A stretch of 64,000 nucleotides of DNA. Source: Rhodoplanes sp. GTDB lineage: Bacteria; Pseudomonadota; Alphaproteobacteria; Rhizobiales; Xanthobacteraceae. How positions within the stretch are numbered: position 1 is the first letter of the stretch; every line of letters begins with the position of its first letter. Position numbers and translations under genes: made by a program. Positions 1 through 64,000 of the stretch are shown one piece after another. Location of the stretch: positions 62,001 through 126,000 of the forward strand of contig NZ_JACAAX010000014.1 of assembly GCF_013377085.1 (NCBI RefSeq). Reading direction: 5' to 3'. The notes under the pieces are model-generated. The model ran no database searches, was not told where the DNA came from, and saw only the letters and a list, made by a program, of their open reading frames with translations.

Positions 1-411
1 CTCAATCTCGCCGTCAATGCGCGCGACGCCATGCCGGAGGGAGGGAACCTGGTCATGACCACCCGTAATGTCGCGGCCGGCGATGGCCTGGTGGCGGAGC
101 TTGGGCTGGCCGAAGGGGACTACATCGAGATCGCCGTCGCCGACACCGGTGTCGGCATGGCCGAGGAGGTCGCGAGCCGGGCGTTCGAGCCCTTCTTCAC
201 CACCAAGCCGGTGGGTGAGGGCTCCGGTCTCGGGCTCAGCCAGGCCTACGGTTTCGCCGTCCAGTCGGACGGCACCGCCGTCCTCGACAGCAGCCAGGGG
301 CAGGGCACCACCGTCAAGCTCTACCTGCCCCGGGCCCAGATCGCCGCCGCGCCCGCCTATGCGCGCAGCTTCACGTCCGGACTGCTCACGAACGCCCCGG
401 CGTATCCATGA
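1..411 (+). CDS. Sensor histidine kinase, C-terminal fragment (ATPase domain)
   Basis: This gene is cut by the left window edge. The reading frame is open from base 1 and ends at the TGA at 409-411. The 136 residues are the HATPase_c domain of a histidine kinase: an N-box (NLAVNARDAMP, residues 2-12), a G1 box (DTGVGM, 48-53), an F-box (FEPFFTTK, 62-69) and a G2 box (GSGLGLS, 74-80). The domain binds ATP and phosphorylates a histidine in the missing upstream part. The stop overlaps the start of the following response regulator (ATGA), so the two are co-translated and probably form a two-component pair. The sensory domain, and whether the protein is a hybrid kinase, cannot be seen. Confidence 0.9.
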   Translation, partial: LNLAVNARDAMPEGGNLVMTTRNVAAGDGLVAELGLAEGDYIEIAVADTGVGMAEEVASRAFEPFFTTKPVGEGSGLGLSQAYGFAVQSDGTAVLDSSQGQGTTVKLYLPRAQIAAAPAYARSFTSGLLTNAPAYP

Positions 412-800
412 GTCAGCAACCTGCCGTCGGCGGCGTCACGGTCCTCATCGTCGAGGACGAGCCGCTTGTCCTGGACATGATTTCCCAGGAGCTCACCGAC
501 CAGGGTTTCGCCGTGCTGGAGGCCGACACGGCCGAGGCGGCGCTGTCGATCATCCAGAGCGGCCAGGCGGTCGACGTGCTGTTCACCGACATCCGCCTGC
601 CCGGCGAGATGGACGGCTGGCGCCTCGCCGCCACGGTGCGCGAGTCGAAGCCCTCGCTGCCCGTCATCTACGCCACCGGCTACACGGTCGAGCGCGCCTC
701 GCAGGTGCCCGGCAGCGTGTTTCTCAAGAAGCCCTACCGACCCTCGGCGATCGCCGAGACGATTCGCACCCTGATGGGCGGCAACGGCACCGCCAACTGA
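408..800 (+). CDS. Receiver-only response regulator
   Basis: A single receiver (CheY-like) domain of 130 residues with no output domain. The acidic pocket is in VLIVEDEP (residues 12-19), the phospho-acceptor is Asp61 (in LFTDIRLPG), the switch Thr is in YATGY (88-92) and the conserved Lys is in FLKKPY (105-110). It overlaps the upstream kinase gene by four bases (ATGA), so it is its likely phosphorylation partner. Stand-alone receivers act through protein-protein contacts or as phosphate sinks; which applies here cannot be read from the sequence. A GC-rich hairpin follows the stop. Confidence 0.9.
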   Translation: MSQQPAVGGVTVLIVEDEPLVLDMISQELTDQGFAVLEADTAEAALSIIQSGQAVDVLFTDIRLPGEMDGWRLAATVRESKPSLPVIYATGYTVERASQVPGSVFLKKPYRPSAIAETIRTLMGGNGTAN

Positions 801-814
801 ACCGCCGACCGACC

Positions 815-840
815 GTCCCGCCGGGCCGCCCGGCGGGGTC
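815..840 (+). terminator. GC-rich hairpin after the response regulator
   Basis: Bases 817-825 (CCCGCCGGG) pair perfectly with 829-837 (CCCGGCGGG) around a 3-nt loop, 16 bases after the stop. There is no U-run, so this is a candidate terminator or mRNA-stabilising hairpin rather than a certain intrinsic terminator. Confidence 0.45.
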
Positions 841-965
841 CGAAACGGCTGTCGCGGCTGCCCCGTTGGCCGAACCGGCCTCCTTGCCTATTTTTTGTGA
901 TGCGCCGGCAAGGGAGCATGTTATAAGCCCGCCCGCTCGGAGGATGGCTGGCCGAGCGGCCCCTG

Positions 966-1050
966 GCGGGCGTGGCGGAACTGGTAGACGCGCTGGATTT
1001 AGGTTCCAGTGACGAAAGTCGTGGGGGTTCAAGTCCCTCCGCCCGCACCA
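966..1050 (+). tRNA. tRNA-Leu (anticodon TAG)
   Basis: An 85-nt class II tRNA. The acceptor stem GCGGGCG (966-972) pairs with CGCCCGC (1040-1046), followed by discriminator A and an encoded CCA (1048-1050). The anticodon loop TTTAGGT gives anticodon TAG (Leu, CUA/CUN codons). The long variable arm (around GACGAAAGTC) and the T-loop TTCAAGT are present. Its place just upstream of tig is typical for alphaproteobacteria. Confidence 0.97.
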
Positions 1051-1132
1051 CGCCGGGGCTCGCTGCCGCCGACCGACCGGGAGACCGCGCTAGGCGCGCG
1101 ACCGCCCCATTTGTTCACCACATGAGACTGAC

Positions 1133-2488
1133 ATGGATGTGACCCAAACCACGGCCGACGGGCTGAAGCGCGAATTCCGGGTGGTCGTCCCGGCCACCGA
1201 TCTGGCGACCCGGCTGAACGACAGGCTGGCGCGCCTGAAGGATCAGGTCCGGCTGAACGGCTTCCGCCCCGGCAAGGTGCCGGTCGCGCATCTCCGGAAG
1301 CTCTACGGGCGGGCCGTGATGGCCGAGGCGATCGAGGAGCTGGTCCGCGAGACCAACGCCAAGATCGTCTCCGACAACGGGTTCAAGCTCGCCATGGACC
1401 CGCAGGTGAAGATGTCGGAGGACAAGGCCGAGCTGGAGGGCGTCGTCGAAGGCAACGCCGACCTCTCCTACACGGTCGCCCTCGAGGTGGTGCCGGCGAT
1501 CGAGCTCGCCGACTTCCAGGGGATCGTGCTGGAGCGTCTGGTCGCCGAGGTCGGGGACGACGAGGTCAAGGAGGCCACAAAGCGCCTGGCCGACCAGAAC
1601 CGCCCCTTCGCCGCCAAGGCCGAGGACGCCGCCGCCGAGACCGGCGACCGGGTGGTCGTCGCCTTCACGGGCCGGATCGACGGCGAGGTCTTCGAGGGCG
1701 GCACCGGCGAGGACATTCCGCTGATGCTCGGCTCGGGCCAGTTCATCCCGGGCTTCGAGGAGCAACTCGTCGGCATCAAGGCCGGTGAGACCCGAACCGT
1801 CACGGTGACGTTCCCGGCCGGCTACATGGCCGAGAAGCTCGCCGGCAAGACGGCCGAGTTCGAGGTCACGGCGAAGACCGTCGAGGCCCCGGGCGAGCTG
1901 GCGCTCGACGACGACTTCGCCAAGAAGCTCGGCCTCGAGTCGCTCGCCAAGCTCGAGGAGGCGATCCGCGAGCGCCTGAAGGCCGACTACGCCGGCCAGA
2001 GCCGCCAGCGGGTCAAGCGCCAGCTCCTCGACAAGCTCGACGAACTGCACAAGTTCGAGCCGCCCCCGACCCTGGTCGAGGAGGAGTTCACCTCGGTGTG
2101 GGAGACGGTCCTGTCCGATCTCAAGCAGCAGGGCCGCAGCTTCGCCGACGAGGGCACCGACGAGGAGAAGGCCAAGGCGGAGTATCGCGGCATCGCCGAC
2201 CGGCGCGTTCGGCTCGGCCTGGTGCTGGCCGAGATCGGCGACAAGAACGGCATCAAGGTCACGGACGAGGAGATCTCCCGCTCCATCATCGAGCGCGCCC
2301 GCCAGTACCCGGGCCGCGAGCAGGAGGTGTGGGACTTCTACCGCAAGACGCCGGCGGCGCTCGCCTCGGTGCGCGCGCCGATCTTCGAGGAGAAGGTCGT
2401 CGACTACATCCTCGAGCTCGCCACCGTGACGGAGCGGCCTGTCGGCAAGGACGAGCTGTTCAAGGACGACGAGCCGGCTGCGGCGTGA
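1133..2488 (+). CDS. tig: Trigger factor (ribosome-associated chaperone)
   Basis: This 451-residue protein is a cytoplasmic chaperone and peptidyl-prolyl isomerase that binds at the ribosome exit tunnel and shields nascent chains. The N-terminal ribosome-binding signature GFRPGKVP is at residues 43-50. An FKBP-type PPIase domain follows from about 165 to 250 (starting [14 protein letters not shown]). The helical C-terminal arms make up the rest, ending in an acidic and alanine-rich tail. Length is normal for alphaproteobacterial Tig. It heads the tig-clpP-clpX-lon proteostasis block. The ATG at 1133 is preceded by a GAGACTGA stretch as a modest ribosome binding site. Confidence 0.97.
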
Positions 2489-2906
2489 ACCGGGCCGGAC
2501 CGGGCGGCGCTCGCGCGCTGTCCCGGCCGGCGCAGCGGCCTGCGTGCCTTCCCGGCCGTGCCAGAGGGCGTCCGCCGCGGGCGCCGCCCGCGGCTCCGGC
2601 AGAAGATCGAAGAGTCTCGTTTCTTCCGTTGGATGGTCGCCTGGGCAACCCGCTGCGCCGCCGCGGGGCGCGGCTGCGGCCATGCGTCACGGCGGTGTGC
2701 GGCGGCAAGTCGATAGACCTACGGCGGTGAGTCGCTGCCCTGGCCGGGCGGGTGCCGTGTCCTGAACGCAAGGCCGCCGACGGATGTCTTGTCGCCGGCG
2801 CATCAACGTATATCTGTGACCAGTGCGCCGCACCCGGCGCACGGTCTCTCGGGCGGGCCGAAGGCACCGGCATGCGTCGGCCCGGATCACTGACAAGGTT
2901 GAGCAC
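2489..2906. other. Intergenic region tig-clpP
   Basis: 418 bases without a convincing gene. It is very GC-rich until about 2760; a more AT-rich stretch (around 2800-2816, CAACGTATATCTGTGACC) may hold the clpP promoter. No clear heat-shock promoter could be assigned by eye. Short open frames here have no ribosome binding site or family features. Confidence 0.5.
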
Positions 2907-3536
2907 ATGCGCGATCCCGCCGACACCTACATGAACTATCTCGTGCCCATGGTGGTCGAGCAGACCAATCGTGGCGAGCGCGCCTACGACATCTATTCGC
3001 GCCTCCTGAAGGAGCGGATCATCTTCGTCACCGGCGTGGTCGAGGACGGGATGTCGACCCTGATCGTCGCGCAGCTTCTCTTCCTGGAGGCCGAGAACCC
3101 CAAGAAAGAGATCGCCATGTACATCAACTCGCCGGGCGGCGTGGTGACGTCGGGCCTGGCGATCTACGACACCATGCAGTTCATCCGCCCCGCGGTGTCG
3201 ACACTGTGCACCGGCCAGGCCGCCTCGATGGGCTCGCTGCTGCTGACGGCCGGCCGCAAGGGCATGCGCTTCGCCCTGCCGAACGCCCGTATCATGGTTC
3301 ACCAGCCGTCCGGCGGCTTCCAGGGCCAGGCTTCGGACATCATGATTCACGCGCAGGAGATCCTGAACCTGCGCAAGCGCCTCAACGAGATCTACGTCAA
3401 GCACACGGGCCAGCCGATCAAGCGGATCGAGGAGGCGCTGGAGCGTGACCAGTTCTTCACGGCAGAGGGCGCCAAGGAGTTCGGGCTGATCGACAGCGTG
3501 ATCGAGCGGCGGCCGGAGGAGCCGGAGAAGCTCTGA
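2907..3536 (+). CDS. clpP: ATP-dependent Clp protease proteolytic subunit
   Basis: A 209-residue serine peptidase that assembles into the tetradecameric degradation chamber served by ClpX (and ClpA). The catalytic triad is Ser107 (GQAASMGS), His132 (MVHQPSGG) and Asp181 (ERDQFF). An in-frame start further upstream (2823) would add 28 residues unlike the family; the ATG at 2907 gives the usual length and N-terminus ([16 protein letters not shown]). It is located between tig and clpX in the canonical order, but more than 500 bases separate it from clpX, so clpX probably has its own promoter. Confidence 0.97.
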
Positions 3537-4079
3537 TACGGCCAGGGCGCGTTCAGCGAGGGTGGACTCCGGGTTTGCGCCCGAACGTGCTCCAGACGTT
3601 TATGGACAGAGCGTTTTCGTCACGCGAACCGGGTCGGGCTTCGCTCGAGGACGCTCCGACGACATCGAAGCCGAACGCGACCGCAGCCCCGGCTGCGGCA
3701 ACGCCGTCCGGTCTGGGCGGCCTCTCGTCTTCGCTGCATTGCAGCATGGCCGGGGTGGCGCCCGCACCGCGTGCTTCGATTTCGCCACGATTGGGCTTCA
3801 CGGTCGTGACCGTGGGCCATTGAGAACTGGAATACGTCTTGCATGGATGTTGCGTGAGCGACGGAACAATGGCTCGGGCGGCCGGCTTCGTATCGTTAAT
3901 GAAATCTTGATTGTCCGGGCAGTAGCGTGTTTCGTTAGGTTTACGGGCAGAACGTGCCATCGATCCACTGGCGGAAGGTGACAAGTTTGCTACGTTTCAG
4001 GCACGACGGGTCCTCATCGTTACACTCGCATGCGACCGCGCCGACCGCGCGGGGGCAGCGGACCTGTGGAGAGTGAAGA
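3537..4079. other. Intergenic region clpP-clpX
   Basis: 543 bases with no credible gene. The first part (3547-3656) is a dispersed palindromic repeat, listed separately. The remainder becomes AT-richer near 3895-3960 and probably contains the clpX promoter. Open frames on both strands here lack ribosome binding sites and family similarity. Confidence 0.55.
3547..3656. repeat. Dispersed hairpin repeat, family A, copy 1
   Basis: About 110 bases closely matching 27150-27259 (shared GCGCGTTC, CCGGGTTTGCG, CCGAACG, GAGCGTT, CACGCGAACC, CTTCGCTCGAG and ACGCTC in the same order). The outer arms GAGCGTTTTC and GAGGACGCTC pair with two G-U wobbles. Hairpins containing ACGCGAACCGG and TTCGCTCGA are abundant between genes in Bradyrhizobium and Mesorhizobium relatives (from memory). 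Confidence 0.8.
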
Positions 4080-5348
<1,269 letters not shown>

Positions 5349-5676
5349 GGGTTTTGCGCGTCAGCGTCTGACGAGCACCGAGCGCCGGCGTGCGGGGAAT
5401 GCGCCGGCGAGGACGTCAGCCGCTGATTCGTGCGGCTGTTTCGGGGGTGAGGGCCGCTTCCTTGACACGCCCCCGACGGGTCGCCACCTAAGTACGGCGG
5501 ACGTCCAAAGAGTCGAGTGAGGCGTTCGAGCCGATGTCCGGGCAGGGTCTCGTCCCCGCCGCGGCGCGCAGGCCAGTCTGACGTTTCTGCGCTCCCTTCC
5601 CGGTCCACGACACTCTGCCGCGATGCCGCTCGTCGGGTCGAGGCGGAGGGGTTTTCAGAACAACAAGGATCGGACC
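5349..5676. other. Intergenic region clpX-lon
   Basis: 328 bases with no gene. It holds the weak hairpin above and a TTGACA hexamer (5462-5467) that could be a -35 element for lon, although no well-spaced -10 is evident. lon probably has its own promoter here. Confidence 0.4.
5417..5442 (+). terminator. Weak hairpin terminator candidate after clpX
   Basis: CAGCCGC (5417-5423) pairs with GCGGCTG (5432-5438) around an 8-nt loop and is followed by TTTC. The short stem makes termination uncertain. Confidence 0.4.
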
Positions 5677-8109
<2,433 letters not shown>

Positions 8110-8139
8110 CGCCGGACGGGTTTTGCAGACGACTGAAAG

Positions 8140-8186
8140 CGGCGCCGCGAGGCGCCGTTTTCGTTTTGGACCGTTTTCGTTTTGGA
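8140..8186 (+). terminator. Intrinsic terminator of lon, with duplicated U-rich tail
   Basis: CGGCGCC (8140-8146), a GCGA loop and GGCGCCG (8151-8157) form a perfect stem followed by TTTTCGTTTT. The tail is a perfect 16-base tandem duplication: CCGTTTTCGTTTTGGA occurs at 8155-8170 and again at 8171-8186. Confidence 0.85.
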
Positions 8187-8242
8187 CGATGCATTCTTCG
8201 ACATCGGCAACGCGGCTGCCTTGATCCACGCCACCTCGCTCG

Positions 8243-8396
8243 CCCTCATGGTGAGGTGCGAGCGAAGCCAGCCTCGAACCATGCGGCCACCGAGCTGGCC
8301 AGGCACCGTGGGGCCCGCCCCCCCCTTCGAGACGCGCCGGAGCCTGCCCTCGGGCCGCGCGGAGCGCGGACCCGGGGGCGCTCCTCAGGACGAGGG
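8243..8396. repeat. Dispersed intergenic repeat, family D
   Basis: This begins with CCTCATGGTGAGG, a palindromic start followed by GCGAGCGAAGCCAGCCTCGA, and ends with TTCGAGACGCG ... GGGCGCTCCTCAGGACGAGG. Sequences of this design are widespread between genes in Bradyrhizobium-type genomes (recalled, not searched). No coding capacity is evident. Confidence 0.65.
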
Positions 8397-8557
8397 CGGA
8401 GAGACGCCGCCCGGCTTGCTGGCTACGGTGTGTCGCCCGCGCCACAACCCGCCACGACTCGCGCTGCGCCCTAGGGTTGCACAATCTATGCCCTGGACAT
8501 GCAACCCAAGATCGCAATCATGGCGCGGGGGCCGATGCTGTGCGTGTCGAGGGCATC

Positions 8558-10342
8558 ATGTGGCGGTCGCGTTGGAGTAGCCTCGCGTTGAGTATGACGT
8601 TGGCGGGTTTCGCGCAGGCCGCCGACCTGCCGCCACTCCCTCTGCCGCCGCTGCCGCCGCTGATCGAGCAGCCGGGCTCGGCCTGGAACTGGACGGGCCT
8701 CTATGTCGGCGCCCACACCGGCATGGCGCTCGGGCTGAACACGATCGCCGACCCGCTCGGCCCGTCGATTTTCGGCGACACGGTTCGCAGCCCGGGCTTC
8801 TTCGGTGGCCTGCAGGTCGGGCGGAACTGGCAGCCGGTCGGCTCCCGCGTCGTGCTCGGCGTCGAGGTCGAGACCAGCCTCGCCGATCTCGACGGCACCA
8901 ACACCTGCTACGCCGTTTCCGGCGCCTTCACGTCGTTCAACTGCCGGGCCCGCACCGACGTGCTCGGCACCGCCACGGCCCGGGCCGGCCTGACCCTCGG
9001 CGAGTTCGGCCGCAGCCTCGCCTATGTGAAAGGCGGCTTTGCCTGGAGCCACACCGAGTTCGAGACGCTTTTGAACGACAACCTGTTCGGCCGTGGGGCG
9101 ACGGCCCGGACCAGCGCCTTCGGGCTCGGCTGGACGGGCGGGGCCGGGGCCGAATACGCGCTCTCGGCGCACTGGACCGTCAAGGCCGAGTACGACTATC
9201 GCGACCTCGGCACGGTTGCCATGGCGGCGCCGCGCCGCGCCCCGGTGACGATCCCGGATATCGGGCCGCCCTCCGGCGTGCTGGTCACGGTGCCGGGCAC
9301 CGAGGTGGCGCAGCGCCTGCACACCTTCAAGCTGGGCGTGAATTACAAATACGGGCCCGACACGGCGCCGTTTCAGGACGGCATGACGCTGCCGTTCGCC
9401 AGCCTGCTGTCGCGCGCCTCCCGCCGGGTGCCGAAGCCGGCCTTCGTCTCCGACTGGAGTTTTGAAGGCGGCGGCCGCGTCTGGGTGAGTTCCGGACGCT
9501 TCCAGAAGGACATCGCCGGCGGCAATCTCGGCTACCAGAATCCGACCGTGAACGTCTCCCGGCTGACCTGGGACAACCTCGCCGGCACGACCGGCGAGGT
9601 TTTTGGCCGCCTCGACACGCCCTGGACCGTCTTCGTCAAAGGCTTCGTCGGCGGCGGCACGCTCACGGGCGGCAAGATCAACGACGAGGACTGGGGCGTC
9701 CCGTTCGGCGGCGCCGGAGTGAACACCGCCTACACCAATACGCAGGGCGATGCCTCCGGCCGGCTGAGCTACGCCACCATCGACGCCGGCTATGACTTCT
9801 TCCGCGGCGCCTCCTACAAGGTCGGCGGCTTCGTCGGCTACAACGTTTTTCGCGAGGACAAGAGCTCCTACTCCTGCACCCAGATCGCGCTGCCGGCCTC
9901 CGGCATCTGCAGCCCGCCCTTCACCGGCTTCGTCCTCGGCGAGAACGACCGCTGGCGTTCGTTGCGGGTCGGCACAGCCGCCGAGATCGTGCTGATGCCG
10001 GGCCTGACGCTCACGGCCGACGTGGCGTACCTGCCCTGGGTGAAATTCGACGGGCAGGACTTTCATCCGCAGCGCCCCTTCGTCGCCGACGAGTGGGGGC
10101 AGGGGATCGGCGCCCAGGCGGAGCTGTTCGTGACCTGGTATGTCACGCCCCAAATCAGCGTCGGGGCCGGCGGCCGCTGGTGGGCGATGTGGACGAAAAG
10201 CGGCTCGGCCTGCCGCGAGCCGCCGAACGGCGACTGCCCGGCGCCGCTGCAGGACATGCAGTTCAAGACCGAACGTTTCGGCGCCTTGTTCCAGGCCGCG
10301 TATCGCTGGGACGCGCCGGCGGCCGTCGTGGCGCGGGATTGA
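8558..10342 (+). CDS. Outer-membrane beta-barrel protein with two barrel-like halves
   Basis: The 594-residue product begins with a signal peptide (MWRSRWSSLALSMTLAGFAQA, cleavage before AD) and a proline-rich linker. The first half (about 45-290) resembles Omp25/31-type eight-stranded barrels: WNWTGLYVGAHTG at its start and LHTFKLGVNYKYG at its end. The second half (about 315-594) looks like another barrel (WSFEGGGRVWVSSGRF, then alternating aromatic strands), with an omptin-like flavour that I cannot prove. An upstream in-frame ATG (8477) would put 27 residues before the signal peptide, so 8558 is preferred. Function is probably structural or porin-like. Confidence 0.75.
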   Translation: MWRSRWSSLALSMTLAGFAQAADLPPLPLPPLPPLIEQPGSAWNWTGLYVGAHTGMALGLNTIADPLGPSIFGDTVRSPGFFGGLQVGRNWQPVGSRVVLGVEVETSLADLDGTNTCYAVSGAFTSFNCRARTDVLGTATARAGLTLGEFGRSLAYVKGGFAWSHTEFETLLNDNLFGRGATARTSAFGLGWTGGAGAEYALSAHWTVKAEYDYRDLGTVAMAAPRRAPVTIPDIGPPSGVLVTVPGTEVAQRLHTFKLGVNYKYGPDTAPFQDGMTLPFASLLSRASRRVPKPAFVSDWSFEGGGRVWVSSGRFQKDIAGGNLGYQNPTVNVSRLTWDNLAGTTGEVFGRLDTPWTVFVKGFVGGGTLTGGKINDEDWGVPFGGAGVNTAYTNTQGDASGRLSYATIDAGYDFFRGASYKVGGFVGYNVFREDKSSYSCTQIALPASGICSPPFTGFVLGENDRWRSLRVGTAAEIVLMPGLTLTADVAYLPWVKFDGQDFHPQRPFVADEWGQGIGAQAELFVTWYVTPQISVGAGGRWWAMWTKSGSACREPPNGDCPAPLQDMQFKTERFGALFQAAYRWDAPAAVVARD

Positions 10343-10478
10343 CCCGCGCCGGCGCAGTGGGGCTACACGGAGCGCGGGAGGTCTGTCGTATTTTCACCCG
10401 ATGTGTTGCAAGGAATCACTATCTGGTTGTCCCGTCGTAAATACACTACTGCGCAAGACTCGAGATCGGGGGGCGACG

Positions 10479-11402
10479 ATGACCAGGACAGTTCTTGCAA
10501 TGCTGGCGGCCGTTGCCGCGAGTGCGGTGATGCCGGCCGCGTACGCGGCGGACATGGCGCTGAAGGCCCAGCCCATGGTGCCGGTGGTGGATCCGTGGAA
10601 TTGGACCGGCTTTTATGTCGGCGGCAACGTCGGCTACAGTTGGGGGCGCGCCAAGTCGGACTACACCGACGTCACGACGACCTCGGTTCGGACGCGCGAT
10701 TATCGCGGCTTCACCACGCCACAACCGACCTTGCTGAGCGACACCACGGTGGTGGGCGCGACGACGACGATATTCGGCGACGCGAGCACGAACGTGAACG
10801 GGGCGCTCGGCGGACTGCAGGCCGGTTACAACTTCCAATCCGGGCGGTTCGTCTTCGGTCTGGAAACCGACTTCCAATGGACCGGCCAGCGCGGCGACAC
10901 GACGGTCTGCGCGATCGGCTGCGTCACCGGGTCGGCGTTCACGACGGTCGACCACAAGCTCGCCTGGTTCGGGACGGGCCGCGGGCGCGTCGGCGTGACG
11001 GTGGATCGGTATCTGGTCTACGCCACCGGCGGTCTCGCCTATGGCCGCATCAATTCCGACTACGCGGCCGGCTTCATCGGCGGCGCGGCGGCGCTGCTGT
11101 CGACGGACCGCACGCGGGTGGGGTGGACGGCCGGCGCCGGCGTCGAGGCGTTCCTGACCCGGAACTGGACCGTCAAGCTCGAGTATCTCTATGTCGATCT
11201 CGGCGACTATGGCGACCAGGTCGGCGGCGCCTCGGCAACCTCCACGGTGATCCTGCAGAACACGCCGCAGACGGCGTTGACGCGGGTGATCGATACGACG
11301 TCGACCCGCAACACGGCGATCAGCACCGGGTTCACCGACAACATCCTGCGGGTCGGCATCAACTACAAGTTCGACCCGACCCCGGTCGTCGCCCGCTATT
11401 GA
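10479..11402 (+). CDS. Omp25/31-family outer-membrane porin
   Basis: 307 residues with a signal peptide (MTRTVLAMLAAVAASAVMP ... YA, cleavage before AD). The mature barrel starts WNWTGFYVGGNVGYSWG and ends DNILRVGINYKFDP, both hallmarks of the alphaproteobacterial Omp25/31 family. The ATG at 10479 follows a GGGGGG stretch; an open frame extends upstream to 10140, but that part overlaps the preceding gene in another frame and lacks features. These small porins are abundant surface proteins. A 15-bp hairpin follows. Confidence 0.9.
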   Translation: MTRTVLAMLAAVAASAVMPAAYAADMALKAQPMVPVVDPWNWTGFYVGGNVGYSWGRAKSDYTDVTTTSVRTRDYRGFTTPQPTLLSDTTVVGATTTIFGDASTNVNGALGGLQAGYNFQSGRFVFGLETDFQWTGQRGDTTVCAIGCVTGSAFTTVDHKLAWFGTGRGRVGVTVDRYLVYATGGLAYGRINSDYAAGFIGGAAALLSTDRTRVGWTAGAGVEAFLTRNWTVKLEYLYVDLGDYGDQVGGASATSTVILQNTPQTALTRVIDTTSTRNTAISTGFTDNILRVGINYKFDPTPVVARY

Positions 11403-11433
11403 GTCGCGCAGGACCGACGGGCCTTGAAACCGC

Positions 11434-11468
11434 CGAACGGCCTCGCGGCTCGCCCGCGAGGCCGTTCG
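11434..11468 (+). terminator. Strong hairpin after the Omp25/31 gene
   Basis: The 15-base arm 11434-11448 (CGAACGGCCTCGCGG) is perfectly complementary to 11454-11468 around the loop CTCGC. No U-run follows, so it may be a terminator or a stabilising stem. Confidence 0.6.
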
Positions 11469-11548
11469 CGTCGGAGCACTGGCCTTCGCCGGGGTGGTGG
11501 CGCGGTGGCTTGCCTCAGGTCCGCCTCCGGCGCTAAGGGAAGAGGCAG

Positions 11549-11624
11549 GGGCGGTTAGCTCAGTTGGTAGAGCGGCACGTTTACACCGTGTAGGTCGGCG
11601 GTTCGAGCCCGTCACCGCCCACCA
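11549..11624 (+). tRNA. tRNA-Val (anticodon TAC)
   Basis: A 76-nt tRNA. The acceptor GGGCGGT (11549-11555) pairs with ACCGCCC (11614-11620), then comes A and an encoded CCA. The anticodon stem GCACG/CGTGT holds loop TTTACAC (anticodon TAC), and the T-arm is GGCGG TTCGAGC CCGTC. Its last 15 bases (CGTCACCGCCCACCA, 11610-11624) recur at 12897 and 14173, marking it as a probable integration site. Confidence 0.97.
11610..11624 (+). repeat. Attachment-site core, copy 1 (in tRNA-Val)
   Basis: The 15-base tRNA 3' end. Downstream, CTCCCGCACC lies at 11662-11671, 37 nt after the core. Upstream is the intact tRNA, so this copy has only the downstream arm. This is the attL-like end of the tandem array. 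Confidence 0.7.
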
Positions 11625-11727
11625 ACCGGCCTTATGTCTTTGATGTCGTAGGGATTCCGGGCTCCCGCACCGCGCCTCGCGGGACGGCCTCCTCGCCGCG
11701 GCTTGTCCTCGGGGTCGAGCGTCCGGG

Positions 11728-11809
11728 CGTAGGGCAGAATAGCGAAGCGTATTCCGCCATTTTTCGCCAACCGGCGGATGATGGCGCCTCGCGCCTGATT
11801 CGCCCTACG
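11728..11809. repeat. Palindromic dispersed repeat, family E
   Basis: 82 bases bounded by the perfect inverted ends CGTAGGGC (11728-11735) and GCCCTACG (11802-11809), with AGAATAGCGAAGCGTATTCC inside. Elements of this form are common in proteobacterial intergenic DNA (recalled). The right end contains the stop codon of the adjacent minus-strand gene. Confidence 0.7.
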
Positions 11810-12419
11810 GGCTAACTATCTTATCAGGCAGACGCGCGTCTCTGGTAATGAGGCCTTCTTCTCTCAAAAGCTGTTCCCAATAACCAAACGCCTCAATGAA
11901 CAGCCGAACAGCATCCCACTTTTTTTCTCCGTCGTAGATTGAGAGTTGAAGTACCAAGTCGCCGACCTTGACATGTCCGGCAGGCTCTATAGCAGGCAAC
12001 CATTCCGCAAGCGCTTTTACATCAGGATCGCTTTTCCGCTTCCGCATATGTTTCGAAGCATTTGCAATCTCACGGCAAATGTGGATCTCTCGACTGTCCT
12101 TGCAAACAGCGTTCTGGAAGCGCTCAAGACCTTTATCGCGGCCGCTCATAGTCCACTCATTGAACTCGAACTTGAAACGCTTTCTCAATAGCGCCCGAGT
12201 CTCTTGCCGTGATTCCCAAAGCCAGTCAGTGATGTGCCACGCCGTAACCGCCGTGTTGAACGCGATGAATAGTGGCTCTGGAAAGCCCTCTGACTTCGTC
12301 CAAACGGACTGCGAGTTCATCAGCTTATCAATCTCGAAGGAAAGCTTCGAGACCATGTGCTGAGGCTCGTTTAGGCCGAACACATTAGGGATGTCGCTCG
12401 GTTTAGGCGCTTCGACCAT
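11805..12419 (-). CDS. Hypothetical protein, AT-rich, island gene
   Basis: I do not recognise this 204-residue protein. It is soluble, with no signal peptide or membrane segment, and is mostly helical by eye, with WHITDWLWES, FKFEFNEWT and CREIANASKHMRK as the most distinctive stretches. The arrangement of an arginine and a histidine around IANASKH recalls HEPN-like helical proteins, but the spacing is not the canonical R-x4-6-H, so no function is claimed. Base composition is clearly more AT-rich than its neighbours, supporting horizontal origin. It is the only gene in the first of two tandem units behind tRNA-Val. Its last codons and TAG stop fall in repeat E. Confidence 0.75.
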   Translation of the reverse strand: MVEAPKPSDIPNVFGLNEPQHMVSKLSFEIDKLMNSQSVWTKSEGFPEPLFIAFNTAVTAWHITDWLWESRQETRALLRKRFKFEFNEWTMSGRDKGLERFQNAVCKDSREIHICREIANASKHMRKRKSDPDVKALAEWLPAIEPAGHVKVGDLVLQLSIYDGEKKWDAVRLFIEAFGYWEQLLREEGLITRDARLPDKIVSP

Positions 12420-13100
12420 CGGGAGGCCTATAAAAAGGCTCCGGCTTGCGCCAGGGCCTCTAAACTGGTGTGGGGTGGCGGACTAGGAGTCCGCCATTGC
12501 GGCATCTTTCGGCTTTTGGGTTCGAACTTCCTCCAAAACGCCCTGTCACTGACGTGGCTTGCTCACCCTTTCAGGCCCCACAGCGCCGCGAGCATCCCCA
12601 AGCCGATTTCGACGAGTGCCACCATGTGAACCTCCAGTGAAAGGCTGATTGACCAGTCAATGTGAAGCCCGACGGTGAGCCACCACGCCACAACGGCGAC
12701 GAGATGGAAGTTGGTCGAACCTACTGCCGAACCAAATTCTTCACCAGTTTAGGGAGTGCTCAGCCCGGCTTCAAGCCGGAGTAGGTAGGAAGGCGTGCAC
12801 AGGCGCGGGACGGACCGAAAAATCCTGTTCCACCTCAAAGTGCCAGAAACTCCCGCACCCTGCGCCAACCCCTTGCCCGTCCTGAAAATTCCACCACGTC
12901 ACCGCCCACCAATGGATCCTAAATCATTGAAGTCGTGTCTTTTTCGCTTCCCGCACCGTGCGGGTCCAGCAGGAACTCGTAGTCCGGGTCGAGCGCCAGC
13001 GAAACCCGCGGCATTCCCCGTTACAACCGCGGATTTCGCTTGCGCTCTATCCGGGCAACGCTTGCTTTGCCCATGAGGTTGCGATCAAAGATCGCGGGTT
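12420..13100. other. Non-coding region with att-like junction between the two island units
   Basis: 681 bases without a credible gene. It contains the promoter region of the minus-strand unknown, a GGCGGACT-AGG-AGTCCGCC hairpin (about 12477-12495), an inverted pair CTAAACTGGTG (12460-12470) / CACCAGTTTAG (12742-12752), a CCGGCT-TCA-AGCCGG hairpin near 12765, and the second tRNA-Val core with its two flanking arms (12810-12970). Short open frames across the arm repeat are unlikely to be genes. Confidence 0.6.
12815..12911 (+). repeat. Direct repeat (upstream arm plus core), copy 2
   Basis: About 97 bases that align without gaps to 14077-14187 territory at roughly three-quarters identity, including GAAAAATC, CCTCAAAG, CTCCCGCACC (12850-12859) and TGCGCCAAC. 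They end in the 15-base tRNA-Val core (12897-12911). TCCCGCACC recurs downstream at 12949-12957, 37 nt after the core. This copy therefore has arms on both sides, as expected for an internal junction. Confidence 0.75.
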
Positions 13101-13955
13101 TCATGGCCGCGCACTGTTTCCACCCTTCTGCAGCATGGGTGGCGGCTGGGTCGCTTTCACGGTCTCATCGGTGCCGAGGAACGTCAGCACGATGCGCGCG
13201 AACCCCGTCGGGGTCTCGTACATCAACTCGTGCGTCGCGTTCTTGAACTGAACCAGCCACGCGCCCGCGATCGCCGCCGCCAGCACTTTCGAGCTTTCGG
13301 GGTACACGACCGTGTCCGCAGTGCCGACCACGAACATCACCGGGTTGGTGACGGCAGCGATGCGATCCATCGGCGTCTTCCAGTGTGTCGTCGCCTCGAC
13401 TTGGCGGGCGACGATCGGATCCGGGATCGTCTTGCCCTTCAGCGCCGCCGCGACATTGCTGCCATCGGTGGTGGTCGCGTGGACGATCGCCTTGTCGAAC
13501 CGCTGCGGATAGGTGAGCAACAGCTCCTGCGTCATGGTGCTGCCCATGGAATAGCCGAGCACATGCGTCTTCTCGACATCGAGGGCGTCGAGCAGACCGA
13601 TGACGTCGTCGGCGAACAGTCTGTAGGTGAACGTCGTGGCGTTGGCGCTCGTGTGCCCCATGCCGCGGTTGTCGGGCATGATGAGTTGGTATTTTTTCGC
13701 CAGCGCGGCGACGATTTGCGGTTGCCAGTGCTCGATGGTGCCGCCCAGCCCCATGATCATCACCAGCGGCGGACCCGAACCGACCAGCTTGTAGCCGATG
13801 TCGATGCCGTTGGCGTGGACCTGACGGATGGCATGCCCCTGGCTGTCGCGAGCGATGATCTTGCCCGCCGGACGCACCTGCTGGGCCATGGCGCTGCCGA
13901 CGCACAGTATCAGCGCGACGGCAAACGCTGAAATGCGCCATGCAATTCTTGTCAT
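13101..13955 (-). CDS. Exported alpha/beta hydrolase
   Basis: 284 residues with a signal peptide (MTRIAWRISAFAVALILCVG ... AMA, cleavage before QQ), so probably periplasmic. The alpha/beta-hydrolase fold has oxyanion-region MIMGLGGT, nucleophile Ser136 (GYSMGS), acid Asp214 (GTADTVV) and His242 (ATHELMY), a complete triad. Substrate unknown; esterase or lactonase activities are typical. The ATG at 13955 has GAGGGGG just upstream, so the longer frame to 13994 is rejected. It is the only gene in the second tandem unit behind tRNA-Val and has the same orientation and the same distance from its left core (about 190 bases) as the gene in the first unit. Confidence 0.88.
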   Translation of the reverse strand: MTRIAWRISAFAVALILCVGSAMAQQVRPAGKIIARDSQGHAIRQVHANGIDIGYKLVGSGPPLVMIMGLGGTIEHWQPQIVAALAKKYQLIMPDNRGMGHTSANATTFTYRLFADDVIGLLDALDVEKTHVLGYSMGSTMTQELLLTYPQRFDKAIVHATTTDGSNVAAALKGKTIPDPIVARQVEATTHWKTPMDRIAAVTNPVMFVVGTADTVVYPESSKVLAAAIAGAWLVQFKNATHELMYETPTGFARIVLTFLGTDETVKATQPPPMLQKGGNSARP

Positions 13956-14385
13956 CGATCCCCCTCGTTTATTGGCGGCGAACCGAATCAGCACTCCGCC
14001 TTACGCCGCGAGCCTCGAATCGGGATAATGACCACGCCAGTACGTAAGAACCCTTCCGCTCAAAAACGCCGGAAAACGGTGCGGGATGGACAGAAAAATC
14101 TTGTTCCGCCTCAAAGCGCCAGAATCTCCCGCACCTTGCGCCAACTCCTTGCGCTACGGAGGAATTCGACTTCGTCACCGCCCACCATGCGGCGCCTGTC
14201 TGTCCCTATCCATTTGGATGACAATGTTTTTGGGGACGCGCCGCCCATGGCGGCCAATCAGCCGTTCCTCGAGCCGTCCGTCTCGCCTTCGGCCCGCCGA
14301 TTCCGAAGGATGATTTACTGGCTGGTGTCTCGACCTGCGGTGTCTTGCAGCGGCGACGCTTCGCGTCCTGCTCCGAACGCCCCGA
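13956..14385. other. Non-coding right end of the tRNA-Val island
   Basis: 430 bases with no credible gene. It includes the promoter of the hydrolase and the third arm-plus-core repeat (14078-14187); 14188-14385 lacks a TCCCGCACC arm and is interpreted as resumed chromosomal sequence. Confidence 0.55.
14078..14187 (+). repeat. Direct repeat (upstream arm plus core), copy 3
   Basis: This matches copy 2 through GAAAAATC, CCTCAAAG, CTCCCGCACC (14126-14135) and TGCGCCAAC, and ends in the tRNA-Val core CGTCACCGCCCACCA (14173-14187). The arm motif is 37 nt upstream of the core, exactly as in copy 2. Its reverse complement GGTGCGGGA is at 14078-14086. No arm lies downstream, as expected for an attR-like end. 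Confidence 0.75.
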
Positions 14386-16257
14386 TCAGAACGGTGCGCC
14401 GAGCGTGACGGTCACGGCTGAAATGCGGTCCCCCGGCTGGCCGAACGTCGTCGACGCGCCAACTCCGAGACGTACGATTTTGCTGAACTCGGCGTTGAAT
14501 CCGGCCAGCATGGTGCCGTAGCCGCCGGTCAGGTTGGCCATCGCAATTTCCAGGCTGGACGTTCCGCCGACAAATCCGACCCGGTAGGTGCGTTCGTCGT
14601 CCTTGTGTTCGTAATCGTAGGACAACTGTCCGTAAGGACGCACGCGGACGCCGAACCAGTGGCTTTCGGCGGCAACCTGCCAGCCGAGCCGCGAGCGCAG
14701 CGACTCGCGGGCCTGATCGCCATAGCTCATCGCCGTCACGCTGCTCGAGTTTTCGCTGAAGCCATTCACGTCGACACGCGCCCAAGCCAGCCCGGCAAGA
14801 GGGCCGTGCACGACGTCGCCGAAAACGAAGTTGTAGCCGACCTGCCCCTTGGCGGCGAACCGGTTGCCGCCCGTGTCGCCGCTTTCGACGGTGTTGAAGG
14901 GACCGAGCGCGATCCTGCGGGTGCTCGCGAAATCGAGCCGGGAGTAGCTCGCCAAGGCATTTGCATAGAAGGCGCCGAGCTTGTACGCGCCGAATCCCGA
15001 AAGCGTCCACTCGTCGTAGTTCACCGAACCCAGGTTGTTGCCGTAATCGAACGGGACATGCCCGTACCCCAGGGTCACGCCCCCGAACATCTGGTCGTTC
15101 AAGGCCTTCTCGTAACCGATGACGAAGTTGGTGCCGGAGTCGTCGCCCGATGGAATTCCGCCTGACGCATCTCTTTTCGAATAGGAATAGTCGGTGCTGA
15201 AAAAGACCCCCTGGCCTGTGTAGCCGAAGTTTTCGAACTCCTGCAGCCGGGAGTCGATGGACCGCCACTGTGCACCGGCACGCGCCATCGCCACCTGGGA
15301 CAGCAGGCCGGCGCGGTTCGCCGCTTCCAACGACGAATAGACCCAATCGGAAATGATCCTGTGGCCGCCCTCCGACGGGTGCTTGGGGTCGGCAAACAGA
15401 TAGCCGCCCGTTCCTGCAGGCGCTGGGCAACCCAGCGCGGCCGCACAGGCCGCGTCGGTCGTGTTGGTGAAACCGTAAGCCGCCGGATTGGCGAGAATGG
15501 TGCCGAGCAATCGGCTGGTGTCGAAATAGAGGGCGTTCTTGCCGGCCAGCCCCGTCACCAGGGCCGTGTTGAACGTCGATACCAGGCTTTGAAGCTCTGC
15601 CGAATACGGAAGCTGCGCCGCCTCGTGGGCATAGGGCGTCCTGCTGATGTCCATGATGCCGACGACGATCAGATTGCGCACACCGGCCGATTGCAGACGG
15701 GTCACCTGCGCCACCATGTCGTCCGCCGCCGTCACCAGCGCCGCCTGGCCGGCCGCGAGCGTCCCGCCGCCCATGACCGCGCTGAACTGCGCGATGACAT
15801 CGTTGTGCCCGCCCGAAACAGCATAGAGCGCGTTTCGATCCACCGGCCCGCGCGCCAGAAAGTCGTCGACCTGGGTGCTCACCGGTGGAATGCCCACGGC
15901 GTAGGACGGCCCTGTCGGTGCGAGGCTGATGCGGCCCATGCCGACTGCAAAGTCGTTGCCGCCGGCGATGGGCGTGAAACCGTACACCGGGAGCGTCGGC
16001 ACGACGGCGTAGGACGGCGTCACCGACAGACCGTACCGGACGCCGAGATTCTGCGCCCAGATCGTTCCGGGGTTGGTCGAGAAGTGGCTGTTCGCCCCGA
16101 CACCGGGGATCGCGGCGAAGACACCGGCATCGGTGAGGCTGTCACCGAAGAAATAGGCGTTCGAATACGGACCCGCCTGAGCGCCGGAAACCGCTCCGAT
16201 CAGCAACGAGGCCAGCGCGACGCCCCGTTTCAGCATGGACCGCCGATGTCTGTTCAT
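14386..16257 (-). CDS. Autotransporter with GDSL esterase/lipase passenger
   Basis: The 623-residue product has a signal peptide (to about A28), a GDSL/SGNH hydrolase passenger (about 30-320) and a C-terminal autotransporter beta-barrel (about 345-623) ending in a terminal Phe. Catalytic blocks are visible: FFGDSLTDAG with nucleophile Ser40, GGNDFAVG, GGHND, and DPKHPSEGGH near residue 290 with the catalytic Asp-His. This layout matches EstA-type surface esterases that stay anchored in the outer membrane. Upstream in-frame codons to 16401 would precede the signal peptide and are rejected. It stands alone; an AT-rich leader with three phased GTAATA repeats lies upstream. Confidence 0.92.
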   Translation of the reverse strand: MNRHRRSMLKRGVALASLLIGAVSGAQAGPYSNAYFFGDSLTDAGVFAAIPGVGANSHFSTNPGTIWAQNLGVRYGLSVTPSYAVVPTLPVYGFTPIAGGNDFAVGMGRISLAPTGPSYAVGIPPVSTQVDDFLARGPVDRNALYAVSGGHNDVIAQFSAVMGGGTLAAGQAALVTAADDMVAQVTRLQSAGVRNLIVVGIMDISRTPYAHEAAQLPYSAELQSLVSTFNTALVTGLAGKNALYFDTSRLLGTILANPAAYGFTNTTDAACAAALGCPAPAGTGGYLFADPKHPSEGGHRIISDWVYSSLEAANRAGLLSQVAMARAGAQWRSIDSRLQEFENFGYTGQGVFFSTDYSYSKRDASGGIPSGDDSGTNFVIGYEKALNDQMFGGVTLGYGHVPFDYGNNLGSVNYDEWTLSGFGAYKLGAFYANALASYSRLDFASTRRIALGPFNTVESGDTGGNRFAAKGQVGYNFVFGDVVHGPLAGLAWARVDVNGFSENSSSVTAMSYGDQARESLRSRLGWQVAAESHWFGVRVRPYGQLSYDYEHKDDERTYRVGFVGGTSSLEIAMANLTGGYGTMLAGFNAEFSKIVRLGVGASTTFGQPGDRISAVTVTLGAPF

Positions 16258-16587
16258 GTCGCTCGCCTCGCATGCGCCAAACCCGATGACGGCTGGCGGA
16301 CCACAGGGACATCGCTCGACAACCGAGATCGGTTGCTGCTCGCGTTTCACGGCTTCGCGTTTTCGGGGGCCTGGATCGAAGTGGTAAATAATTCGTAACA
16401 AAAAGCGGTTAATAAATCGTAATACAGAGTAATACTGCGTAATATAGTAGTTGCGGCTTAATCTGCTTACGCATCACAGAGAATCGGCTCGTTTTGCTCA
16501 GTCCGCACGTTCCGCTTGCTGAATATCCGCCCGGGGGCCGGACCAGGGCTGTGCCGCCTGTCGTCGCCTCGGCCGTTCGCTTCGTTG
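16258..16587. other. AT-rich divergent leader
   Basis: 330 bases between the autotransporter start and the end of the LysR gene. An AT-rich block (16381-16450) carries three GTAATA hexamers at 10-base spacing, listed separately. No gene is supported. Confidence 0.55.
16419..16444 (-). promoter_or_regulatory. Three helically phased GTAATA repeats upstream of the autotransporter
   Basis: GTAATA occurs at 16419, 16429 and 16439, exactly 10 bases apart, about 160-190 bases upstream of the minus-strand autotransporter gene. Such spacing places the repeats on one face of the helix, as for a cooperative operator or curved DNA. No regulator is assigned. Confidence 0.4.
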
Positions 16588-17463
16588 TCAGGGCTGTCGG
16601 GCACGCTTCGGCTCCTGGCCCAGAAACGCCCGCACCAAATGGGCGCGGGACGAGGCCTGCAGCCAGACGAGGCCGATGCGGCGGACGAACTTGGTCTTGT
16701 GGATCGGCAGCTTCTTCAGCGTCAGCCCGGCCGGCCAGGGCGGCGCCCAGTCGGGCACCAGCGACACGCCCAATCCCTGGTCGACCAGCACGGCGATGGC
16801 GTCGAGCGAATCGAGCTCGAAGCGCTCGCGCGGCCTGATCTTGGCGTGGCGCAGATAGCGGTCGGCGAGGCGCCCGCCCCAATGGGTGTGGTCGTAGCGG
16901 ATGAACGGGTGGCCGGTCAGGATCTCGCGCGGATCCGAGCTTTCGACCGAGCCGGGCGCGATCACCATCAGGGGCTCGTGCCGCAGCACCCGCCAGGCGC
17001 AGCTCTTCGGCAGCGCGAACTCCGGCTGGACGATGATGGCGGCGTCGATCTCGCCGGCCAGCACCTTGGGATAGAGGTCGCGCGACGTGCCCGGCGCGAT
17101 ATGGACGTCGATGCGCGGGAACGCCGTGCTGCAGCGTTTCAGGAGGTCGGGCAGCAGACCCGTCATGGCGGTCGCGACGGCGCCGAGCCGCAGCGCGCCG
17201 GCCGGCTCGTCGACCACGGCGATGCTGCGCAGATCCTCGACGCCGCGCAGGATGGCGCGCGCCCGCGCCATCACGGCCGATCCGGCCGCGGTCGGCACCA
17301 TGGTGCGGCCCGACCGCGCGAGAAGCCGCGTCCCGATCTCCGCCTCCAGCACCTGCAGCCGCTGGGTGACGGCCGCCGCCGTGACGTTGAGATGGCGCGC
17401 CGCGGCGGCGATCGATCCCTTGTCGACCACCAGCATGAAGCTCTCGAGGAAGCGCGTGTCCAT
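16588..17463 (-). CDS. LysR-family transcriptional regulator
   Basis: 291 residues. An N-terminal winged helix-turn-helix ([20 protein letters not shown], then [19 protein letters not shown], about 5-45) is followed by a periplasmic-binding-protein-like effector domain. It is transcribed divergently from the SDR-led catabolic operon, with 98 bases between the starts, so it probably controls that operon in response to a pathway intermediate. An imperfect dyad (ATCC-N12-GGAT, 17496-17515) lies in the shared promoter region. Confidence 0.92.
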
Positions 17464-17495
17464 CGTCAGAAAAACTAAGGTCTGAACGCAGGAGA

Positions 17496-17515
17496 ATCCA
17501 TCTTTTTTATCGGAT
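17496..17515. promoter_or_regulatory. Candidate LysR operator in divergent promoter
   Basis: ATCC (17496-17499) and GGAT (17512-17515) form a small dyad around a T-rich centre in the 98-base gap between the divergent LysR and SDR genes. Position and symmetry suit a LysR-type box; the arms are short. Confidence 0.3.
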
Positions 17516-17561
17516 CGGCCTGCCCGACCATTCCCCGCAACGCGACAAGGGGAGGCGAGGC

Positions 17562-18347
17562 ATGGATCTCGGGCTGACGGGGCGCACGGCGCTCGTGCTG
17601 GGCGGCGGCGGCGGACTGGGCAGCGCGATCGCCGCCACGCTGGCGCGCGAGGGTGCGGCGACCGCGGTGGCGGACATCGACCTCGCGGCGAGCGAAAAGG
17701 TGGTTCAGGCGATCGAGGCCGCCGGCGGGCGCGGCCTGGCGCTCGCCTGGGATCTCGCCGATCTCGGCGTCGTCGACGCGCGGGTGTCGGCCGTGGAGGC
17801 GGCGTTCGGCCCGGTCGACGTGCTGGTCGCCATCACGGGCGGTCCGCCGCCGACCCCGGCCGCCGGCCAGGACCCGGCGCTGTGGACGCGCTCGTTCCAG
17901 TCGATGGTGCTGTCGGTCATCGCCGTCACGGACCGGGTCCTGCCGAAAATGCGGGCGCGACAATTCGGCCGCATCGTCACCTCGACGTCCTCGGGCGTGA
18001 TCGCGCCGATCCCCAATCTCGCGGTGTCGAACGCGCTGCGGCTGTCGCTGGTCGGCTGGTCGAAGACGCTCGCCCGCGAGGTCGGCCGCGACGGCGTCAC
18101 GGTCAACATCGTGGTGCCGGGCCGCATCGCCACCGGCCGCATCCGCTTCCTCGACGAGCAGAAGGCCAAGCGGGACGGGCGCGCCGTCGCCGATATCGCG
18201 GCCGAGAGCGAGGGCTCGATCCCGATCGGCCGCTACGGCGAGCCGCAGGAATACGCCGACGTCGTCGCCTTCCTGGCGAGCAGCCGCGCCTCCTACGTCA
18301 CCGGCTCGGTCGTGCGGGTCGACGGCGGTCTCGTTCCCAGCATCTAG
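17562..18347 (+). CDS. SDR-family oxidoreductase lacking the canonical YxxxK
   Basis: 261 residues with a Rossmann nucleotide-binding start ([14 protein letters not shown], about 11-24) and the SDR C-terminal region ([16 protein letters not shown]). At the usual active site the serine-rich strand TSTSSGV is present, but the catalytic Tyr-x3-Lys is replaced by a run [10 protein letters not shown], with Ser-Asn and Arg where Tyr and Lys are expected. A recognisable SDR subgroup shares this SNA[VL]R pattern (recalled). It may use altered chemistry or act non-catalytically. It is the first gene of the catabolic cluster, with a strong GGGGAGG ribosome binding site, and is followed 30 bases later by the RraA-like gene. 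Confidence 0.85.
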
Positions 18348-18377
18348 CTTCATCCATCGACAACGGACAACAGCAAC

Positions 18378-19094
18378 ATGTCGGACACCAGCCTGGATCT
18401 GCCGCGCGACGTCATCGAGACCCTGCAGGGCGTGACCACCGCGACCCTCACCACGGTGCTGCTGAAGAAAGGCCTGCGCAATGTGTGGATGCGCGGCGCC
18501 CGCCCGCTGCAGCCCGGCCAGCCGCGCATCGTCGGCCGTGCCTTCACGCTGCGCTTCGTGCCGGCCCGCGAGGACCTGGCGACGCCGGAGAGTTGGTCGA
18601 AGCCGATCTCGACCCGCGGCGCCATCGAGGCGATGCCGGAGGGCGTCGTCGTCGTCGTCGACGCGATGGGCATCACCGATGCCGGCATCTTCGGCGACAT
18701 TCTCTGCGCCCGCATGAAGAAGCGGAACGTCGCCGCGCTGGTGACGGACGGGGTGGTGCGCGACCTCGCCGGCGTGCTCTCGACCGGGCTGCCGGTGTGG
18801 TGCGGGGGCGCGGCCGCGCCGCCCTCGGTCGCCGGGCTCACCTTCGTCAACTGGCAGGAGCCGATCGGCTGCGGCGGCGTCGCGGTGTTTCCGAACGACG
18901 TGGTGGTGGTCGACCAGGACGGCGCCGTGCTGATCCCGGCGGCGCTGCTCGACCATGTGCTCGCCACCGCGCCCGAGCAGGAGCGCATGGAAGGGTGGAT
19001 CATGGAGGAGGTGACGCGCGGCGCCCCGCTGCCCGGCCTCTATCCGATGAACGAGGCGACCAAGGCGCGCTACGAGGCCTCGAAGAAAGGCTGA
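18378..19094 (+). CDS. RraA-like protein / HMG-type aldolase
   Basis: 238 residues of the RraA/menaquinone-methyltransferase-like fold (VVVVVDAMGITDAGIFGDIL, then TDGVVRDL, with the conserved G-D-x-L and R-D metal/substrate motifs). Members are either regulators of RNase E (RraA proper) or class II aldolases cleaving 4-hydroxy-4-methyl- or 4-carboxy-4-hydroxy-2-oxoadipate. The catabolic neighbours favour the aldolase role. Length is longer than E. coli RraA (about 161), which also fits the aldolase-like branch. Confidence 0.8.
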   Translation: MSDTSLDLPRDVIETLQGVTTATLTTVLLKKGLRNVWMRGARPLQPGQPRIVGRAFTLRFVPAREDLATPESWSKPISTRGAIEAMPEGVVVVVDAMGITDAGIFGDILCARMKKRNVAALVTDGVVRDLAGVLSTGLPVWCGGAAAPPSVAGLTFVNWQEPIGCGGVAVFPNDVVVVDQDGAVLIPAALLDHVLATAPEQERMEGWIMEEVTRGAPLPGLYPMNEATKARYEASKKG

Positions 19095-19194
19095 CGCCGG
19101 CGCCGAACGGCACGACTGGGGTCCGGCGCAATGCCGCCGGACTTTTTCACCAGATCATCGAAACGGTCCGCGAGAGGCCGATCGGGAGGAGTTC

Positions 19195-20175
19195 ATGATG
19201 CGCGACCTGACAGGACGACTCTGTGCGCTGACTGCCGCGATCTGGACGCTGTCGTGTGTCGCGGCCGCGGCACAGCCGACCACCATCGTGGTTCCCTATG
19301 CGGCGGGCGGCCCGACCGACGTGGTGGCGCGGCTGCTCGCCGACCGCATGGGCCGCACGCTCGGGCAGACCATCATCGTCGAGAATGTCGCCGGTGCCGG
19401 CGGCACCATCGGTCCGGCCCGGGTCGCGCGGTCGACGCCGGACGGCAGCACGATCCTGATCCACCACATTTCCCTGCTGGCGGCGCCCGGGCTGTATTCC
19501 AACCTGTCCTACGACACCCGCACGGCGTTCGAGCCGGTCGGCCTGGTCAACACCGGGCCGATGGTGCTGGTCGGGCGCAAGACGCTGGCACCGGCGGACG
19601 GCGCCGCGCTGATCCCCTGGCTGAAGCAGAACGGCGACAAGGTGAACTTCGCCCATGCGGGCAACGGGACAAGCCAGCACTTCTGCACGGTGCAACTCGG
19701 CAACGTGGTCGGCTTCCGGCCGAGCTTCGTCTCCTATCGCGGTGCGGCGCCGGCCATGAACGACCTCGTCGCCGGCCAGATCGACATGATCTGCGACCAG
19801 TCGAGCAACGCCATCCCGCAGGTCCAGAGCGGCACGGTGCGGGCCTATGCGGTGACGTCGAAGACGCGGCTCGACTCGATCAAGGACGTGCCGACCATGG
19901 CCGAGGTCGGCCTGCCGGAGGTCGACTATGCCGTGTGGCACGGCCTGTATGTACCGAAGGGAACGCCGCCGGCGACCGTCGAGAAGCTCAACGCCGCCCT
20001 GCGCAAAGCCCTCGACGACCCGTTGGTGATCGAGCGCTTCAAGGAACTCGGTACGACGCCGTTCCCGGCCGACCGGCGTTCGCCGGCTGCGCATGCAACA
20101 CTGTTCTCAACCGAGTTCGACCGGCTGGCCAAGCTGATCGAGAGCGCCGGGCTCAAGGCGACCACGGCGAACTGA
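19195..20175 (+). CDS. Bug/TctC-family periplasmic solute-binding protein
   Basis: 326 residues: signal peptide (MMRDLTGRLCALTAAIWTLS ... AAA), then the Bug signature IVVPYAAGGPTDVVARLLAD and a two-lobed binding-protein fold. Family members bind carboxylates for tripartite tricarboxylate transporters. No TctA or TctB membrane genes are present in the window, so it is an orphan binding protein that must use components elsewhere or act as a sensor. Its place in the operon suggests the substrate is an organic acid degraded by the flanking enzymes. Confidence 0.9.
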   Translation: MMRDLTGRLCALTAAIWTLSCVAAAAQPTTIVVPYAAGGPTDVVARLLADRMGRTLGQTIIVENVAGAGGTIGPARVARSTPDGSTILIHHISLLAAPGLYSNLSYDTRTAFEPVGLVNTGPMVLVGRKTLAPADGAALIPWLKQNGDKVNFAHAGNGTSQHFCTVQLGNVVGFRPSFVSYRGAAPAMNDLVAGQIDMICDQSSNAIPQVQSGTVRAYAVTSKTRLDSIKDVPTMAEVGLPEVDYAVWHGLYVPKGTPPATVEKLNAALRKALDDPLVIERFKELGTTPFPADRRSPAAHATLFSTEFDRLAKLIESAGLKATTAN

Positions 20176-20221
20176 GAACGCCGCCGGACGTCGGCCGCAG
20201 CAGAGAGGCGAGGGCAGGGCC

Positions 20222-21394
20222 GTGCGCATCAAAACCGTGATCGAGCGGACCGTGAAGGTCGACTCCAAGGTGCGCAATGCGCGGGTCGATCTCGGCCAGA
20301 TGACGGTGTCGGCCGTCGCGGTCGTCACCGATGTCCACGGCGACGGCGGGTCGATCACCGGCTTCGCCTTCAACTCGTTCGGCCGCTACGGCTGCGGCGG
20401 CCCGCTGCGCGACCGCTTCATCCCGCGCCTGCTGGCGCTGGAGCCGGCCGACCTGCTCGACCCGGCGGGCACGAACGTCGATCCGGGCCGCATTCTCGCC
20501 GCGCTGCTGACGCGCGAAAAAGCCGCCGGCCATGCCGAGCGCTCGATGGCGCTGGGCACGCTGGAGCTGGCGCTGTGGGACGTGGTCGCCAAGGTCGAGC
20601 GGCGGCCGCTCTATCAGGTGCTCGCCGACCGGTTCGGTGGCGGCGCGGCCACGCTGCCGGGGGACATTCCGACCTATGCGGCCGGCGGCTTCTACGGCAA
20701 TGCCGACGAGGTCCCGGCGGTCGGCGCCACGGTGGCGGGCTGGCGCGACGCCGGCTTCGTCGACGCCAAGATCAAGGCGGGCGGCGGCGATCTCGGCCTC
20801 GACTGCCGGCGCATCGAGGCGGCGCGCGCGGCGCAGCCGCCCGGCGGCCGGCTCGCCCTGGATCTCAGTTGCGCCTTCGACGCGGCCTCGGGCGTGCAGT
20901 TCGCGCAGGCGGTGAAGCCCTACGATCCGTGGTTCCTGGAGGAGCCCTGCGATCCGCTCGACTTCGAGGGTTATCACGCCGTCGCGCAGACCGGCTGCCG
21001 CATCGCCGGGGGAGAAAATCTCTTCGCCGCGCGAGAGTTCGACAATTTCCTCCGCTACGGACGGCTTGGTCCCGGCGTCGTGCTCGAGCCCGATCCGGCG
21101 CTCGCCTACGGCGTGACCGGCCTGCGCGAGATCGTCGCGGTGGCGCAGGCGCACGGCCTGTCGAAGGCCGCGATCTATCCGCACGGCGGCAACATGATGT
21201 CGCTGCATATCGTCGCCGGTCTGGGGCTCGCCGGGCTCGAAGCCTATCCGGGCCAGTTCGGCATCTTTGGCGGGTTCAGCCGCGAGATCGACATCCGCGA
21301 CGGCCGCGCCAGCCTGCCGTCTGCACCCGGCATCGGCTTCGAGGAGCAGCCGGCGCTGTTCGCGCTGTTCGACGAGATGGCGCGTAGCGCCTGA
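20222..21394 (+). CDS. Mandelate racemase / muconate lactonizing enzyme family protein
   Basis: 390 residues starting at GTG (20222), with GAGGCGAGGGCAGG upstream. Enolase-superfamily fold: N-terminal capping domain, then a barrel with DAKIKAGGGDLGLD (catalytic Lys region), metal ligands in LALDLSCAF, EEPCDP and GGENL, and a C-terminal PHGGNMMSLH. Such enzymes abstract a proton alpha to a carboxylate (racemases, sugar-acid dehydratases, cycloisomerases). The exact substrate is not deducible. It is located between the Bug protein and a dehydrogenase. Confidence 0.88.
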   Translation: MRIKTVIERTVKVDSKVRNARVDLGQMTVSAVAVVTDVHGDGGSITGFAFNSFGRYGCGGPLRDRFIPRLLALEPADLLDPAGTNVDPGRILAALLTREKAAGHAERSMALGTLELALWDVVAKVERRPLYQVLADRFGGGAATLPGDIPTYAAGGFYGNADEVPAVGATVAGWRDAGFVDAKIKAGGGDLGLDCRRIEAARAAQPPGGRLALDLSCAFDAASGVQFAQAVKPYDPWFLEEPCDPLDFEGYHAVAQTGCRIAGGENLFAAREFDNFLRYGRLGPGVVLEPDPALAYGVTGLREIVAVAQAHGLSKAAIYPHGGNMMSLHIVAGLGLAGLEAYPGQFGIFGGFSREIDIRDGRASLPSAPGIGFEEQPALFALFDEMARSA

Positions 21395-21460
21395 ACGCCG
21401 GCGACACGACCGCCGCGCGACCGCGAGACCCTGAGAATCGACAGCAATCGGAGAACCGAC

Positions 21461-22303
21461 ATGAGCCCGGTCATCGCCATCGTCGCCGCCGGAGCGATGG
21501 GAAGCGCGGTCGCGCGCCGCTGCATCGAGAACGGGGCGCGGGTGCTGACGTCGCTCGAGAGCCGTGGCGCCGCGACGGCGCAGCGCGCCGCGGCAGTGGG
21601 TATGACGGCCGCGACCGACGACGAAATAGCCGGCGCCGACCTGGTTTTCTCCGTGGTGCCACCTGCCGAGGCCGCCGCACTGGCCCGGCGACTGGCGCAG
21701 GCGTTCGCCCGCACGGGGAAAACCCCCGTCTATGTCGACTGCAACGCCGTCAACGTGACGACCAAGCAGGAGATCGGTGCCATCGCGATGGCAGGCGGCG
21801 CCCGCTTCGTCGATGCCGCGATCATCGGCTTTCCCCCCGCACCCGGCGAGGTCGGCCCCGCCGTCTATCTCTCGGGCGAGGCGGCGCGTGATGCCACCGT
21901 GCTGGGTACGCTCGGTCTGAACGTGATCGTCATGGAGGCGCCGGTCGGCGCCGCGTCGGCGCTGAAGATGTCGTTCGCGGGTCTCAACAAGGGCATGACC
22001 GGGCTTGCCGCCGCCATGATGCTCGCCGCGTCTCGGGCCGGTGCGTCCAGGGCATTGCGCGAAGAACTGGCGAGCAGCCAGCCGCAGGTGCTGGCGCGCT
22101 TTTCGCGCACCGTCCCGGACATGTATCCGAAGGCGTATCGCTGGGTCGCCGAGATGCACGAGATCGCGGAATTTCTCGGCGACGATCCGGCGGCGCGGAA
22201 AATCTTCGAGGGCATGGCCGAGCTGTTTGCCCGCATCGCGGCCGACGTCGAGTCCGGGCGGGAGGAGGTGCGCCTGTTGGACGCGTTCTTCACCGCACCA
22301 TGA
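21461..22303 (+). CDS. NAD(P)-binding dehydrogenase with DUF1932 C-terminal domain
   Basis: 280 residues. The N-terminal Rossmann domain (VIAIVAAGAMGSAVARRC) has Ala at the first glycine of GxGxMG. The C-terminal helical domain (ALKMSFAGLNKGMTGL, PDMYPKAYRWVAEM) is DUF1932, as in 6-phosphogluconate- or 3-hydroxyisobutyrate-dehydrogenase-like proteins. The Lys in ALKMSFAGLNKG corresponds to the conserved catalytic/substrate Lys. It is the last gene of the five-gene cluster, probably oxidising a hydroxy-acid made or used by its neighbours. It faces livF convergently, with a hairpin between. Confidence 0.85.
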   Translation: MSPVIAIVAAGAMGSAVARRCIENGARVLTSLESRGAATAQRAAAVGMTAATDDEIAGADLVFSVVPPAEAAALARRLAQAFARTGKTPVYVDCNAVNVTTKQEIGAIAMAGGARFVDAAIIGFPPAPGEVGPAVYLSGEAARDATVLGTLGLNVIVMEAPVGAASALKMSFAGLNKGMTGLAAAMMLAASRAGASRALREELASSQPQVLARFSRTVPDMYPKAYRWVAEMHEIAEFLGDDPAARKIFEGMAELFARIAADVESGREEVRLLDAFFTAP

Positions 22304-22427
22304 CGATCGCTGGCGGGATCTCGCCCGCCGCGCCGACGTCACGGCCGAGCAGGGCGATTGCGGGCAGCCGCGGGTGATCCTGCATCGCCGCGGGCTGGTC
22401 GACCGCCGGTCGGGGGCCGAGGGAAGG

Positions 22428-22456
22428 CCCTCGCCGAACCCGGGGCTCGGCGAGGG
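22428..22456. terminator. Bidirectional hairpin between convergent operons
   Basis: CCCTCGCCGA (22428-22437) and TCGGCGAGGG (22447-22456) form a perfect 10-bp stem with a 9-base loop, between the ends of the DUF1932 gene and livF. It could terminate both operons. Confidence 0.6.
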
Positions 22457-22484
22457 GCTCCGGCCCGGCCCGTCCGCGGCGCGT

Positions 22485-23189
22485 CTAAATCCCCAGATAG
22501 GCGGTGCGGACGTGCTCGTTGTTCGCCAGCTCGTCGCTCGCCCCGTGCAGGACCACGCGTCCGGTTTCCAGCACGTAGGCGCGGGTCGACACCGCGAGCG
22601 CCTCGGCGAGGTTCTGCTCGACCAGGAGCAGCGACACGCCTTGGCCCGAGATCGTCTTGATGATCTCGAACACGGCCTCGACCATGATGGGGGCGAGCCC
22701 GAGCGAGGGCTCGTCCAGGATCAGCAGCTTGGGGTGGCTCATCAGCGCCCGTGCGATCGCCAGCATCTGCTGCTGTCCACCGCTCAGCGAACCGCCGAGC
22801 TGCGATTCCTTCTCGCGCAGGACCGGGAACAGGTCGTAGACCATCTTCATGGTCTCGGGGCGCCGCTCGCGGGCCGCCGGTACGTAGCCGCCGAGCAGCA
22901 GGTTGTCCTTCACGGTGAGCTGGGTGAGCACGCCGCGCCCCTGCGGGATATGGGCGATGCCGAGCGCCGGAAGCTTGTGCGCCGGCAGCGCGCCGAGATC
23001 CTGTCCGTCGAACACGATGCTGCCCGACCAGACCGGCACCAGCCCGGAAATGGCTCGCAGCAGCGTCGTCTTGCCGGCGCCGTTGGACCCCACCAGCGAG
23101 ACCGCCTCTCCCGACTCCACCGTCAGGGAGACGCAGTCCAGCACTTTCATGTCGCCGTAGCCGGCGCTGATCGCTTTGACGTCGAGCAC
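22485..23189 (-). CDS. livF: Branched-chain amino acid-type ABC transporter ATPase LivF
   Basis: 234 residues starting at GTG (23189), with GGGGGGAG about 10 bases upstream. The start overlaps the end of livG by 43 bases; a longer frame upstream runs antiparallel to livG's real frame and is rejected. Walker A is GSNGAGKTT, the ABC signature LSGGQQQ, Walker B LLILDEP, and VEQN precedes the switch. It is one of two ATPases energising uptake by LivHM. Final gene of the long minus-strand set. Confidence 0.93.
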   Translation of the reverse strand: MLDVKAISAGYGDMKVLDCVSLTVESGEAVSLVGSNGAGKTTLLRAISGLVPVWSGSIVFDGQDLGALPAHKLPALGIAHIPQGRGVLTQLTVKDNLLLGGYVPAARERRPETMKMVYDLFPVLREKESQLGGSLSGGQQQMLAIARALMSHPKLLILDEPSLGLAPIMVEAVFEIIKTISGQGVSLLLVEQNLAEALAVSTRAYVLETGRVVLHGASDELANNEHVRTAYLGI

Positions 23190-23920
23190 AGCTTCGAACT
23201 CCCCCCGAGATAGGCCCGGATCACCTTTTCGTCTCTCATCACGGCCTGCGGCGAGCCCTCGGCCAGGAGCTCGCCCTGGTTCAGCACCACCACGCGATGA
23301 CAGAGCGCCACCACGGCCTTCATCACGTGCTCGATGAAGATCACGCTGACGCCGGTCCTGTTGATCAGCCGCACGAGGTCGAGGCCCTCGTCCATCTCGC
23401 GCGGATTGAGTCCGGCGAGACATTCGTCGAGCATCAGGACCTTGGGCTTGAGGGCGAGCGCCCGGCAGAGGTCGAGCCGCCGCCGGCGCTCGACCGGCAG
23501 GTTGGCGCTCGTCACGTCGACGCAATCGGCGAGACCGGTCAGCGCGATGCATTCGCGCGCCGCGGCCTCGGCCTCGGCGGGGCGGTCGGTGTGCAGCAGT
23601 GCCGCGACCGTGACGTTCTCCAGCACCGTCATGCCGAGGAAGGGCCGCGACGACTGGAACGTGCGGGCGACCCCGTGCCGCGCCATGGCGGGAGTGGGCA
23701 GCCCGGTGACGTCGACGTCCTGGAGGAGCGCCCTGCCGCCGTCGGGCCTGAAGGTTCCGGCGATGGTGTTGACGAATGTCGACTTGCCGGACCCGTTGGG
23801 TCCGATCAGGCCGAGAATCTCGCCCTCCGCGAGGTCGAGGCTGACGTCCTTGAGGGCGTGGACGCCCTGGAAGGACTTCTTGAGATTGGTCACCTTAAGC
23901 AACGTGGACACGGGTTCCAA
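23147..23920 (-). CDS. livG: Branched-chain amino acid-type ABC transporter ATPase LivG
   Basis: 257 residues. Walker A is GPNGSGKST and Walker B VLMLDE. The signature motif is degenerate (LPVERRRRLDLCRAL in place of LSGGQ), as is usual for LivG relatives. FIEHVM is the switch-His segment. It pairs with LivF. The gene overlaps livM by 26 bases and livF by 43 bases, so the importer genes are translationally coupled. Confidence 0.93.
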   Translation of the reverse strand: MEPVSTLLKVTNLKKSFQGVHALKDVSLDLAEGEILGLIGPNGSGKSTFVNTIAGTFRPDGGRALLQDVDVTGLPTPAMARHGVARTFQSSRPFLGMTVLENVTVAALLHTDRPAEAEAAARECIALTGLADCVDVTSANLPVERRRRLDLCRALALKPKVLMLDECLAGLNPREMDEGLDLVRLINRTGVSVIFIEHVMKAVVALCHRVVVLNQGELLAEGSPQAVMRDEKVIRAYLGGSSKLCSTSKRSAPATAT

Positions 23921-24887
23921 CCTGTTTCGGGAGACTGGCGGCGGGAGCGCGGTCGAACAGCGAGATCAGACCTTTGGGTCTCGCGACCACGACCACGATG
24001 AGGAGCAGGCCGTAGAGAACGAGGCTGGCCCCGCTCCGCAGCGAGCCGAGATACATGTTGGTCAGCTCGGTCAGCAGCACGACGACGGTGGCGCCGAGAA
24101 CCGGTCCCCACAGGGTGCCGATCCCGCCGACGATGACGACCACGGCGATCTCGATCGAGAGGTTCAGGCTGGCGACCCCGTCCGGGTCGATATAGCCGAC
24201 CGTGAAGGCGTAGAGCACGCCCGCCGCCGCCGTGATGGCCGCGCTGAGCACGTAGGCGATCAGCTTCACCCTGTCGGTTCGCACGCCGAGCGATTCGGCG
24301 GCGTCCTGATCCTCGCGGATCGCGGCGAGATAGCGCCCGATCTTCGCCTTCTCCATCCAGCGCACCAGGACGAAGACGGCGACCAGCAGGCCGAGCGCGA
24401 GATAGTAGTAGGGCGCTTTCGAGCTGAACTGCAGGGTCAGGATGTCGTCGCCGTGGAACGGCAGCGGAACGCCGTTCGCCCCGCCGGTGAACTCCTGGAA
24501 GTGCAGGAACAGGATGCGGGCAATCTCACCGGCCGCGATCGTCGCCAGGCAGAAATACGGTCCGCGAAGACGGAAGCACGGGAGCCCGATGACGACGGCC
24601 GCGCCGCAGGCCAGAACCATGCCGACGATGCCGCCGACGAGCGGCGAGATCTCGTAGTTGACCATCAGGAGAACGGCACTGTAGGCGCCGATGGCGAAGA
24701 AGGTGGAGTGCCCGAGCGACAGTTGCGCGCCGTAGCCGCCGATCAGGTTCCAGCCGAGCCCCATGGTCGCGAACAGGAACACCATGAGGACCGTGTGGAT
24801 GTAGTACGGCGTCGTCGTCACGACCGGGAACAGCAGAACGGCCGCGCCGGCGAGGGCGGCGAGAAAGATGCGTCCGGTGCGGTTCAT
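23895..24887 (-). CDS. livM: Branched-chain amino acid-type ABC transporter permease LivM
   Basis: 330 residues, about nine hydrophobic segments, with the LivM signature GYGAQLSLGHSTFFAIGAY (about 51-69) and VRTDRVKLIAYVLSA. An open frame continues upstream to 25601 but there it is antisense-like noise within livH; the ATG at 24887 overlaps the livH stop by one base (TGATG) and begins with a typical N-terminal membrane segment. Confidence 0.93.
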   Translation of the reverse strand: MNRTGRIFLAALAGAAVLLFPVVTTTPYYIHTVLMVFLFATMGLGWNLIGGYGAQLSLGHSTFFAIGAYSAVLLMVNYEISPLVGGIVGMVLACGAAVVIGLPCFRLRGPYFCLATIAAGEIARILFLHFQEFTGGANGVPLPFHGDDILTLQFSSKAPYYYLALGLLVAVFVLVRWMEKAKIGRYLAAIREDQDAAESLGVRTDRVKLIAYVLSAAITAAAGVLYAFTVGYIDPDGVASLNLSIEIAVVVIVGGIGTLWGPVLGATVVVLLTELTNMYLGSLRSGASLVLYGLLLIVVVVARPKGLISLFDRAPAASLPKQVGTRVHVA

Positions 24888-25756
24888 CACGCACTCCTCC
24901 CGAACAGCCCGCTCGGCCGCACGAACAGCACGGCGAGGAAGATGAGAAACGCGAAGAGCTGCGACAGGTCGAGAGACACGAACGTGCCGCCGAGCGCCTC
25001 GACGATGCCGATCAGCAGGCCGCCGACGAGCGCGCCGGTGAGCGAGCCCATGCCGCCGAGCACCACCACGATGAAGGCCGTGGTGTTGAACAGGGTCCCG
25101 ACCCCGGGATAGACATAGAACATCGGCGTCAGCAGAACCCCGGCGATACCAGCCATCACGGTGCCGACCCCGAACGCCACGGCGAAGCAGCTTACCGGGT
25201 CGATGCCGAGCAGCGTCGCGACCTCGCGGCTCTCCGCGGTCGCCCGCATCGCCCGCCCCGTGTCGGTCCGGTTCAGGAACAAGGTCAGCGCCGCCACCAT
25301 GACGAGGGCGACGCCGAACGCGATGAGGCGCGGCAGCGAGATCGCCAGCCCGCCGAACCTTATGGCCGCATCCTTCACGGTCGTCGTGACGGTCAGGTAG
25401 TCGGCTCCGAACGCCAGCAGGGTGATGTTCTGGAGGAAGATCGAGAGACCGAGCGTCAGCAGGATGAAGGCCTCGTCGCTCTTGCCGATGATGCGGATGA
25501 TCAGGAGCTTGAAGGTGAGCCAGCCGCCCACGAACATGATGACGGCGACGATGAGCAGGCCCGGATAGGGGCCGATGCCGACGAAGGTCGCCAGCGCCCA
25601 ACTGACATACATCCCCAGCATGACGAATTCGCCCTGGGCGAAGTTGACGATCTTCATGACGCCGAAGATCAGGGTCAGCCCCACCGCGACCAGCGCGTAG
25701 ACGCCGCCGATCATCAGGCCGTTCAATGTCGTCTGCAGGATAATGGTGGAGTCCAA
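24887..25756 (-). CDS. livH: Branched-chain amino acid-type ABC transporter permease LivH
   Basis: 289 residues, mostly hydrophobic, with the LivH start QTTLNGLMIGGVYALVAVGL and MKIVNFAQGEFVMLGMY. It forms the inner-membrane channel with LivM. It lies 79 bases after livK and is coupled to livM. The family imports amino acids, but also amides, urea and aromatic or short-chain acids, so the substrate is better judged from the enzymes in the same set. Confidence 0.93.
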   Translation of the reverse strand: MDSTIILQTTLNGLMIGGVYALVAVGLTLIFGVMKIVNFAQGEFVMLGMYVSWALATFVGIGPYPGLLIVAVIMFVGGWLTFKLLIIRIIGKSDEAFILLTLGLSIFLQNITLLAFGADYLTVTTTVKDAAIRFGGLAISLPRLIAFGVALVMVAALTLFLNRTDTGRAMRATAESREVATLLGIDPVSCFAVAFGVGTVMAGIAGVLLTPMFYVYPGVGTLFNTTAFIVVVLGGMGSLTGALVGGLLIGIVEALGGTFVSLDLSQLFAFLIFLAVLFVRPSGLFGRSA

Positions 25757-25835
25757 GAGCGTCCCCCGTCGGTGCGAGAACTCTGCGACTGGACGGAGGG
25801 CGGGGCGCGAAGGTCGCTTCCCCGCCCGACCGTCG

Positions 25836-27047
25836 TCACCTCTTGAAGGTGCGCACGGCGTCCATCGCGGGGAACACGGTCCGCGGCTTGTCGTCCTGCC
25901 ACTGGATCATGACCGGGTGGACGGCGCCGTTCCAGCCGGTGCCGTCGATCTTGACCCGCCCGGGCTGCATGAAGCCGCCGATCTTGTCGTTGTCGAAGGT
26001 CGAGAGGGCTTCGCGCACCTTCACCGGGTCTGCCGACTTGGCGATCTCCATCGCCTCTGCCAGCATCCGCACCGCGACGTAGGTCGGTCCGGCGTGCTCG
26101 GTCATGAAGGTGCCGAACTTCTCCTCGTAGCGGGTCGTGATCGAGGCGAGCTCCGGGACGCTGGAGATGCTCTTGGAGTCCCAGTTCCACGAGGCCACCG
26201 AGACGAATCCGTTGACGGCCGGGCCCATCTCCTTGGCGAACACCGGCCACAGGAACCCGGCGCCGCCGCCGATGATGACCGGGCTGACGTCCATCTGCTT
26301 CATCGTGTTGATGATCAGCTTGGCGTCGGTCGTGTAGGCGACCGGGAACAGCGCCTTGGCGCCGGAGGCCTTGATCTTGGTGACCAGCGACGATGCGTCG
26401 GTGAAGCCGTGCGGATAGGCCTCGAAGAGCACCAGGTTCAGGCCCGCCGAGGCCGCGATCTCCTTGATGCTGGAGGCGGTCGACACGCCGTAGCCCGAGT
26501 TCTCGTAGACGACGGCGACGTCCTTGATGCCGAGGCCGTACGTCTCGTTCAGCGCCTTCAGGAACTGGACCTGGGTGCTGCCGAACTGGCTGCCCTTGGG
26601 CGTGACCTGGAACGTGTACTTGTACTTGAGCGACGTGATCTGGTCGTTCACCGAGTTGGTGATGATCGGGATGCGGCTCTTCTCGGCGACCGGCAGGATC
26701 GGAAGCGTGAGGCCGGAAATGCCGGTGCCGACCGCGCCGGCCACCTTCTGGGTGCTGAAGACGCGTTCTGCCGTCGAGGCCGCGTTCTTCGGGTCGCTGG
26801 TCGTGTCGACGATCACCAGCTTGATCACGGCGCCGCCGAGCGCCTTGATGCCGCCGGCCTTGTTGATGTCTTCGATCGCCAGAGTCGCCGCGTTGAGGTC
26901 CTGCTGACCGGCGTCGACATTGTTGCCGGACAGAGGATTCAGGAAGGCGATCTGCACTTCCTTCTCGGCGCCTTGAGAGATTGCGATTGCGAGGCCCAGA
27001 GCGGCCGAGACGACCGCCGTGGACGTCAACCATGAGCCTAGCTTCAT
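25836..27047 (-). CDS. livK: Periplasmic substrate-binding protein of Liv-type transporter
   Basis: 403 residues with a signal peptide (MKLGSWLTSTAVVSAALGLA, cleavage near GAEKE). The type I periplasmic-binding fold starts VQIAFLNPLSGNN and includes GGIKALGGAVIKLVIVDTTS. It delivers substrate to LivHM. It is located between the acyl-CoA enzymes and the permeases, with a 210-base gap upstream containing repeat A copy 2, so it may have its own promoter. Confidence 0.92.
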   Translation of the reverse strand: MKLGSWLTSTAVVSAALGLAIAISQGAEKEVQIAFLNPLSGNNVDAGQQDLNAATLAIEDINKAGGIKALGGAVIKLVIVDTTSDPKNAASTAERVFSTQKVAGAVGTGISGLTLPILPVAEKSRIPIITNSVNDQITSLKYKYTFQVTPKGSQFGSTQVQFLKALNETYGLGIKDVAVVYENSGYGVSTASSIKEIAASAGLNLVLFEAYPHGFTDASSLVTKIKASGAKALFPVAYTTDAKLIINTMKQMDVSPVIIGGGAGFLWPVFAKEMGPAVNGFVSVASWNWDSKSISSVPELASITTRYEEKFGTFMTEHAGPTYVAVRMLAEAMEIAKSADPVKVREALSTFDNDKIGGFMQPGRVKIDGTGWNGAVHPVMIQWQDDKPRTVFPAMDAVRTFKR

Positions 27048-27149
27048 TCCCTCACTCCTGATGCTTGATCGATCGTTGTTGTCGAATCACGTCCGGTCGG
27101 GGGGGCTGCCTTCTTTTTCGGAAACGACGATGTGGTGTCGGGCCGCAGG

Positions 27150-27259
27150 GCGCGTTCGGCGAAAGTGGAGGCCGGGTTTGCGTCCGAACGCGCTCCATGA
27201 GTGTGATTCGGAGCGTTCTCTTCACGCGAACCGGTTCGCGCTTCGCTCGAGAACGCTCT
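27150..27259. repeat. Dispersed hairpin repeat, family A, copy 2
   Basis: This matches 3547-3656. Outer arms GAGCGTTCTC (27211-27220) and GAGAACGCTC (27249-27258) are perfectly complementary. An inner perfect palindrome CGCGAACCGGTTCGCG sits at 27225-27240. Its right edge overlaps the TAG stop (27260-27258) of the 3-hydroxyacyl-CoA dehydrogenase gene. Confidence 0.85.
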
Positions 27260-28106
27260 AGGCGTATTTGTAGAAGCCGCGGCCGGTCTTGCGGCCGAGC
27301 CAGCCGGCCTTGACCATCTGGACGAACAGCGGACAGGGCCGGTACTTGGAGTCGCGCAGGTTCTCGTAGAGGCCTGAGATCGTCGCCAGGGCGACGTCGA
27401 GGCCGACGAAGTCGGCCAGCTCGAGCGGGCCCATCGGATGGTTGCAGCCGAGCTTCATGCCGGCGTCGACGTCTTCGGGCTTGGCGCCCTCCATGACGCA
27501 GAACACCGCCTCGTTGATCATCGGCAGCAGGACACGGTTGACGATGAAGCCGGGATAGTCCTGCGCCAGGATCGCCTTCTTGCCGACGGCGTCGACGAAG
27601 TCCTGGGCCTTCTGGAAGGTGGCGTCGGAGGTCGCCAGGCCGCGGATCATCTCGACCAGGGCCATCCGGGGCGCCGGATAGAAGAAGTGCAGCCCGATGA
27701 CGTTCTCGGGTCGGCGGGTGACGGCGCTGATCTCGGTGATCGACAGTCCCGACGTGTTGGTGGCGAGCAGGGCGCTCGGCCGCGCCACCGCGTCGAGCTT
27801 CCGGAAGGCCTCCTTCTTGACCGGCAGGTCCTCGTAGACCGCCTCGATCACCAGGTCGGCCGCGGCGAGCGCGTCGTAGGACGAGGCGGAATGCACGCGG
27901 CCGACGATGGCGGCGGCGGCATCGGCGGAAAGCTGTCCCTTCTCGGCCGATTTCTTGATGCTCTTCTCGATGCGGGCGCGGCCCTTCGCCACGGCGGCCG
28001 GGTCGGTGTCGACCAGCACGACGTCGCTGCCGGCGCGTGCCGCGACCTCGGCGATGCCCGCTCCCATGAGTCCGGCGCCGAGCACGCCGACCGATAGTTC
28101 CTTCAT
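27258..28106 (-). CDS. 3-hydroxyacyl-CoA (3-hydroxybutyryl-CoA) dehydrogenase
   Basis: 282 residues. NAD-binding GVLGAGLMGAGIAEVAARAG leads, and the C-terminal domain includes HFFYPAPRMALVEMIRG, DYPGFIVNRVLLPMINEA and the final GRKTGRGFYKYA. It oxidises L-3-hydroxyacyl-CoA to 3-ketoacyl-CoA. The length of about 282 matches the short Hbd/PaaH type. With the thiolase and CoA-transferase upstream it forms a beta-oxidation-like set. Its stop codon lies in repeat A. Confidence 0.93.
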   Translation of the reverse strand: MKELSVGVLGAGLMGAGIAEVAARAGSDVVLVDTDPAAVAKGRARIEKSIKKSAEKGQLSADAAAAIVGRVHSASSYDALAAADLVIEAVYEDLPVKKEAFRKLDAVARPSALLATNTSGLSITEISAVTRRPENVIGLHFFYPAPRMALVEMIRGLATSDATFQKAQDFVDAVGKKAILAQDYPGFIVNRVLLPMINEAVFCVMEGAKPEDVDAGMKLGCNHPMGPLELADFVGLDVALATISGLYENLRDSKYRPCPLFVQMVKAGWLGRKTGRGFYKYA

Positions 28107-28236
28107 GTCTCGATCCTCGTTTCGATGGCGCGCGGACGAATCCGGCTCGCCGGGTCGATGGTCTCGGGCCGGGCGAGCCGGGGCTCGCGCGGCCGCATTC
28201 GATGTCGGGCGGTGGCGGGCCGCCGTCGGGGGCCGT

Positions 28237-28974
28237 CTACAGCACCATACCGCCCGAGACGTTGATCACCTCGCCGGTGACGTAGGCGGCGTCGTCGGAG
28301 GCCAGGAAGGCGACGACGTTGCCGACGTCGTCGGGAGAGCCGACGCGGCCGCACCAGATCTTGCCGATCATGGCGTCCCACACCGCCGGCGGCACGCCGC
28401 GGGTCATCTCGGTGTCGACGAAGCCGGGGCAGATCGCGTTGACCGTGATGCCCTTCTTGGCGAGCTCGCGCGCCGCCGTCTTGGTCAGGCCGACGACGCC
28501 GGCCTTGGAGGCGGCGTAGTTGGCCTGCCCGAAATTGCCGAGCCAGCTCATCGAGGCGACGTTGACGATCCGGCCGTAGCCGCGCTCGCGCATGATCTGT
28601 GCGGCCTGACGCAGGCAGTAGAAGGTGCCGGTCAGATTGACGGCGATCACCTTGTCCCAGCTCTCGTCCGTCATCTTGTGCAGGGCGCCGTCGCGGTTGA
28701 TGCCGGCGTTGTTGACCAGGATGTCGAGCTCGCCGAACCCCTTCGCTGCCGCGGCGAACATCGCCTCGACGTCGGCCTTGCGGGAAATGTCGGCGGCGAC
28801 GCCGATCGCCCTGCCGCCGGCGCCGGTGATCTCGTCGGCGACGGCGACGGCATTCTCCCGGACGACGTCGCCCACCACCACCTCGGCGCCCTCGCGGGCG
28901 AGCTTCAGGGCGATGCCGCGGCCGAGGCCACGACCGGCGCCGGTGACGATGGCGACCTTGTTCTCCAACCGCAT
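28237..28974 (-). CDS. 3-oxoacyl-ACP reductase / acetoacetyl-CoA reductase-like SDR
   Basis: 245 residues, a classical SDR: TGAGRGLGRGIA (11-22), NNAG (NNAGINRDG), catalytic Ser in NVASMSW, and YAASKAG with the Tyr-x3-Lys intact. The sequence style (GNFGQANYAASKAGVVGLTK) is FabG/PhbB-like. It probably interconverts 3-hydroxyacyl and 3-ketoacyl thioesters with the opposite stereochemistry or cofactor to the downstream dehydrogenase. It ends 130 bases before that gene and follows the CoA-transferase by 12 bases. Confidence 0.9.
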   Translation of the reverse strand: MRLENKVAIVTGAGRGLGRGIALKLAREGAEVVVGDVVRENAVAVADEITGAGGRAIGVAADISRKADVEAMFAAAAKGFGELDILVNNAGINRDGALHKMTDESWDKVIAVNLTGTFYCLRQAAQIMRERGYGRIVNVASMSWLGNFGQANYAASKAGVVGLTKTAARELAKKGITVNAICPGFVDTEMTRGVPPAVWDAMIGKIWCGRVGSPDDVGNVVAFLASDDAAYVTGEVINVSGGMVL

Positions 28975-28986
28975 GTCCGCTTCATC

Positions 28987-30570
28987 CTATGGCTGGGCCT
29001 TGGCGCCGAGCTTCGACTTCAGGCCGAAGGCGCCGGGGCTGTAGACGCTCGCGTCGGTGATCTTCAGGTCGTCGGCGATGGTCGGGACGAACTCCATCTG
29101 GTCGAGCACGTCGCGCCGAAGGTCGAGACCCGGTGCGATTTCGACGAGCACGGGCCCGTCGGGCCGCAGCTCGAGCACGGCGCGCTCGGTGACGAAGATC
29201 ACCTTCTGCCCGTTGCGCGCGGCGAGGCTGCCGTTGAAGGACACCTGGGTGACCCGGTCGACGAGCTTCTTCTGGGTGCCTTCCCGAACGATCGTCACCT
29301 TGCCGTCGGCGAACGACACGTCGAGGCCGCGCGCCGTGAAGGTCGAGCAGAACACCACGTGGCCGGCGTTCTGGGTGATGTCGATGAAGCCGCCGCAGCC
29401 GGTGCAGCGGTCGCCGAACTTGGTGGCGTTGACGTTGCCGACGCTGTCGAGCTCGCCCGCCCCCATGAACGTGAACGGGACGCCCATCCCGTTGTAGAAG
29501 TCCATCTGGACGGAGTGCTCGAGCAGCGCGAACGGGCTGTGCGACACGCCGAAGTCGATGCCGCCCTCGGGAACGCCGCCGTAGACGCCGGATTCGACCG
29601 TCACCAGGATGTCCGACAGGCCTTCCTCCGCCGCGATCGAGCCGATCACGTCGTTGGGTATGCCGGTGCCGAGATTGATCGCCGTCTCGGGCGAGAGCTC
29701 GAGCATGGCGCGGCGGCCGATCACCTTGCGCAGCGAGAGGGGCAGCGGGTCGATCGCGGTCTGCGGCAGCACCAGGTCGCCGCTGAGCGAGGGATCGAAA
29801 AAGAACGACGACGACTGCCGGTGGTCCAGCTCGGGCTCGTCGCAGACGACGATCGCATCGACGAAGAAGCCGGGCACGAGCACCTGCTTGGGATGGATCG
29901 TGCCGGTCCGGGCGACCCGCTTGACCTGCACGATCACCTTGCCGCCGAAGCGCTTGGCGGCGAGCACGCCGGAGATCACCTCGAGCTTCATGGCTTCTTC
30001 TTCGAAGCTGATGTTGCCCATCTCGTCCGCCGTGGTTCCGCGCACGAGGGTGACGTCGATGGGGATCGCCTTGTAGAACAGGTACTCCTCGCCGCCGTAG
30101 GTGATGACGTCGACGAGGTCGGGCAGCGGCCTGGTCCGGGCGTTCATCTTGCCGCCCTCGATCCGCGGATCGATGTAGGTGCCGAGTCCCACCTTGCTCA
30201 TCTTGCCGGGCAGGCCGCAGGCCATCGAGCGATAGAGCTGGGCGAGCTGGCCCTGGGGGAGGTTGTAGGCCTCCACCCGGTCGGTGCCGATCATCTCCAT
30301 GATGCGCGGCGCCAGGCCCCAATGGCCGCCGATGATCCGCTTGAGCATCCCGTCGTGGGCGAAGTGCTGGATGCCGCGCTCGCGGTCGCACTGCCCCGCG
30401 GCGTGGACGAGGGTCAGGTCCCGCGGCGTCCCGGCGGTCAGGAACCTGGTTTCCAGCGCCTTGAGCACGCTCTCGGCGGCGCCCACCAGGGTCATGCCGA
30501 CGGAGCAGATGGTCGCTCCGTCGCGGACGAGATCGGCGGCCTCGGCGGCCGTGACGAACTTGGCGGTCAT
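28987..30570 (-). CDS. Fused acyl-CoA:carboxylate CoA-transferase
   Basis: 527 residues containing both halves of a family I CoA-transferase (alpha-like about 1-290, beta-like about 300-510). The oxyanion/GxGxP region GTGIPNDVIG precedes the catalytic glutamate Glu326 in VTVESGVYGG. Single-chain members (YdiF / propionate-CoA transferase type) move CoA between acetyl- or succinyl-CoA and short acids or 3-keto acids. It lies 7 bases from the thiolase gene, suggesting activation of the imported acid before thiolysis. Confidence 0.9.
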   Translation of the reverse strand: MTAKFVTAAEAADLVRDGATICSVGMTLVGAAESVLKALETRFLTAGTPRDLTLVHAAGQCDRERGIQHFAHDGMLKRIIGGHWGLAPRIMEMIGTDRVEAYNLPQGQLAQLYRSMACGLPGKMSKVGLGTYIDPRIEGGKMNARTRPLPDLVDVITYGGEEYLFYKAIPIDVTLVRGTTADEMGNISFEEEAMKLEVISGVLAAKRFGGKVIVQVKRVARTGTIHPKQVLVPGFFVDAIVVCDEPELDHRQSSSFFFDPSLSGDLVLPQTAIDPLPLSLRKVIGRRAMLELSPETAINLGTGIPNDVIGSIAAEEGLSDILVTVESGVYGGVPEGGIDFGVSHSPFALLEHSVQMDFYNGMGVPFTFMGAGELDSVGNVNATKFGDRCTGCGGFIDITQNAGHVVFCSTFTARGLDVSFADGKVTIVREGTQKKLVDRVTQVSFNGSLAARNGQKVIFVTERAVLELRPDGPVLVEIAPGLDLRRDVLDQMEFVPTIADDLKITDASVYSPGAFGLKSKLGAKAQP

Positions 30571-30577
30571 CGGGGTC

Positions 30578-31765
30578 CTACCGCTGCAGGTTCTCGAACA
30601 CGGTGGCGATGCCCTGGCCGCCGCCGATGCACATGGCGACCACGCCGTAGCGGGCGCGGCGCCGTTTCAGCTCGTTCATCAGCTTGACGACCAGGATGGT
30701 GCCGGTGGCGCCGACCGGGTGGCCGAGGGCGATCGCCCCGCCATTGACGTTGACCTTGTCGCCGGGGATGCCGAGGTCGCGCACGACGGCGACCGACTGC
30801 GAGGCGAACGCCTCGTTGATCTCGAACAGGTCGATGTCGTCGAGCGTCAGGCCGGCCTTGGCGACCGCCTTGCGGGTCGCCGGCGCGGGGGCGAAGCCCA
30901 TGACGTCCGGGCTGTTGCCCACCACGGCCTGGCTGCGCACCAGCAGCCACGGCGCGATGCCGAGGCTTTCGGCCTTCTCCCGGCTCGTCAGCACCACGGC
31001 GGCGGCGCCGTCGTTGATGCCCGAGGAGTTCGCCGCCGTCACCGAGCCGCCCTGCTTGAAGGCCGGCTTCATCTTGCTCAACGTCTCGAGGGTGATGCCG
31101 AAGCGCGGATGCTCGTCCTGCCGGAACAGCGTGGTCTCGCGCCCGACCTTCACCTCGACCGGCAGGATCTCGTCGACGAACTTGCCCGCCTTGATGGCCG
31201 CCTCGGCCTTGTGCTGGCTCGACAGCGCGAACTCGTCCTGGGCCTGGCGGGAGACGGCGAATTGCTCGGCGACGTTCTCGGCCGTGATGCCGTTGGGGTA
31301 GGGGCCCATCGGCCAGGTCAGGATCGACAGCAGGCCGTCCTCGAGGGTCTCGTTGCCGAACTTGTTGCCGTACCGGTGCTTGCGGATGTAGTGCGGCAGC
31401 AGATCCATGTTCTCGGTGCCGCACGCCACCACGATCTCGGCCTCCTCGGCCTGGATCGCGAGCACGCCCGAATTGACCGCCTGGAGAGCCGACCCGCACT
31501 GGCGATTGACCGAGTAGGCGGTCGTCTCCAGCGGCAGACCGGCCTTCAACATGCAGACGCGGGCGATGAAGCCGCTCTCGGCGATCTGCCCGACATTGCC
31601 GACAATGACTTCGTCGACCAGCTTGCCGTCTATGGTCGCCCTCTTGACGGCTTCCTTGATCACCATCCCGCCGAGGTCGTGTTGATGTACGTCCTTCAGG
31701 CTACCCCCCATCGTACCGATGGCTGTCCGCACCCCGCTGACGATGACGACGTCTTTTGAGAGCAT
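30578..31765 (-). CDS. Acetyl-CoA acetyltransferase / thiolase
   Basis: 395 residues. Catalytic residues are Cys90 (NRQCGSALQA), His349 (GHPVGATG) and Cys379 (CIGGGQG), all intact. It cleaves or forms 3-ketoacyl-CoA with CoA or acetyl-CoA. It heads the minus-strand set thiolase - CoA-transferase - SDR - hydroxyacyl-CoA dehydrogenase - Liv importer and is divergent from a LysR regulator, so the set is probably induced by its substrate. Confidence 0.93.
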   Translation of the reverse strand: MLSKDVVIVSGVRTAIGTMGGSLKDVHQHDLGGMVIKEAVKRATIDGKLVDEVIVGNVGQIAESGFIARVCMLKAGLPLETTAYSVNRQCGSALQAVNSGVLAIQAEEAEIVVACGTENMDLLPHYIRKHRYGNKFGNETLEDGLLSILTWPMGPYPNGITAENVAEQFAVSRQAQDEFALSSQHKAEAAIKAGKFVDEILPVEVKVGRETTLFRQDEHPRFGITLETLSKMKPAFKQGGSVTAANSSGINDGAAAVVLTSREKAESLGIAPWLLVRSQAVVGNSPDVMGFAPAPATRKAVAKAGLTLDDIDLFEINEAFASQSVAVVRDLGIPGDKVNVNGGAIALGHPVGATGTILVVKLMNELKRRRARYGVVAMCIGGGQGIATVFENLQR

Positions 31766-32321
31766 TGGCTTCTACTTTCGTATTCACTGGCGCGAGACAA
31801 GGCACGACCAGTTATTGGCGCGACAATTGTCGGCCTTCTGTTGCTTAGTCCTTCGATCTGGAAGCTATCTGTTTCGGATGGGGAGAGATAATACTTTGTA
31901 TCTTTCAATGGAAAGGCGCAGCCTTCGCTCCGAGTGCTTTTGACAACCGGGCGTAAGCAAGTAAGTCTACGTAGCCGGGTTTGCCGGGCTGAAATCTCGG
32001 CCACGATCAGATGCATCGCCGGACCGTCGGCCGCGCCGGCGGCGACGGGGTCGGTGGCGCGTACCGACCTGCGGTCGTCCCGCGGGTCGGCGAAAAAATC
32101 GTCCGGACCGCGTCGGGCGGTGCCCGCGTTGTCCGTGCAGGCCATGCGTCTCGGCCGTGCGTGGTGCGCGCCCCGCGCAGGGCACCATCACGAATGCCTA
32201 TTGTGATGATCGCAGGTGGTTCGGGACGGATCCCGGGCGGGCACCGTCCCATTGGCAAACCCTCGGCGCCGGGCATACGGTGGCCCGTGCGACCCCCGTT
32301 TTCTCATGTCCTGCCGGCGCC
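31766..32321. promoter_or_regulatory. Divergent control region, thiolase operon / LysR
   Basis: 556 bases without a gene; the half next to the thiolase is distinctly AT-richer. It contains a perfect 12-bp palindrome CGACAATTGTCG (31821-31832) and a dyad AGATA-N8-TATCT (31886-31903), both plausible operator sites for the adjacent LysR protein. The part after about 31980 is GC-rich and featureless. Confidence 0.5.
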
Positions 32322-33266
32322 ATGGAAAACCGGATTCTCAAATACTTCGTCGCGGTCGCCGAAGAGCTCAGCTTCACGAGGGCGGCGAAGCGCCTGCACA
32401 TCGCCCAGCCGTCGCTCGGCCAGCAGATCCGTCAGCTCGAAGCGGCCATCGGCGCTCCCCTGCTGGTTCGCGAGGGACACCACCTCCAACTGACCGAGGC
32501 GGGTCGCACCCTGTTGCACGAGGCCCGCAACATCATCGTCCTGACGGAACGCGCCGTGGTGCTGACCCGCCAGGCGGCCAAGACCGAGGCGGGCCTGCTG
32601 ACCATCGCGATGGTCGCCGGACCCGAGAACAAGCTGTTCTCGACCGTGTTCGCCGCGATGTTCCGGCAGTACCCCGGCGTGCAGATCGTGCTGCGGACCC
32701 TCACCGGTCCGGAGCAGCTCGACGCGATCCGCGACCACGCGATCGACATCGGATTCCTGCGCGGCCCGATCGAGCTCGAGGACGGCCTCGTGTCCGAGAT
32801 CATCGTCCGCGAGGACATGATCGCGCTGCTGCCGGCGGATCGCCCGCTGGCACGGCAGAAGCGCATCGATATCCGCACGCTCGCGGCGGCGCTGCCGCTG
32901 GTCGACATCTCCGAAGCCGTGGCGCCAGCCCTGCATCGGGCCATCCACCGGATCGCCGCGAACGCCGGCGTCCGCTTCAACACCATCATGGTGGTCGAAA
33001 GCATCACGGCGACCCTCAACGCCATCGCGTCGGGCCTGGGATTCAGCCTGCACTGCGAGTACGTCAGGCAGATCACACCCAAGAACGTCGTCGTGCGGCC
33101 GCTCGACGTGTCGCCGGTGCCCCAGCTCGATCTGGTCGTCGTCTATCGGCGCAACGACCGCCGCGCCGCGCTCGAGTTCTTCCTGAAATCCCTCCGCGAG
33201 TCGCAGGAGTGCAACGTCGAGCGCATGATCCGCCCACCTGACGGGTGGGTCGGAGCGAGCCGCTGA
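32322..33266 (+). CDS. LysR-family transcriptional regulator
   Basis: 314 residues. The N-terminal helix-turn-helix is FTRAAKRLHIAQPSLGQQIRQLE (about 17-40), followed by a binding-protein-like effector domain. The ATG at 32322 is chosen because the family begins immediately with the MENRILKYFVAVAEE-type helix; an upstream frame to 32157 adds unrelated residues. Divergent orientation makes it the likely regulator of the thiolase-to-livF set. CatR/BenM-like effector specificity is possible but unproven. Confidence 0.92.
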   Translation: MENRILKYFVAVAEELSFTRAAKRLHIAQPSLGQQIRQLEAAIGAPLLVREGHHLQLTEAGRTLLHEARNIIVLTERAVVLTRQAAKTEAGLLTIAMVAGPENKLFSTVFAAMFRQYPGVQIVLRTLTGPEQLDAIRDHAIDIGFLRGPIELEDGLVSEIIVREDMIALLPADRPLARQKRIDIRTLAAALPLVDISEAVAPALHRAIHRIAANAGVRFNTIMVVESITATLNAIASGLGFSLHCEYVRQITPKNVVVRPLDVSPVPQLDLVVVYRRNDRRAALEFFLKSLRESQECNVERMIRPPDGWVGASR

Positions 33267-33423
33267 AGGCAGGCTGGAGCAACGCCTCCGGCGCAGATTT
33301 GTCGGCCGCCGGCCTCGTCGCTATCGTGGGGCCGTGAAGCGCCCGCCATGCCGCCCCGGCGCCGCTCCGCCGATCGCCCGCGACCGGGCTCGACCGGACC
33401 AGGGGCAACTCTCAGGATCGTCC

Positions 33424-34449
33424 ATGACCACCGTCAATCGCCGCTGGCTGCTCGCCCGTCGTCCCGAGGGCATGCCGGACGCCGGCTGCTTCTCGCTCGA
33501 TACCGCGTCGGTCCCGGCACCGGGACCGGGCCAGATTCTCGTCAAGGCGCGCTTCCTCTCGGTCGATCCCTATATGCGGGGCCGGATGAGCCGCACGGCC
33601 GGCTATGCGGCCGGCACCGGCATCGGCGAGGTGATGCGCGGCGGCGGGGTCGGCGAGGTCGTCGCCTCGAACCACCCGGAGTGGAAACCGGGCGACACCG
33701 CCGAGAGCATGGCGTTCGGCTGGCAGGAATTCTCGGTGCTGACCCCGGGCCATCCGGGCCCCGATGCCGTCAACCGCATCGACCCGGCGCTGGCGCCGAT
33801 CGAGAGCGCGCTGTCCTGGCTCGGCATGCCGGGCCTCACCGCCTATTTCGGCCTGCTCGATGTCGGCCGCCCGCGGCCGGGCGATACCGTGGTGGTCTCG
33901 GCCGCCTCCGGGGCGGTCGGCCAGCTCGTCGGGCAGATCGCCAAGCTGTGCGGCTGTCGCGCCGTCGCCATCGCGGGCAGCGACCAAAAGCTCGACTGGT
34001 GCCGCGCGCTCGGCTTCGACGCCGGCGTCAACCACCGCACCGCGACCGATCTGCGTGCCGCCGTGAAGGACGCCTGCCCGGACGGGGTCGACATCTTCTT
34101 CGACAACACCTCCGGCCCGATCCACGACGCCGTGATGAAGCGCCTGTCGATCGGCGCCCGGGTGATCATCTGCGGGCGCATCGCGCTCGCCGCCACGCAC
34201 GAGGCGCCGGAGGTCGGCGAGCGCCATCTCGGCCGGCTGATCTCGACCCGGGCGAGCGTCACCGGCTTCCTGGTCTACGACTGGTGGCACCGCCGCGGCG
34301 AGGCGCTGCAGCGCCTCGCCGCTTGGCATAAGGCTGGGCACATAAAATACCGCGAGGACGTGCTGGACGGGATCGAGCGCATGCCCGAAGCCTTTCTCCG
34401 GTTGCTGACCGGCGACAATTTCGGCAAGCAGCTCGTCCGGCTCGGTTGA
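33424..34449 (+). CDS. Zinc-independent NADP-dependent oxidoreductase (MDR family)
   Basis: 341 residues of the medium-chain reductase family without zinc ligands (LTD/CurA group): LSVDPYMRGRMS near residue 45, then VVSAASGAVGQLVGQIAKLCG (NADP Rossmann motif) and the C-terminal tail VLDGIERMPEAFLRLLTGDN FGKQLV region. Members reduce double bonds of enones or prostaglandin-like compounds. The ATG at 33424 gives the usual MTTVNRRWLLARRPEG start. It follows the LysR gene by 157 bases and precedes nadE; no functional link to either is evident. Confidence 0.9.
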   Translation: MTTVNRRWLLARRPEGMPDAGCFSLDTASVPAPGPGQILVKARFLSVDPYMRGRMSRTAGYAAGTGIGEVMRGGGVGEVVASNHPEWKPGDTAESMAFGWQEFSVLTPGHPGPDAVNRIDPALAPIESALSWLGMPGLTAYFGLLDVGRPRPGDTVVVSAASGAVGQLVGQIAKLCGCRAVAIAGSDQKLDWCRALGFDAGVNHRTATDLRAAVKDACPDGVDIFFDNTSGPIHDAVMKRLSIGARVIICGRIALAATHEAPEVGERHLGRLISTRASVTGFLVYDWWHRRGEALQRLAAWHKAGHIKYREDVLDGIERMPEAFLRLLTGDNFGKQLVRLG

Positions 34450-34550
34450 GCGTCCCGTCCGCGGAACGCGCGGCTGGCATGCCGGCGCGGGAGAACGGCC
34501 CGCGGGCAGACCCGATTTCACTGAAACCGCAAATGCTCTAGACCGAAATC

Positions 34551-36332
34551 ATGACCCACCGTCCTGCCGACCGATCCGCCGACCGTCCCACCGACCGCTT
34601 GGCCATCGCCGCCGCCCAGCTCAACCCGACCGTCGGCGATGTCGACGGCAACGCCGAGAAGGTGCGGCGCGCCCGCCGCGAGGCGGCCTCCCAGGGGGCC
34701 GACCTCGTCGCCTTTCCGGAGCTGTTCATCGCCGGCTATCCGCCCGAGGATCTGGTGCTCAAGCCGGCCTTCCAGGCCGCCTGCCGGGCGACCGTCGAGG
34801 CGCTCGCGCGGGAAACCGCGGACGGCGGGCCGGCCGTGCTGGTCGGCACGCCCTGGGCCGAGGACGGCAAGCTCTACAACGCCTATTGCCTGCTCGAAGG
34901 CGGCCGCGTCGCCGCCGTGCGGCTGAAGGTGAACCTGCCGAACTACGGCGTCTTCGACGAGCGCCGCGTGTTTGCACCCGGCGCGTTGCCGGGTCCCGTC
35001 AGCGTGCGCGGCGTGCGCATCGGCGTGCCGGTCTGCGAGGACATCTGGACCGAGTGGGGCGACTACGAGGACGTTGTCGAGTGCCTCACCGAGACGGGCG
35101 CCGAGATCCTTCTGGTGCCGAACGGCTCGCCCTACAGCCGCGACAAGGACGAGGTCCGCCTCAACGTCGCCGTCGCCCGCGTCACCGAGAGCGGGCTGCC
35201 GCTCATCTACGTCAACCAGGTGTGTGGCCAGGACGAGTTGGTGTTCGACGGCGCGTCCTTCGCGCTCAACCCCGACCGCTCGCTCGCCTTCCAGCTTCCG
35301 GCGTTCCGCGAATGCGTCACCACCACGGTGTGGGAGCGCAGCGAGAGCGGCTGGCGCTGCGCCGGCGGGCCGGTGGCGGCGCTGGAGGAGGGCGACCGCG
35401 GCGACTACGCGGCCTGCGTGCTGGGGCTTCGCGACTACGTCGACAAGAACCGCTTCCCCGGAATCGTGCTCGGCCTCTCCGGTGGCATCGACTCGGCGCT
35501 GTGCGCCGCCATGGCCGTGGATGCGCTCGGGCCCGAGCGGGTGCGCTGCGTGATGCTGCCCTACCGCTACACGTCCGACGTCTCGAAAACCGATGCCGCG
35601 AAGGTCGCCCAGGCGCTCGGGGTGAAATACGAGGTGCTGCCGATCGCCCCCGCGGTCGAGGGGCTGGAGCAGGCGATCGCACCCTTGGTCGGGAACATGC
35701 CGCGCGACGTCACCGAGGAGAATCTTCAGGCACGGGCCCGCGGTGTCATCCTGATGGCGGTGTCCAACAAGTTCGGCCTGATGGTCGTCACCACCGGCAA
35801 CAAGTCGGAGATGTCGGTCGGCTACGCGACGCTCTACGGCGACATGAACGGCGGCTTCAATCCGATCAAGGACCTCTACAAGACCGAGGTCTACCGGCTG
35901 TCCTGGCTGCGCAACACCTGGAAGCCGGAAGGGGCGCTCGGCCCCGACGGGCCGGTGATCCCGGAGAACATCATGACGCGGGCTCCGACCGCGGAGTTGC
36001 GCGAAAACCAGACCGATCAGGATTCGCTGCCGCCCTACGATCAGCTCGACGCCGTGCTGGAGCGCCTGGTCGAGCGCGAGGAGCCGATCGCCAAGATCGT
36101 CGCCGACGGGTTCGAGCGCGACATGGTGGTGCGGGTCGAGCGCATGCTGAATCTCGCCGAGTACAAGCGCCGCCAGGCCGCCCCCGGCGTCAAGGTGACG
36201 CTGAAGAACTTCGGGCGAGACCGCCGCTATCCGATCACCAATCGGTTTCGCGATCCCGGCGTGCCGGTGCCCGAGGCCCCCGCCGACGGCAAGGTGGCGG
36301 CGCCGGCGCGCAGCGGTGCGCTGGATCTTTGA
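34551..36332 (+). CDS. nadE: Glutamine-dependent NAD+ synthetase
   Basis: 593 residues catalysing the last step of NAD synthesis (amidation of deamido-NAD). The N-terminal nitrilase-like glutaminase domain (17-275) has the Glu57 - Lys126 - Cys162 triad. The C-terminal synthetase domain carries the PP-loop SGGIDS (Ser310 onward) and KSEMSVGY. The first 16 residues (MTHRPADRSADRPTDR) are an unusual short repeat before the conserved start LAIAAAQLNPTVGD, encoded by repetitive GACCG runs; translation could begin there or at a non-ATG codon nearer the domain. Confidence 0.95.
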   Translation: MTHRPADRSADRPTDRLAIAAAQLNPTVGDVDGNAEKVRRARREAASQGADLVAFPELFIAGYPPEDLVLKPAFQAACRATVEALARETADGGPAVLVGTPWAEDGKLYNAYCLLEGGRVAAVRLKVNLPNYGVFDERRVFAPGALPGPVSVRGVRIGVPVCEDIWTEWGDYEDVVECLTETGAEILLVPNGSPYSRDKDEVRLNVAVARVTESGLPLIYVNQVCGQDELVFDGASFALNPDRSLAFQLPAFRECVTTTVWERSESGWRCAGGPVAALEEGDRGDYAACVLGLRDYVDKNRFPGIVLGLSGGIDSALCAAMAVDALGPERVRCVMLPYRYTSDVSKTDAAKVAQALGVKYEVLPIAPAVEGLEQAIAPLVGNMPRDVTEENLQARARGVILMAVSNKFGLMVVTTGNKSEMSVGYATLYGDMNGGFNPIKDLYKTEVYRLSWLRNTWKPEGALGPDGPVIPENIMTRAPTAELRENQTDQDSLPPYDQLDAVLERLVEREEPIAKIVADGFERDMVVRVERMLNLAEYKRRQAAPGVKVTLKNFGRDRRYPITNRFRDPGVPVPEAPADGKVAAPARSGALDL

Positions 36333-36758
36333 AGGCGAATTTCTGAATCGTCCATTTCTGAATCGTCATGGCCGCGCTCGCCGCGGCCATCCACGATCAG
36401 GACCCCATAGTCGACTGCCAGAACGGAATCGAATCGGGCTGCATCGTATCCTGCGGTCTCGGTGTCACTTTTGCACTCGACTCGATCATCCGCGGTGCGA
36501 TCGATCTCCCGTGCCGGCCAGCACGAGGAATCGGCCGGGCAAAGGGCTCGGCGCGGCTACCCTGAGTTTGCGGAGCTTGCTCCGTCGCGCGCTGATTCCG
36601 CAGCGGGGCCGTGGGCACCGGCAATATTTGCTCGAACACATCATGCCTGGATGACAGGAGGCAGGATGCTGCGATAGCATCAACGCCATGGTGCGGCGTG
36701 ATTTGGTTCTGGCAGAGACACTCACAGTGGCGAACACTGCGAGGGGGAATACGGTGGG
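36333..36758. other. Intergenic region nadE-RND adaptor
   Basis: 426 bases with no gene. It begins with a near-duplicate TTTCTGAATCGTC (two copies within 36340-36367) and a perfect hairpin ATGGCCGCG-CTCGC-CGCGGCCAT (36368-36390) that resembles a common Rhizobiales repeat and could terminate nadE. The rest shows only a ribosome-binding stretch GAGGGGGA (36741-36748) for the next gene. Confidence 0.5.
36368..36390. terminator. Perfect palindromic hairpin after nadE
   Basis: Nine-bp arms ATGGCCGCG and CGCGGCCAT flank the loop CTCGC. No U-run follows. It resembles a dispersed repeat motif (ATGGCCG...CGGCCAT) frequent in this group. Confidence 0.5.
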
Positions 36759-38003
36759 GTGGATCCAGTGCACGCCGAGTTGTTTTCGGAGCGCGGCAGG
36801 CTGCAGATTTTCGTGTTCGTCCTCGGCACGGCTCTGTTTGTTTCCGGCTGTAACGAGAGAAACAAATATGCGGCGCCGCCGGCCGCGAAGGTGACGGTGG
36901 CCACCCCCAATGCGATGGCGGTGACGCTCTACGCCGAGTTCACCGGCAACACCGCGCCGGTTTCGTCGGTCGATCTCGAAGCGCGGGTGCAGGGCTTTCT
37001 CGACTCCATCGGATATCGCGACGGCGAGGCCGTGAGAAAAGGCCGCGTTCTGTTCGAGATCGAGAAGGACCAGTATCAGGCCCAGGTGGCGCTGCAGAAG
37101 GCTCAGCTCGACAGCGCCAAGGCCAAGCAGGCGAATGCCCAGCGGGAGTTCGAAAGGCAGGCCACCCTCGGCCAGCGCGAGGTCTCCAGCCAGCGCAGCG
37201 TGGATGATGCCCGCACCAATCTGGACACGGCGAACGCCCTGGTCGCGGCGAGCGAGGCCAACCTGAAGCTCGCCGAAACCTCGCTCGGCTATGCCACCGT
37301 GCAGGCGCCGTCCGACGGCGTGGTGACACGACATCTGGCTGATGTGGGCGCGCTGGTCGGATCCTCCGGTCCCACCAAGCTCGCGACCATCCTTCAGGTC
37401 GACCCGATCTACGTCTATTTCAATCTTTCCGAGCAGCAGCAGATCGAGCTGCGTGATTCGCTCGCCCAGCACGACAAGACGCTGAGGTCCCTTCGGGAGG
37501 AGGAACAGAATCTGCCGATCACGGTCGCCCTGTCGGCCGATACGGCATTCCAGTACACCGGCAAGATCGACTACATCGCCCCGCAGCTCGACGCCGCGAC
37601 CGGGACCCTGCAGATGCGCGCCGTGCTGGAGAACAAGAACGTGGATCTGGTGCCCGGGCTCTTCGTCCGTGTGCGGGTGCCGATCGGCCGGATCGACAAG
37701 GCCCTGCTGGTCGACGACACCGCCGTGATGTCGAATCAGAGCGGCAGCTACGTGATGGTGGTGGGCAAGAACGACGTGGTCGAGCAACGGCAGGTGACCA
37801 CCGGTCCGGTCGAGGGCCAGCTTCGCGTCATCACCAAGGGGCTCTCGGCCGACGACAAAGTGGTCATCGGCTCGATCCAGCGCGCCGTCGCCGGCAACAC
37901 CGTGAGCCCCGTGGCGGGTGCGATGGCCGCCGCCCCCGATGCGGCGAAGCCGACTGCCGCGGCGCCCGGAGCCGGAACCAGCCTCGACAAGACCAAACCC
38001 TGA
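36759..38003 (+). CDS. RND efflux periplasmic adaptor (membrane fusion) lipoprotein
   Basis: 414 residues starting at GTG (36759), with GAGGGGGA 11 bases upstream. The N-terminal hydrophobic segment ends in FVSGC, a lipobox, so it is probably an inner-membrane-anchored lipoprotein as in AcrA/MexA. A lipoyl/barrel-sandwich half-motif (LEARVQGFLDSIGYRDGEAV), an alpha-helical hairpin (about 105-170) and a closing half (LGYATVQAPSDGVV) follow. It bridges the RND pump to an outer-membrane channel. The pump gene follows 26 bases later. The Ala/Pro-rich tail is low complexity. Confidence 0.93.
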   Translation: MDPVHAELFSERGRLQIFVFVLGTALFVSGCNERNKYAAPPAAKVTVATPNAMAVTLYAEFTGNTAPVSSVDLEARVQGFLDSIGYRDGEAVRKGRVLFEIEKDQYQAQVALQKAQLDSAKAKQANAQREFERQATLGQREVSSQRSVDDARTNLDTANALVAASEANLKLAETSLGYATVQAPSDGVVTRHLADVGALVGSSGPTKLATILQVDPIYVYFNLSEQQQIELRDSLAQHDKTLRSLREEEQNLPITVALSADTAFQYTGKIDYIAPQLDAATGTLQMRAVLENKNVDLVPGLFVRVRVPIGRIDKALLVDDTAVMSNQSGSYVMVVGKNDVVEQRQVTTGPVEGQLRVITKGLSADDKVVIGSIQRAVAGNTVSPVAGAMAAAPDAAKPTAAAPGAGTSLDKTKP

Positions 38004-38029
38004 CCGACCGGCTGTCACGAGGCTGTGCC

Positions 38030-41000
38030 ATGTTCTCGCGCTTCTTCATCGAACGGCCCGTGCTGTCCAACACGCTGGCGTTTCTCATCGTCCTGGTCGG
38101 CGCGCTGGCCCAGATGTCGCTGCCGGTCTCGCAATATCCCGACGTGGTGCCCCCCACCGTCTCGGTGACGGCGACCTACCCCGGCGCCAGCGCCCGCACC
38201 GTGATGGACACGGTGGCGCTTCCCATCGAGCAGGAGGTCAACGGCGTCGAGGGCATGATCTACATGCAGTCGACCAGCGCCAGCGACGGCAGCTACAGCC
38301 TGGTCGTCACCTTCGACATCGGCACCGATCCCGACATGGCCCAGGTGCTGGTGCAGAATCGCGTCTCGCTGGCCACCGCCCAATTGCCGAGCGCCGTCTC
38401 CACGCAGGGGCTCGACGTCAAGAAGAAGTCGACGGCGATCCTCCAGTTCGTGAACCTGTATTCGGCGGACAGCCGCTACGACAATCTGTTTCTGGCCAAT
38501 TACGCGAAGATCAACCTGGAGAACGAGCTGGCACGCCTGCCCGGAGTAGGCGACGTCTCGGTGCTGGGGTCCGGCTCCTACGCCATGCGCATCTGGCTCG
38601 ATCCCAATCGGATGCAGGCCTACGGCCTCACTCCGACCGATGTGACCTCGGCCATCCAGCAGCAGAGCACCGAGGTCACGGCCGGCCTCGTCGGCGCTCC
38701 GCCGACGCCCTCCCAGGTGAACTTCCAGTACGTGCTCAATGTCACCGGGCGCTTCGACGATGCCAAGGATTTCGGGAACATCGTCGTCAAGGTGATCCAC
38801 GAGGGGGGCGGCAGGATCGTCCGCATCCGCGACATCGGCCGCGTGGAGCTCGGGGCCGCCTCCTATGGCCACACCGCGACTCTCGATGGCAAGCCGTCGG
38901 CGGCCATCGCCATCTCGCAACTCTCCGGCGCCAATGCGCTGACGGTCGCCGAGAGCGTCGACGCCAAGATGAAGAAGCTGGCGAAATCCTTCCCGGCCGG
39001 TCTCGACTACAAGGTCTCCTTCGACAGCACCAAGTTCGTCACCGCCTCCATCGACGAGGTCTATGAAACCCTCCTCATCGCCGCCGTGCTGGTGCTGGCC
39101 GTCATCCTGATCTTCCTCCAGGACTGGCGAGCCATGCTGGTGCCGGCGACCACGGTTCCGGTCACCATCATCGGCGCGTTCGCAGCCATGGCGCTGCTCG
39201 GCTACACGATCAACACGACGAGCCTGTTCGCGCTGGTGCTCGCCATCGGCATCGTCGTCGACGATGCGATCGTCATCGTCGAGGGCGTGGCGCGACACAT
39301 GGACGAGGGGCTGTCCAGCCGCGAGGCGGCCGTCAAGGCGATGTCGGAGCTGTTCGGCCCCATCATCGGCATCACCCTGGTGCTGATGGCGGTGTTCCTG
39401 CCGGCCGCGACCCTGCCGGGGTTGACCGGCAAGATGTATCAGCAGTTCGCCCTCGTCATCGCCGCCACGGCCCTCATCTCGGCCGTCAACGCGGTGACGC
39501 TGAAACCCACGCAATGCGCGCTGTGGCTGCGCAAGTCGGTGCCGCCCGAGCAGCGCAACGCCTTCTACCGGGCGTTCAACGCCGTCTATGGGCGCTGCGA
39601 GGACGTCTATGCGGCGCTGGTCGGCCGTCTGGTGGCGTTCGCCATTCCGACGACGGTGGCGGGGCTCGCTTTGATCGGCCTGTCCTTCTACGGCCTCTCG
39701 TCGGTACCCACGGGCTTTCTGCCGAGCGAGGACCAGGGCTATCTGGTGATCGCCGTGAACCTGCCGGACGCCGCCTCCGCGTCGCGCACCGAGAAGGCCG
39801 TGGCGCAGGCCGTGGATCTGGTCCGGCGGACGCCTGGCGTCGAAAGTGCGATCGGGGTTTCGGGAATTTCGCCGCTCGACAACAACTCCACGCTCTACAA
39901 CACCGGCATGCTCTACGTGGTGCTCGAGGACTGGAGCAAGCGCAAGTACAAGGAGCTGAGCATCGAGAGCATCACGGCGAAGCTGCGCGCCGCTCTCGAA
40001 GGGATCGACACCGCGACGGCGCAGATCCTGATGCCGCCGCCGATCCAGGGAGTCGGCAACAGCAGCGGCTTCACCATGATGGTGGAGATGAAGGACGGCA
40101 GCTCCGATTTCATCGCGCTTCAGAACGCCGCCGAGCAGCTCGCCGCCAACGCCGCGACCCAGACGGGCCTCGCCCACGTCGCCTCCACGTTCAAGAGCAA
40201 GGTGAAGCAGCTTCGGCTGGTGGTCGACAGGGTCAAGGCCGAGACGCTGGGGCTCTCGGTGGGCCAGGTGTTCTCGGCGCTGGAATCCTATTTCGGGTCC
40301 AGCTACGTCAACCAGTTCACGAAATTCAACAACGTCTTCCAGGTCTATGTGCAGGCCGATGCCGCGTTTCGTCTGCTGCCGGACGATGTGCTGAAGCTGA
40401 AGGTCAAGGGGGCGGGCGGCCAGATGGTGCCTCTGGGCACGGTGGCGCGTATCGCCGACGAGGTGGGCCCCCCATTGATCACGCTCTATAATCTTTATCC
40501 CGCCGCGACTGTGGTCGGCAGTCCGGCGGCCGGATTCAGTTCCGGAGAGTCGATGGCGCTCGTGAGCGAAATCGCCGCGAAATCGCTGCCGCCGTCCATG
40601 GGAACGGCCTGGACCGGGATGTCCTATCAGGAAGCCGTGGTGGGCAATCAGATCTATTACGTGTTCTCCGTCGCATTGCTGCTCGTCTATTTCGTGCTGG
40701 CGGGGCAATACGAGAGCTGGCTGCAGCCGCTGGCCGTCATCCTCGCGGTGCCGCTCACGCTGCTCGGCACGGTGACGGCTCTGCAGATCACGGGCCTGCC
40801 GAACGATCTCTACACCCAGATCGGCATCGTCCTTCTCGTCGCGCTCGCGGCCAAGAACGCCATCTTGATCGTGGAGTATGCCCGCGAGAAGTGCGCCGGA
40901 GGCATGGAGCCGGCGGCGGCGGCCGTCGAAGCGGCGCGCCTTCGCTTCCGCCCGATCCTCATGACGTCGTTCGCCTTCATCTTCGGCATGCTGCCCCTGG

Positions 41001-41185
41001 TCTTCGCGTCAGGGGCCGGAGCCGGCGCCCGCGTGTCGCTCGGCGTCGCCGTGGTCAGCGGCATGCTCGCGTCAACGCTCCTCGCGGTGCTGTTCGTGCC
41101 GCCCTTCTTCACGGTGTTGCATCGGCTCGGCTCCCGCCGTGCCGCCGGACCCGCGGTGTCGTCCGAGGGTCGGCCGGTCACCTGA
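38030..41185 (+). CDS. RND multidrug efflux transporter (HAE1 / AcrB type)
   Basis: 1051 residues, the usual AcrB length, with 12 expected membrane helices and two large periplasmic loops. It starts MFSRFFIERPVLSNTLAFLI. The proton-relay pair is in GIVVDDAIVIVE and the relay Lys in LVALAAKNAILIVEYAREK. It uses proton influx to expel drugs, detergents or solvents. It forms an operon with the adaptor; no TolC-like channel or local repressor is nearby, so these must be supplied from elsewhere. Confidence 0.95.
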   Translation: MFSRFFIERPVLSNTLAFLIVLVGALAQMSLPVSQYPDVVPPTVSVTATYPGASARTVMDTVALPIEQEVNGVEGMIYMQSTSASDGSYSLVVTFDIGTDPDMAQVLVQNRVSLATAQLPSAVSTQGLDVKKKSTAILQFVNLYSADSRYDNLFLANYAKINLENELARLPGVGDVSVLGSGSYAMRIWLDPNRMQAYGLTPTDVTSAIQQQSTEVTAGLVGAPPTPSQVNFQYVLNVTGRFDDAKDFGNIVVKVIHEGGGRIVRIRDIGRVELGAASYGHTATLDGKPSAAIAISQLSGANALTVAESVDAKMKKLAKSFPAGLDYKVSFDSTKFVTASIDEVYETLLIAAVLVLAVILIFLQDWRAMLVPATTVPVTIIGAFAAMALLGYTINTTSLFALVLAIGIVVDDAIVIVEGVARHMDEGLSSREAAVKAMSELFGPIIGITLVLMAVFLPAATLPGLTGKMYQQFALVIAATALISAVNAVTLKPTQCALWLRKSVPPEQRNAFYRAFNAVYGRCEDVYAALVGRLVAFAIPTTVAGLALIGLSFYGLSSVPTGFLPSEDQGYLVIAVNLPDAASASRTEKAVAQAVDLVRRTPGVESAIGVSGISPLDNNSTLYNTGMLYVVLEDWSKRKYKELSIESITAKLRAALEGIDTATAQILMPPPIQGVGNSSGFTMMVEMKDGSSDFIALQNAAEQLAANAATQTGLAHVASTFKSKVKQLRLVVDRVKAETLGLSVGQVFSALESYFGSSYVNQFTKFNNVFQVYVQADAAFRLLPDDVLKLKVKGAGGQMVPLGTVARIADEVGPPLITLYNLYPAATVVGSPAAGFSSGESMALVSEIAAKSLPPSMGTAWTGMSYQEAVVGNQIYYVFSVALLLVYFVLAGQYESWLQPLAVILAVPLTLLGTVTALQITGLPNDLYTQIGIVLLVALAAKNAILIVEYAREKCAGGMEPAAAAVEAARLRFRPILMTSFAFIFGMLPLVFASGAGAGARVSLGVAVVSGMLASTLLAVLFVPPFFTVLHRLGSRRAAGPAVSSEGRPVT

Positions 41186-41435
41186 GATCGAACGACCATC
41201 GTGACGGGAGGGAAAGGAAGCCGGGTCCGGGCTTCGGCCCGATCCGGCGCGCCCGAGGGCGCGTGGACCGGCAAGACGCTTCCCGGCGAAGGCGGGTGCG
41301 CGCGCCTCTCTTTCGCGGAGGACGTTGCCGCGAGGTCGTTCCCGTCACCTCGGCGCCTTTGCGCTCTCGCGGCGACGAACCCACGGCGGAGATCACGTTC
41401 GTTGGGAAGGCGGGCCGAACTCTGGAGACCCCGGC

Positions 41436-42581
41436 TCACCGCCCCTGGCTGGGCACGAAGGTCGGGCCGACGGTGCGCATCTGGGTGCCGGCGGCGGCGT
41501 CGGCGGCCGGGGCGGGTGTGGCGCCGGCGGGTGCGGCCGTACCGGCCGGCGCGGCCGTCCCGGGCTTGCGGTCGGTGCGGATCGGGCGACCCTGCGCGTC
41601 GGTACGAGGCTGCGCCATCGCCTTGGAGCGCTCCTCGGTGACGACGATGTCGCCGCGCTCGATGGTCAGGTCCTTCTGGACACCGAGCGCGTCGGCCCAG
41701 CTCTGGCCCGGCTTGCGGCACGTGCAGGCGGGATCGAGCGACTGGCGATACTTGAAGGCGGTCGAAAGGCTGCGATACGGCTGCCCCTGCAGCGACACGG
41801 CCTGGCCGACCTCCTCGCCGGGATTGCGATGGGTGTAGAGCTGCACCTCGGCGGCCGGGCACAGGCGCTGGCAGGCCTGCTCGTCGTCGATGAATCGCGA
41901 CTGGTTGGTCTGGAACGAGATCGGGAAGTAGTAGCCGTCGCAGGTGCGCACGCACAGCGTTCGGAATGTCGAGGCCTGCATCCCGTCCGGTGAGGGCAGG
42001 GCCGGGTTGTTGCCGAACAGACCACCGAACAGGCCGCGATTCTGGGTCGCCGCCGCCTGGTATTGCGCCCCGCAATTGTTCTGGGCGAGCGCCGCGATGA
42101 CGGCCTGCTTCTGGCCCTCGAGCTCGCCGCCGCCCTGCAGGCGCTGCAGGTCGGCCTGGGCGCGGCTGACCCGGTCGCGCGTCTCCTGGATCTGGGAATT
42201 GAGCGGACGGCACTCGGCCGGCTGGTTGCTGAACAGCGAGAACAGCGCGTTGCTCTCGCAGCCGAGCCGGCGGGCTTGGGCGATCATCCGGTCGAGGTCG
42301 GCGGTCTGGCGGGTGACCGCCTCCTCGTAGCGCCGGGCCTGGTCGTTGCGGGTCGGGTCGCCGCCGCGGTTGATCAGGCCGAGCTGATTCTCCAGCCGGA
42401 CGCAGACCGGGTTCTGCCCGTAGCCGGGTTGGGACGGATAGCCCTGTTGCTGGGGGGCGCCCTGCTGCGGCTGCGGATAGGCTGGTTGCGGATAGCCTTG
42501 CGCGAGCGCGGCGCCGGCGCTTGCCGCCAGCAGCACGACCCCCATCCCCAGCCGGCGCCGCCAGCCTGCCCCTGTGACCAT
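41436..42581 (-). CDS. DUF2865-family exported protein
   Basis: 381 residues with a signal peptide (to about AALAQ), then a Gln/Pro/Tyr-rich linker (GYPQPAYPQPQQ, about 28-55), a helical segment rich in charged residues (about 60-150) and a Cys-rich C-terminal domain (TLCVRTCDGYYFPISF, CQRLCPAAEVQLYTHRNPGE, CTCRKPGQSW). This layout is DUF2865, a family restricted largely to Hyphomicrobiales; function unknown. The paired cysteines suggest disulfides in the periplasm. The tail is Ala/Pro-rich. It is convergent with the RND pump gene. Confidence 0.88.
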   Translation of the reverse strand: MVTGAGWRRRLGMGVVLLAASAGAALAQGYPQPAYPQPQQGAPQQQGYPSQPGYGQNPVCVRLENQLGLINRGGDPTRNDQARRYEEAVTRQTADLDRMIAQARRLGCESNALFSLFSNQPAECRPLNSQIQETRDRVSRAQADLQRLQGGGELEGQKQAVIAALAQNNCGAQYQAAATQNRGLFGGLFGNNPALPSPDGMQASTFRTLCVRTCDGYYFPISFQTNQSRFIDDEQACQRLCPAAEVQLYTHRNPGEEVGQAVSLQGQPYRSLSTAFKYRQSLDPACTCRKPGQSWADALGVQKDLTIERGDIVVTEERSKAMAQPRTDAQGRPIRTDRKPGTAAPAGTAAPAGATPAPAADAAAGTQMRTVGPTFVPSQGR

Positions 42582-42690
42582 TCCGCCCTCGTGCCCGCAG
42601 CCGTCGAACGGCCCTTATAATGTGCAAACCAGAGCGCCGGAATGGTGTCCAAAGTGTGGATCGGGCCCGCCGCACGGGCCGGGCCCGCCC

Positions 42691-43332
42691 TCAGCCGGGG
42701 GCGTCGGGCTGCACCTCGGGGCGGGCCTCGGCGAAGGCCGGCAGGGCCAGGCAGGCGCTCTCCACGGCGAGGATCTTCGGGAATCGCTCGAGCGGCATGC
42801 TGATCCGCCGGGCGTTGGCGAGCTGCGGCACCAGGCAGACATCGGCGAGCGTCACCGCCGCGCCGAAGGCGTAGGGGCCCGGGTCGATCAGCCGCTCCAC
42901 CGCCTCGAAGCCGGCGCCGATCCAGTGCGCCGACCAGGCGTCGATCTCGCTTTGGTCGTGGCCCAGCGTCCGCTTCAGGTAGCGCAAAGGGCCGATATTG
43001 TTGAGTGGGTGGATGTCGGCCGCGATGATCAAGGTGACGGCCCGCACCTTTGCGCGGGCGAGCGGATCGCCCGGCAGCAGCGGCGGCTCCGGATAGACCT
43101 CGTCCAGATAGTCGATGATGGCGAGCGACTGCAGCAGCACGTCGCTCGAGGGCAGCTTCAGGGCCGGCACCCGCATCTGCGGGTTCACGGCCCGGAAGGC
43201 GCCGGAAAACTGCTCGCCGTCGCCTTTCGCCAACAGGTCGATCGGGACGGTCTCGAACGGCAGGCCCTTGAGGTTCAGGGCGATGCGCACCCGGAATGCG
43301 GCCGACGAGCGGAAGAACGAGTAGAGCGTCAT
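42691..43332 (-). CDS. maiA: Maleylacetoacetate isomerase (zeta-class GST)
   Basis: 213 residues. The N-terminal thioredoxin-like domain starts MTLYSFFRSSAAFRVRIALN, with the zeta-class SSxxxRVRIAL glutathione-binding motif (canonical SSCSWRVRIAL; the Cys is Ala here). NPQMRVPALKL and the helical C-terminal domain with ADIHPLNN follow. It isomerises maleylacetoacetate to fumarylacetoacetate in tyrosine or homogentisate breakdown; partners hmgA and fahA are not in the window. The longer frame to 43431 is rejected because the domain begins at 43332. Confidence 0.85.
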   Translation of the reverse strand: MTLYSFFRSSAAFRVRIALNLKGLPFETVPIDLLAKGDGEQFSGAFRAVNPQMRVPALKLPSSDVLLQSLAIIDYLDEVYPEPPLLPGDPLARAKVRAVTLIIAADIHPLNNIGPLRYLKRTLGHDQSEIDAWSAHWIGAGFEAVERLIDPGPYAFGAAVTLADVCLVPQLANARRISMPLERFPKILAVESACLALPAFAEARPEVQPDAPG

Positions 43333-43455
43333 GGCGGCTCCGGGGGCGGGGGTGGAGACCGGCGGCGGGCACCGGACCAGGCGGGCCGGAACAGGGTGTC
43401 CGAGAGTGGCGGAACGGGGAGAGGCGTGCAAGCGGAGGGTGGGCCGACATGGCCC

Positions 43456-43556
43456 GTCATTCCGGACGGCGGGCGCAGCCAGACCGTCCGGAATCCATAA
43501 CCGCTGTATGTGTTTATGGATTCCAGGCTCGCTGCTTCGCAGCGCCCCGGAATGAC
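43456..43556. repeat. Dispersed repeat with perfect terminal inverted repeats, family B, copy 1
   Basis: 101 bases bounded by GTCATTCCGG (43456-43465) and its exact reverse complement CCGGAATGAC (43547-43556). Internally it has GGAATCCATAA and TTATGGATTCC arms. Two related copies lie at 55513 and 57081. Confidence 0.85.
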
Positions 43557-43591
43557 CGACGCTATCGACTCGGCTGTCGGAGCTCAGCCGC

Positions 43592-43906
43592 TCAGCGGGT
43601 GCACTCGATGGCGACGAAGTCGTCGCACGAGGCGCCGCGGCATGCCGTGCCCTTGGCCGGGACCGCGCCCGTGATGTCGTCGCGGTCGACCTTGCGGAAG
43701 GACACGGCCTGCTTGAAGTCGTGCTGCTTGCACAGCGCCGTCGCCATCGCGTTGCCGCAGCGCTCGCCGCTGGCGAGGCAGCGGTCGATGCCGTAGGCGT
43801 CGGGATTGTTGTTGAGGATGAAGATGCGCTTCTCGGCCTGAGCTGCCGAGAGGCCGGCGAGAAGGCTGGCCACCACCGTGACCGTGAACAGGGACCGCAT
43901 CGGCAT
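43592..43906 (-). CDS. Small Cys-rich exported protein
   Basis: 104 residues from the ATG at 43906 (102 from 43900). The signal peptide MPMRSLFTVTVVASLLAGLS (to about AQA) is followed by EKRIFILNNNPDAYGIDRCL, then six cysteines in the mature part (CLASGERCG, LCKQ, CRGASCDD, IECTR). Probably periplasmic and disulfide-bonded. I do not recognise a named family; similar short proteins are annotated as hypothetical in this group. No operon partner. A longer frame to 43966 lacks support. Confidence 0.75.
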   Translation of the reverse strand: MPMRSLFTVTVVASLLAGLSAAQAEKRIFILNNNPDAYGIDRCLASGERCGNAMATALCKQHDFKQAVSFRKVDRDDITGAVPAKGTACRGASCDDFVAIECTR

Positions 43907-44235
43907 GCTCGATCGGTAGAAGGGCAACGGCGTCCCCGGCGGGGCGGACGGCAAGACCGATCGCACCGGACGCCCGGCTAAAATGCCGTGGGATCCGTTA
44001 AGGGCGCGTTAACTTCCTGGGCGGCGGGGAGGCGGGGTCCGCCGCACTTGACGGGACGGGCGCCCTTGACCATTGTGCGGCCCCATGAACGGCCACCACA
44101 CCCAGATCGGCATTTGCCGGGGTATTATTCGCTAGCGGCTCCCGCTGGCTACGGCCGTCTTGTCCTCTTTCTCGACAAACAGACGCCGGGCCAGCGCGGG
44201 CCCACGGCATCTTTGCGTCCGAAAGAGACGAGGCG
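43907..44235. other. Intergenic region upstream of cysS
   Basis: 329 bases between divergent genes. It contains AGCGG-CTC-CCGCT (about 44135-44147), a short hairpin in the cysS leader, and AAGAGACGAGGCG just before the cysS start. No gene is supported. Confidence 0.4.
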
Positions 44236-45578
<1,343 letters not shown>

Positions 45579-45582
<4 letters not shown>

Positions 45583-45950
45583 CCGACGAGCAGGACCGCG
45601 AGATGAGCGAGAGCGAGCGCCGGCTGTGGCGGGCGCTGCGCGGGAAGAAGTTCGGCAGCGCCAAGTTCCGGCGCGACGTGTCGGTCGGGCCGTACCGGGC
45701 GACCTTCGTGTGCGACACGGTGCCGATCGTCGTCGAAGTCGACGACGTGGCGACAACCGGCATCGCGCGCGACGCCGCGCGCGACCAGTGGTTCTTCTGC
45801 CACGGCTACCGGGTGCTGCTGTTCCGCGGCGACGACATCGCGGCCAATCTCGACGGCGTCCTGTCGATCATCGAGACCGAGATCCGCAGTGCGCCGAAGC
45901 GGCCGCTGCGGCCCGCGGCGGCTCCGTCCGGCCGGGCGGAGGGAACGTGA
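45579..45950 (+). CDS. DUF559 (PD-(D/E)xK nuclease-like) protein with altered active site
   Basis: 123 residues. The DUF559 frame is clear: [55 protein letters not shown] and LDGVLSIIE. In typical members the core reads Y-x-V/A-D-F-V-C and VVEVDGxQH; here the first acidic residue is replaced (YRATFVC) and the GxQH is VATTG, while the Glu-Val-Asp remains. The catalytic metal site is therefore probably lost. It overlaps cysS (ATGA) and the next gene (TGATG), indicating translational coupling. Role unknown. Confidence 0.85.
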
Positions 45951-46450
45951 TGGCGACGGCGCATCCCCGCTTCGCCCTGCGGCCGGTCGTGCCGGACGAC
46001 ACGCCGCTGCTCGTCGAGATTTTTCGCGCCAGCATACTGGAGCTCGCGGCCGAGGACTACAGCGAGGCCCAGCAGGATGCCTGGTCGGCGGCGGCCGACG
46101 ACGAGGCGGCGTTCGGGGCACGGCTCGCCGGGGCACTGTCGCTGGTGGTCACGCTGAACGGCACGCCGGTCGGCTTCGGGACGCTCACGGGCGGCGAGAC
46201 CATCGATTTGCTCTATATGCATCCCGGCGTCGCCGGGCTCGGCGCTGGTGCGATGCTGTGCGACGCGCTGGAGAAGCTCGCGGGCGCGCGCGGCGCCAAG
46301 ACGCTGACGACCGACGCGAGCGACAATGCGCGCGGCTTCTTCGAGAAGCGCGGCTTCGTTCCGCAGCGGCGCAACACGGTGCTGCGCGGCGGCGAATGGC
46401 TCGCCACCACCACCATGGAAAAACCGCTGGCCGGGAAGGCATCGCCATGA
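45950..46450 (+). CDS. GNAT-family N-acetyltransferase
   Basis: 166 residues with the GNAT fold: RPVVPDDTPLLVEIFRASI (strand-helix 1), VGFGTLTGGETIDLLYMHP (strand 4), GVAGLGAGAMLCDALEKLA (acetyl-CoA pyrophosphate loop, with G-L-G-A in place of Q/RxxGxG/A) and DASDNARGFFEKRGFVPQRR (motif B). It acetylates an amine of unknown identity with acetyl-CoA. It overlaps the DUF559 gene by one base and the next small gene by four (ATGA). Confidence 0.88.
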   Translation: MATAHPRFALRPVVPDDTPLLVEIFRASILELAAEDYSEAQQDAWSAAADDEAAFGARLAGALSLVVTLNGTPVGFGTLTGGETIDLLYMHPGVAGLGAGAMLCDALEKLAGARGAKTLTTDASDNARGFFEKRGFVPQRRNTVLRGGEWLATTTMEKPLAGKASP

Positions 46451-46560
46451 AGCGCCCCGACACGCCATTTCCGCGCCACTGGATTTATTACATCGTGATC
46501 AAGATTTTGGTGCTCGTCGGCGGCGTCGCCGTCGTTCTGAAGTACTTGCAATATTGGTGA
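46447..46560 (+). CDS. 37-residue single-span membrane protein
   Basis: A micro-gene below usual annotation size. It starts in the ATGA overlap with the acetyltransferase stop and ends at TGA 46558-46560. The product begins MKRPDTPFPRHWIYYIVIKI, then LVLVGGVAVVLKYLQYW: a positively charged start, one strongly hydrophobic segment (about 13-32) and an aromatic tail, consistent with an inner-membrane peptide. Coupled translation and non-random hydrophobicity support it as real. Function unknown. Confidence 0.65.
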   Translation: MKRPDTPFPRHWIYYIVIKILVLVGGVAVVLKYLQYW

Positions 46561-46622
46561 GCGCCCGGGAATTTTGCCCGCCGCCATCTTTGATGGATCG
46601 TGTTCAGCCTTCGGGGCCTCGC

Positions 46623-48221
46623 ATGACGGAACGCCTCTATTTGTTCGACACCACGCTGCGCGACGGCGCGCAGACCAACGGCGTCGACTTCACGCTGGCC
46701 GACAAGCTGGCGATCGCGCGCATGCTGGCCGAACTCGGCATCGATTACATCGAGGGCGGCTATCCGGGCGCCAACCCGCTCGACACCGAGCTGTTCGCCG
46801 AGGACCGTCACGTCGGCGCGATCTTCACGGCCTTCGGCATGACCAGGCGGCCGGGCCGCTCGGCCTCCAACGATCCAGGCCTTGCGATGCTGCTCGACGC
46901 GCACGCGGACGCGATCTGCTTCGTCGCCAAGTCGTGGGACTATCATGTCCGCGTCGCGCTGGAGACGACGCTGGAGGAGAGCCTCGCGTCGCTGCGCGAC
47001 AGCGTGCGCGCCGCCAGGGCCCGCGGCCGCGAGGTGCTGGTCGACTGCGAGCACTTCTTCGACGGCTACAAGGCCAATCCCGACTACGCGCTCGCCTGCG
47101 CCGCGGCGGCCTACGAGGAGGGCGCCCGCTGGGTGGTGCTGTGCGACACCAATGGCGGCACGCTGCCCAACGAGGTCGAGCGCATCGTCGCCGCGGTCGT
47201 CGAGCGGGTGCCGGGCGAAAGGCTCGGTATCCATGCCCACAACGACACGGAGCACGGCGTCGCCAACTCGCTCGCCGCCGTGCGGGCCGGCGTGCGCCAG
47301 ATCCAGGGCACGCTGAACGGGCTCGGCGAGCGCTGCGGCAACGCCAATCTGATGTCGCTGATCCCGACCCTCAAGCTCAAGCGCGAGTTCTCCGAGCGCT
47401 TCGACATCGGCGTTTCCGACGCCGCGCTGGCGAGCCTGACCCGGGTGTCGCGAAAACTCGACGAGATGCTCAACCGCGCGCCCGACCGGCACGCGCCCTA
47501 TGTCGGGCCGAGCGCCTTCGTCACCAAGGCGGGCATCCACGCCTCCGCCATCCTCAAGGATCCGGCGACCTACGAGCACGTCCGCCCGGAATCGGTCGGC
47601 AATCGCCGCGATGTGCTGGTGTCGGACCAGGGCGGCCGCTCCAACGTGCTGGCCGAGCTCGCCCGCGTCGGCATCGTGGTCGACAAGGACGATGCGCGCA
47701 TCACCCGGCTGCTCGAGGTCGTCAAGGAGCGCGAGGCGGTCGGCTACGCCTACGAGTCGGCGCCGGCCTCGTTCGAGCTCTTGGCGCGACGCGAGCTCGG
47801 CGACGTGCCGGACTACGTCCAGGTGCTGAAGTTCGACGTCAATGTCGAGCACCGCATCAATGCCAAGGGCGAGCGCGTCACCGCCACAGTCGCAGTCGTC
47901 AAGGTCAAGGTCGGCGACGGCGGCCCGCTGATCTCGGCCGCCGAGGGCATCGGCCCGGTGCACGCGCTCGACCTCGCGCTGCGCAAGGATCTCGGCAAGT
48001 ACCAGGACTACATCAAGGGCCTGAGCCTGACCGACTACCGCGTGCGCATCCTCAACGGCGGTACCGAGGCGGTGACCCGCGTGCTGATCGAGAGCCGGGA
48101 CGACGAAACCGGTGACACCTGGACGACGGTCGGCGTCTCGCCCAATATCATCGACGCCTCGTTCCAGGCCCTGATGGACTCGATCGTCTACAAGCTCGTC
48201 CGCTCGGGTGCGACCGCGTGA
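46623..48221 (+). CDS. cimA: (R)-citramalate synthase
   Basis: 532 residues of the isopropylmalate/homocitrate synthase family. The catalytic TIM barrel opens with LFDTTLRDGAQTNGVDFT and includes LGIHAHNDTEHGVANS. The C-terminal LeuA-type allosteric dimer domain is about 405-530. The combination of DTTLRDGAQ and the overall length of about 530 matches CimA, which condenses pyruvate and acetyl-CoA to citramalate, the first step of threonine-independent isoleucine synthesis. The start at 46623 is chosen for its family-like N-terminus; an ATG at 46593 is possible. A hairpin follows. Confidence 0.9.
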   Translation: MTERLYLFDTTLRDGAQTNGVDFTLADKLAIARMLAELGIDYIEGGYPGANPLDTELFAEDRHVGAIFTAFGMTRRPGRSASNDPGLAMLLDAHADAICFVAKSWDYHVRVALETTLEESLASLRDSVRAARARGREVLVDCEHFFDGYKANPDYALACAAAAYEEGARWVVLCDTNGGTLPNEVERIVAAVVERVPGERLGIHAHNDTEHGVANSLAAVRAGVRQIQGTLNGLGERCGNANLMSLIPTLKLKREFSERFDIGVSDAALASLTRVSRKLDEMLNRAPDRHAPYVGPSAFVTKAGIHASAILKDPATYEHVRPESVGNRRDVLVSDQGGRSNVLAELARVGIVVDKDDARITRLLEVVKEREAVGYAYESAPASFELLARRELGDVPDYVQVLKFDVNVEHRINAKGERVTATVAVVKVKVGDGGPLISAAEGIGPVHALDLALRKDLGKYQDYIKGLSLTDYRVRILNGGTEAVTRVLIESRDDETGDTWTTVGVSPNIIDASFQALMDSIVYKLVRSGATA

Positions 48222-48225
48222 TTTC

Positions 48226-48245
48226 GGGCGTTCGCGCCCGGTTTC
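48226..48245 (+). terminator. Hairpin terminator after cimA
   Basis: CGGGCG (48226-48231), the tetraloop TTCG, and CGCCCG (48236-48241), followed by GTTT. A compact, stable stem five bases after the stop. Confidence 0.6.
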
Positions 48246-48314
48246 GCCGATGCCCCGGATGAACGCCTCGCGTGTCCGTATCGCCTTATAGGGACACTCG
48301 TCGGATCGGTTTCG

Positions 48315-52166
<3,852 letters not shown>

Positions 52167-52520
52167 CCTCCCGATATGTCGGGGTTTCGATCAGGGGACG
52201 CAGGGCACAGCACACACACGCCGTGGCACTGGTGCGATTACTAGAACGAACTTTGATCTGTCAAAACCGTAGCTTCTGACTCAGATGATGTCTTACGTAC
52301 GTCTGCGTAGCTTAGGTAGCACTGCGTAGGGGGCTCCCCGAAAGCGAGCGGTCGAGCGTCGGCGACTCACGGACTGCTTGTGCGGAACCCGTGAGACACT
52401 CCGACGGATCGCGCTCATATCTCGCCAATACTCGGGGAACACGTACGCAACCGATGCCACACTCCGTGATTCGCGCGACGTGCACAATCGTCGCACCGAA
52501 AGGACAGACGGCGCAGCCGC
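52167..52520. other. Intergenic region upstream of the hybrid kinase
   Basis: 354 bases with no gene. The segment 52230-52330 is AT-richer and contains the palindrome ACGTACGT and two CTGCGTAG octamers (52303-52310, 52322-52329). It probably holds the promoter of the minus-strand kinase. Confidence 0.4.
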
Positions 52521-53126
52521 TCAGAGCTTCTCGACCGTGGCGGTGTCGCCGGCCGTCTCCTGCTCGCTCATCGACGCGACCGCGGCCTCGAGGGTCGGCA
52601 GGATGTCCTCGACACGCGCGCAGATCCGGTAGCTCATCAGGGCGCCGTTGTGGATGAAGCCGGCCTCGCGCATGCGCTCCAGCACGCCGATCAGCGGCTG
52701 CCAGAAGCCGCCGATGTCGGCCAGCAGGATCGGCTTCCTGTGGCGGCCGAGCTGCGCCCAGGTGAGCTGCTCGACCAGCTCCTCCAGGGTGCCGATGCCG
52801 CCCGGCAGCGCCACGAAGGCGTCGGCGTGGTCGAACATGATCCGCTTTCGCTCGTGCATGTCGCGCGTGACGATCAGCTCGGTGGCGCGGCGGAACATGT
52901 TCTCCTTGGTGCGCAGGAATTCCGGGATGACGCCGATCACCATACCGCCATGGTCGACGACGGCGTCGGCGACGGCGCCCATCAGGCCGTTCGAGCCGCC
53001 GCCATAGACGAGGCCGATTCGGTGCTCGGCGAGAAGCCGACCGAGCCGGCGGGCGGCGGCCAGGAAGGCCGGGTCGGTCCCGGTGCTCGAGCCGCAATAG
53101 ACGCAAATGTTTCGAATAGTGCTCAT
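52521..53126 (-). CDS. LOG-family / TIGR00730 Rossmann-fold protein
   Basis: 201 residues. NICVYCGSSTG opens, YGGGSNGLMGAVADAV is the nucleotide-binding loop and PGGIGTLEELVEQLTW carries the conserved PGGxGTxxE. Many members are cytokinin-nucleoside-monophosphate phosphoribohydrolases (LOG), hydrolysing nucleotide N-glycosidic bonds; a housekeeping nucleotide hydrolase role is equally possible. ATG at 53126 (an alternative at 53135 adds three residues). It is divergent from the Atm1-type transporter gene. Confidence 0.9.
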   Translation of the reverse strand: MSTIRNICVYCGSSTGTDPAFLAAARRLGRLLAEHRIGLVYGGGSNGLMGAVADAVVDHGGMVIGVIPEFLRTKENMFRRATELIVTRDMHERKRIMFDHADAFVALPGGIGTLEELVEQLTWAQLGRHRKPILLADIGGFWQPLIGVLERMREAGFIHNGALMSYRICARVEDILPTLEAAVASMSEQETAGDTATVEKL

Positions 53127-53253
53127 CTTGCGCATCTGGCGTCCCGGGCGCGCCGCGTCAAGGCCGCATGAAACAAGCCACGCATGCCGGTCGGCCGTCG
53201 CCGCGGGGGCAGGGCAGGCGGTCGGCCCCGGCCGTCGGTGCTGCAAGCCGGCG

Positions 53254-53295
53254 CGGGAACGCCTATATGGGAGGCGGGAACGCCTATATGGGAGA
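53254..53295 (+). repeat. 21-base tandem duplication before the ABC exporter
   Basis: CGGGAACGCCTATATGGGAGG (read at 53254-53274, 21 bases) is followed immediately by a copy differing only at the last base (53275-53295). Each unit contains CTATAT, which resembles a -10 element, so the duplication may double a promoter or operator for the exporter gene 105 bases downstream. Confidence 0.75.
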
Positions 53296-53400
53296 CGGCG
53301 GGCCCGCCCGTCCTGCTGCCGTCCGGCGCGTCGCGGCGGGCCGCGCCTCCCGAAGACCCCGAATCGAACCAACCCGAGCCAACCCGCGAATCGAGACGAG

Positions 53401-55377
53401 ATGAGACCGACTGCGGCCGAATCCCGCGACACATCCGCCGACGGCGGCAGACTGTTCGGCACCCTGGTGGCGCTGTGGCCCTATATCTGGCCGTCCGACC
53501 GGGCCGACCTCAAGGCGCGCGTGATGCTGGCCATGGTGCTGCTGATCGGCGCCAAGCTCGCCACCATCGCGATGCCGTTCACGTTCAAATGGGCCACCGA
53601 CGCGCTGACGGCGACGGGCGCGCCGGAGAGCACCGCGACCATGCTCGCCTGGGTGCTGGCCGCGCCGATCGCTCTGACGGTCGTCTATGGCGGCACCCGC
53701 ATCCTGATGGCGGTGCTCACCCAGGTGCGCGACGGCATCTTCGCCAAGGTCGCCATGCACGCGGTGCGGCGACTGGCGATTCTCACCTTCGAGCACATGC
53801 ACAGGCTGTCGCTGCGCTTCCACCTCGAGCGCAAGACCGGCGGCCTGACGCGCGTGCTCGAGCGCGGGCGCAACGGCATCGAGATCATCGTCCGGATGGT
53901 GCTGCTGCAGCTCGTCCCGACCATCGTCGAGCTCGGCCTGATCGTCGGCGTGCTGCTGTGGCAGTTCGACTGGCGCTACGTCGCCACCATCGTGGTCACG
54001 GTGGTGCTGTACATGTGGTACACCTACGTCGCGACCGAGTGGCGCATCGGCATCCGCCGCAAGATGAACGACAGCGACACCGACGCCAACACCAAGGCGA
54101 TCGACTCGCTCCTCAACTTCGAGACGGTGAAATACTTCAGCGCCGAGGAGCGCGAGGCCAAGCGTTACGACCGCTCGATGGCCCGTTACGAGGACGCCAG
54201 CGTCAAGGCCTACACGTCGCTCGCCGTGCTCAATGCCGGTCAGGCCGCGATCTTCACGGTCGGCCTCACCACCGTGATGGGCATGTGCGCGATGGGGGTG
54301 CGCAACGGCACCCACACGATCGGCGACTTCGTCATGATCAACGCCATGATGATCCAGCTCTACCAGCCGCTGAACTTCATGGGCATGGTGTATCGCGAGA
54401 TCAAGCAGGCCGTGATCGACATCGAGGCGATGTTCTCGCTGCTGTCGCGCGAGACCGAGATTGCCGATGCGCCCGGCGCGCCGCCGCTCGCGGTTGCGGC
54501 CGGCACCATAAAGTTCGAGGATGTGCGCTTCGCCTACGAGCCGGCGCGGCAGATCCTGCAGGGGCTCTCCTTCGAGGTGCCGGCCGGCCGCACGGTGGCG
54601 ATCGTCGGTCCGTCCGGGGCCGGCAAGTCGACGATCTCGCGGCTGCTGTATCGCTTCTACGACGTCACCGGCGGCCGCATCACCATCGACGGCAAGGACA
54701 TCCGCAGCGTCACTCAAGGCTCGCTGCGCAACGCCATCGGCATGGTCCCGCAGGACACCGTGCTGTTCAACGACACCATCCGCTACAACATCCGCTACGG
54801 CCGCTGGGAGGCGACCGACGCCGAGGTGGAGGAGGCCGCGCGCCTCGCCCAGATCGACAATTTCATCCGCATGGCGCCGAAGGGCTACGAGACCGAGGTC
54901 GGCGAGCGCGGCCTGAAGCTGTCGGGTGGCGAGAAGCAGCGCGTCGCCATCGCCCGCACGATCCTGAAAGGGCCGCCCATCCTGCTGCTCGACGAGGCGA
55001 CCTCGGCGCTCGACAGCCACACCGAGAAGGAAATCCAGGACGCCCTCGCGCTGGTGTCGAAGAACCGCACCACGCTGGTCATCGCGCATCGGCTCTCCAC
55101 CATCGTCGGGGCCGACGAGATCATCGTGCTGGACAAGGGCCGAATCGTCGAGCGCGGCACCCATGCGGCGCTGCTCGCAGAGGATGGGCTCTATGCCTCG
55201 ATGTGGAACCGCCAGCGCGAGGCCGAGGAGGCGCGCGAGAAGCTGGCGCAGGTCGGTGAGGAGGTCGGCGACACGCCGGCGGCGCCGAACCGCAATCCGC
55301 CCGGGACCGACGATCTCGACCCCGCCGGCGGCCCGGAGGACGGTCCGCCGTCCGACCGCGCCGAGGCGGCCGCCTGA
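53401..55377 (+). CDS. Atm1/HMT1-type ABC exporter (permease-ATPase)
   Basis: 658 residues: six-helix transmembrane domain (about 40-360) and ATPase (about 375-600). Walker A is GPSGAGKST (403-411), signature LSGGEKQR, Walker B ILLLDEATSALD, and IAHRLSTI contains the switch His. NFETVKYFSAEEREAKRYDR and the overall form match mitochondrial Atm1/ABCB7 relatives, which export glutathione-linked sulfur or metal species. The tail after 600 is Pro/Asp-rich and disordered. The ATG at 53401 is chosen because sequence before it is low-complexity and includes the tandem repeat. Confidence 0.93.
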   Translation: MRPTAAESRDTSADGGRLFGTLVALWPYIWPSDRADLKARVMLAMVLLIGAKLATIAMPFTFKWATDALTATGAPESTATMLAWVLAAPIALTVVYGGTRILMAVLTQVRDGIFAKVAMHAVRRLAILTFEHMHRLSLRFHLERKTGGLTRVLERGRNGIEIIVRMVLLQLVPTIVELGLIVGVLLWQFDWRYVATIVVTVVLYMWYTYVATEWRIGIRRKMNDSDTDANTKAIDSLLNFETVKYFSAEEREAKRYDRSMARYEDASVKAYTSLAVLNAGQAAIFTVGLTTVMGMCAMGVRNGTHTIGDFVMINAMMIQLYQPLNFMGMVYREIKQAVIDIEAMFSLLSRETEIADAPGAPPLAVAAGTIKFEDVRFAYEPARQILQGLSFEVPAGRTVAIVGPSGAGKSTISRLLYRFYDVTGGRITIDGKDIRSVTQGSLRNAIGMVPQDTVLFNDTIRYNIRYGRWEATDAEVEEAARLAQIDNFIRMAPKGYETEVGERGLKLSGGEKQRVAIARTILKGPPILLLDEATSALDSHTEKEIQDALALVSKNRTTLVIAHRLSTIVGADEIIVLDKGRIVERGTHAALLAEDGLYASMWNRQREAEEAREKLAQVGEEVGDTPAAPNRNPPGTDDLDPAGGPEDGPPSDRAEAAA

Positions 55378-55512
55378 GGCGGCTCGTCGCCGTCGCGACT
55401 CGCCGCCATGGCGACGCGGCTGTGTACGCCTTTCGCACAACCACCCTTCGCGGCCGACGATGTGGTACGAACGAGGCCGATTCAGGCGGACGCCGCGGCC
55501 ACCCCCGACTCC

Positions 55513-55617
55513 GTCATTCCGGAAGCCGAGCGAAGCTCGGCTGTCCGGAATCCATAATCCCTGTCGGCGAGTATGGATTCCGGGCTCGCAGGCCTGCAGC
55601 CCGCGCCCCGGAATGAC
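55513..55617. repeat. Dispersed repeat family B, copy 2
   Basis: 105 bases bounded by GTCATTCCGG (55513-55522) and CCGGAATGAC (55608-55617), perfect inverted ends. It contains CCGAGCGAAGCTCGG, a 15-base near-perfect palindrome, and GGAATCCATAA / TATGGATTCC arms shared with copy 1. Confidence 0.85.
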
Positions 55618-55658
55618 AGAGGCAGAGTGTGGCCCGAGGTCACATTTCGAGAGCTCCC

Positions 55659-56360
55659 ATGTCCATCGTCGATTCCATTCGCTCCCAGCTCGTGCCCATC
55701 AATTCCGAGGGCTATCCTTTCATCGGCGCCTTTGCGCTGGTCAGCCTGGTTCTATTCTGGCTGTGGTCGCCACTCGGCTGGCTCGGCGTCGTCGCGACGC
55801 TGTGGTGCGTCTATTTCTTCCGCGATCCGCCGCGCGTCACGCCGCTCCGCGAAGGCATCCTGGTGTCGCCGGCGGACGGCCGCGTCGCGCGGGTGTCGCC
55901 GGCCAAGCCGCCGGTCGAACTCGGGCTCGGCGATGCGCCGCTGCCGCGCGTCTCGATCTTCATGAATGTCTTCGACGTCCACGTGAACCGCAGCCCGATC
56001 GCCGGCCGCATCGAGCGCATCGCCTACACGCCGGGCCTGTTCATCAATGCCGAGCTCGACAAGGCGAGCGAGAACAACGAGCGCAACGGCTTCGTCATCG
56101 CGACGCCGGCGGGCGTGCGCATCGGCATGGTGCAGATCGCCGGCCTGGTGGCGCGCCGCATCGTCAGCTTCGTGCGCGAGGGCGCCAGCGTCGGGGCGGG
56201 CGAGCGGGTCGGCATGATCCGCTTCGGCTCGCGGGTCGACGTCTACCTGCCCGAGGGGTCGCGGCCGCTGGTCGCCGAGGGCCAGACCATGCTGGCCGGC
56301 GAGACCGTGATCGCCGACCTCAAGGCGAGCGACCCCGGCCGCACCTTCCGGGTGGGGTAG
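55659..56360 (+). CDS. psd: Phosphatidylserine decarboxylase proenzyme (short type)
   Basis: 233 residues, the short form common in alphaproteobacteria. It has an N-terminal membrane anchor ([20 protein letters not shown]), [20 protein letters not shown] (catalytic-region His) and the self-processing site Gly190-Ser191 in RFGSRVD, where cleavage converts Ser to the pyruvoyl cofactor. It decarboxylates phosphatidylserine to phosphatidylethanolamine. pssA, which makes its substrate, lies 0.9 kb downstream on the same strand, with a small gene between. The ATG at 55659 is preferred over 55629. Confidence 0.95.
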
Positions 56361-56839
56361 GCGAGTCGCGACCCGGCGAGGCCGCTTCGAAGGCCTCTGC
56401 GAGGAGCCGGAGAGGACGCGGACGAGAACGTTTGGAGTCCATATGGCCGCGCGCGGTGCTGCACAGGGGATCTCCTCTTTAGAGGACCTCTAATGTATGT
56501 GAAATTCACGAGTCCCACCCGACGACGGTACTATCGTAGGCATTGAAAAGCGCCGCGCCGTGACTCAAAACAGTCCGACGAGGCATCGGGGCGTCTGCAC
56601 AACGACAATAAACAAGAGGTCGATCCATGTGGTCCTGTCTTTCGGGAATACAGGTGTCGGCTCACGATCAATAACAGTATGGTAGAGACGAGCTTCAGGC
56701 TTGTTCGTTAGCCTGGAATCTCAGATCTATTGCTATTTTTGATCGGAATCATGTTCTGGTTTCATTGTGACCGCGGCGGCTCTTTTGTGGCTGCGCCGAT
56801 ATCGGCGCAGCAGCACGACGACATTGCGAGGCGGGGGCG
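56361..56839. other. AT-rich non-coding region downstream of psd
   Basis: 479 bases without a supported gene, markedly AT-richer than the surroundings (56500-56770). It contains TCCTC-TTTA-GAGGA (56472-56485), overlapping a second palindrome AGAGG-A-CCTCT (56480-56490), which could switch between two hairpins. A promoter for the small gene at 56840 is expected near 56720-56765. Confidence 0.5.
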
Positions 56840-57073
56840 ATGAGCAGGTTCAAGATCGATCACGACAAGCCGGTGCCGGCGCAGGCCCGCGACCTGATGG
56901 CGTTGTTCGGGCCGCGCGCCTACGGCGTCGCGCGTCGCATGCAGCGCCGCAATTTCCACCGGGCCGAACGCGCCCGCTACTGGGCCGCGGTCGCCCGCGC
57001 CGTCCGGCACGCCCGGATGGAGGATCGGGTCAAGACGGGCGGCGGCAGGAGCGTCGGCGGCACGACGGCCTGA
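56840..57073 (+). CDS. Small basic hypothetical protein
   Basis: 77 residues, strongly basic, with no signal peptide: MSRFKIDHDKPVPAQARDLM, then MQRRNFHRAERARYWAAVAR AV-type helix rich in Arg and aromatic residues. The ribosome binding site GGCGGGGGCG directly precedes the ATG. Unrecognised family. Placement between psd and pssA may be incidental, since repeat B copy 3 separates it from pssA. The amphipathic Arg-rich helix could bind nucleic acid or membrane lipids; this is speculation. Confidence 0.65.
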   Translation: MSRFKIDHDKPVPAQARDLMALFGPRAYGVARRMQRRNFHRAERARYWAAVARAVRHARMEDRVKTGGGRSVGGTTA

Positions 57074-57080
57074 AACCTCC

Positions 57081-57140
57081 GTCATTCCATTCCGCGGTTA
57101 TGGAGTCCGGGCTCGCCGCTGCGCTGCGCCCCGGAACGAC
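57081..57140. repeat. Dispersed repeat family B, copy 3 (internally shortened)
   Basis: 60 bases starting GTCATTCCAT and ending CCGGAACGAC, with the shared GGTTATGGAGTCCGGGCTCG core and CGCTGCGCCCC. It lacks about 40 internal bases found in copies 1 and 2. Confidence 0.75.
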
Positions 57141-57239
57141 AAGCCTGACCGTCTGCCCGCCACCCGATGTTTCATCCGCGACATTCTGAGCACTGCGCGG
57201 CATGGCGAAACAGTGCGGCCGGCGCTATAGTCGCCCGCC

Positions 57240-58184
57240 ATGTCCCTGTTCCCCCCCTTCGATCCCGACCGTGACCGGCGCGAGCCGCGCCTGCGCGGTT
57301 TCCGCCCGATCCCCATCCGGACGCTCGTCCCCAACATCGTCACGCTGCTGTCGCTGTGTGCCGGCCTGACCGCCATCCGGCTCGCAGCCGAGTTGCGCTT
57401 CGAGCTGGCGCTCGCCGCCATCGTGTTCGCCGCCGTGCTGGACGGCATCGACGGCCGGCTCGCCCGCATGCTGAAGGGCACGTCGCGCTTCGGGGCGGAG
57501 CTGGACAGTCTCGCCGACTTCGTCAATTTCGGCGTCGCGCCGGCCCTGATCCTGTATTTCTGGGGCCTGCACGACCTCAAGAATGTCGGCTGGATCGTCG
57601 CCATCGTGTTCGCGATCTGTGCGGGCCTGCGCCTCGCCCGCTTCAACGTGATGATCGACGACCCCAATCGCCCCGTCTGGGCCGGCAACTTCTTCACCGG
57701 CATTCCGGCGCCGGCCGGCGCCATCGTGGTGCTGCTGCCGATCTATCTGCAGTTCCTCGGCGTGGCGAAGTCCCTGATCCCGATGCCGCTGGTGCTGATC
57801 TATACGCTGGCGATCGGCCTCCTGATGATCTCCAAGCTGCCGGTGTGGTCGGGCAAGAAGCTCGGCACCAGGGTGGCGCCCGAGATGGTGCTGCCGGCCT
57901 TCGTTCTGGCCGTGCTGTTCTTCGCCCTGTTGATCAGCTACCCCTGGGAGGTGCTCACCACCGGGACCGTGGTCTATCTCGGCTGCCTGCCGCTCGGCTG
58001 GAAGTCCTATCGGCGACAGGCCGAGGCCGATCGCGCCGCCGCCGATCGGGCGGCCGCCGGGCGATCGCCGCAGCCGGCCGAGTCCGGCCTCTCGACGGGA
58101 GCGCCCCCCCCGGCCGCGGCCGTGCCGCCCGAGGCTCCGCGGCCCGAAGGGCCGAACGGCGAGCGGCCGAGCCGCCTCAACTGA
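57240..58184 (+). CDS. pssA: CDP-diacylglycerol-serine O-phosphatidyltransferase
   Basis: 314 residues, an integral membrane enzyme making phosphatidylserine from CDP-diacylglycerol and serine. The CDP-alcohol phosphotransferase motif D-x2-DG-x2-AR-x8-G-x3-D-x3-D is complete: Asp68, Asp71-Gly72, Ala75-Arg76, Gly85, Asp89, Asp93. About eight hydrophobic segments follow. The C-terminal 60 residues are Ala/Pro/Arg-rich and probably cytosolic. With psd upstream it forms the phosphatidylethanolamine pathway. Confidence 0.95.
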
Positions 58185-58309
58185 CGGGCGAGGGGCGCGG
58201 CGACGGGACGCCCGGCGAGACTGGTGCGCAGGCGCTGTTCAAGGTTGACGCCGGCGCGGGGCCGGGCGATGCCTGCCGCCTCGAAGCGGTGCAGCATGAA
58301 GGCCATTCC

Positions 58310-60526
58310 GTGAGCCAGACCGAGCCGAAGATCACCCCGGAGCTGATCGCCCAGCACGGGCTGAAGCCGGACGAGTACGAGCGCATCGTCGCCCTGATCG
58401 GCCGCGCCCCGACCTTCACGGAGCTCGGCATCTTCTCGGCCATGTGGAACGAGCACTGCTCGTACAAGTCCTCGAAGATCCACCTGAAGACGCTGCCGGT
58501 GAGCGCCCCCTGGGTGATCCAGGGCCCGGGCGAGAACGCCGGCGTCATCGATATCGGCGACGGGCTTGCGGCGGTGTTCAAGATGGAGAGCCACAACCAC
58601 CCGAGCTACATCGAGCCCTACCAGGGCGCGACCACCGGGGTGGGCGGGATCCTGCGCGACGTCTTCACCATGGGGGCGCGGCCGATCGCCTGCCTCAACT
58701 CTCTCTCCTTCGGGGCGCCCTCGCACGCCAAGACCCGCCGCCTGGTGGCCGGCGTCGTCGCCGGGGTCGGCGGCTACGGCAACTCCTTCGGGGTGCCGAC
58801 GGTCGGCGGCTCGGTGCGTTTCCACAAGAGCTACGACGGCAACAACCTGGTCAACGCCTTCGCGCTCGGCCTCGCCGAGGCGGACAAGATCTTCTACGCG
58901 GCGGCGTCCGGCGTCGGCATGCCGATCGTCTATCTCGGCTCCAAGACGGGCCGCGACGGGATGGGCGGCGCCACCATGGCGTCGGCCGAGTTCGACGAGG
59001 ACGCCGAGCAGAAGCGCCCGACCGTGCAGGTCGGCGACCCGTTCTCGGAGAAGCTGCTGCTCGAGGCCTGCCTCGAGATCATGGCCAAGGGCTGTGTCGT
59101 CGCCATCCAGGACATGGGCGCGGCCGGGCTGACCTGCTCGGCCGTCGAGATGGGCGCCAAGGGCGACCTCGGCGTCACCCTCGACCTCGACAAGGTGCCG
59201 TGCCGCGAGACCGCGATGACGGCCTACGAGATGATGCTGTCGGAGAGCCAGGAGCGCATGCTCATGGTGCTCGAGCCCAGCAAGCGCGACGAGGCCGAGG
59301 CGATCTTCCGCAAATGGGGCCTCGACTTCGCCGTGGTCGGAGAGACCACGCCGACCAAGCGGTTCATCGTCGAGCGCAACGGCGTCGTGATGGCCGATCT
59401 CCCCATCAAGGAGCTCGGTGACGAGGCGCCGGTCTACGACCGCCCGCATGTGTCGACGGACAAGCCCGCCGTCATCGACCCCGCCTCGATCACGTCGGAG
59501 ATGACGCTCGCCCATGCACTCGAAGGGCTGATCGGCACGCCCGATCTGTGCAGCAAGCGCTGGGTGTGGGAGCAGTACGACCACGTCATCATGGGCAACA
59601 CGGTGCAGCGCCCCGGCGGCGACGCCGCCGTGGTGCGCGTGCTGGACGGGCCGAAGGCGCTGGCCATGACCACCGACGTGACGCCGCGCTACTGCGAGGC
59701 CGATCCGTTCGAGGGCGGCAAGCAGGCGGTCGCCGAGGCGTGGCGCAATCTCACGGCCGTTGGCGCCAGGCCGCTCGCCGTGACCGACAACCTGAACTTC
59801 GGCAATCCCGAGAAGCCGGAGATCATGGGCCAGCTCGTCGACTGCATCGCCGGCATCGCCGAGGCCTGCCGGGCGCTCGACTTCCCGGTCGTGTCCGGCA
59901 ACGTGTCGCTCTACAACGAGACCAACGGGCGGGCCATCCAGCCGACCCCGACGATCGGCGGCGTCGGCGTGCTCGACGACTTCTCCAAGAGCGCCACCGT
60001 CGCCTTCAAGGCGGCCGGCGAGACGATCCTGGTGCTCGGCGCGACAACCGGCTGGCTCGGACAGTCGCTTTATCTGCGCGACCTGTTCGGCCGGGAGGAG
60101 GGGGCGCCGCCGCCCGTCGACCTCGCGGTGGAGAAGTGCAACGGCGACCTCGTCCGCGGCCTGATCCGCGACGGCCTGGTCACGGCCGTGCACGACATCT
60201 CCGACGGCGGCCTCCTGGTCGCGGTCGCCGAGATGGCGATGGCGGGCGGCCACGGCGCGCATCTCGATGCCGCCGCAGCGGGCGGCGTGCAGCCGCACGC
60301 CTTCTGGTTCGGCGAGGACCAGGCCCGCTACGTCGTCACGGCGACGGCCGCCGCCGCCGAGATCGTCTCGGCGCGCGCCCGCGAGGCGGGCGTGCCGGTG
60401 CAAAAGCTCGGCACCACCGGCGGGCACGCGGTTGCGATTTCCGGTGACCGACCGAGTCAGCTACAGACCTTGACCGAGAAGTTCGAGCGCTGGCTGCCGA
60501 CCTATATGGCGGGCGGCGCCGGTTGA
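58310..60526 (+). CDS. purL: Phosphoribosylformylglycinamidine synthase subunit PurL (small form)
   Basis: 738 residues starting at GTG (58310), with GAAGG seven bases upstream; a frame continuing to 57356 overlaps pssA and is rejected. It is the ATP-grasp-like catalytic subunit of the PurLQS complex in purine synthesis. Visible features are [42 protein letters not shown] (catalytic His and ATP/Mg region), TVGGSVRFH and [10 protein letters not shown]. The length is that of small PurL, so purQ and purS are expected elsewhere. bolA follows 72 bases later. Confidence 0.96.
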
Positions 60527-60597
60527 GAGCATGGCCGAGGCGCGTTGCCGGGCGCGGATCGACGGTGCACACTGAGATCGACGGTGCGGAGACGGCC

Positions 60598-60834
60598 ATG
60601 CCGATGAATGCCAACGACATCGAAGCGCTGATCAAGCGCCACATTCCGGACGCCGAGGTGACCATCCGGGACCTCGCCGGCGACGGCGACCACTATGCAG
60701 CCACCGTGGTCTCCGAGATGTTTCGCGGAAAAACGCGGGTGCAGCAGCACCAGCTCGTCTACCAAGCCCTCAAGTCCGAGATGGGCGGGGAGCTGCACGC
60801 GCTGGCGCTGCAGACCGGCACGCCGAAGGGCTGA
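60598..60834 (+). CDS. BolA-family protein
   Basis: 78 residues: MPMNANDIEALIKRHIPDAE opens and the conserved DHYAATVVSEMFRGKTRVQQHQLVY segment carries the Fe-S ligand-type His and the BolA class II helix-turn signature. BolA proteins pair with monothiol glutaredoxins to bind [2Fe-2S] clusters; grxD lies 0.9 kb downstream, the usual alphaproteobacterial purL-bolA-grxD order, here separated by a repeat and a RidA-like gene. The ATG at 60598 is chosen over the frame from 60523 because the domain starts there. Confidence 0.92.
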   Translation: MPMNANDIEALIKRHIPDAEVTIRDLAGDGDHYAATVVSEMFRGKTRVQQHQLVYQALKSEMGGELHALALQTGTPKG

Positions 60835-61141
60835 GCGGCTCCCGCAGTCCTGGGCGCGACTTGGCGGCGCAGCGCGACGCACGACCTCTCGGTCGTCATC
60901 GTCCGCGAAGGCGGACGATCCAGTACCCGCCGGAGTCCGTTGTTTCATCGAACCGCTGCGGCGTACTGGGTGCTCCGCCTTCGCGGAGCACGACGGCGGA
61001 CAGCCCTCTTCTGTGGCGGCCTTGCCGCATTCGCCGGTGAGCGAAGTTCGCGAACCGCGCTGGTACGGAGCTTGCTCGTCCGGGCGAGCGCGTGTCTGAT
61101 CTGGCATCGCGTCTCGTCGTTCTCTTTCCCCCGGAGGTGTC
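60835..61141. other. Intergenic region bolA-RidA
   Basis: 307 bases holding repeat family C (60894-60995) and otherwise no gene. CCCCCGGAGGT just before 61142 is the ribosome binding site of the next gene. Confidence 0.5.
60894..60995. repeat. Dispersed palindromic repeat, family C
   Basis: About 100 bases: the left end CGTCATCGTCCGCGAAGGCG contains TCCGC-GAAG-GCGGA and reaches GATCCAGTA; the right end has GTACTGG and CTCCGCC-TT-CGCGGAG then CACGACG, forming an imperfect mirrored pair. It inserts between bolA and the RidA-like gene. Similar elements are common in Bradyrhizobium relatives (recalled). Confidence 0.7.
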
Positions 61142-61621
61142 ATGACCCGCACCCGTGTCGCCGCGCTCGCGGCGCTCTCGCTCTCGTTCTCGGCCAGCCT
61201 CGCCGTCGCCCAGGACCTCTCGCCGAACGGCGTGAAGACGCTGGCGCCGGCCGGCGCCATCAAGACCACCGGCACCTGGAGCCTCGGCACGCGGGCCGGC
61301 GACTTCGTCTACATCGCCGGCATGCGCGGCATCGATGCCGCCACCAACACGCTGGTCGCCGGCGACGAGGCCCGCATCCGCCAGGCCTTCCTCAACATGA
61401 AGCTGATCGCCGAGTCCGAAGGCGCCTCGCTGCGCGACGCCGTGCGGCTGGTCGTCTATGTCACCGACATGTACCGGTTTCGCCCGTTGGTGAACAAGGT
61501 GCAGGAGGAGCTTTGGGGCAAGGGGCCGTATCCGCCCCGCACCATCATCGAGGTCGACCGCCTGAACCAGGATGACATCTGCGAGGTCGAGGGCACCTTC
61601 TACGCACCCGCGAAAAAGTGA
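61142..61621 (+). CDS. Exported RidA/YjgF-family protein
   Basis: 159 residues. A signal peptide (MTRTRVAALAALSLSFSASL, cleavage after AVA) precedes a RidA domain that keeps the key Arg133 (PPRTIIEV) and NQDDICEVEGTF. Cytosolic RidA deaminates reactive enamine intermediates; a periplasmic version suggests a different substrate. GGAGGT lies just upstream of the start. It interrupts the usual bolA-grxD neighbourhood. Confidence 0.88.
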   Translation: MTRTRVAALAALSLSFSASLAVAQDLSPNGVKTLAPAGAIKTTGTWSLGTRAGDFVYIAGMRGIDAATNTLVAGDEARIRQAFLNMKLIAESEGASLRDAVRLVVYVTDMYRFRPLVNKVQEELWGKGPYPPRTIIEVDRLNQDDICEVEGTFYAPAKK

Positions 61622-61748
61622 ACCACGGTCCACCGGCCGGGTCGCGGCAAATGCGCCGAAGGGCTTGGTGGACCACCGGATCCTCGTTTAAATAAGGCCG
61701 AGCGGGTCCGGCCGCGATTGGGCGACCGGCCTCCCAAGGGACGTGATC

Positions 61749-62087
61749 ATGGGCATCGAGCAATTCATCGACAATGAGCTGAAGTCGAACGACGTCGTGC
61801 TGTTCATGAAGGGCACGCCGCAATTCCCGCAATGCGGGTTCTCCGGCCAGGTGGTGCAGATCCTCGACCACCTCGGCGTGCCCTACAAGGGCCTCAACGT
61901 GCTGGAGAACGACGACCTGCGCCAGGGCATCAAGGACTTCTCCAACTGGCCGACCATCCCGCAGCTCTACGTCAAGGGCGAGTTCGTCGGCGGCTGCGAC
62001 ATTATCCGGGAGATGTTCCAGGCCAACGAGCTGCAGCAGTTCTTCAAGGACAAGGGCATCGCGGTCAGCGCCCCAGCGGCGAGCTGA
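61749..62087 (+). CDS. grxD: Monothiol glutaredoxin GrxD
   Basis: 112 residues with the monothiol CGFS motif (Cys29-Ser32) inside [12 protein letters not shown], plus [19 protein letters not shown] (TIPQ glutathione-binding loop and GG-C-D). It carries or transfers [2Fe-2S] clusters with BolA. The ATG at 61749 with AAGGGACG upstream is better than the GTG at 61743. A strong terminator follows. Confidence 0.95.
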
Positions 62088-62113
62088 CGCGCTTCGACGT
62101 CTTCGCGCGACCG

Positions 62114-62142
62114 AAAGGCCGGGGTCAACACCCCGGCCTTTT
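62114..62142 (+). terminator. Intrinsic terminator after grxD
   Basis: AAAGGCCGGGGT (62114-62125) pairs perfectly with ACCCCGGCCTTT (62130-62141) around CAAC, and the stem ends in a T-run: a classic factor-independent terminator. Confidence 0.92.
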
Positions 62143-62212
62143 CGTAGTGGGCGGCAGGGCACGATATGTCGTGGCGTGTCCCCGGCGCGCACCTTGGAAC
62201 CGAAGGTTGAGT

Positions 62213-62231
62213 TGGACTACCTAATAGTCTA
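62213..62231. promoter_or_regulatory. Candidate operator of the VapBC pair
   Basis: TGGACTA (62213-62219) and TAGTCTA (62225-62231) form a dyad with one mismatch around a 5-base spacer, 45 bases upstream of the antitoxin start, in an AT-rich promoter-like stretch. Type II antitoxins usually bind such palindromes to autoregulate. Confidence 0.5.
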
Positions 62232-62275
62232 CATTTGATTTGAAGAATATCCTCGGGTCGAGATCGGGGTTTTGG

Positions 62276-62533
62276 ATGCGCGTGTCCGTGTCCGACGCTA
62301 AAGGACAGTTGACCGACTTGGTGCGGCGCGCCGAGGCGGGCGAGGAAGTCATCCTCACCCGGCACGGCCACGCCGCCGTGCGCCTCGTTCCGCTCAAAGC
62401 CATGCCCGACCGAACCAGCCGCCGCGCCTTGCTCGACGCCGTCCGGGTCGCCGGCGCCGCACGGGCGACGGCTGGGCCGAACGCCGCCCGCAGCCAAGAT
62501 GCGCTCTACGACGATGACGGTCTGCCCGGATGA
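62276..62533 (+). CDS. Phd/YefM-type antitoxin
   Basis: 85 residues: MRVSVSDAKGQLTDLVRRAE and AGEEVILTRHGHAAVRLVPL are the DNA-binding Phd/YefM fold, followed by a disordered toxin-neutralising tail. The ATG at 62276 has GGGG upstream; a TTG at 62240 would add 12 residues. It overlaps the toxin gene by ATGA, the standard coupling that keeps antitoxin ahead of toxin. Confidence 0.9.
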   Translation: MRVSVSDAKGQLTDLVRRAEAGEEVILTRHGHAAVRLVPLKAMPDRTSRRALLDAVRVAGAARATAGPNAARSQDALYDDDGLPG

Positions 62534-62913
62534 TCGCCGTCGACACTTCGGCCCTGATGGCGGTCGTTCTCGACGATCCCGTGGCGGATGCTTGCATCGC
62601 GGCACTGGAGGCCGAGGACCACCTGGTGATCTCGGCCGGGACCGTGGCAGAAGCCCTGATCGTCTCGGCGCGGCGCAATGTCGGCGACGAGATGGTGCGC
62701 TTGATCGATGGCCTCGGTTTCGACATCGTCAGCGTGACACCGGCGGCGGCGCGACGGATCGCCCAAGCCTACGCGACCTGGGGCAGGGGCGTGCATCCGG
62801 CGAGGCTGAATTTTGGCGACTGTTTCGCCTACACGGTCGCCAAGGATCACGGGTGCCGGCTGCTCTATGTCGGCGAAGACTTTTCAAGAACCGACATCGA
62901 CGGCGTTCTTTGA
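62530..62913 (+). CDS. vapC: VapC-type PIN-domain toxin
   Basis: 127 residues of the PIN ribonuclease family with the four acidic metal ligands present: Asp5 (VDTSALMAV), Glu41 (GTVAEAL), Asp97 (NFGDCFAY) and Asp117 (VGEDFSRTD). VapC toxins cleave tRNA or rRNA when the antitoxin is lost. Paired with a Phd-like rather than AbrB-like antitoxin, a common combination. All catalytic residues are intact, so it is probably functional. Confidence 0.92.
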   Translation: MIAVDTSALMAVVLDDPVADACIAALEAEDHLVISAGTVAEALIVSARRNVGDEMVRLIDGLGFDIVSVTPAAARRIAQAYATWGRGVHPARLNFGDCFAYTVAKDHGCRLLYVGEDFSRTDIDGVL

Positions 62914-62985
62914 TCCCTGCCGCCTCCGGTGATCCCGCCGCGCCCGGCCGTCGTACTCCGGTCATATCGCCGTCCGGAGGGCCGA

Positions 62986-63585
62986 ATGCGTGATCTGGTG
63001 GCGCGGCTGCGCGCCTATGCGACCGTCGATGATCCGCTCGCCGCCGCCGCCGCGACGGTCGCCGTGGTCGTGGTCGGCAATCAGCCCTTCTATCCGCTCT
63101 ATCTGCACGCCATCGCCGGGACGGCCGCCTGGCCGGTGTGGCTGACGCTCGCCTCGACGCCGTTCTTCCTCGCCGTGCCCGCGCTCGCGCGGCGGAGCTC
63201 GCTGACGGGCCGGCTGATGCTGCCGGTGGTCGGGATCGCCAACACGCTGCTGGCGATCAAGGCGGTCGGGCGCGACAGCGGGCTCGACCTGTTCCTGATC
63301 CCATGCGCGCTGCTCGCCGCCGCGCTGGTGCGGCCGCGCGAGCGGCTCGTCGCGTTGCCGGTGCTGGCCTTGCCGTTCATCGCGTACTTCTGGCTCGGCG
63401 GACTTTTGGGGGCGCCGCTGGTGCAGTTCCGGCCCGACCAGGACGCAGCGATGCTGGTCGTCAACGCCGTCAGCGTCGCCAGCCTGGTGACGCTGATCGG
63501 CCTTCTGGTCGCTGGCCTGATCGACCGGCAGACCACGCCGGGACCTGCAGGACCCATCGCGGTGCCCGCCATCACGCCGCAATGA
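62986..63585 (+). CDS. Hypothetical multi-span membrane protein
   Basis: 199 residues with about six hydrophobic segments (AAAAATVAVVVVGNQPFYPL, WLTLASTPFFLAVPAL, LMLPVVGIANTLLAI, LFLIPCALLAAALV, LVALPVLALPFIAYFWLGGL, VASLVTLIGLLVAGLI). The ATG at 62986 has CGGAGGG just upstream. No family recognised; no catalytic motifs seen. A CCCTCGC-TCG-GCGAGGG hairpin (63620-63636) follows. Confidence 0.75.
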   Translation: MRDLVARLRAYATVDDPLAAAAATVAVVVVGNQPFYPLYLHAIAGTAAWPVWLTLASTPFFLAVPALARRSSLTGRLMLPVVGIANTLLAIKAVGRDSGLDLFLIPCALLAAALVRPRERLVALPVLALPFIAYFWLGGLLGAPLVQFRPDQDAAMLVVNAVSVASLVTLIGLLVAGLIDRQTTPGPAGPIAVPAITPQ

Positions 63586-63897
63586 CGGACACGTGATGGT
63601 TGCGTTCCGTTGTGGGCTTCCCTCGCTCGGCGAGGGGAGTCATGCTCCCGCCAAGTCCGCATGGCGATCGATTGGCGCCAGTGGACAGTCCGGCGCTTTG
63701 ATCGTCGGCTCATCCGGTGCGTAAAGCCTGCCCGGTGCAAGCTCGCCCCATCGCGGCACCCGTCGGCACGGGAGATCCACGAGGGACGACCCCTACGGCC
63801 TTTGGCCGTCCGACCCCGCGGCCGCGGGGACAGCATGCGTACAAACAGTCGGAATTCGGAACTGCTCGGAACTTCAACGGCAGAACGGAGGACTGTC
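63586..63897. other. Intergenic region before the terminal small gene
   Basis: 312 bases with no gene. It contains the hairpin at 63620-63636 and several short GC stems between 63735 and 63835 (for instance CGGCC-TTT-GGCCG and CCCGCGG-CCGCGGGG). No known riboswitch motif could be matched. A ribosome binding site GGAGGA (63887-63892) precedes the next start. Confidence 0.45.
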
Positions 63898-64000
63898 ATG
63901 TCGTCTGCGAATTCGGTGCCTGGATCGACGCTTCGGCGTGGGTTGTCGTCCCGCTCCGGCGGCCATCGCCGCCTGTGCGGCTGCGTCAACTGCATCATGC
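63898..64000 (+). CDS. Start of a small unknown gene (cut by window end)
   Basis: Open frame from ATG 63898 to the window end (34 codons and one base), preceded by a near-perfect ribosome binding site GGAGGA five bases upstream. The visible product starts MSSANSVPGSTLRRGLSSRS and continues GGHRRLCGCVNCIM, giving a C-x-C-x2-C cluster. I do not recognise it. It could be a metal-binding N-terminus, a peptide precursor with Cys-rich core, or the start of a larger enzyme. Confidence 0.5.
   Translation, partial: MSSANSVPGSTLRRGLSSRSGGHRRLCGCVNCIM

Follow-up and report, generated by a model that had tools for sequence, protein, structure and literature searches.

Two integrase-less, one-gene elements in tandem at the 3' end of a tRNA-Val gene, probably moved in trans by a phage-type integrase

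The repetition of the end of a tRNA-Val gene at two positions downstream of that gene raises the question of whether the repeats are attachment sites of inserted elements and, if they are, of how elements that each carry a single gene came to be moved there. In the window, which is the whole 64-kb stretch of DNA that was analysed, exact searching locates the 15-bp tRNA-Val core CGTCACCGCCCACCA exactly three times, at 11610, 12897 and 14173 and always on the plus strand, compared to an expectation of 0.0003 exact copies (dinucleotide composition, both strands), and an exact search of the whole genome finds no fourth. The observation of an earlier, sequence-only reading that the last 15 bases of the gene recur exactly at the second and third of these positions is confirmed by this search. 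The features of the locus are as follows, with the attachment labels representing the interpretation argued for below.

11549 to 11624, plus strand: target gene, tRNA-Val (TAC) (ARAGORN, Rfam); the attachment core is its 3' end
11610 to 11624, plus strand: core 1, read as attL (bacterial left side and P' arm of element A)
11625 to 12911, plus strand: element A, 1287 bp, GC 56% (window 67%)
11663 to 11671, plus strand: P' arm site of element A, TCCCGCACC, 38 nt after core 1
11805 to 12419, minus strand: 204-aa ORF, sole long gene of element A
12797 to 12896, plus strand: P arm of element A, with arm sites GGCGCGGGA (12802-12810) and TCCCGCACC (12851-12859)
12897 to 12911, plus strand: core 2, read as an attP-like junction (P arm of A and P' arm of B)
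12912 to 14187, plus strand: element B, 1276 bp, GC 62% (window 67%)
12949 to 12957, plus strand: P' arm site of element B, TCCCGCACC, 37 nt after core 2
12976 to 13066, strand not assigned: REP-like hairpin repeat adjoining the P' arm of element B
13101 to 13994, minus strand: 297-aa alpha/beta hydrolase ORF, sole long gene of element B
14073 to 14172, plus strand: P arm of element B, with inverted arm sites GGTGCGGGA (14078-14086) and TCCCGCACC (14127-14135)
14173 to 14187, plus strand: core 3, read as attR of element B
14188 to 33421: further strain-specific DNA of the tRNA-Val hotspot

The arm motif TCCCGCACC occurs six times in the window compared to 1.1 copies expected from shuffling; four of these copies had been named before, a fifth, which had been overlooked, is inverted at 14078-14086 and pairs with the arm at 14127, and the sixth, at 44945, is unrelated. 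The uniform arm spacing of 37 nt that had been described holds on both sides of core 2 and before core 3 but not after core 1, where the gap measures 38 nt, and the reported lack of the arm upstream of core 1 and downstream of core 3 is borne out over the 60 nt checked on each side. The upstream arm is indeed common to copies 2 and 3, although its stated length of about 80 bases was too short, since it covers 110 nt at 82% with the core included (91 of 115 positions in another count). Each P' arm site has an inverted partner by eye, CGCGGGA at 11678-11684 in element A and GTGCGGG at 12958-12964 in element B. A BLAST search of the genome turns up the arm-core block nowhere else; scatter over many non-tRNA loci is what the sequence-only reading had named as telling against it. 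Judged on sequence, the interpretation of the tandem cores and arms as attachment sites is well supported.

It can hardly be credited that chance, or a dispersed REP-type repeat which happens to include the tRNA end, produced this pattern with no recombinase involved. A REP-like hairpin does adjoin the P' arm of element B; among the related genomes, G003 and G005 have similar repeats after the P' arm, and G002 has two of them close to the tRNA. Such an origin is contradicted, however, by the expected core count and the BLAST result given above, and also by the precise empty site and the integrase-bearing elements with the same arms that are described below.

Elements A and B contain one long ORF each, neither of which is an integrase, and tblastn with the collected integrases detects none in the window. 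The true start of the alpha/beta hydrolase ORF may be the ATG at 13955, which is followed by a stretch that resembles a signal peptide by eye. The 204-aa ORF has no match in Pfam, NCBIfam, PHROG or PADLOC and no relatives in the plasmids, phages or viral contigs searched, while homologues are present in 9 of 382 family genomes, its own counted. Its identification as a HEPN protein was considered and rejected: BLASTP against the AbiU2-like protein of G005 gives only E 2.5, Pfam gives nothing up to E 10, no solved structure is a meaningful relative, and AlphaFold2 run on the single sequence produces a poor model (pLDDT 42.5). Two of the homologues lie near other tRNAs, one about 70 nt past a tRNA-Pro and the other sharing a 3.5-kb locus with a tRNA-Ser; at neither locus was a tRNA-end repeat seen, nor a match to R1, the P-arm model used for the att searches, the scores of which are in bits.

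Behind the tRNA-Val of G001, G002, G003 and G005 the cassettes differ, are partial or are missing. Plain DNA searching detects homologous arm blocks at the tRNA-Val of G005 (E 1.4e-8) and of G077, a member of another genus (E 2.8e-5), and these two blocks align with the two of the window over about 120 nt at 78% mean column identity. Twelve weak loci from plain DNA searching (L027-L038) were dropped on reading, having neither tRNA-Val nor core; L028 and L036 among them have the 9-base arm alone, and L032 is near a tRNA-Lys. Neither G077 nor an element of a Beijerinckiaceae genome shows the P' arm motif. The G077 element is 1507 bp long and carries a single gene at the same tRNA, and its congener G048 is a precise empty site, in which tRNA-Val is joined directly to the flank that follows the second core in G077, the 15-bp core is present once and the 1507 bp are missing. 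A third genome of that genus, G098, was rejected as an empty site, its flank lying 0.6 Mb from the tRNA. In G005, homology to G001 resumes about 7 nt or less from the end of the degenerate core. The comparison with empty sites that had been proposed is therefore successful for the homologous element of G077 but not for the window's own locus, for which the relatives examined offer none: G001 and G002 are without the elements, and their right flank is unlike the sequence from 14188 onward.

The right flank common to G002, G003 and G005 resumes in the window at about 33,422 and lies 1.1-3.3 kb from the tRNA in those genomes, at whose tRNA-Val loci 14188-33421 is missing. The DNA to the right of core 3 is not ancestral flank. 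Core 3 stands as the attR of the second element, as had been proposed, but the sequence from about 14188 is strain-specific as far as 33421, and therefore no relative examined has the tRNA joined to about 14188. The absence of this DNA from the three relatives would also fit the arrival of both cassettes and the 19 kb to their right as one island, with the three cores internal to it; this is improbable, in that a search of 14188-33421 yielded neither another core nor another P arm and the homologous cassettes of G005 and G077 are present without that DNA.

The att anatomy of the window elements is also present in elements that encode a tyrosine integrase. A prophage in the same genome is bounded by identical 25-bp cores that stand 66,820 bp apart, has PHROG matches to terminase, portal, capsid and tail, and carries its integrase at one end and a P arm of the window type at the other (18.7 bits, which is weak alone); its core differs from the tRNA-Val core, and its integrase scores 12.8 bits against the integron integrase cut-off of 265, far below it. 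Integrases 46% and 49% identical to that of the prophage lie 22 and 35 nt from tRNA-Leu in G140 and G212, where the far ends have R1 matches of 26.8 and 21.2 bits and repeat the same tRNA end, and in G140 an additional integrase-less element of 3407 bp stands in tandem with the integrase-bearing one. An integrase-bearing element in G343 shares the arm layout at one of its ends, and in circular phage genomes the layout adjoins the integrase; in one such phage-like replicon the R1 match beside the integrase scores 24.8 bits. The P' arm distances in the integrase-bearing elements were counted by eye, the MAFFT P' alignment having misplaced the prophage and been left unused. Elements with arms of this kind are rare, with strong R1 matches in 3 of 391 family genomes, this one counted; R1 scores in one of four phage or plasmid records examined, and among 27 weak R1 loci that were inspected, [CG]ACCA stands at the predicted end of the core in 9, compared to 4.5% by chance.

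The search for a tyrosine recombinase with these arms, which the sequence-only reading had suggested, is thus answered in kind by the prophage, G140, G212, one end of G343 and the circular phage genomes, but an integrase specific for the tRNA-Val core was not found. A scan of genome contigs for exact att patterns returned 21 loci, of which R1 supports only L108, and no tRNA-Val helper integrase; a stricter pattern applied to 397 genomes of the order matched this genome only, with no helper integrase; the viral-contig att scans gave two matches lacking R1 support and, in one scan, zero; and ten integrase queries matched nothing at 16 tRNA-Val loci.

What has to be explained is the anatomy of the att sites, which recurs in integrase-bearing elements, the absence of an integrase from both window elements and the exact manner in which a homologous element is inserted in a relative. 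These observations are likely to reflect two integrase-less, non-autonomous one-gene elements, each with its P' arm on the left and its P arm on the right, placed one behind the other at the tRNA-Val (TAC) 3' end and moved in trans by a phage-type integrase. Having a single gene, no recombinase and att sites of a phage family, the elements look like cassettes that borrow phage integration machinery. The integrase would be encoded by a phage or prophage, belong to the same family, be specific for the tRNA-Val core and bind the inverted GGTGCGGGA/TCCCGCACC arm sites, and the 15-bp core of a circular cassette would recombine with the tRNA core or with the core of a cassette already inserted. The tRNA would be restored at every insertion, so that cassettes would pile up head to tail, and excision between cores 1 and 2, 2 and 3, or 1 and 3 would release one or both units as circles.

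A similar anatomy could be left by decay, if two larger tandem prophages or ICEs had been reduced by deletion to their att ends and one gene each, as classical CIMEs that are immobile as units. Decay does occur, as is evident from G003, which retains only a P' half-site, and from G005, whose second core is degenerate; the excerpted text of PMC5704250 and PMC7563491 describes CIMEs as decayed elements that retain att sites, and G391 has the same att on an element measuring 17.4 kb or more. Decay is nevertheless an unlikely origin for the window elements, since A, B and the elements of G005 and G077 have a compact size of 1.09-1.5 kb and a single long ORF each, intact and in the same orientation, since these single ORFs include no phage gene by the searches made and their cargo differs from element to element, and since the 1507-bp unit of G077 and G048 is present or absent whole.

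If the window elements are indeed cassettes moved in trans, a broader proposal is possible, which we offer tentatively: that there is a class of phage-attP cassettes, about 1-1.5 kb long and with a single cargo gene situated and oriented as the integrase gene is in the parent phage (antisense to the target, on the P' side). Such cassettes would be moved unit by unit in trans by phage integrases from one clade, form integron-like arrays at tRNAs and share their sites with larger integrase-less defence elements. At tRNA genes, ordinary phage integrases would then shuffle individual genes in arrays resembling those of integrons, and searching with the att signature (P arm model and tRNA end) would find units, defence genes included, that integrase searches miss. 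Integrase-less defence elements were seen with an AbiU2-like gene in G005 and with Zorya I and type I restriction-modification in the Beijerinckiaceae genome.

Among known systems, integron cassettes and CALIN differ from the window units in the type of site, the window sites having the P-core-P' structure of a phage around a core that is the end of a tRNA. The window units resemble phage satellites (PICI, PICMI) and tycheposons in depending on other elements or in targeting tRNA ends. Phage satellites generally have a recombinase or regulators of their own, and PICI-like ones an integrase together with regulatory or packaging genes; in this respect the window units, with one long ORF each and no such families, are not PICI-like. 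Tycheposons are described as elements of 4-200 kb with a tyrosine recombinase at tRNAs, while the window units measure 1.29 and 1.28 kb and have no recombinase. The "classical CIMEs" of streptococcal ICE/IME accretion arrays, for which an excerpt of PMC7563491 gives 1.2-13 kb, are likewise att-flanked, without an integrase, cargo-bearing and lined up in tandem at a target gene's 3' end; both window units have cores and arms of one system at both ends, as attL and attR, and neither has integration or transfer genes. Unlike those of CIMEs, however, the att sites of the window are of the phage integrase type and not those of an ICE. Their arms match prophage-type integrase systems, and the ORF of neither unit has recognisable remnants of such genes, whether or not the units arose by deletion from an ICE or IME as CIMEs do. 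Also unlike CIME arrays, two integrase-less units stand together, and an integrase-bearing partner was not found at the locus; the pairing of an integrase-less unit with an integrase-bearing one, which mobilisation of CIMEs in cis presupposes, does occur in G140. Excerpts of two papers describe additive flexible genomic islands (fGI) with cassettes at a conserved tRNA whose last bases are repeated, one set at tRNA-Lys in the Methylophilaceae (330 bp-42 kb, 1-63 CDS; PMC10872708) and the other fGI1 of Alteromonas (PMC4119200). In the window, too, cassettes have been added at a conserved tRNA that was targeted repeatedly, with direct repeats of its 3' end, and they are present or absent among relatives at the conserved site (G001, G002, G003 and G005, with G048 empty); those excerpts give neither arm sites nor a recombinase family, whereas here the arms are identified together with an integrase clade related to them and an empty site that is precise. 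The window elements are att-flanked, non-autonomous and CIME-like, and they form an additive flexible island.

The last 15 bases of the tRNA-Val(TAC) gene are repeated exactly at 12897 and 14173, as the sequence-only reading had claimed, and the window holds no other copy of this core when two mismatches are allowed; composition would predict 0.0003 exact cores per window. No fourth exact core is present in the strain's own genome (6.48 Mb in 89 contigs), and BLAST of that genome returned no further copy of the arm-core block. The three cores bound two tandem elements.

The tRNA gene and the elements behind it (window positions)
11549-11624, tRNA-Val(TAC), its 3' end being core 1
11625-12911, element A, 1287 bp, GC 56%
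12912-14187, element B, 1276 bp, GC 62%

The arm site TCCCGCACC is 37 nt away from core 2 on either side and again 37 nt upstream of core 3, as had been proposed, but the gap that follows core 1 is 38 nt. The upstream (P) arm common to cores 2 and 3 was also found, although its length was put at about 80 bases and is measured at 110 nt, with 82% identity; it includes a second, inverted arm site, found at 14078-14086 on the core 3 side and, as GGCGCGGGA, at 12802-12810 upstream of core 2.

Against a window GC of 67%, both elements are low, and the single long ORF in each runs antisense to the tRNA. Neither encodes an integrase, and the integrases gathered in the analysis matched nothing in the window by tblastn. 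The ORF of element B encodes a 297-aa alpha/beta hydrolase, while the 204-aa ORF of element A matched no family in any search made. In other genera, one homologue of this 204-aa ORF lies about 70 nt after a tRNA-Pro and another shares a 3.5-kb locus with a tRNA-Ser (L169, L170), with no tRNA-end repeat seen at either. Between lon and tRNA-Val, at 8477-11402, are two genes for outer-membrane beta-barrels, of which the first was assigned by Pfam and the second by eye; in the congener G001, tRNA-Val comes after lon within about 0.3 kb.

Plain DNA searches with the core 2 block matched the tRNA-Val locus of the congeners G005 and G003 (giving three of six genomes in the genus, the strain's own included) and that of G077, from another genus of the family. 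The G005 element, 1.09 kb in total, consists of a P' (left) arm, a 232-aa gene, a P arm and then a degenerate core; the gene has a weak HEPN_AbiU2 match, scoring 22.1 bits where the Pfam cut-off is 26.8. The G077 element carries a single 388-aa hydrolase-like gene, for which Pfam support is very weak, and in G003 only a P' half-site is left beside the tRNA.

An empty site, with one core joined to the flank, had been predicted for relatives, and G048, a congener of G077, provides one for the homologous element: its tRNA-Val directly abuts the sequence which follows the second core of G077, the 15-bp core occurs once, and the 1507 bp of the element are absent. This comparison indicates that insertion of the G077-type element is precise. 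The third genome of that genus, G098, was uninformative as an empty-site comparison because its flank is located elsewhere; all three genomes contain a dispersed repeat of about 130 bp, in dozens of copies each. The right flank common to G005 and G001 restarts no more than about 7 nt from where the degenerate core of G005 ends, and the cassette slot is filled in G001 by a different single-gene insert without recognisable arms. Adjoining this slot in G005 is a DUF4160/DUF2442 gene pair (L022 7130-7979; Pfam), found at the same place in G001 (L152) by DNA similarity, which may be a toxin-antitoxin pair.

Core 3 had been read as an attR, and empty sites were expected to join a single core to sequence at about 14188. 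A right flank is common to three of the four congeners compared, at 1.1 kb from tRNA-Val in G002, 2.9 kb in G003 and 3.3 kb in G005 (the 10.6 kb compared from G001 did not show it), and since it restarts in the window only at about 33,422, the interval 14188-33421 is strain-specific as well; core 3 is the end of element B, as proposed, but not a junction with the ancestral chromosome. No additional core or P arm was found in this interval. Its 19 kb of strain-specific genes, absent at this locus from G002, G003 and G005, include a GDSL autotransporter (Pfam) and, by eye, LysR, TctC-like and other genes.

R1, a sequence model of the P arm and core, derives from the sites in G005 and G077 and those at the window's cores 2 and 3, and it scores these four at 89-105 bits by construction. 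Under stricter search filters, no match above 28 bits was obtained in 391 family genomes beyond the source sites. R1 gave 41 weak matches in family genomes, and among the 27 examined, which were those given loci, the predicted core ends in [CG]ACCA in nine, against 4.5% by chance, and an inverted arm pair occurs in eight, seven of them with the [CG]ACCA end; most of the remaining weak loci are probably due to chance. R1 supports one of 21 loci from the genome_contigs scan (L108, 20.5 bits), in the Beijerinckiaceae MAG G391. Behind tRNA-Val on one contig there (L133 7738-18376) come an ORF in antisense, ZorA1-B1-C1-D1 and a gene for a type I methyltransferase; a second contig (L134 1-6799) begins in a specificity-like gene (by eye) and continues through HEC-07 and the type I restriction gene as far as the P arm and core. 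Zorya type I and type I restriction-modification genes are enclosed by tRNA-Val on one side and an attR of this family on the other. No integrase match was found within this stretch of at least 17.4 kb, which spans two contigs not joined in the data, and a P' arm is recognisable neither here nor in the G077 element.

The same layout accompanies integrases elsewhere. In the strain's own genome, two identical 25-bp cores (contig C67, 29656 and 96476), which differ from the tRNA-Val core, bound 66,820 bp with terminase, portal, capsid, tail and DNA polymerase genes. A 355-aa tyrosine integrase ends 8 nt from the left core, where there is an inverted arm pair, and the right core has a P arm of this type (R1 18.7 bits, E 0.0075), a match which is weak alone and falls exactly at the prophage end. 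This prophage (C67:29656-96500, L100-L104) has as its target the 3' end of a YdcF/DUF218-like gene, an assignment made by eye. Genomes G140 and G212 encode integrases that share 46% and 49% identity with the prophage enzyme and 64% with each other; they lie 22 and 35 nt after tRNA-Leu(GAG), and the far ends, 45.6 and 41.1 kb away, have R1 matches of 26.8 and 21.2 bits with the same tRNA end. A more distant relative (29-34%), in G343, has a P arm about 160 nt away, and the core of that arm is no recognisable tRNA end. The suggested search for a tyrosine recombinase with these arms was productive in the prophage, G140 and G212, but none has the tRNA-Val core, and no integrase specific for that core emerged from the genome_contigs, viral or order-level scans or the integrase queries.

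By tblastn, the G212 integrase matched 29 phage and 30 plasmid records, and the att layout was inspected in four. Next to the integrase of Pseudanabaena phage Pam5 are a P' arm pair in inverted orientation, a core that ends in CCCCCACCA, and a P arm with a deviating outer site. P arm and core are both present in a 46.6-kb Bradyrhizobium "plasmid" that carries portal and capsid genes, MW202613 shows the P arm pair, and Rhizobium leguminosarum pPR6 has no such arrangement. Of the four, the Bradyrhizobium record alone obtains an R1 score (24.8 bits). The integrases of Pam5 (ON014757.1, L213) and of the G212 element share 54% identity, and the phage's stated cyanobacterial host may deserve a check. 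The Bradyrhizobium record (NZ_CP094518.1, L217) is a circular phage genome by annotation (portal, major capsid protein, S24 family peptidase).

Behind the 45.6-kb integrase-bearing element of G140 stands another, of 3407 bp (L071 9366-12772), which shares its core and P arm and carries a single gene, for a 655-aa ice-binding autotransporter; no integrase was found in it. This tandem is the layout expected if integrase-less units use a neighbour's integrase, and the larger element is probably the helper of the smaller. A 12.3-kb interval at tRNA-Leu in G217 likewise gave no integrase match. In G140, G212 and the prophage, 8-35 nt separate the end of the integrase gene from the core, and in G140 and G212 this gene is antisense to the tRNA; the single gene of all four Val elements (A, B, G005 and G077) is also antisense, its stop lying 14 nt from the core in G077 and 180-196 nt in the others. 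We infer that the cargo gene took the integrase's place in the Val elements.

A limited search of open papers found no report of single-gene units at a tRNA whose attP layout is that of an identified phage integrase clade. Large symbiosis ICEs of Bradyrhizobium insert at a tRNA-Val, according to PMC9174649. CIMEs are described, in PMC5704250 and PMC7563491, as att-flanked, integrase-less and arranged in tandem arrays, the classical ones with cargo measuring 1.2-13 kb, and additive flexible genomic islands, in PMC10872708 and PMC4119200, as lying at tRNA genes with repeated tRNA ends, from 330 bp upward. Because such elements have already been reported, the array in the window belongs to a known kind, being CIME-like and an additive flexible island.
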